Virus record (IMG/VR): IMGVR_UViG_3300048437_000363
Location: 1 to 20,413 of that record
Strand: one strand, 5' to 3'
Source: a virus
DNA: 20,413 nt
A model generated the notes under the pieces. It saw nothing but the letters and a program-made list of their open reading frames with translations. It ran no database searches and had not been told where the DNA came from. The translations under genes and the position numbers were made by a program. Shown here piece by piece: positions 1-20,413 of the stretch. The stretch's first letter is position 1. The number at the start of each line of letters is the position of its first letter.

Positions 1-23
1 GGTTCCTTTGTAGTAAAGAGATG

Positions 24-62
24 AGTTTTCCACAGTGTGTAGTTTTTACACACAGGAAAACT
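24..62. repeat. Long imperfect hairpin upstream of first gene
   Basis: Inverted repeat seen directly: an 8-bp outer stem (24-31 pairs with 55-62, AGTTTTCC/GGAAAACT) and a 7-bp inner stem (35-41 with 47-53, GTGTGTA/TACACAC) separated by a small asymmetric bulge and closed by a 5-nt loop GTTTT. It lies just upstream of the -10-like element at 71-76. It could be the terminator of a gene to the left (no clear T-tract follows), a protein-binding operator, or a protective hairpin. The dyad is certain; the role is inference. Confidence 0.7.
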
Positions 63-67
63 ATCTA

Positions 68-76
68 TGGTATGAT
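68..76 (+). promoter_or_regulatory. Extended -10 promoter candidate for the 170-1342 gene
   Basis: TGG followed by TATGAT (71-76) fits the extended -10 pattern TGn-TATAAT with five of six hexamer positions. A TTTACA (45-50) lies 20 nt upstream, longer than the usual 17-nt spacer and inside the hairpin at 24-62, so an extended -10 promoter with no true -35 is more likely. Transcription would begin near base 83 and leave a leader of about 87 nt. Confidence 0.45.
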
Positions 77-92
77 CTCTAGGCGGATCAAA

Positions 93-162
93 GGGCAGCC
101 TCTACTGCCCTCCGTCCTGGCTTAGCCAGTGCCTGTTCTTACGCACCAGCCAAGTTGCTGGT
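93..162 (+). promoter_or_regulatory. Multi-hairpin 5' leader of the first gene
   Basis: Three consecutive small hairpins can be drawn between the putative start site and the ATG at 170: GGGCAG/CTGCCC (93-98 with 105-110), CTGGC/GCCAG (117-121 with 125-129) and ACCAGC/GCTGGT (145-150 with 157-162). No Shine-Dalgarno sequence precedes the ATG (the last bases are an AT-rich run). CCAGC/GCTGG-type sequences recur, so alternative pairings between the second and third hairpins are possible. This could be a translational control leader or attenuator; no known riboswitch class is recognised. Confidence 0.4.
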
Positions 163-169
163 ATTTTAA

Positions 170-1342
170 ATGAGTTCCAATCTTGCGCCTTACGCTGAAG
201 AAAGTTTTTTCCAAGCTTTTGATGATGAAATAAGAGAAGAGTGGGAAAAATATAAATTAACTGAAGAGTATCGGCACGCTAAACCTGAAGATCATAGAAA
301 CAAATTATACGACGAGATTGTCGCATTATACAGAAAGACAAAAACTTCATATAATTGGAGATTTTTACCTGGAGCGCAAGATGGTTTTGCTTTATTAAGA
401 GATTACTGTGCCATATACGAGCCTAACGTAGACAGAACAGTAGATATTGACGATTTTATTGAGTGTATAAAAGAAAGACCAGAAAAAGTATGGAACGTTA
501 TGTACGCGCGTTTAAAAGGAGCTAAAGAGTTACATGCTAAAAAAGGTCTTAGCTCATCTATAAGATCAAATACTATTGTCAATTATGCTCAGTACAGCGG
601 GTTTGAAAATTATGAAGGAGAGGAAATTACTATTGATCTTGAAATTAATAGTGGAAAAGAATTAGATTATTTTAAAAACAGTGTGCATACAACAATGCTT
701 GGACGGTATTATAATTGCTATGCAGGAGATTGGATTGACCAAGACGGAGCACCAAAAGAAGGGTTTGAAGAACTTAGTATTTCTGCATATACAAGTATCG
801 ATAATAATCCGTTAAAAAACTCTAACCTGAGAATAAATACAAACCCATGGAACGGTGATGCCCAAAATTGTCCTATATGTAATGGCTGGTTTAACAAAAA
901 AGCAGGCGTTCAATTTACAGAAGATGAAGTCAAAGATATGTCTAAAGCTGAAATCTTAGCCAAGTTTGCGGTAGCAGCAAATAACAAAAGAAAAGAAAAT
1001 AATGAAAAAAGGCGGCGAGATAGAGAAAATTTTAAAGGTACTTATGAAGAAAGAATAAGAGAAAGTATAGCTAAAGCTAAACGGGAAATGGATAAAAGGG
1101 ATAGGTACAGAAACACAGCTTTTAATAGATGTGCAAATGTAGGCATAGATTTAGGGCCAGATGAGAACGGTAAAGAACCTTCTTTTATAAGCGTAAAGCA
1201 GCATTTACTTGATTTAATACAGGCCCAAGTCTCGCCTAGAAGCAAACGAAGTTTAGAACTTACGTTAAACCATGTTCAAAAGTACTATTGTTATGTACTT
1301 GTTGACAAAGACGCTTGTGATGGTGAAGACGTAAATGGCTGA
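170..1342 (+). CDS. AT-rich protein of unknown function, 390 aa, with CPIC motif and charged helical C-terminal region
   Basis: I do not recognise this protein. It starts at ATG 170 without a Shine-Dalgarno sequence. The N-terminal third is acidic and aromatic. A single CPIC motif (near residue 236, followed by NGWF) could be half of a metal site, but no clear second Cys pair is next to it. Residues of roughly 270-320 are dense in Lys, Arg and Glu and look like a long charged helix or coiled coil. No signal peptide or membrane segment is seen. The DNA is visibly richer in A+T (many AAA, GAA, ATA, TTA codons) than every other gene in the window, which suggests recent acquisition from a low-GC source. 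Its last 8 bases overlap the small RHH gene that follows, so the two may be translated together. Confidence 0.8.
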   Translation: MSSNLAPYAEESFFQAFDDEIREEWEKYKLTEEYRHAKPEDHRNKLYDEIVALYRKTKTSYNWRFLPGAQDGFALLRDYCAIYEPNVDRTVDIDDFIECIKERPEKVWNVMYARLKGAKELHAKKGLSSSIRSNTIVNYAQYSGFENYEGEEITIDLEINSGKELDYFKNSVHTTMLGRYYNCYAGDWIDQDGAPKEGFEELSISAYTSIDNNPLKNSNLRINTNPWNGDAQNCPICNGWFNKKAGVQFTEDEVKDMSKAEILAKFAVAANNKRKENNEKRRRDRENFKGTYEERIRESIAKAKREMDKRDRYRNTAFNRCANVGIDLGPDENGKEPSFISVKQHLLDLIQAQVSPRSKRSLELTLNHVQKYYCYVLVDKDACDGEDVNG

Positions 1343-1478
1343 TTTCAAAAAGGACCGCAAGATTATCAGCGTCACCATGAGGACTGACCTGTACGACAGG
1401 CTGGTGCGGCACTGCAAAGACAATGACGTTCCAGTCAGTGTCTGGTGTCGGGCACTAATTCAGGAGAAGCTACCCTAA
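1335..1478 (+). CDS. Small ribbon-helix-helix (Arc/CopG-like) protein, 47 aa
   Basis: Short ORF starting MADFKKDRKIISVTMRTDLY and ending in QEKLP. The pattern is that of an RHH DNA-binding fold: a basic start, a beta strand (IISVTMR), helix one (TDLYDRLVRHCKDND), then helix two beginning VPVSVWCRALIQEKL. RHH proteins bind DNA as dimers through the strand and are usually repressors of their own operon or plasmid/phage control proteins. The ATG lies inside the end of the 170-1342 gene (8-nt overlap), which suggests translational coupling. Base composition is higher in G+C than the preceding gene, so the overlap marks a composition boundary. Identification by fold pattern only. Confidence 0.6.
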   Translation: MADFKKDRKIISVTMRTDLYDRLVRHCKDNDVPVSVWCRALIQEKLP

Positions 1479-1482
1479 ACAG

Positions 1483-1510
1483 TTGACTTCTGTGCTACTG
1501 TGCATACATC
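1483..1510 (+). promoter_or_regulatory. Weak promoter candidate upstream of the 1595 gene
   Basis: TTGACT (1483-1488) is a good -35 match, and TACATC (1505-1510) lies 16 nt downstream as a poor -10. Between them is TGTGCTA (1491-1497), the same core found in other intergenic gaps at 2640, 5095 and, as TGTGTTA, at 5402. Which hexamer is used cannot be told from sequence alone. It starts 4 nt after the stop of the small RHH gene. Confidence 0.35.
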
Positions 1511-1571
1511 GGAAGGCAAGACGAGCCATTCAGCGTCCCCCGGCGCTTAGAAACTCTTCACCGCCTTCCGA
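1509..1571 (+). promoter_or_regulatory. Structured intergenic element closed by a 9-bp stem
   Basis: TCGGAAGGC (1509-1517) is the exact reverse complement of GCCTTCCGA (1563-1571). The 45 enclosed bases include a second dyad, AGCG (1532-1535) with CGCT (1544-1547), around a C/G-rich loop, and a short GAC/GTC pairing (1520-1522 with 1535-1537). As RNA this would be a branched, stem-closed structure ending 23 nt before ATG 1595; as DNA it would be a widely spaced operator. It is not a tRNA: there is no T-arm consensus. Candidate small RNA, leader or regulator site; function unknown. Confidence 0.45.
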
Positions 1572-1594
1572 CTTATTTCCAACTCATTACACTA

Positions 1595-1909
1595 ATGGAC
1601 ACCTTCGAATTCCCAAATCACATCCTTGAGGCTGCTGATAGAATCACACTCAAAGACTTGCTCGACAGCCCGTTTTCACAGCCTTGGGCCGTCTCTGCCA
1701 TCGCTAACGCATCCCACTTTGCGCACCAGCAGAAGGACGTTATCGAAGCTGATGTGATTTTGGCTGCTCACCTGGAGCGGTTGGTACGTGCCATCCCCCA
1801 AGAGGAAAAGCTAGAGCTTTACAAGGGTTGTGCCGCTATGCTGCAGGACCGTAGGAACAAACAGAAGCAGCGCACCATTGGTGCACCCTTCAAAAAGGAG
1901 AACAATTGA
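1595..1909 (+). CDS. Hypothetical protein, 104 aa, mostly helical
   Basis: Not recognised. The sequence reads as a helical soluble protein (for example DVILAAHLERLVRAIPQEEK) with a basic tail (NKQKQRT, FKKENN). ATG 1595 follows the structured element at 1509-1571 and has no evident Shine-Dalgarno sequence. The stop codon TGA at 1907-1909 shares its last base with the ATG of the next gene, so translation of the downstream RHH protein is probably coupled. The tight pairing with a DNA-binding protein would fit a partner or a small phage regulatory gene, but that is context only. Confidence 0.75.
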   Translation: MDTFEFPNHILEAADRITLKDLLDSPFSQPWAVSAIANASHFAHQQKDVIEADVILAAHLERLVRAIPQEEKLELYKGCAAMLQDRRNKQKQRTIGAPFKKENN

Positions 1910-2178
1910 TGAAAAAGGTAAACATCCGCCTCGCTGAAGATGACCTCGCTTTACTCGATAAGCAGGCCGATACTGCAGGTATCAGCCGTTCCGAATTCCT
2001 TCGTGGCCGTGTACTCAACTCTATAAATGGAAAAAGCTATAACACAGAACAGTATCAGCGGCTTATTACAGCTGCTCAGAAACGTTCTAATGTTCCTCGC
2101 ACTCAGGTTGAACAGCTGGTTAATTTTCTGTTTATCGAGCTTATGGCGCCTCATGTGGAGGAAGCCAGCCGACATTAA
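1909..2178 (+). CDS. Ribbon-helix-helix DNA-binding protein, 89 aa
   Basis: The N-terminus MKKVNIRLAEDDLALLDKQA, continuing to GISRSEFLRGRVL, is the classic RHH pattern: a basic beta strand (KKVNIRL), helix one (AEDDLALLDKQADTAG) and helix two (SRSEFLRGRV). It resembles N-termini of CopG-like and MobC-like proteins. The C-terminal half is helical and of unknown role, perhaps oligomerisation. Start choice: ATG 1909 has a good Shine-Dalgarno AAGGAG (1895-1900) 8 nt upstream and overlaps the preceding stop as TGATG; the in-frame TTG at 1906 is less likely. It is one of three RHH-type proteins in the window and probably regulates phage promoters. Confidence 0.8.
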   Translation: MKKVNIRLAEDDLALLDKQADTAGISRSEFLRGRVLNSINGKSYNTEQYQRLITAAQKRSNVPRTQVEQLVNFLFIELMAPHVEEASRH

Positions 2179-2227
2179 TCAAGCCTTCTACAGCTTGCTG
2201 CTGGTGCAGATAGAGCTTGAGGAGAGA

Positions 2228-2632
2228 ATGACTAATCTCGCGGAGTTGCTCAACGGAGTCACACCGGTCGAGGTCCCGTCTAGTCTTCTCGAGCTGGAAC
2301 GCCCTGCGAGTGGAGAGCATAATGAAGAAGTGGCTGAAAGAGACCTGGAATCGGATGAAGAAGTCTTTTCGACTCTTCACTACTACATGGTACAGCCGGT
2401 ACCAGGATTGTTGGGTGTTGCTAGGTTTCACGCATCTGACGATGAGACCGGCTTCTACGATGTTACAGAAGATGTGTTCCTAGCCACAGCCGATGACCAC
2501 AGGCGGTTGCAGGAAGAAGTGCCTGAAGCACTGGAGATGGGTGTGGACGTCTTGATGATGAGCCCTTTACCGCCTGAGCACTTCCCCAAGATTCACGCCT
2601 ACTTAATTGAGGCGTCCCACGCTGACGATTAG
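2228..2632 (+). CDS. Acidic hypothetical protein, about 134 aa
   Basis: Not recognised. It is strongly acidic in its first half (GEHNEEVAERDLESDEE) and ends in a compact region (FHASDDETGFYDVTEDVF, MGVDVLMMSPLPPEHFPKIHAYL). The frame is open further upstream to 2027, but that part overlaps the RHH gene. ATG 2228 is preferred because GAGGAG lies at 2219-2224, though the spacing (3 nt) is short. ATG 2153 is an alternative that would add 25 residues (helical) at the cost of a 26-nt overlap with the previous gene. Acidic small phage proteins are often host-takeover factors or DNA mimics, but there is no specific evidence for that here. Confidence 0.65.
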   Translation: MTNLAELLNGVTPVEVPSSLLELERPASGEHNEEVAERDLESDEEVFSTLHYYMVQPVPGLLGVARFHASDDETGFYDVTEDVFLATADDHRRLQEEVPEALEMGVDVLMMSPLPPEHFPKIHAYLIEASHADD

Positions 2633-2650
2633 TCAATAGTGTGCTATTAT
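2622..2650 (+). promoter_or_regulatory. Promoter upstream of the zinc ribbon-polymerase operon
   Basis: This is the best promoter in the window. CTGACG (2622-2627, four of six matches to TTGACA) is followed by exactly 17 nt and TATTAT (2645-2650, five of six matches to TATAAT), preceded by TGC, giving an extended -10. The -35 overlaps the end of the 2228-2632 gene. Transcription would start near 2657, about 20 nt before ATG 2677, and could serve the genes through the DNA polymerase. The core TGTGCTA is shared with other gaps. Confidence 0.6.
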
Positions 2651-2676
2651 TTGGGGGCAGTAGTCGCTCCTTACCC

Positions 2677-2823
2677 ATGAGCCCCACAAACACCGATCTT
2701 CTTCTTGACGAGTACGGCGAGGTCATTGAGATTAATGACCCCCGTCACCCAGATTTCGATCCAACAGATTATCAGATGCAAGAAGCCAACCATCTTGCCA
2801 TTGCCTGGCACGACGCCGTTTAG
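2677..2823 (+). CDS. Small acidic hypothetical protein, 48 aa
   Basis: Not recognised. It begins MSPTNTDLLLDEYGEVIEIN, continues through an Asp/Pro-rich turn (DPRHPDFDPTD) and ends HLAIAWHDAV. An in-frame GTG at 2641 would extend it by 12 residues, but that codon falls inside the TGTGCTATTAT promoter sequence, so ATG 2677 is chosen. No Shine-Dalgarno sequence is seen. The stop TAG abuts the ATG of the next gene with no spacing, which places it first in a compact operon with a zinc ribbon protein and DNA polymerase. It may be a replication accessory factor by context only. Confidence 0.6.
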   Translation: MSPTNTDLLLDEYGEVIEINDPRHPDFDPTDYQMQEANHLAIAWHDAV

Positions 2824-3024
2824 ATGGGATTACTCACAGACGCTGGCCTAGCCAGTGCCATCAGGTTGGGCATTCCCTTTTGCCCTTCCTGTGGCAGGAC
2901 TCACAGTTGGATTCGCTCCACTAAACACGTAGCGCCTGGCTATTTCCGCAGAACTCGTGTCTGCCACCACTGCCAGCACGCCTTTCACACGCTTCAACCC
3001 TACGAAACTATTGAAAATGAATGA
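2824..3024 (+). CDS. Zinc ribbon protein, NrdR-like N-terminal type, 66 aa
   Basis: Four Cys in two pairs form a zinc ribbon: CPSC (C20, C23) and CHHC (C47, C50). The segment FRRTRVCHHCQHAFHTLQPYE parallels the zinc ribbon of NrdR regulators, where an Arg-rich strand precedes the second Cys pair and an aromatic-Thr-Glu tail follows; the ATP-cone domain of true NrdR is absent. Known relatives bind nucleic acid or act as protein adaptors. The gene directly follows the 48-aa ORF and overlaps the DNA polymerase start by 8 nt, so it is likely co-translated with the polymerase. A second protein of the same type is encoded after the sigma factor (6496-6756). Confidence 0.75.
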   Translation: MGLLTDAGLASAIRLGIPFCPSCGRTHSWIRSTKHVAPGYFRRTRVCHHCQHAFHTLQPYETIENE

Positions 3025-4834
3025 TTACAAGGTTTATTACGGGATTCGGAATCTCGCCAAGGTCAACACCTGCACCAGCATTGCCTTCGATTGTGAGACG
3101 CTCCAGCTGAAGCCAGAGATAGGCAAGTTGCGGTTGCTGCAGCTTGGGTCGAGGGCTCGGCGCATTGTTGTTGTGATTGACCTGTTTGAGCTGGATGACG
3201 ATGGGCTCAAGCAGATTGACTTGTTCTTTCAGAATGGGCAGCGCTTTTGGTTGGCCCACAACGCAGGCTTTGACCTTGGTTGGATTGCTGCTTATGGCTG
3301 GTATCCCAAGGGCGATGTCCATGATTCGATGCTGGCCTCACGGTTGCTGACCAATGGGCAGCACAACATGAAGCATGGACTGCAGCATGTAGCCAAGCGG
3401 TACCTAGACATTGAGCTGAATAAGGAGGAGCAGCGTTCTGACTGGAGCGGTGACCTCACGGATTCGCAGCTGAGGTACGCAGCTAAGGATGTGGAGGTGT
3501 TGTGTGAGTTGGATAAACCGATTCATGACAAGATCGCTGAAGCAGGTTTAGGTGGTGCATACTCCCTTGAATGTCGGGCGCTACCTGCGTTGTCGGCTAT
3601 GGCCAACACAGGACTCCCCTTTGATAAAGATGCGCTCCACAAAACAGAGATTGACTATGAGAAGGACATTGAGAATCTCGGAAGAGAGTTTCATCTTGAG
3701 TTGGACGACGCACTTCCTGAAGGGGAAAAGTTACCGCGCGACCCCGATGGAACTTTTAACCTTCGGCCTCGCACTTCTGGGTCTGTCAAGCTCGGTACGA
3801 AGGAATACGCCGGGTTCAACATTGGGAGTCCTAAGCAGCTTCTGGACAAACTGACCTTGGTGTTGGGGGAGGTTCCCATTGACGCCAAGACCCAGAAACC
3901 ATCGGCATCACGTGGTGCGTTGCGTGAATACCAGGGTGAACACACTGTCGTAGCAACGTATCTGCAATGGAAGAAGGCAGAGAAACGTAGGCAGATGGTG
4001 GCCTCATTGCTGAAGCACCAATCGGCTGATGGGTTTGTGCGTGCCAGCTATTGGCAGCTCGGGGCGGAGACAGGCCGCATGACGTGCTCTAATCCGAATT
4101 TGCAGCAGATTCCCAGAGATGAGCAGTTCCGGGCGTCGGTTGTCGCTCCAGCTGGTTGGTCGTTTATTGATGCTGACTTCTCGCAGATGGAGTTGCGGTT
4201 GCTGGCGATTGTGGCGGAAGACGAGAACATGTCTAATGCCTTTATTGATGGCAAAGACCTGCATACGGCTACTGCTGAAGCACTGGGGTGTGACAGACAA
4301 ATTGCCAAGTCTGCAAACTTTGGGTTGGCATACGGCAGTGGCCCTAAGGGTTTACGGAACTACGCAGCCGGTATGGGCGTGCAGATTACGCTCGAAGAAG
4401 CCACAGCGGTCAGGCAACAATGGCTTGACACTTATTACGGTGTGAGGGCTTGGCATCGCAGGTTGGCGAAGGAGTCCGACCGCACTGAGGGTGGGATGCC
4501 TGCGCTTCACATTCCAGGGTCAAGGATGCGGCGGTTTCTGCCGGGTGAGATGAACAGGCTGACTGTTAGGGCAAACACTCCAGTGCAAGGAGCTGGTGCG
4601 GCGATTCTTAAATGCGCTCTAGGCACATTGTGGAAGGATGCACAAGGCAACGATGAGGTGAAAATATGCGCAGCTGTGCACGATGAACTGATTCTGTTGG
4701 TAAAGGAAGGGCAGGAAGAGAAGTGGGCTGCCATCCTGCAGAAAGCCATGGAAGGCGCAGAGGCGAAGTGGTTAGGAGCAATCCCCGCTGTTGCAGACGT
4801 GAAAATTGGTAAGACGTGGCAGGAATGTCACTGA
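3017..4834 (+). CDS. polA: Family A DNA polymerase with 3'-5' proofreading exonuclease, 605 aa
   Basis: Phage replicative polymerase. The N-terminal DEDD exonuclease shows FDCETL (D25, E27), AHNAGFDLGW (D86) and YAAKD (Y154, D158). The polymerase domain shows ETGRMTCSNPNLQQIPRD, motif A DADFSQMELR (D387), motif B RQIAKSANFGLAYG (K431, F435, Y439) and motif C VHDELILL (H555, D556, E557). All catalytic residues are present. There is no 5' nuclease domain, as in T7-type and many cyanophage enzymes. F435 aligns with Phe762 of E. coli Pol I. The frame is open to 2957, but MNDYKVYYG at ATG 3017 fits the family and gives the 8-nt overlap with the zinc ribbon gene; the extra 20 residues lie in that gene. 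No primase or helicase is in the window. Confidence 0.97.
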   Translation: MNDYKVYYGIRNLAKVNTCTSIAFDCETLQLKPEIGKLRLLQLGSRARRIVVVIDLFELDDDGLKQIDLFFQNGQRFWLAHNAGFDLGWIAAYGWYPKGDVHDSMLASRLLTNGQHNMKHGLQHVAKRYLDIELNKEEQRSDWSGDLTDSQLRYAAKDVEVLCELDKPIHDKIAEAGLGGAYSLECRALPALSAMANTGLPFDKDALHKTEIDYEKDIENLGREFHLELDDALPEGEKLPRDPDGTFNLRPRTSGSVKLGTKEYAGFNIGSPKQLLDKLTLVLGEVPIDAKTQKPSASRGALREYQGEHTVVATYLQWKKAEKRRQMVASLLKHQSADGFVRASYWQLGAETGRMTCSNPNLQQIPRDEQFRASVVAPAGWSFIDADFSQMELRLLAIVAEDENMSNAFIDGKDLHTATAEALGCDRQIAKSANFGLAYGSGPKGLRNYAAGMGVQITLEEATAVRQQWLDTYYGVRAWHRRLAKESDRTEGGMPALHIPGSRMRRFLPGEMNRLTVRANTPVQGAGAAILKCALGTLWKDAQGNDEVKICAAVHDELILLVKEGQEEKWAAILQKAMEGAEAKWLGAIPAVADVKIGKTWQECH

Positions 4835-4879
4835 TTGTCGCAAAACTTAACCTGTCATAGGGCGGTAGTAAATTGAGGT

Positions 4880-5092
4880 ATGAGTCAAACCGGTAGACAG
4901 ATAGCCATGACACGTCTGCTTGATGTAAGCAGGCGTTCCATGGTGTCTGATATCGAGAGGGCGGCGATATTTCTTGAAAGGGCAGAGGATGTGAGGAAGG
5001 GGAACCGTTCCAACCGCAACGTGTCGAAGGCTAAGCAGGCGACAGGTTCAAAAAGAAAGGCTGCGAAGCTTGACCAACCACTCGGTTGGTGA
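4880..5092 (+). CDS. Small basic hypothetical protein, 70 aa
   Basis: Not recognised. The N-terminal half is predicted helical (RLLDVSRRSMVSDIERAAIFLERAED) and the C-terminal half is rich in Lys, Arg, Ser and Ala (KGNRSNRNVSKAKQATGSKRK), as in nucleic-acid-binding tails. ATG 4880 sits after GAGG (4875-4878), too close to be a normal ribosome-binding site; ATG 4907 (MTRLLDV) is a possible alternative start. The 45-nt gap before it holds only weak promoter-like sequence (TTGTCG at 4835, TAGTAA at 4866). The stop codon is part of a 7-bp hairpin (5073-5090). Confidence 0.6.
   Translation: MSQTGRQIAMTRLLDVSRRSMVSDIERAAIFLERAEDVRKGNRSNRNVSKAKQATGSKRKAAKLDQPLGW
5073..5090 (+). terminator. Hairpin at the 3' end of the small basic gene
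   Basis: Perfect 7-bp inverted repeat ACCAACC (5073-5079) / GGTTGGT (5084-5090) with a 4-nt loop ACTC. It overlaps the last codons and first base of the stop of the 4880-5092 gene. No T-run follows, so it is a weak candidate for an intrinsic terminator; it may instead stabilise the upstream mRNA or be an operator for the promoter-like motif that begins only 5 nt downstream. Confidence 0.4.
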
Positions 5093-5094
5093 TA

Positions 5095-5107
5095 TGTGCT
5101 GTAGTAT
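5095..5107 (+). promoter_or_regulatory. Promoter-like motif upstream of the 5129 gene
   Basis: TGTGCTGTAGTAT contains the TGTGCT core seen at 1491 and 2640, followed by a TAGTAT hexamer (5102-5107) that could act as -10. No good -35 is found 17 nt upstream (that position is inside the hairpin at 5073-5090). It begins 34 nt before ATG 5129, almost the same distance as the equivalents at 2640 (37 nt) and 5402 (35 nt). Confidence 0.4.
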
Positions 5108-5128
5108 GGAGTAACTTCATTAGTACAG

Positions 5129-5401
5129 ATGGCAGGCGTTCACGGCAGCCGAGTTTATTATCAGGTGCTGCTGCAGCCCAACAGAGCTGACTTGGTGAAT
5201 GAACTTGCCCAAGAGGCAGGAGTCAAGTCCACTGAAATGATTCGCAGGATGGTGTACTCCTACCTGGAGCGAGAGTTGCCAGCTTCGATTTATAAGCAGG
5301 CGTTTGCTGCTGATGAGGCTGTGTGGAGGCAGTCAGTGAGGAACAGGGTGGAAGGTCGCGCCAAGAGCAGGGATGCTTCAAAGGTGAAACCATCTGAATA
5401 G
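5129..5401 (+). CDS. Putative ribbon-helix-helix-like DNA-binding protein, 90 aa
   Basis: The segment VYYQVLLQPNRADLVNELAQ followed by AGVKSTEMIRRMVYSYLER has the strand-helix-helix order of RHH proteins: beta strand (YYQVLLQ), helix one (ADLVNELAQEAG) and helix two (STEMIRRMVYSYLER). The C-terminus is basic (VRNRVEGRAKSRDASKVK). It is less canonical than the 1909-2178 protein. ATG 5129 has no clear Shine-Dalgarno sequence. With its own promoter-like motif directly upstream it may be an independently expressed regulator preceding the sigma factor genes. Confidence 0.6.
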   Translation: MAGVHGSRVYYQVLLQPNRADLVNELAQEAGVKSTEMIRRMVYSYLERELPASIYKQAFAADEAVWRQSVRNRVEGRAKSRDASKVKPSE

Positions 5402-5412
5402 TGTGTTAGGGT
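5402..5412 (+). promoter_or_regulatory. Promoter-like motif upstream of the TTG gene and sigma factor
   Basis: TGTGTTAGGGT resembles the TGTGCTA motifs of the other gaps and could be read as TGT plus the -10-like TAGGGT. It begins 35 nt before the TTG start at 5437 and immediately after the stop of the 5129-5401 gene. The hexamer matches poorly to TATAAT, so the case rests on its resemblance and spacing to the other motifs. Confidence 0.3.
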
Positions 5413-5436
5413 ACTGCCAGTTGCACACGCACTTAA

Positions 5437-5646
5437 TTGGATCGCTATTCGTTGTTCATCCCTTGCGGGGACTCGAAAAGATTTCTTGCTGCTGTCTATG
5501 ACCTGACATCCAGTGGCATCCTTCTTACTGATATAGAGGAGGATGCTTGCTCCTATGTCACCATGGACAAAGCCGTTGCAGTGGCGCGGGAGTTAAAATC
5601 GCTCCATGGTTACGACGTGGGTATCTCGGTAACAGCAGATGCCTAA
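5437..5646 (+). CDS. Small hypothetical protein with TTG start, 69 aa
   Basis: Not recognised. The protein begins MDRYSLFIPCGDSKRFLAAV if TTG 5437 is the start. An in-frame TAA directly precedes this codon and no ATG or GTG occurs until residue 43, so a TTG start (5437, or 5452) is needed if the gene is real. It is a compact alpha/beta-looking protein (DKAVAVARELKSLHGYDVGISVTADA). Its last 8 bases overlap the sigma factor start, which argues that it is a genuine, translationally coupled gene and not chance open frame. Confidence 0.55.
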   Translation: MDRYSLFIPCGDSKRFLAAVYDLTSSGILLTDIEEDACSYVTMDKAVAVARELKSLHGYDVGISVTADA

Positions 5647-6496
5647 CGATGCACTGGGGCGTTATCTCACAGAGATTGGTCGGTATCCCCTGTTGGATAA
5701 ACACCAAGAGATTATTCTGTCACGGCAGGTCAGAGCCTGGACGCACACTGAAGAGCCAACACCTAAACAGGTAAAGGCTGGTAAGAGGGCGTACCACAAG
5801 CTGATTAACTGCAACCTGCGCTTAGTGGTGTCGATTGCTAAGCGTTCCACTGCAAAGATTAAGCGGTCGGAGCTGCTGGACTTGATTCAGGAGGGTAACT
5901 GCGGGTTGGCGCATGGGATTAAAAAGTTTGACCCTGAGCGTGGCTATGCGTTGTCCACCTATGTGTATTGGTGGATTCGGCAGAGCATCTCCCGTTACGT
6001 GAGCTGTAGTGACCGGTTGATTCGGTTGCCGTCCCACGCTGTGGAGATGATGGCGAAGCTCAGGATGTGGACTCCCAAGTTTGAGCAGGAGTTTGGCAGG
6101 ATGCCCACGCTGGCTGAGTGTGCGGAGTACTGCAGTACTACTCCCGCAAGGATGAGGATGTACATGGACAACGCGCACGACAGTATCAGCTTGGACGCAC
6201 GAGTCTCATCCACGGATGGTGACTCCACCCTGATGCAATTGATTGCGGGGGATATCAATTTGATGGATGACCTCGACATTTCTGTGCGTTCTGATTTTCT
6301 GGTTGGTCTGCTGGACCGTCTCGAACCAGTGGATAGGGCATTGATTGAGGGTCACTTTGCCTTGGGTGGGGGTGAACCCATGACGCTCCAGGCAATGGGC
6401 CAGCAGTTTGGTTTCTCTAGGGAGAGGGCTAGGCAGAAGTTCAATAAAGCACTTTTAAAACTACAAATTCTTGCTAAACACGCTCGCGCTCTTTGA
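5639..6496 (+). CDS. RNA polymerase sigma-70 family factor, group 2-like, 285 aa
   Basis: Directs RNA polymerase to promoters. Region 1.2: DALGRYLTEIGRYPLL (4-19). Region 2: NLRLVVSIAKR (59-69), LDLIQEGNCGLAHGIKKFDP (80-99) and YALSTYVYWWIRQSISRY (103-120), matching the core-binding and -10 melting/recognition segments. Region 3.0: IRLPSHAVE (128-136). Region 4.2 helix-turn-helix: MTLQAMGQQFGFSRERARQK (248-267). Region 1.1 is absent, as in group 2 sigmas, and the sequence reads most like cyanobacterial ones. At the -10-reading helix, Q115 is kept and S118 replaces the usual Thr, so a somewhat altered -10 preference is possible. It overlaps the upstream gene by 8 nt and ends in a TGATG overlap with the zinc ribbon gene. 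It probably drives phage middle or late transcription. Confidence 0.95.
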   Translation: MPNDALGRYLTEIGRYPLLDKHQEIILSRQVRAWTHTEEPTPKQVKAGKRAYHKLINCNLRLVVSIAKRSTAKIKRSELLDLIQEGNCGLAHGIKKFDPERGYALSTYVYWWIRQSISRYVSCSDRLIRLPSHAVEMMAKLRMWTPKFEQEFGRMPTLAECAEYCSTTPARMRMYMDNAHDSISLDARVSSTDGDSTLMQLIAGDINLMDDLDISVRSDFLVGLLDRLEPVDRALIEGHFALGGGEPMTLQAMGQQFGFSRERARQKFNKALLKLQILAKHARAL

Positions 6497-6756
6497 TGAA
6501 TTACCAACCAGTCAACAAGAACACTTGCCCGGAGTGTGGGGGAGAGTCAAGGGTAATGCGCACGTACTACACGGATGCCAATGACGTGGCGCGTCGGCGG
6601 TGTTGCAAAGTATGTGACCACAAGTTTTGGACGCTGGCTAGTGGTGAAGAGCCTCTATCCAATCGGGATTTCAAGGTGCGCTACCCCAGTAAAGGCACGC
6701 AGCGAGAAAGAGATAGGCTGGTAAAGATTGAGCGGCGGGTCCGGTGTCCAGACTAA
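6496..6756 (+). CDS. Zinc ribbon protein, NrdR-like N-terminal type, 86 aa
   Basis: Zinc ribbon with CPEC (C11, C14) and CKVC (C37, C40). The run ARRRCCKVCDHKFWTL strongly resembles the NrdR zinc ribbon (Arg-rich strand, Cys pair, aromatic-Thr). Behind it is a short basic tail (KGTQRERDRLVKIERRVR) and no ATP-cone. It is the second such protein in the window; the first is at 2824-3024. Start: ATG 6496 overlaps the sigma stop by one base (TGATG) and is preferred over TTG 6493. Co-translation with the sigma factor suggests a role in transcription control, such as a sigma partner or DNA-binding adaptor; this is inference from position. Confidence 0.75.
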   Translation: MNYQPVNKNTCPECGGESRVMRTYYTDANDVARRRCCKVCDHKFWTLASGEEPLSNRDFKVRYPSKGTQRERDRLVKIERRVRCPD

Positions 6757-7442
6757 CTATCGATGGCTTCACTGCTTTCTTTCGCTACTACCAGGGGTTG
6801 CCGCACCAGCAGCTGGCGGTAGCTGAGCTGTGGAAGCTGATGCCAGTTTCCCTGCTTGAGGAAGATGCAGATTGGATTGAGCAGTATAGGGGTAGCTCTA
6901 CACCTGTGCAGTTTGAGCAGTTCGTTAGTAAGCCCCAGCTGGCACAGATATGGGAGTGTGACCAGAGCCTCATCACTAACCCTGAAATTGATGAGATGAA
7001 TGCCTGCCTGGAGCGCTATGAAATTACGACGCCCAAGCGGATTAGGCATTTCCTAAGTCAGACGGCGCATGAGTCTGGCGGGGGACGGTACAAAAAGGAG
7101 CTGGCGAGTGGGGAAGCGTATGAGTTCAGGGATGACTTGGGGAATGATGAGGTGGGTGATGGTCCCAAGTACAAGGGTGCAGGGTACATTCAACTCACGG
7201 GTAAGTACAATTACTTACGGTTGAGTGAGTATCTGGGCGACCCACGGGTGATGGAAGGGGTGGATTATGTCGCGCAAAATCTGCCCTTTACTTCGGCGGG
7301 GTATTGGTGGGACGACAACGAGATGAACGAGTTGATTGATAGTGGTGCTGATGTCGTGGCAGTAACCCGCCGCGTCAACGGTGGTACGAACGGGTTAGCT
7401 GATAGGCAGCATTACTACGACATCTGCCTGCGTGTTATCTAA
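6744..7442 (+). CDS. Endolysin: glycoside hydrolase family 19-like lysozyme/chitinase, 232 aa
   Basis: Cell wall hydrolase for host lysis. The catalytic domain covers about residues 90-232: SQTAHESGGGRY carries the probable general acid Glu110, followed by the YKGAGYIQLTGKYNY signature of GH19 and lysozyme-like relatives and by VTRRVNGGTNGLADRQHYY at the C-terminus. The N-terminal part (FTAFFRYYQGLPHQQLAVAE to ADWIEQYR) looks like a separate helical module that often accompanies phage lysozymes, perhaps wall binding. No signal peptide is seen, so a holin or equivalent is expected elsewhere. The start is GTG 6744, overlapping the zinc ribbon gene by 13 nt. It converges on the fibre gene with a 4-nt overlap of stop codons. 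Confidence 0.9.
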   Translation: MSRLTIDGFTAFFRYYQGLPHQQLAVAELWKLMPVSLLEEDADWIEQYRGSSTPVQFEQFVSKPQLAQIWECDQSLITNPEIDEMNACLERYEITTPKRIRHFLSQTAHESGGGRYKKELASGEAYEFRDDLGNDEVGDGPKYKGAGYIQLTGKYNYLRLSEYLGDPRVMEGVDYVAQNLPFTSAGYWWDDNEMNELIDSGADVVAVTRRVNGGTNGLADRQHYYDICLRVI

Positions 7443-9229
7443 GCCCCTTCTAGGGCAGCGATACGAGCTTCAAGCTCTTCGTTCTTTGTAAGCACCTCTT
7501 GCAAAGCCTTAGTTAATAAAGGAATTAATTTCGTCTGGTCCACACCTTGGTAAACAGGTTGGGTGCCTGTAGGTGTCCAGGTGCGAGTACGAGTAACCAT
7601 TGTGGCTACACCGTCGGTCTCTACTTCCTCGGTGTACTCAAGATCTTCTGCTGATGGTTCAGTAACTGATACCTCTAGTTCAGTCCCGTCGTAATCAGCA
7701 AGGGTGCCGATTGCTTCAGTACCATCTTTAGTCCCTGTTACAGCTTCAGGGAGAACTTCTTGTAGTTCATGTGCAAGGAAACCTTTAATATTGTCAGTTC
7801 CACGTAATGTAAAACTACAAGGTTTTAAAGCTTGGATTGCCGTAGATGCAGATGCAAGAGGTTCAATATTTGTCTTTAGACGGTAGTCTGATGTATTATT
7901 AAATGCAGCACCAGCAGACGTAAGTTCAATAGTCGCCACTGCATTACCCAGTCCACTATCTGCAACAGGACCAATATAAAAACGAGTTGTTGGACCAGCA
8001 TTGCCACGGATTTGTTTGATTACATAGTTAGTTGCAAATCTCTCTGCTGTATCAATACTAATATTAGAGTTACCAACTCTGACAGCACCCTTGAAGTAAT
8101 TCGGTGCGGTGCCTGATGCGTAGATGTTGTAATTCTCTCGGTTACCTTGATCTGAAATTGCTGAACGGACACCGTGACATTTAGCAATGCCATCGTATTT
8201 AGAACCATTTATGCTAAGGGTGTTAATGTTTAGTCCAACTAGTTCGCCAATGGTATCTGTCGCCTCCCAATTATCCCAAACTGCGTTAGCTGAATAATAG
8301 GTTGCTACAGGAATGTTAGTAGGGGTGCCTCCACCGCCCTTAAATGTATTCTCGGCATCAATACCATTTACGTTATTTGTACAACCTGCAGGTGTTTCCG
8401 TCCGTACATTAAAAGCATACTGAACACCTGCATCAGTCAAGGGTGTGCCAGTAATGCTGTAAAACCTACTATTTGCAGTACATGACCGGTCGCTAATTGA
8501 TAATGCGCGACCGCTTGCAGAGCTAATGACTACGCGGTCATCAGTACCGCGCCACACCATACAAGACGTGGAACCAGGGTTTACGGTACCATTTGTGTCA
8601 AAGTCTTTTGTTGGCGCTGGAAAATAAATCGCGTTTGCATTGATATAATTTTTGTCGATGTAGTGCGCCCTTCTTGTACCGGTGGTGCCAGCGGTTGGAT
8701 CAAAGTCAGTACCGTCTATATCAAATTTAAAATCAACTCTGCTGTCTCTATCTCCTGTAATTTGAAGTGAATCTTCGTATCCAATAACACTATTACCTTC
8801 AAAACTAAGATCAGAAGTAGAGCCAGCACTGTTCGTTCCTAAATTAATATTTTTTGCTTGAATTTTGCCATTACTCAGCAGATTAATAGTAGTCGAACCA
8901 CCACCCGTAACCTTGACGCCTTCTTCGTGGGTGGTTACCCCGGTAAAGTCGGACGTTCCAGCAACAGATAAGTTTGTCGCTGCAGAGACACTGCCATTAA
9001 GAGTAGAAGTACCGGTAACGGTTAAATCATCTCCGACATTGAGATCTTCGTTTAACGTCAAGTCGCCTGTGACTGGTCCGTTTGTTGCGTCAAGCTGTAG
9101 GTAGATTGCACTACCGTTGTCTAGTGGATCGCCTTTTGCCTCCCAGTAACCAGCAGCGTTCCAGGTGTAGATAACACCGTTTGGAGCGGTCCAAGGTGAA
9201 GCGGATGATGCGGGAAAATCGAGTGCCAT
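7439..9229 (-). CDS. Tail fibre with C-terminal S74 self-cleaving chaperone domain, 596 aa
   Basis: Trimeric receptor-binding fibre. The N-terminus (FPASSASPWTAPNGVIYTWN, then AAGYWEAKGD) is a short module often seen on cyanophage fibres. Residues of about 40-440 are low-complexity Thr/Gly/Asn beta structure. The last 150 residues are a Peptidase_S74 intramolecular chaperone: SDYRLKTNIEPL (Ser447 is the likely nucleophile and cleavage point), GFLAHELQEVLPEAV, and a terminal coiled coil (LTKNEELEARIAALEGA). The family trimerises the fibre and then cuts itself off. It has a motif YNIYASGTAPNYFKG (from residue 367) also repeated in the neighbouring fibre, and a TTHEEGVKVTG block (from residue 99) shared with it. 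No Shine-Dalgarno sequence. It is the last gene of the leftward operon. Confidence 0.92.
   Translation of the reverse strand: MALDFPASSASPWTAPNGVIYTWNAAGYWEAKGDPLDNGSAIYLQLDATNGPVTGDLTLNEDLNVGDDLTVTGTSTLNGSVSAATNLSVAGTSDFTGVTTHEEGVKVTGGGSTTINLLSNGKIQAKNINLGTNSAGSTSDLSFEGNSVIGYEDSLQITGDRDSRVDFKFDIDGTDFDPTAGTTGTRRAHYIDKNYINANAIYFPAPTKDFDTNGTVNPGSTSCMVWRGTDDRVVISSASGRALSISDRSCTANSRFYSITGTPLTDAGVQYAFNVRTETPAGCTNNVNGIDAENTFKGGGGTPTNIPVATYYSANAVWDNWEATDTIGELVGLNINTLSINGSKYDGIAKCHGVRSAISDQGNRENYNIYASGTAPNYFKGAVRVGNSNISIDTAERFATNYVIKQIRGNAGPTTRFYIGPVADSGLGNAVATIELTSAGAAFNNTSDYRLKTNIEPLASASTAIQALKPCSFTLRGTDNIKGFLAHELQEVLPEAVTGTKDGTEAIGTLADYDGTELEVSVTEPSAEDLEYTEEVETDGVATMVTRTRTWTPTGTQPVYQGVDQTKLIPLLTKALQEVLTKNEELEARIAALEGA
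7440..7459. repeat. 20-bp direct repeat at the end of fibre gene 1 (copy at 9267-9286)
   Basis: TAAGCCCCTTCTAGGGCAGC is present identically at 7440-7459 and 9267-9286. On the minus strand both copies encode the last residues and stop of a fibre gene (AALEGA, stop). The repeat contains a 4-bp dyad GCCC/GGGC. Here it also contains the stop codon of the endolysin gene on the plus strand. Confidence 0.9.
8907..8937. repeat. 31-bp near-identical block shared by both fibre genes (copy at 10902-10932)
   Basis: Bases 8907-8937 and 10902-10932 match at 30 of 31 positions (the difference is at 8912/10907). Both encode TTHEEGVKVTG on the minus strand, at residue 99 of the 596-aa fibre and residue 419 of the 972-aa fibre. 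Identity at third codon positions suggests recent duplication or recombination between the fibre genes. Confidence 0.9.
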
Positions 9230-9265
9230 TGTTTTAAAAAGAAAAGGGTTTAACGGGTTGAAGGA

Positions 9266-12184
9266 TTAAGCCCCTTCTAGGGCAGCTACGCGGTCACGGA
9301 GGTCTTTAATAATGGTTAGCAAGTCCTCGGTCGTTCCAATGTATTCTTGATTTTCTACTTGATTACCTTCCTCGTCAGTGGAGTAAGTAGTTTGGAATGC
9401 AGTAGGTTCATCTGATTGCATCCGAAGGCTGAATGCACCGTTGATTAAACCGTTGCAAGTAATATCACCCTCGAAATAATTCGGGGCTTCGCCTTCTGCG
9501 TAGAAGTTAAAAGTATTTGCAGCCGTACCATTATTAGTGAGATTAGAATAAAAGCCTTTCGCGTCACTGGTTGTTGTAAAACTCAGAGCGGAAGAAGCTT
9601 TAAACCCGATATTATCTTTTGTATTATTGACATTAGTGTCTGCGTTAGCAAAAAACCCAATATGTTCAGTGGTTTTATCCATATTTAATATTGATTTTAT
9701 TTGAATGCCAGTCGTCATCGCCTGGACTATTAATCCTTCACCACTAACCCCGGCCCCGCCTGCGTGGCTGGTTCGACCTCGGAAGACTGAGGGTGCGGTG
9801 CCATCTACATACAGTCCATACGCAGTTTTACCGCCACCTAAGTTTCCATTCTGTTGTATGAACAAACCATAAGCAGTACCATTTGTTGCAAGCTGTGATG
9901 CCCCCGTGTTTAAAATATTTATGGCTCTATAGTCTGCAACAGACCCAGCACTACCTCCACCAGCGTTGACGGCTGGGTTTGTAATTTCTAAACCCCTCAT
10001 CCTAGCTAAATTTAAGTTTGTTTTTGTAGTTGGTTCATACGTATAAGGGGCTAACCTTAAACCGGTTACGTCAGTTGAGCTTGTTGATTCCGGTGATGCT
10101 ACAAGTAGTGGACATTCAAACGTAGTAGAGTAATAAAAACCTCTATACTTAACTTTCTCGATATTAGTAGCGCCTTTTGTGAAACCAAGTCCTCTAACTT
10201 GTGCGGTGCCGTCTGAAAGTAAGTCAAGTGTAGTCTTATCACCAAGAGCAAACGTATCTGTAAACGTTGCAGCTGCTAAGTGTGTTGGATAGTCAAGTTC
10301 ACCACTATCAAGCAGTGCTTGTGTTTCTGCATCTTGTTGGTCGTAGTACCACTGACGGGCGAAGCTACCGTCACCAGGCAACGATACATTTGCTGGTGCT
10401 ACTAACGTTCCAGCCTCTAGTGTCTCTAGCTGCTCTTCAGTAAGCGTTGACTTCCACAGTTCAAACGTGTTGCGTGATGTGGAGCCGCCGATGTAGGTGG
10501 AGCCTGCCAGGAATGAAGGTGCATCGCCATCTGCATAGAAGTTATATTCTCCTCCTGAACCTGAGTTGCTATTGATGAAATGTCTGGAGAAATATCCAAT
10601 AAGATTTCCACTTGTTGATACGGCGCTATTTCCTGCAGAGCTGTAGTTATATACATCTTGAGTTGTTGTTGGGTTCGCCGCCGCAACCGAACTAACTAAT
10701 GAAATTGGAGCCGTCGCTGTATCGCTTGAATCATTCCATTCGACTCTAAAACCAATCTTAGCGCCTGTGTTTAAATTCTCAATGATATTTACCTTAGCAG
10801 AGACACCTTCATTAAGGACAAACTTTACTTTATTTGCAAGGCTAAGGTTGATATTGCTGCCACCCGAAGAGAGTCCATTTGCATCACTAGGTATTGCGCC
10901 AGTAACTTTGACGCCTTCTTCGTGGGTGGTTAGCTCTTCAAACGTAATCGCACCAGCGGCGGTGTCACTGCGGACCTTGCTTAAGTACAAAACATCAGCG
11001 TCACTTTCAGTTAACGTGTCGCCCTGTGGTGATGCTTCAACCCATTGGTTTGAGTTAGCGTCTTCGTAATAGACATACAATCTGCCGGAATCATTACTGC
11101 TGTTCCACCACAGGTCACCCTCGGCTGGGCTGACTGGTGGGGTCTCACCGATATAGGTTTCGCTTGGTGGGAAGCTGACGCTAATCTCGCCCGCTGCATC
11201 TACATCAATGCCATCACCAACCTTGACGACACCCAGTGCTGATGCTGTAGCGATGTCTGCATTAAGGGTGTCGGGGTCGGTTGCAGCGTCGTAGGTAAGT
11301 GCGCGGCCTGCTAGTGGGTTTACATCTGCGTCTCCATCTTGTAGCGCACTATCTAATGCTGTCTTGTCTGCTGCGGTCATTAGACCTGCCAGCGTTGTAG
11401 TAGCAGCGGGAATTGTTACGTCCGCACCAGTGCTGCTAGTTACGTCAAGGTCGGTATCATCGCGGTTGGCAATGCCGAGGTCCGTTCCAGTGACGGTTGT
11501 TGGGATGTGGTCCCATTGAGGACCTTGGTAAATTACCCAGTCGCCGGGGTTTGCATCTGTTGCGGTAGTGGCGTTGCTAGTTGTTGCTGCCCACTGGCTG
11601 CTGAACTTGCCTGTGCCGGTGTTGGCGTATAGGTCTCCTTCGGCAGCGCCACTGATGACGGTGGCAGTTGTGACATCTACTGTGCCTTTGTAGCTGAGAC
11701 CTCCGCTAATAGTGGATTCAATCTTGCCGTCAGCGTCAAAGGTAAGACCCGCGCCAAGCTTTACCGCAATCTGGTCACCGCTGAATTCAAGCCCGCGAGA
11801 TGTGCTGATGTCAGCCGTAACCGTAATGGTCGTACCAATCGTGGTGGCTTCGATGCCGTCACCGCCGATGACCGTAATCGTTCCAGGGGTACCGCCGCCT
11901 CCACCGCTGCCGCCGCCAATCTCTACCCATGTTGTGCCGTTATAAAGGAATAAAGTATCGCCGCGTAGCCACCACTTGCCCAGGATGGGGTTGCCTGGTG
12001 CGTCACCCGCAACGGCACTAATAAATACACCGCCGAGCTGCACAATTTCACCGGCTGCATCCTTGCACTGCAGGTATGGTCCAGATTCGTTGTAGTTAAG
12101 TGCTAGTTCGCCTAACTCAAGCTGCGCTCCAGTGGCATTCTTAAATTCGACAGCACTACGTTTGTGCAGGATTTGAACTGCCAT
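9266..12184 (-). CDS. Large tail fibre / receptor-binding protein, 972 aa
   Basis: Long fibre-like structural protein. The N-terminus MAVQILHKRSAVEFKNATGA is a type common on cyanophage fibres, followed by GELALNYNESGPYLQCKDAAG and a Gly-rich hinge (GGGSGGGGG, about residue 95). Thr/Ala/Asp-rich beta repeats follow, then a module GDLWWNSSNDSGRLYVYYED (about 355-385) that resembles carbohydrate-binding-type inserts of cyanophage fibres. From residue 547 on there are three units of the form YxxYxxGxAPxxxxG (547, 789, 892), as in the neighbouring fibre. The C-terminus (LLTIIKDLRDRVAALEGA) is a trimeric coiled coil without an S74 domain. No Shine-Dalgarno sequence at the ATG. A 36-nt gap separates it from the 596-aa fibre. 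Confidence 0.88.
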   Translation of the reverse strand: MAVQILHKRSAVEFKNATGAQLELGELALNYNESGPYLQCKDAAGEIVQLGGVFISAVAGDAPGNPILGKWWLRGDTLFLYNGTTWVEIGGGSGGGGGTPGTITVIGGDGIEATTIGTTITVTADISTSRGLEFSGDQIAVKLGAGLTFDADGKIESTISGGLSYKGTVDVTTATVISGAAEGDLYANTGTGKFSSQWAATTSNATTATDANPGDWVIYQGPQWDHIPTTVTGTDLGIANRDDTDLDVTSSTGADVTIPAATTTLAGLMTAADKTALDSALQDGDADVNPLAGRALTYDAATDPDTLNADIATASALGVVKVGDGIDVDAAGEISVSFPPSETYIGETPPVSPAEGDLWWNSSNDSGRLYVYYEDANSNQWVEASPQGDTLTESDADVLYLSKVRSDTAAGAITFEELTTHEEGVKVTGAIPSDANGLSSGGSNINLSLANKVKFVLNEGVSAKVNIIENLNTGAKIGFRVEWNDSSDTATAPISLVSSVAAANPTTTQDVYNYSSAGNSAVSTSGNLIGYFSRHFINSNSGSGGEYNFYADGDAPSFLAGSTYIGGSTSRNTFELWKSTLTEEQLETLEAGTLVAPANVSLPGDGSFARQWYYDQQDAETQALLDSGELDYPTHLAAATFTDTFALGDKTTLDLLSDGTAQVRGLGFTKGATNIEKVKYRGFYYSTTFECPLLVASPESTSSTDVTGLRLAPYTYEPTTKTNLNLARMRGLEITNPAVNAGGGSAGSVADYRAINILNTGASQLATNGTAYGLFIQQNGNLGGGKTAYGLYVDGTAPSVFRGRTSHAGGAGVSGEGLIVQAMTTGIQIKSILNMDKTTEHIGFFANADTNVNNTKDNIGFKASSALSFTTTSDAKGFYSNLTNNGTAANTFNFYAEGEAPNYFEGDITCNGLINGAFSLRMQSDEPTAFQTTYSTDEEGNQVENQEYIGTTEDLLTIIKDLRDRVAALEGA

Positions 12185-12230
12185 TGCTATTTAGCGAAGA
12201 GCGCGGTATCTACCGTGCCCTTATTCTAGG

Positions 12231-12473
12231 CTAAGGAACTTCTGGGTTAATACCTAAGGCAGCCTCGATGGCAGACAGTCGAGCCACTATCTGATTGAGT
12301 CGTGACACAGGGTTACCTAAATCCGTAGATTCCCAGTAGCCGCCTTCGTCTGATGTGTCGGGCTGTTGCCAGGTAACCAGACTGTCTCCTGTGTAGTATC
12401 GGTCGCCGCCTGTCAGACCGGAAGATGTTTCTTCCAAGCTTCGGTCTTCGTATTTGGGAAAGCTATCGGTCAT
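12231..12473 (-). CDS. Small structural or fibre-associated protein, 80 aa
   Basis: Not recognised by family. The N-terminal part is acidic and aromatic (MTDSFPKYEDRSLEETSSGL, then GGYWESTDLGN). The C-terminus (NPVSRLNQIVARLSAIEAALGI) is a short heptad-like coiled coil of the kind that ends phage fibres. Its ATG overlaps the stop of the 1604-aa gene by 4 nt (ATGA), so it is translated with that gene. It sits between the giant structural protein and the large fibre, which fits an adaptor, fibre chaperone or small tail component. The 46-nt gap to the next gene contains a small dyad (CGGTA/TACCG). Confidence 0.7.
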   Translation of the reverse strand: MTDSFPKYEDRSLEETSSGLTGGDRYYTGDSLVTWQQPDTSDEGGYWESTDLGNPVSRLNQIVARLSAIEAALGINPEVP

Positions 12474-15400
12474 CCGTACACCCTCGCGTTCGACTGATAG
12501 TTACGCACGTAGTCTAGACCGTACACGATCTCGGCATATTTAATACCAAGCTGAATGGCTGCGGGTCCGTAAACATAGGCGTCATTCATAATCGAGGGGT
12601 CGTCACCTGGGGGGTTTACAGGGACATTGGGTTCTCCGACAAAGTTTTCGCCGTTGCGCTTAAATATCTGTGAGCGCAGTTCGTAGTTCCAGAACGAGCC
12701 TTGAGGAATTTCGTTCTCGGGTTTAGCGGTGGTATTGATTGCTCCAGCATCTTGACTTTGATGTGCCGAAAGTGTGGCTGACAAAAAGGAGGTAGGGTCG
12801 CTGCTACGTAGCCGCTGTTTCGTAAAGCCGAAGTTGCCAGCAACACCCGACTTCCTCGCTGGAACATTTGATGTCCTGTATTCGTTCCAGTGGTAGCGGA
12901 GTTGCCTGCGGTTACGCATCAGTGAGCCAAAAATACTATCGAAACCTGGACCCATTTTGTTAACATCTACTGTCGGAGTAGTTGCATAGGCAGCATCGGT
13001 ATTAACCATATATTTACCCTCGTTGGTCATTAGATGCCAGTTGGTGGAGGTAAGGTTGTAGTTGTATTGACTAGGACCTTCGATAATTCGGCGTCCATAG
13101 CGACCGAAAGCAAGTGAGACAGTTGCATCACTTGCGTTTTGTGCGGTGCTAATAAAGCAAGGTGCAAAACCGTAAAGTTCGTAGTCATTAATTCCGCCAA
13201 ACTGCGGACGTTGAGCGTTAGGAACAGTAATAGTGCCAGCAAAGCGGTTATTACCCACTAGTGTTAAACCATTGAGTTCCAGCACGGCTGTTCCGTCACA
13301 AGTAATTAAAGCACTGTTATCGCTCCTGCCGCCTCTGCTTGCGGCAAGCCCTATTGCAGTAATGCAAACGTTATCAGTGCGAAGCGCATTACGGACATAC
13401 AAAATTCCGTTGTTGTCGATGTAGTCAAGGTTGCCTTTGCCGTTCAACATGTAGAAGAACGCTGCGGTGCAAATGTCTTCAGGAGGCCGGTTGCGAACGT
13501 ACTCAAGCTCCGTTTGAGTTATCTCGCTGAACCAGCTGTTTGGGACAAACTGCGGGGTTTTTGGGTCGTCGACACGGTCTCCCTGTGCTGCACGTAGAGT
13601 TTCACTAACGCCCCACCAAGTGACGGCTTTTAGCGTGGCACGTTGACGAAAAGCAAATGCTAAAGGACGTAACGAGATACGATTGCGAGTGCCGCTGTTG
13701 ACCACCCTATAGTTGATTTGCGTCAAGAACACAGGCATATTGTCTGGGTTCCTAACACTCGATAGAAAAGTATTTTCGGGGAAGCGCCCCAGTGCACCTG
13801 TGTCGCCTTTTTCGTTCTCGACGGTCCCAAGCCACGGTGACTCGTTAAGGTCATCAGCAAAAGCATTGGTAGCAAAGTTGTAGCCGATAATGCTGGCGCG
13901 ATGCTCAAATACAATTTCGCCGTAGTCTTCTACATACAAACCACAACCGCAGTTATAGACGATGGCAGTGGCAGTGTTTAGTGTTGCGTTTGCGTAAGCG
14001 ACAGCCAAACGGATGTTCTTGCACGCAGTAGATGGCGTTAGTGGTGGATTGTTGATTAGCTCTTCGACAGTTGTTGCGTCCCAGTTGCTGGATTCGTTGA
14101 GAGTTGGGAAAATAATTTCACTTGCATCCGGACGGGTTGCACGGGGGTTAATAAAGATGTAGACCGGACCGGGCTGTGAACCGAGCAGACGGTTGCGACT
14201 GCGCCATGTGTCGAGGTAGTAGGGGGTAACAAAGCTGGGGCCGGTGTAACCGGTGGCGTTAAACGCACCGCTGAATTCGCCAGCTTCATTGGTGTCATTA
14301 AGTTCTAAGGCTTGCTCAGGGTTGACATCAATGATGTTCTGCATCGGAGCGACCCAGGACATGCCGCGTCCGGCGCTGGGCTCGTTTGCGTTGTCGCGAT
14401 GGTTCTTGACCAGCGAAACTTGGTTGCTGTCAATTTCGTTGACGGTCAGCTTGCCCTGGATGAGCACGTCGCCGTTAAAGGTGACAGTCTGGTTTGGATC
14501 GCGGTCACCACCAATGCCCTCGGGGCTTAGTGTTTCGCCCGTTTGCAGGTCAGTTAAGCCAGCGGCGGAGACACCAAAGCCTTCTTCGTTAAAGCCGCTG
14601 ACATAGCAGCGACCACCCATACTGTTGGTAAAGAAGTAGGTGAACTTGTTAGAAGCACTTAGGTCACGCTGATACTGCGGCAGTGCTTTCGTGTAGTTGA
14701 GCTGTCCAGCCCATTCAAATGCGTGGGAATATAGACGTATATTGCTGGGGCGACGGAATTGAATCTCCCAGTTATCCCATGAATTAGCTGCACCATTGGG
14801 TTGACTAATACCGTCGTACGCGGTGTTGGGGTTAAAGATTCGATCAGCGTCTGGCTTGGGGGCCAAAATAGTATGGGCATCTCCGCCGTTAAAACCGAGG
14901 CTTCTTAAGAAGGAGTACAGACCTAAATAGTCAGTAGCAGTACGAACCTGACGCTTTAGCTCGTCGTCTTTACTTAAAGCATCGACGTCATAACCAAGCA
15001 GGGGGTCTGCATTAGTTTCGTCTTGGTCTTTGTCAAAATAAATAATCGGTTGGACGTTTTTAAAATAGTCTTCAGCAGGATAATCTTCGTGCATATGCAC
15101 AAAGCATTCGTCCCACTTGGAGTCGTCAAAAGCTTCGGCAATATGCTCGACAGTACACTTCCAGTGCTTGTTGACGTAGCGCACCACGTCACCGGGACGG
15201 TAATAGTTGTTTGCTTGGTGGTAACCGCCGCTGCCTGAATCATCGGTGCCGATGTAAGCGCCGTTTTTGTCCCACTTGGCCGAAGCTGCAGCGCGACGAA
15301 GTTCGATTTCGTTTGTTCGCTGGACGCCGCCTTCAGCTTTTTTGATAGCGATGGTGCCAACGACAATCGGTTCCTTTTCGTTAATCTCCTCGTCGATTGC

Positions 15401-17284
15401 CGATGAAGCAGTGCCGGTTTGCAGCCCGTAATCGCGAACGATGTTACGGGAGTCAATTGCAGTGTTGTTGCAGATTAGGCTGTAACGACGTTGATCAACC
15501 GTACGGGTGTCGCGCAAACGACGAACATAAACACGCATCCCAGCGATTGGGGGAAGCACGCTGGTGGGATCGTCTGTAGGTGGAAAGTCATCGGTAGCCG
15601 AGACAAACGGTGCAGTAATCCGGATTGTGTCCTTTGAGCTGGTCCGCCAGGCACGGTCTGCCAAGGGCGCGTAGTAGTCAGGTCCGTTAGGGTTCTCAGC
15701 CCACAGCAGGTTGGTGCCGCCGTAGTTGTTCAGGCTTAGCCCATCAATCGCAAGAACGCCAGGGCGGTTCTCTTCCTCACCGTCAAGCTCTTCTTCAAGG
15801 GTGATATTCGTGGCACCGTTTCCCTCGCTGTCAACGATTGTTCCGAGGAAATAGTTAGAAATTTGACCGCTAAGAGATTGAATATCTTGGGCAGTCTTGA
15901 TAAAACCAACGTTCCAGTTCTTGTCTGTGTTAAAAGAATAGTCAACAAATCCGTCGGCTAAAGCACATACTCCCCCGAAATTTGAGTTACTATTTGTTAC
16001 GGTCAATTCTCCGCCGGAGCTAACAGCGTGGTGAACTCCTTGCCCAATTGCAAAAACTGAAACCTCTTGGATGATGGAACGGTTTACGCAACGGATGTGG
16101 ATGCTTCTATAACGCGGGTTCATCCGCACGTTGTCTGGGGTTTCGTCGATATAAGTGTCGTAATCAGCCTGGGCAATATCTACCCAGTTTCCGCTGTTGT
16201 AGCGCTGCCAACAGCGCATGTCCTTCTGCATCGAGATCGCGGTGTACTGCGCCACGACCATTGACTTGAAACCCTCAACTTGCGAGCCATCGGCAAATAT
16301 GCCCGACATCCCGTACAAACTACGAATTGAGCAGTTGTATATATAAGGTGAGGCTGATTCAACAGTGTCAGTAGATTCGCTCTGGAATCCAGGCAGTGGC
16401 TGCGGTCCTACGATTTGGACTTCGCTGTTGCGGGTACGCGCCAGGGTGCTAACGCCTGCTGCAGGTCCGAACGAAGCAAGGATCTTTTTGTAGAACTCAT
16501 CAACCCGTGCGCGACCTGCAAAGGAGAATGTGTCGAGCAGGTGGTGTGACTGGTTGTAATCTTTCTTGTCTAGGAAGGTAAATCCGTAGTAGTAACCCGT
16601 TCCAGTGACACGGAAGATGCTGGAGCGGTTGCTGTAGTCCGCTTTTTCTTCTTCAAATTTTGGGACATAGGTAGGACGTAGGTTTGTTTTGCGGAGGTCC
16701 ATGCTGACCACGCTGCAACCACGAGGCAACACAACGCCACCATCAGCAGCGTTGAATTTTTTAAGCTTGGATGTAGTGAATTTTGTTTTGTTACCTACGT
16801 CAGGGAAATCTGTTGCGTTATAAGGCGTGCCAGGGTCATTGATGACGTCGTGGACACCGGAGTTGACGACGATGGTTACAAGGTCGCCGCATAGATTGCC
16901 GGGTAAGTCGAGGTAGTCCTTGCTGGTAATAATGCCCGCTTCGATTGCAGCGCGGTTGATTGTTTTGAATGGACGGGCTTCGGTGTAGCCACACTCCAGA
17001 CGTTGGTTGGAGATGCGGCGCATCTTCTGCTCAAAGCTGCCGTCATCAGCAGCTGCATATTCACCGCCTACAAAATCGTCGCTGCCTGTATAGCTGTTGA
17101 CGTACAGGACATACGGTGCGGATAGAGGGTCATTGACAACAGTCGAACCACCTTCAATTTCTGCCTTGCCGCCCAGTTGGCGGACAGCATCCGTTAGCGC
17201 GTCTATCTGGTCGCGGTATTTGCCTTGAGGAATATCAAGATGACCAAGAGAAAATTCTTCGCCAGCCTTGTTAATCTCGGTCAC
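12470..17284 (-). CDS. Giant tail-associated structural protein (spike/fibre with beta-helix signature), 1604 aa
   Basis: Very large virion protein. After a short coiled-coil-like segment (RDQIDALTDAVRQLGG, 24-39) comes YVNSYTGSDDFVGG (61-74) and then PFKTINRAAIEAG (105-117), the N-terminal signature of right-handed beta-helix spikes. A later stretch (HAFEWAGQLNYTKALPQYQ, then NKFTYFFTNSMGGRCYVSGF and FNEEGFGVSAAGL) closely resembles large structural proteins of cyanophages. Several Cys are scattered (for example NCGCGLY). No membrane segments or peptidase motif were seen. The start is GTG 17284 with no Shine-Dalgarno sequence, 7 nt after the preceding stop. It probably forms a side spike or part of the tail tip or collar; enzymatic polysaccharide depolymerase activity is possible but unproven. 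Confidence 0.85.
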   Translation of the reverse strand: MTEINKAGEEFSLGHLDIPQGKYRDQIDALTDAVRQLGGKAEIEGGSTVVNDPLSAPYVLYVNSYTGSDDFVGGEYAAADDGSFEQKMRRISNQRLECGYTEARPFKTINRAAIEAGIITSKDYLDLPGNLCGDLVTIVVNSGVHDVINDPGTPYNATDFPDVGNKTKFTTSKLKKFNAADGGVVLPRGCSVVSMDLRKTNLRPTYVPKFEEEKADYSNRSSIFRVTGTGYYYGFTFLDKKDYNQSHHLLDTFSFAGRARVDEFYKKILASFGPAAGVSTLARTRNSEVQIVGPQPLPGFQSESTDTVESASPYIYNCSIRSLYGMSGIFADGSQVEGFKSMVVAQYTAISMQKDMRCWQRYNSGNWVDIAQADYDTYIDETPDNVRMNPRYRSIHIRCVNRSIIQEVSVFAIGQGVHHAVSSGGELTVTNSNSNFGGVCALADGFVDYSFNTDKNWNVGFIKTAQDIQSLSGQISNYFLGTIVDSEGNGATNITLEEELDGEEENRPGVLAIDGLSLNNYGGTNLLWAENPNGPDYYAPLADRAWRTSSKDTIRITAPFVSATDDFPPTDDPTSVLPPIAGMRVYVRRLRDTRTVDQRRYSLICNNTAIDSRNIVRDYGLQTGTASSAIDEEINEKEPIVVGTIAIKKAEGGVQRTNEIELRRAAASAKWDKNGAYIGTDDSGSGGYHQANNYYRPGDVVRYVNKHWKCTVEHIAEAFDDSKWDECFVHMHEDYPAEDYFKNVQPIIYFDKDQDETNADPLLGYDVDALSKDDELKRQVRTATDYLGLYSFLRSLGFNGGDAHTILAPKPDADRIFNPNTAYDGISQPNGAANSWDNWEIQFRRPSNIRLYSHAFEWAGQLNYTKALPQYQRDLSASNKFTYFFTNSMGGRCYVSGFNEEGFGVSAAGLTDLQTGETLSPEGIGGDRDPNQTVTFNGDVLIQGKLTVNEIDSNQVSLVKNHRDNANEPSAGRGMSWVAPMQNIIDVNPEQALELNDTNEAGEFSGAFNATGYTGPSFVTPYYLDTWRSRNRLLGSQPGPVYIFINPRATRPDASEIIFPTLNESSNWDATTVEELINNPPLTPSTACKNIRLAVAYANATLNTATAIVYNCGCGLYVEDYGEIVFEHRASIIGYNFATNAFADDLNESPWLGTVENEKGDTGALGRFPENTFLSSVRNPDNMPVFLTQINYRVVNSGTRNRISLRPLAFAFRQRATLKAVTWWGVSETLRAAQGDRVDDPKTPQFVPNSWFSEITQTELEYVRNRPPEDICTAAFFYMLNGKGNLDYIDNNGILYVRNALRTDNVCITAIGLAASRGGRSDNSALITCDGTAVLELNGLTLVGNNRFAGTITVPNAQRPQFGGINDYELYGFAPCFISTAQNASDATVSLAFGRYGRRIIEGPSQYNYNLTSTNWHLMTNEGKYMVNTDAAYATTPTVDVNKMGPGFDSIFGSLMRNRRQLRYHWNEYRTSNVPARKSGVAGNFGFTKQRLRSSDPTSFLSATLSAHQSQDAGAINTTAKPENEIPQGSFWNYELRSQIFKRNGENFVGEPNVPVNPPGDDPSIMNDAYVYGPAAIQLGIKYAEIVYGLDYVRNYQSNARVYG

Positions 17285-17291
17285 GTTCCAG

Positions 17292-18452
17292 CTAACTAGG
17301 TCCTTGCATTAGTTTAATAGGTCCGGTGGTTATAAACTGCGCGGTGCCCACAACCAGTTCAGTTGGGCGAACGTTGACCGCAGTTTGTGTGATTAAAATA
17401 TTCGCCTTGTAATACAGGGAACCGCCGATGGGTGGGAAGCAGTCGTTGCAACCGTTGCCTTCCATTACCATGAACCACGCTTCTGTTTCTATTGGCGCAC
17501 CACTGCAGCCGCCCTCAGTGTTGAACAGTAGTTGCATCATCATCCAGCTGGCGTCTTCTACTTCATCGCTGAGGCATGTGCGGTCGATGAAGAATTCAAA
17601 GCTTCCTCCACCGCTAACTAGGCTCTTGACCGCTTCGCCAAACTTCTCGCCCACGATGGTGGTGTCGATGCTTGGGGCGTCGAGCGTCAAGCTGTACTCA
17701 CGGATGCCGCATAGAGCCTGGGGGGAAGGCCATTCTCTATAAGGGCGGGGCAGTACATCGGCATCGCCGTAGTCGGTCGTTCCAGGGACAGGGAAGTCAA
17801 ACTCTGGGGCGGACTCGCAGATGGTGATGGCGGTGTCTTCGTCTTGGACGTCGCTCATGGCGTAGTCGCCGGTCTTCATGTAGCAGCCGTCGAAGTCGCA
17901 GTCCCAGCGAGCGTTTTGGTAGTCGCTTTCGCCGTAGGGGTAGACATCAATGTTCTCGTCGAACCAGGTGTTGGCTAGTTCGATTGGGGTGCCGCAACCG
18001 GAGATGGCGTTGCATCTGCTGTCGTAGAACTTGACCTTGCCAAACTCATCGATGTGGACGTAGTAGCAGCCGCCGCCAGTTTCTTCCTCACCCGGAACGT
18101 CGCCTACACCTTCCTTGCAATAGAAGTTTGCATCGTCTTGGCATTGCCCATCGGGATAGCACTCATTGGGTTGGTCTTTATATAAGACGTCCTTATCGTT
18201 TCGGATGTGGTCGCGGTTTGGACCAACGAAATACTTACTTTCTTGGTAGCTGGCGTAGCCCTCAACAAAATTGGGGAAGCCATCAATGAGGATGGGTAAC
18301 TTGTCGAGGCAAACTAAGTCGCCGTTCCACCAGCCGGGGCAGTTGAATGCGAAGGAGTCGCAGTCGGGGCGGAACCCTTCGTAGCTCAGTTCACAATTTT
18401 GGGGTGCGGGTCTCTTAAGTAGAACGCGACCACCGGAACCAAGAACTGGCAT
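17292..18452 (-). CDS. Cys-rich tail-tube-like protein with inserted domain, 386 aa
   Basis: Two parts. The first about 15 residues (MPVLGSGGRVLLKRPAP) and residues 248-386 (from CGIREYSLTL to TTGPIKL) read as a tail-tube-like fold and align by eye with the 138-aa protein encoded just upstream: REYSLTL/RNWSLTI, SGGGSFEFFID/ATGSATLYYD, LLFNTEGGCSG/SIFEDNSDCTG, and the ending TTGPI/ISGPI. Between them lie about 230 residues very rich in Cys (13 of the protein's 18), Asp and Tyr, not recognised, possibly disulphide-bonded or metal-binding and exposed. The ATG overlaps the upstream stop by one base (TAATG). It may be a decorated tube subunit, a tail-tip ring or a fibre attachment protein. Confidence 0.7.
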   Translation of the reverse strand: MPVLGSGGRVLLKRPAPQNCELSYEGFRPDCDSFAFNCPGWWNGDLVCLDKLPILIDGFPNFVEGYASYQESKYFVGPNRDHIRNDKDVLYKDQPNECYPDGQCQDDANFYCKEGVGDVPGEEETGGGCYYVHIDEFGKVKFYDSRCNAISGCGTPIELANTWFDENIDVYPYGESDYQNARWDCDFDGCYMKTGDYAMSDVQDEDTAITICESAPEFDFPVPGTTDYGDADVLPRPYREWPSPQALCGIREYSLTLDAPSIDTTIVGEKFGEAVKSLVSGGGSFEFFIDRTCLSDEVEDASWMMMQLLFNTEGGCSGAPIETEAWFMVMEGNGCNDCFPPIGGSLYYKANILITQTAVNVRPTELVVGTAQFITTGPIKLMQGPS

Positions 18453-18868
18453 TAGAACGTACCGTCAATTGGTCCGCTTATTTGGAACGACACTTGCACT
18501 GCTGTAGCTGCACCGACTTCAACCGCTGGGCTGATGTTTGTGATTAGGGCCTCAGCTTCAAAATTGCCGGGTTGGTTTGCACAGCTATTTAAGAAGAACG
18601 AAACCGATTGCAAGCAGGTCGTTCCAGTGCAGTCACTGTTGTCTTCAAAGATTGAGTTGAGTAGTGAGCGGTCGGTTTGCTGGGTTGGGTCGTAGTAAAG
18701 AGTGGCTGAACCAGTGGCGGAACGTAGCCCAGCGACATACTCGCGGTCGTAAGTATTAAGGCATGACACCTCGATGGCATCACGCTGGATGGTAAGGCTC
18801 CAGTTGCGGACCTTTACGCAGGTGCCGTTCCCGTACTTCAACTGCCCGTCTGCACCTGTCAATATCAT
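18452..18868 (-). CDS. Tail-tube-like structural protein, 138 aa
   Basis: Beta-rich small protein starting MILTGADGQLKYGNGTCVKV and continuing RNWSLTIQRDAIEVSCLNTY, REYVAGLRSATGSATLYYDP, FEAEALITNISPAVEVGAAT and VQVSFQISGPI. This layout (Gly-rich start, WSLT strand, two-residue turns, closing strand with SFQISG) is that of siphovirus tail tube subunits (gpV-like family), though it is shorter. Position argues for caution: tube genes normally lie before the tape measure and hub, but here it follows the hub. It might therefore be a tail-tip or hub-associated ring using the tube fold. It overlaps the upstream gene by 4 nt (ATGA) and the Cys-rich paralogue by 1 nt. Confidence 0.65.
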   Translation of the reverse strand: MILTGADGQLKYGNGTCVKVRNWSLTIQRDAIEVSCLNTYDREYVAGLRSATGSATLYYDPTQQTDRSLLNSIFEDNSDCTGTTCLQSVSFFLNSCANQPGNFEAEALITNISPAVEVGAATAVQVSFQISGPIDGTF

Positions 18869-19248
18869 GAGTTGATCTCCAGTTGTGCAATGAAACGGGT
18901 GTTGATGCGGTAGAGATTTGGATTGAGGGATTCAACCGTGGGGTTCTCTGCCCAGTGCCATTCTAAATACTCAGGGACAAGTTCATCCAATAGTTGATCA
19001 TTGCTGGAAACAACTGAGTCAGGAAGCTCCACCGGGAGGTACGTCCCATAGCTGGCTTCCCAGTTGTCCATGATTGCGACAAGGATGGTTTCATCTACTA
19101 AAAATTGAACGGTAAGTTCGGCGTCAAAACCTTTGTTGCCATACAAACGGGTCGTTCCAGCGCCGCTGATTGACGTGAACCGTTTTGTGGCAAAGCTTGG
19201 TGCCTTATAGCGGCGGGAGACAGGGCAGACGTAAGGGAAATCAGCCAT
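18865..19248 (-). CDS. Small minor tail protein, 127 aa (possibly gpM-like)
   Basis: Soluble, beta-rich protein (MADFPYVCPVSRRYKAPSFA, then GTTRLYGNKGFDAELTVQFL, EYLEWHWAENPT and LYRINTRFIAQLEINS). The pattern of an early aromatic-basic strand, a strand-loop-strand leading to IMDNWEASYG, and a final strand with RFIAQLE is reminiscent of lambda gpM-type minor tail proteins, but the match is loose and the gene order (after the hub, not before) differs. It overlaps the hub gene by 8 nt and the tube-like gene by 4 nt, so it is part of the same translationally coupled operon. Confidence 0.6.
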   Translation of the reverse strand: MADFPYVCPVSRRYKAPSFATKRFTSISGAGTTRLYGNKGFDAELTVQFLVDETILVAIMDNWEASYGTYLPVELPDSVVSSNDQLLDELVPEYLEWHWAENPTVESLNPNLYRINTRFIAQLEINS

Positions 19249-20413
19249 CTATATCCCAAGCTGCATCGATGTTCCAGTCTAGGGTCATCAGGCTGATGCC
19301 ACTATCGGTGGTTGGCCAGTACAACGCTTCTATATCGACGTTGCCGTCCTCATCAAAACTTACCGATGTGATCTTGTAGGTCTCGGCTTTGTTGCTGCTG
19401 TCGGCTAGGCAGAAGACCGCATTCTTGTATTCGGTAGCGCGACCACTTAAGACAACCAACGTGGCATCCTCGTTCAGGGTGTTGCCGTCCCAGATGATTG
19501 CGTTATACGTGCCGTCGCCTAGTGGGGGCCAGCTGGTCACTTCGCCTGTGTTGGAGATGGCACCGTTTTGGGGTTGCTCGTATTTAATCGTTTCGATGCC
19601 GAGTTTGATGATGCTGCCTGCTTGGACGCCTGCTTCAGTGGGGAGGGTTTTGAAGCTGACAGCGTGGGTGATGTAACGCTTGCTTTGGCATTCCAGCTTG
19701 GCGCGGTCTTCGGCGTGCTTGCGGTTGGTGCAGAAGTTTGATAGGTCAACTTGGATGATTGGTGCGTTCTCGTTTACGCCGCTACGACGGACGCTGAATT
19801 CACGTAGCTGGGGGAATAGCCCACGGTCGTTTGGTGTGTTATTCGCTCGTTCTTCGCGCCAGCGCACAGTGACGATGGGGTCGAGACGGTCTTGGGTATC
19901 TAGGTAGTTGACTGCCAACGTATCTTCGATGATGTTGCCGCTGCTGAACATCGCAGCGATTGGCTCCGGGTCAAAATTAATCGCGGGGTTGAGCGTGTAC
20001 TTACCGCCGCTGACACTCAGGTCTAGTAGGAAGTCACGGGCTCGTTCAGCGCCCCAGCTGCGTAGGTTTATCTTCTCGGAGATAGCACCGTCGTAGAAGT
20101 AGCGGCGGTCTTCGGTCCACGTATGTGCTGCCTCGAAGCTGGTGTTATCAATTTGCCTTGGGCTAAAGAAATCACCTGCGCCATACCGTGGGTCGGTTAG
20201 TAGGTCTTCAAATACACGGGGGAAGGTGTGGTCTGGAATGACACCTTCAGTGCAGTAAACGCTGAGCTGGTCGAGGCTGCGGAGTTCTTTGCTGCTGCTG
20301 ATGTTTAAACCTATGACTGCTAAGTTGTCGTACTGCGGTGGGGCGGTGTTCTCACTGATGATGTTGACGTAGCTGATGCGATGCTCAGGCTGAGTTGCTG
20401 TCGTGGTAACGGA
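19241..20413 (-). CDS. Central tail hub / tip protein, lambda gpJ-like, C-terminal part (gene continues beyond window)
   Basis: The frame is open from the stop at 19241 through the window edge at 20413 with no stop codon: 390 residues visible. The apparent ATG at 19951 is internal. Visible residues 27-41 (QYDNLAVIGLNISSS) match the YxxLAxxGLxI signature of gpJ-type hubs, followed by LSVYCTEGVIP and RVFEDLLTDPRYGAGDFF (66-83), the segment that in gpJ family members precedes the receptor-end domains. The remainder (FSSGNIIEDTLAVNYLDTQD and on) is consistent with the same protein. gpJ-type hubs close the tail tube and trigger DNA release at the host surface. The stop lies 8 nt inside the next gene. 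The 5' end, and most likely the tape measure gene, is to the right of the window. Confidence 0.85.
   Translation of the reverse strand, partial: SVTTTATQPEHRISYVNIISENTAPPQYDNLAVIGLNISSSKELRSLDQLSVYCTEGVIPDHTFPRVFEDLLTDPRYGAGDFFSPRQIDNTSFEAAHTWTEDRRYFYDGAISEKINLRSWGAERARDFLLDLSVSGGKYTLNPAINFDPEPIAAMFSSGNIIEDTLAVNYLDTQDRLDPIVTVRWREERANNTPNDRGLFPQLREFSVRRSGVNENAPIIQVDLSNFCTNRKHAEDRAKLECQSKRYITHAVSFKTLPTEAGVQAGSIIKLGIETIKYEQPQNGAISNTGEVTSWPPLGDGTYNAIIWDGNTLNEDATLVVLSGRATEYKNAVFCLADSSNKAETYKITSVSFDEDGNVDIEALYWPTTDSGISLMTLDWNIDAAWDIDG

Follow-up and report, generated by a model that had tools for sequence, protein, structure and literature searches.

The window analyzed here is a 20.4 kb virus fragment from IMG/VR, organized into an early operon on the plus strand, with genes for a PolA-type DNA polymerase, a sigma factor and an endolysin, and a late tail operon on the minus strand (Table 1). 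It carries 32 sites of the degenerate octamer CTGGWRCG, 22 on the minus strand and 10 on the plus strand. The form with the strongest polarity among them is CTGGAACG, which, read as CGTTCCAG, occurs 13 times on the plus strand (its starts are the first coordinates of the minus-strand CTGGAACG rows in Table 1) and once on the minus strand, at 2294. This recount bears out the 13 to 1 distribution given in an initial annotation of the fragment and the twelve copies placed within 8954-19160, and the counts given there for the near variants AGTTCCAG (2), TGTTCCAG (1) and GGTTCCAG (0) were correct as well. As had also been claimed, the octamer falls into at least two reading frames, being read in the leftward genes as GGA-ACG eight times and as TGG-AAC three times, and one copy (17284-17291) covers a gene junction and a GTG start. 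What was described as a single octamer is, however, one form of a degenerate motif: CTGGAGCG (10 sites) and CTGGTGCG (8 sites), both overlooked by the initial annotation, are likewise over-represented in the window.

Table 1. CTGGWRCG sites and orientation landmarks in the window
Feature	Position	Strand	Context or basis
CTGGAACG site	1427..1434	-	intergenic
CTGGAACG site	2294..2301	+	sole plus-strand copy of CTGGAACG
CTGGAACG site	8954..8961	-	
CTGGAACG site	9157..9164	-	
CTGGAACG site	10406..10413	-	
CTGGAACG site	11483..11490	-	
CTGGAACG site	11879..11886	-	
CTGGAACG site	12883..12890	-	
CTGGAACG site	15910..15917	-	
CTGGAACG site	16598..16605	-	
CTGGAACG site	17284..17291	-	across gene junction and GTG start
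CTGGAACG site	17778..17785	-	
CTGGAACG site	18620..18627	-	
CTGGAACG site	19153..19160	-	
CTGGAGCG site	369..376	+	
CTGGAGCG site	1772..1779	+	
CTGGAGCG site	3099..3106	-	antisense to polA; position common to 7 relatives
CTGGAGCG site	3442..3449	+	
CTGGAGCG site	4144..4151	-	antisense to polA; CTGGTGCG there in two relatives
CTGGAGCG site	5264..5271	+	
CTGGAGCG site	6384..6391	-	antisense to sigma gene
CTGGAGCG site	7008..7015	+	
CTGGAGCG site	12125..12132	-	
CTGGAGCG site	16620..16627	+	antisense to tail fibre gene
CTGGTGCG site	142..149	-	intergenic
CTGGTGCG site	1401..1408	+	intergenic
CTGGTGCG site	1722..1729	-	
CTGGTGCG site	4593..4600	+	
CTGGTGCG site	6802..6809	-	
CTGGTGCG site	10949..10956	-	
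CTGGTGCG site	11423..11430	-	
CTGGTGCG site	11995..12002	+	
PolA-type DNA polymerase, early operon, orientation landmark	2957..4834	+	phrog_17; relatives
Sigma-70-type factor, marker of the motif-bearing clade	5639..6496	+	phrog_351
Tail fibre protein, 1604 aa, late operon, orientation landmark	12470..17284	-	phrog_529

Within-gene synonymous codon shuffling predicts 1.7 sense copies of CTGGAACG in the genes of the window, with a maximum of 7 in 3000 shuffles, against 11 observed, and none of 2000 synonymous shuffles of the window yielded any octamer at 11 copies (mean maximum 5.4, highest 9). Thus, the excess is real even when codon usage, the encoded proteins and the selection of this octamer are allowed for. 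Codon-preserving shuffles had been named beforehand as a refuting test, and so had the search for enrichment in relatives; the former did not reproduce the counts and the latter found the enrichment present. The tail protein, PolA and the sigma factor served as queries to gather relatives, whose ORFs were called mechanically. Expectations derive from synonymous shuffles in the gene-sense, de novo, near-complete-genome and phage P1 tests as well as in the 2000-shuffle test of the window, and from a Markov model for CTGGAGCG and CTGGTGCG in the window, for motif-poor contigs and, at third order, for the comparison of sigma loci. Eleven contigs were oriented by their late genes. Their genes along the late direction carry 123 forward sites where shuffles give 22.7, and genes opposite to it carry 88 forward, that is antisense, sites where 8.6 are expected; since many sites come from common ancestors, these counts, like all those pooled over relatives, are not fully independent. 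The reverse sites of these contigs exceed expectation too, with 22 against 11.6 in genes along the late direction and 44 against 10.2 in the opposite genes. An enrichment that follows the coding sense, as codon or amino-acid preference predicts, is shown to be false by the shuffles and the antisense sites. The polarity had been assigned to the leftward operon but belongs to the genome as a whole, and in the relatives the motif runs antisense through the opposite operon. A GGA-ACG codon preference is not needed as a contributor, since shuffles miss the counts and antisense enrichment equals that in sense.

When all octamers of the forward strand are ranked de novo, CTGGAGCG, CTGGAACG and CTGGTGCG come out as the top three, and in seven near-complete genomes compared with synonymous shuffles the CTGGWRCG forms take ranks 1, 2, 3 and 7 of 10,339 octamers. 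A single substitution at position 2, 3, 4, 7 or 8 lowers observed/expected to 0.5-1.1; position 1 prefers C, position 5 prefers A and then T, and position 6 is G or A. The flanks carry no signal, and the consensus is 5'-(C>G,T)TGG(A>T)(G/A)CG-3'. At fixed positions in PolA the site swaps AG and TG or AA and AG forms between phages and is still a site, as would be expected if the motif class itself were selected. Conservation is clade-wide: every one of the 46 loci whose sigma factor is identical at 49% or more of positions (best segment) is enriched (observed/expected 2.9-13.7), with 805 pooled CTGGWRCG sites against 111 from a third-order Markov model. Loci with distant sigma factors show no group enrichment on the same model (166 sites, 114 expected). 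Several contigs with related tail proteins (G030, G032, G033, L118 and L119) are without the motif, which argues that it follows the lineage of the early module and not that of the tail. The motif is also absent in the named cyanophages S-CBS1, S-CBS2, S-CBS3 and KBS-S-2A, and in S-CBS4, PSS2 and S-CAM4, each checked over part of the genome. The recorded host of KBS-S-2A is WH7803, yet this phage is one of those devoid of sites. Megablast found no match for the window among known phages, and in the papers listed by a literature text search CTGGAACG gave unrelated matches only. The motif carriers form an undescribed clade of siphophages of ~40-48 kb, with picocyanobacteria as their probable hosts.

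Two relatives appear complete, G194 with 45,423 bases and a direct terminal repeat of 141 bases, and G195 with 44,496 bases and a repeat of 77 bases; five more (G196, G197, G198, G199 and G027, 35-48 kb) are near-complete. Throughout these seven genomes the dominant polarity of the motif goes with the late genes (68:13, 79:20, 59:13, 53:11, 41:8, 45:8 and 42:12), and reverse sites make up 14-22%. The polarity does not switch around the genome, and the strand switch at a replication or packaging boundary that the initial annotation had considered was not seen in them. The gene for the large terminase subunit was located by phrog_2 in G195 and by tblastn in the others; G027, where it was not found, was left out of the comparison of upstream density. 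In the remaining six genomes the 10 kb upstream of this gene hold 2.32 sites per kb against 1.42 per kb in the rest, and polarity there is 125:14 against 220:59 elsewhere (Fisher p 0.006). The densest 3 kb of G195 (20751-23750) contain 16 sites, all forward, and span the 5' end of the primase gene, a putative gene for an SSB-like protein and an exonuclease gene. The SSB-like gene is taken for such by its place and size, and its counterpart in G004 matches SSB families.

In lambdoid phages without RecBCD inhibitors, Chi is over-represented and concentrated between the replication genes and the terminase, and Bobay and colleagues proposed that it protects free ends at packaging (PMC3784561). The E. 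coli RecBCD enzyme reads Chi when it enters from the 3' side (PMC5959072). Phage P1 served as positive control: in a blind run of the same script Chi, GCTGGTGG, ranked first of 1309 (43 against 5.7), with a polarity of 31:19 overall and of 14:5 over the 30 kb to the left of pac. Packaging of P1 proceeds rightward from pac, and the DNA end that remains lies toward these 30 kb. In P1, Chi has an enrichment comparable in strength to that of CTGGWRCG and the same polarity with respect to the packaging site. Judged by the P1 control, the layout of Chi in lambdoid phages and the 3'-side reading by RecBCD, CTGGWRCG has the abundance, orientation and location expected of Chi. Its CTGGWG core is also that of the Chi sites of E. 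coli and H. influenzae (PMC8022716). Our preferred reading, to which we assign a probability of about 0.6, is that CTGGWRCG works like Chi via a RecBCD-type enzyme of the host; in the phages it matches Chi in every respect that can be tested by sequence, and it is a candidate member of the Chi family. A RecBCD-type helicase-nuclease would enter a double-strand end, chiefly the concatemer end exposed by the terminase cut. While the terminase would package away in the late-gene direction, the nuclease would travel against it and encounter CTGGWRCG in the readable orientation, from the 3' side of the motif. There, degradation would be attenuated and recombination loading would start; the concatemer would be spared, and host recombination might rebuild or extend it.

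In the phage collection all matches of the tail fibre protein are cyanophage-type records (458 records, <60% identity), and the best named-phage matches of the sigma factor are the cyanosiphophages S-CBS3, KBS-S-2A and S-CBS1. Because both proteins resemble cyanophage counterparts, we infer a picocyanobacterial host; a search for host links via prophages or co-binned contigs gave none except one short partial match. A survey found RecC in 13 of 14 Synechococcus/Cyanobium-type genomes (the fourteenth, G019, is a MAG assigned to this family), and the six other cyanobacteria searched yielded none. Among the residues of E. coli RecC that affect Chi recognition (PMC5959072), the aligned WH7803 protein has six changed (Q38N, T40W, Q44R, L64F, W70R and L134A) and three kept (D133, D136 and R142), so that a Chi sequence other than that of E. 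coli would not be unexpected. These changes in the pocket are compatible with a different Chi, not diagnostic of it. Measured against synonymous shuffles, the motif shows no enrichment beyond that of codons in WH7803 (observed/expected 1.26 in sense and 1.11 in antisense) and RCC307 (1.02 and 0.97), and is slightly raised in SynAce01 (1.59 and 1.19) and in Cyanobium-type loci (1.48). The WH7803 replichore shows no motif polarity over 800 kb. A count of CTGGWRCG across 151 picocyanobacterial genomes gave no outlier; the highest counts were those of larger genomes, which we take to be an effect of composition and codon usage. A motif belonging to the genome of the presumed host was rejected on these results. 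A DNA uptake sequence would be strongly over-represented in the genome of its host, and none of the 151 genomes stands out in this way. Host skew has been reported absent for Chi of H. influenzae, B. subtilis, S. aureus and P. syringae (PMC5959072). Still, the poor enrichment in the presumed hosts, unlike that of Chi in E. coli, is a real weakness of a model based on host RecBCD: either the true host is an unsampled lineage, or the reader is encoded by the phage.

Chi-dependent phages have no RecBCD inhibitor and usually no recombinase (PMC3784561). Members of the clade encode a PD-(D/E)XK exonuclease (phrog_298) and an SSB-like protein and thus may not rely wholly on host recombination. RecT was found in none of the motif-bearing contigs and is present in the motif-poor G032; the family search missed a nuclease that hmmscan detected. 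The ORFs scanned in the motif-poor 41 kb contig G030 revealed no recombinase. A rule by which absence of a recombinase means presence of the motif is suggestive, but it is not clean because motif-bearing genomes carry the exonuclease and G030 showed no recombinase.

A reader made by the phage itself, for instance the PD-(D/E)XK exonuclease or the primase-helicase, might pause or change its activity at CTGGWRCG in end processing or concatemer replication. Such a reader would account for candidate hosts without the motif, the tested genomes being not or only slightly enriched, and for the tracking of the early module: the motif goes with the sigma/PolA clade, it is absent from several phages whose tail proteins are related, and the exonuclease and SSB-like genes sit in the densest motif region of G195. 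However, the same type of exonuclease (annotated as exonuclease VIII) is encoded by the motif-free KBS-S-2A, S-CBS1 and S-CBS2, and use of an oriented octamer spread over the genome is not known to us from any phage exonuclease. We consider a phage-encoded reader unlikely, though deserving of attention, and it would amount to a new kind of oriented signal system. Polarity along the whole genome and conservation across the clade would suit any enzyme moving one way along the genome, and the motif could belong to a different class of polar signals in DNA handling, for instance orienting sites of the FtsK type (KOPS-like), start signals for lagging-strand synthesis or cues for the packaging motor. 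To our knowledge no such polar octamer system exists in tailed phages, and both the TGGWG core and the density peak just before the terminase gene match Chi specifically, making signals of this sort less likely still. An asymmetric and strongly one-sided motif is also what anti-restriction pressure of type III would leave by holding sites in one orientation, and the 36 EcoP15 sites of T7 are a documented precedent (PMC3874151). This pressure creates no over-representation, however, while CTGGWRCG is 6-7 times in excess, and its reverse sites, at the fraction given above, exceed expectation although few inverted sites would suffice for cleavage; an origin in restriction is improbable. A preference for codons, codon pairs or amino acids in tail genes (Gly-Thr as GGA-ACG, Trp-Asn) is hardly tenable, even though most window copies lie in the sense of one operon on GGA-ACG or TGG-AAC, given the shortfall of synonymous shuffles, the antisense enrichment in the opposite operon and a single polarity genome-wide. 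The oriented recombination or packaging signal of the Chi type that was proposed at the outset is therefore the best-supported reading after testing, stripped of the single octamer, the polarity of the leftward operon and the contribution of codon preference.

Experimental proof exists for no more than a handful of Chi sequences. For cyanobacteria we know of none, and we found none reported in the literature. If CTGGWRCG works like Chi, its enrichment in nearly one orientation across this clade offers a concrete octamer candidate for the RecBCD enzyme of picocyanobacteria. Phage genomes should be a sensitive place to find Chi-like signals of uncultured or untested hosts, because the script that found CTGGWRCG also found the true Chi in P1.

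Several known systems invite comparison. E. coli Chi (GCTGGTGG) in P1 and lambdoid phages is likewise the top octamer in the same test, has its polarity toward the packaging cut, is likewise concentrated between replication genes and terminase, and shares the CTGGTG core (sequence from PMC8022716). The cyanophage motif differs from it by ending in CG and by being degenerate at positions 5-6, by a higher density (1-2 sites per kb against ~0.5 per kb for Chi in P1) and a stronger polarity, and by lacking comparable enrichment in candidate host genomes. Chi of H. influenzae (GNTGGTGG / G(G/C)TGGAGG) is also degenerate and has a TGGWG core, and its host skew was reported as not significant (PMC8022716, PMC5959072); it ends in GG, whereas the cyanophage motif has a strict CG end and is found in phage genomes only. 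The Chi sequence of P. syringae (GCTGGCGC) departs from E. coli Chi in its 3' bases, with no host skew reported (PMC5959072); it also differs from CTGGWRCG and, unlike the latter, was shown biochemically. Finally, the EcoP15 sites of T7 are likewise asymmetric and nearly all in one orientation (PMC3874151), whereas the cyanophage motif is over-represented and its reverse sites are present and in excess.

The near-complete, motif-bearing relatives of the window, G027 (sequence region L194) and G194-G199 (L382-L398), apparently form an undescribed clade of siphophages of about 40-48 kb, encoding their own sigma-70-type factor, PolA, a primase-helicase and a phrog_298 exonuclease. Judged from their terminal repeats, G194 and G195 look complete, and in G195 a thymidylate synthase match (phrog_85; L385:11355-11975) adjoins the sigma factor gene. 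In the window, the large fibre gene is followed downstream by two tail genes whose products have near-identical C-terminal residues (RIAALEGA and RVAALEGA), suggesting a common C-terminal segment. Several pairs of inverted CTGGWRCG sites share two bases, at an offset of 6, and the combined words, CTGGAACGTTCCAG among them, resemble 14-base palindromes.

Coordinates of the tail genes and of overlapping inverted site pairs
Feature	Sequence	Position
Tail gene	window	7439-9229
Tail gene	window	9266-12184
Inverted site pair	region L014	6902-6915
Inverted site pair	G027	9146-9159
Inverted site pair	G196	12188-12201
Inverted site pair	G196	12929-12942

Synechococcus/Cyanobium-type genomes carry RecC (regions L399, L400 and L401), which was not found in six other cyanobacteria searched; within this group RecC diverges fast, with 33% identity between WH7803 and RCC307. 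Octamers other than CTGGWRCG exceed the synonymous-shuffle expectation in the presumed hosts (WH7803, L214-L253; SynAce01 and RCC307, L265-L304), among them TGCTCACC in WH7803 (157 observed, 58 expected) and GATCGAGC in SynAce01 (113 observed, 43 expected). Strand-biased words are seen in the known cyanophage S-CAM4 (L020-L022), namely TGGTACTG (13:0) and GGTTCTGG (17:2), and since almost every gene there runs in one direction, this bias may stem from coding.

Follow-up and report, generated by a model that had tools for sequence, protein, structure and literature searches.

Results

Genes at the locus

The window (the whole stretch of DNA analysed, a virus record of 20,413 nucleotides) ends in a run of tail genes, among them the genes for two proteins of 138 and 386 residues that concern us here and that we call, by their lengths, the 138 and 386 proteins (Table 1). 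The stop codon of the 138 gene and the start codon of the 386 gene share one base (TAATG). Between 127 and 138 the overlap is four bases, an arrangement that suggests co-translation of the genes. An open reading frame check returned the coordinates that a preliminary description of this DNA, made from its letters alone, had given for the 386-aa and 138-aa genes.

Table 1. Tail genes and protein regions at one end of the window
Feature	Positions	Strand	Description
Source record, 20,413-bp virus record of IMG/VR, IMGVR_UViG_3300048437_000363	1 to 20,413		
386-aa tail-tube paralogue	17292..18452	(-)	residues 1-15 first strand, 16-247 insert, 248-383 remaining tail-tube domain
Inserted region of the 386 protein	17712..18407	(-)	residues 16-247; 13 Cys; better-predicted parts 20-60 and 131-170
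138-aa tail-tube paralogue without insert	18452..18868	(-)	phrog_10528, major tail protein, 8.6e-12
127-aa minor tail protein	18865..19248	(-)	phrog_15525; possibly distal-tail ring protein
gpJ-like hub (tip) protein, C-terminal 390 residues	19241..20413	(-)	cut by contig end
1604-aa tail fibre	12470..17284	(-)	residues 1-98 group-specific; 99-538 like Synechococcus and Prochlorococcus phage fibres

Elsewhere in the window, two fibre-like proteins of 972 and 596 aa (7439-12184 (-)) have short similar stretches (THEEGVKVTG; N-YA-G-APNYF-G), with a Peptidase_S74 chaperone domain at the end of the smaller one. There are also a complete sigma-70-type factor (regions 1.2 to 4; 5639-6496 (+)), a kind of gene also annotated, as RNA polymerase sigma factors, in the records of S-LBS1 and S-CBS1; a Glycoside hydrolase 19-like protein, possibly a lysin (6744-7442 (+); E 0.00026, below the curated cut-off); and two small proteins (2824-3024 (+) and 6493-6756 (+)) with NrdR-like zinc-ribbon matches below the curated cut-off. 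Searches of the window for tRNAs and Rfam families found none.

Relatives and gene order

Relatives were collected from IMG/VR in two scans: a two-sequence alignment query gave 37 loci with the 386 family, and 80 loci came from a scan with a relative's true major tail protein (MTP). The gene order across them is nearly fixed—MTP, TAC, tape measure, 158, J, 127, 138, 386, fibre—with the part from 158 to the fibre present in almost all of the first 37 loci, as far as the contigs reach, and with the cassette downstream of the MTP, by profiles, in many of the 80. The 386 gene follows the 138 gene in 46 of 47 loci (L058 is the exception), with the one-base overlap in 33 of the 46, and the fibre gene follows the 386 gene in 29 of 31; these counts are over loci, and one contig is counted twice. 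The preliminary description had remarked on the neighbouring "spike" gene, and that neighbour is indeed a fibre gene whose link to the cassette is conserved.

By profile, J and the 127 protein are tail or tail-tip proteins. J resembles the lambda tip protein gpJ (0.004-0.01) and the 158 protein resembles gpL weakly; for the 127 family, the match to Dit/DUF2460 was very weak (0.14) and came from one family member only, the 386 protein giving no such match in profile searches, and searches of PDB and Pfam with the 127 profile gave nothing firm. As a candidate relative of the 138 protein, the 127 protein was rejected, the profile-profile comparison not being significant. In two relatives the 127-aa protein is much extended, to 1209 aa (L017 2234-5863) and 583 aa (L020 5752-7503), which shows that large additions occur in this neighbouring, putative ring protein too. 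In the cultured phages S-CBS1 and S-LBS1, 138 and 386 went undetected, and the 127 family (phrog_15525) is present twice in each (L009 9716-10605, L007 8999-10432); tip-protein duplication in these two phages took a different route.

The fibre is a composite in its matches. For residues 99-538 there are matches to fibres in 458 records of cyanophages, and residues 1-98, conserved within the group (median 48% identity in 29 relatives), match no record among 50,697 phages. J matches phages of Synechococcus and Microcystis, and the 127-family protein of a relative matches that of S-LBS1; from these sequence matches, together with those of the fibre, the hosts are likely to be cyanobacteria. A sheath profile run over six related records of 39-56 kb found none, and the tail is therefore probably non-contractile, that of a siphophage.

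Three tail-tube paralogues

Among PHROGs, the 138 protein matches "major tail protein" families, phrog_10528 best of all; the 386 protein has no useful match to PHROG or Pfam profiles (none placed it in an unrelated family), and a PDB sequence search with its profile found no relevant match. The preliminary description had held the 138 protein and the C-terminal part of the 386 protein to be homologous, and for residues 248-383 this is what BLASTP, shuffling and profiles all say. BLASTP aligns residues 250-379 of the 386 protein to residues 20-134 of the 138 protein with 23% identity (E = 4e-5); the Smith-Waterman score of 73 was reached by 0 of 2000 shuffles (mean 28, maximum 53); and the profile-profile comparison gives E = 3.8e-7, or 1.1e-10 with wider families. 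The link between residues 1-15 and the N-terminal strand of the 138 protein, also part of that description, is weaker and comes from family alignments, the global 386-MTP profile alignment and structure alignments, which are consistent with a tube domain split by the insert.

Each of the two proteins scores nearer to the MTP (9.5e-17 for 138-MTP and 1.9e-13 for 386-MTP, profile versus profile) than to the other. In a tree of the tube domain, MTP (SH-aLRT 99), 386 (95) and 138 (80) each make up one side of a branch; the tree has 130 columns and long branches, and the order of its splits is unsettled. With three separate clades, the copies must be old, each with its own line of descent, and the pair in the window is no recent tandem duplication. 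The "duplicated pair" of the preliminary description is thus a pair of homologous tail-tube copies but no simple pair, there being a third copy, the MTP, of which each is an old paralogue. All three genes lie on 17 contigs (13 distinct ones within single loci, and the records of L024, L032, L012 and L020, for which the loci of one record were combined). The contig does not reach the MTP of the window's phage, whose three-copy state is read from relatives such as the L012 record, which belongs to the window's near clade (386 protein 59% identical) and has an MTP of 377 residues. In L058 (10801-12499), two 138-like genes stand in tandem before a 386-like gene, which with the MTP makes four tube-like proteins.

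Judged by sequence, then, the 138 protein and the core of the 386 protein belong to the phage tail-tube (MTP-like) family. The distant relatives of the 138 protein found in cultured phages are MTPs of cyanophages and others; the 386 protein, its L006 relative and its short relative from L116 matched nothing in cultured phages. Among bacterial and archaeal genomes, 45 matches to one short N-terminal pattern, a weak probe, included 0 relatives and so no evidence of a prophage.

AlphaFold2 gave poor models, with mean pLDDT of 59.2 for the 386 protein (residues 1-60 and 131-170 mostly at 70-87) and 65.0 for the 138 protein. In structure alignment (Foldseek was also run), the PDB matches of both models, at a modest Z of 7-10, include many tubes of tails and baseplates as well as Hcp proteins, and each model separately matched the same chains (6gkx, 8kee, 6yeg, 9b45, 8fqc), so that, to the extent that models of such low confidence show, the case in which the two folds do not superpose did not arise. 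The aligned residues of the 386 model (93-123 of them) mostly span from residues 1-8 to 377-386. The list for the 138 model also holds unrelated small sandwiches (flavin reductases, PilZ domains) at similar Z, and since such middling values are common, sequence homology is the stronger evidence.

The insert and its cysteines

The domain that the preliminary description saw inserted in the larger copy is there, after the first strand, in the first (beta1-beta2) hairpin of the tube domain. It is not special to the window: the whole 386 family has it, and it is absent from the 138 protein. Its length in the family runs from 111 to about 240 aa: distant members (L116, L058, L102) have 111-123 residues, L044 and L027 have 146-163, and the window's protein has 232. 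By eye, in alignments, the short members keep the centre, a GD motif and Y-hVD-lGgirlY, corresponding to window residues near 44-45 and 130-143. Compared with the nearest relative, the insert is 55% identical and the tube core 73%; with distant ones the figures are 16-19% and 39%. No Pfam or PHROG profile matches the insert, carbohydrate-binding profiles included, and in a structure search with the whole 386 model, it gave no separate match.

In the MTPs of the group the same site is also occupied by an insert, of either 89-114 or 205-231 residues; insert length sets two size classes of MTP, 244-273 and 362-389 aa (L048 1468-2601, L094-L111), and some MTPs have up to 12 Cys. We considered and rejected homology between the two kinds of insert. 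A GD.V motif in both looks similar by eye, and the local whole-protein 386-MTP alignment reaches past the core; the inserts alone did not reproduce this, insert-only profiles giving local E values of 0.06-0.22, within the range of unrelated control pairs (0.06-0.89), so that what MTP and 386 share is only the insertion site.

Residues 16-247 hold 13 Cys, exactly the number counted in the preliminary description, which proposed a disulphide-stabilised or metal-binding domain; the whole 386 protein has 18 and the 138 protein 5. Across the 386 family the number of Cys in a protein varies from 2 to 15. The near relatives have C31, C48, C129, C147, C153, C185, C190, C212 and C248 in common, and C20/C38 and C98/C104 are each gained or lost together among the nearest relatives; most of the window's Cys positions are not kept beyond the nearest clades, and a distant clade has almost none there. 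No Pfam or PHROG match to a known Cys-rich or metal-binding domain and no family-wide Cys pattern was found in residues 16-247. So lineage-specific a pattern argues against an essential metal site, which is unlikely, and fits disulphides peculiar to a lineage, so that, of the earlier proposal, the disulphides stay possible.

Discussion

What might two spare tail-tube proteins be doing between a hub and a fibre? We propose that the 138 and 386 proteins are paralogues of the MTP that turned into tail-tip proteins of a siphophage, probably one that infects cyanobacteria. The tube domain of the 386 protein (residues 1-15 plus 248-383) would have been retained for stacking, and the variable domain in its beta1-beta2 hairpin would be placed on the outer surface, where it should face because inside the tube it would block the channel. 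There, the insert would most likely form the collar where the N-terminal adaptor of the 1604-aa fibre docks, and the 386 protein would then work like p140 plus p132 of phage T5, partly within one polypeptide. We infer the rings, their position, the outward insert and the docking. The preliminary description suggested that the insert could decorate the tail or attach spikes; the conserved adjacency of the fibre gene suits the latter, although neighbouring genes do not by themselves establish contact between their products. That both proteins form tail-tip rings like those of p140, with the 386 insert docking or bracing the fibre, is the reading towards which we lean, if modestly. The bolder form of it, in which the insert itself is the docking platform for a cyanophage-type fibre through a group-specific N-terminal adaptor, the functions of p140 and p132 having been joined independently in one protein, we put forward tentatively, as something that may well not be so.

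The main rival gives the insert a different partner. If the 386 protein were a Dit-like distal tail ring, its insert could bind host carbohydrate directly, without holding a fibre, much as the distal tail protein of RcGTA is tube-like with an additional insertion domain that is believed to bind sugar (PMC7296036) and as the OB-fold insertions of the RcGTA and T5 Dit proteins are proposed to bind carbohydrate; an insert that diverges faster than its tube core is what one would expect to see. However, the usual minor-tail/Dit place beside the hub is already filled by the 127-aa phrog_15525 protein, whose family also occurs in S-CBS1 and S-LBS1 without a detectable 138 or 386, and the insert matches no carbohydrate-binding profile. 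We regard this alternative as unlikely, though it is a reading to be taken seriously.

Nor need the protein be at the tip at all. Inserts are evidently tolerated along the tube, given that the MTP of these same phages has one at the same site, and the 386 protein might be interspersed in small amounts among the MTP rings, its insert a surface adhesin; yet its gene is grouped with those of the hub, the Dit-like protein and the fibre, far from the MTP gene and downstream of the tape measure, and 138, 386 and MTP fall into separate clades, which makes such mixing improbable. Least of all do we expect that the insert is a Cys-rich module, disulphide-stabilised or metal-binding, whose chemistry is its function. 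Thirteen Cys in 232 residues invite the thought, and C20/C38 and C98/C104 co-vary as disulphide pairs would, but with the number of Cys so uneven from member to member, and a distant clade almost bare of them at these positions, they are at most a stabilising feature of one lineage.

Neither duplicated tube proteins at the tail tip nor inserts in proteins of tube type are new. Cryo-EM has found one fold shared by stopper, terminator, tube and distal proteins and by parts of the hub (PMC7296036, PMC10721106). Among tubes, a beta-sandwich is inserted into the MTP of the siphophage YSD1 as its domain2 (PMC8718954), although there it lies between alpha1 and beta4, and the protein that carries it builds the main tube instead of being a tip paralogue. 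The Dit proteins of RcGTA, T5 and R4C likewise join a tube-like domain to an outward insertion domain at the tip (PMC7296036, PMC10276861); unlike them, the 386 protein has its homology to MTPs, stands beside a separate Dit-looking 127-aa protein and shares no insert homology that we found. The closest cultured relatives, the MTPs of the cyanosiphophages S-H1 and MED4-117 and those of phrog_10528, are 26-35% identical to the 138 protein or its ortholog, but they are encoded amid the head-tail genes or ahead of the tape measure, whereas 138 comes downstream of the hub gene. (In Synechococcus phage S-H1, two tube-like proteins of 138 and 140 aa are encoded side by side upstream of its tape measure; L008 9582-10423.) Phage T4, as cited in PMC10038345, offers in gp54 an extra tube-like ring between baseplate and tube, in a tail that is contractile.

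Siphophage side-fibre attachment is structurally known for few phages, and here we have a widespread uncultured group with three tail-tube paralogues in a fixed gene order ending in a fibre; we found no report in the open-access literature of a conserved set of three paralogues in which the copy beside the fibre bears an insert. The analysis also annotates a gene family that had no useful Pfam, PHROG or cultured-phage match. The nearest likeness is to T5, where p140, a TTP duplicate at the tip, is encircled by a p132 collar bearing the fibres (PMC10038345). There as here—in the relatives, which encode a paralogue of their own tube protein among their tip genes—a tube paralogue sits among tip genes, and p140, which is located where the side fibres attach, is thought to have arisen by duplication of the tube gene (PMC10038345); we draw this likeness from gene position and paralogy. 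The T5 authors called their mode of fibre anchoring a landmark of T5-like phages only, expecting that it would differ elsewhere (PMC10038345). Where p140 has no decoration domain and the separate p132 makes the collar, here there are two tip paralogues, one with a large insert; and where the collar-bearing ring of T5 has no insert, here the insert-bearing copy adjoins the fibre gene, a difference that counts against the parallel. Our reading makes the 386 insert and fibre residues 1-98 a candidate interface that can be put to the test.
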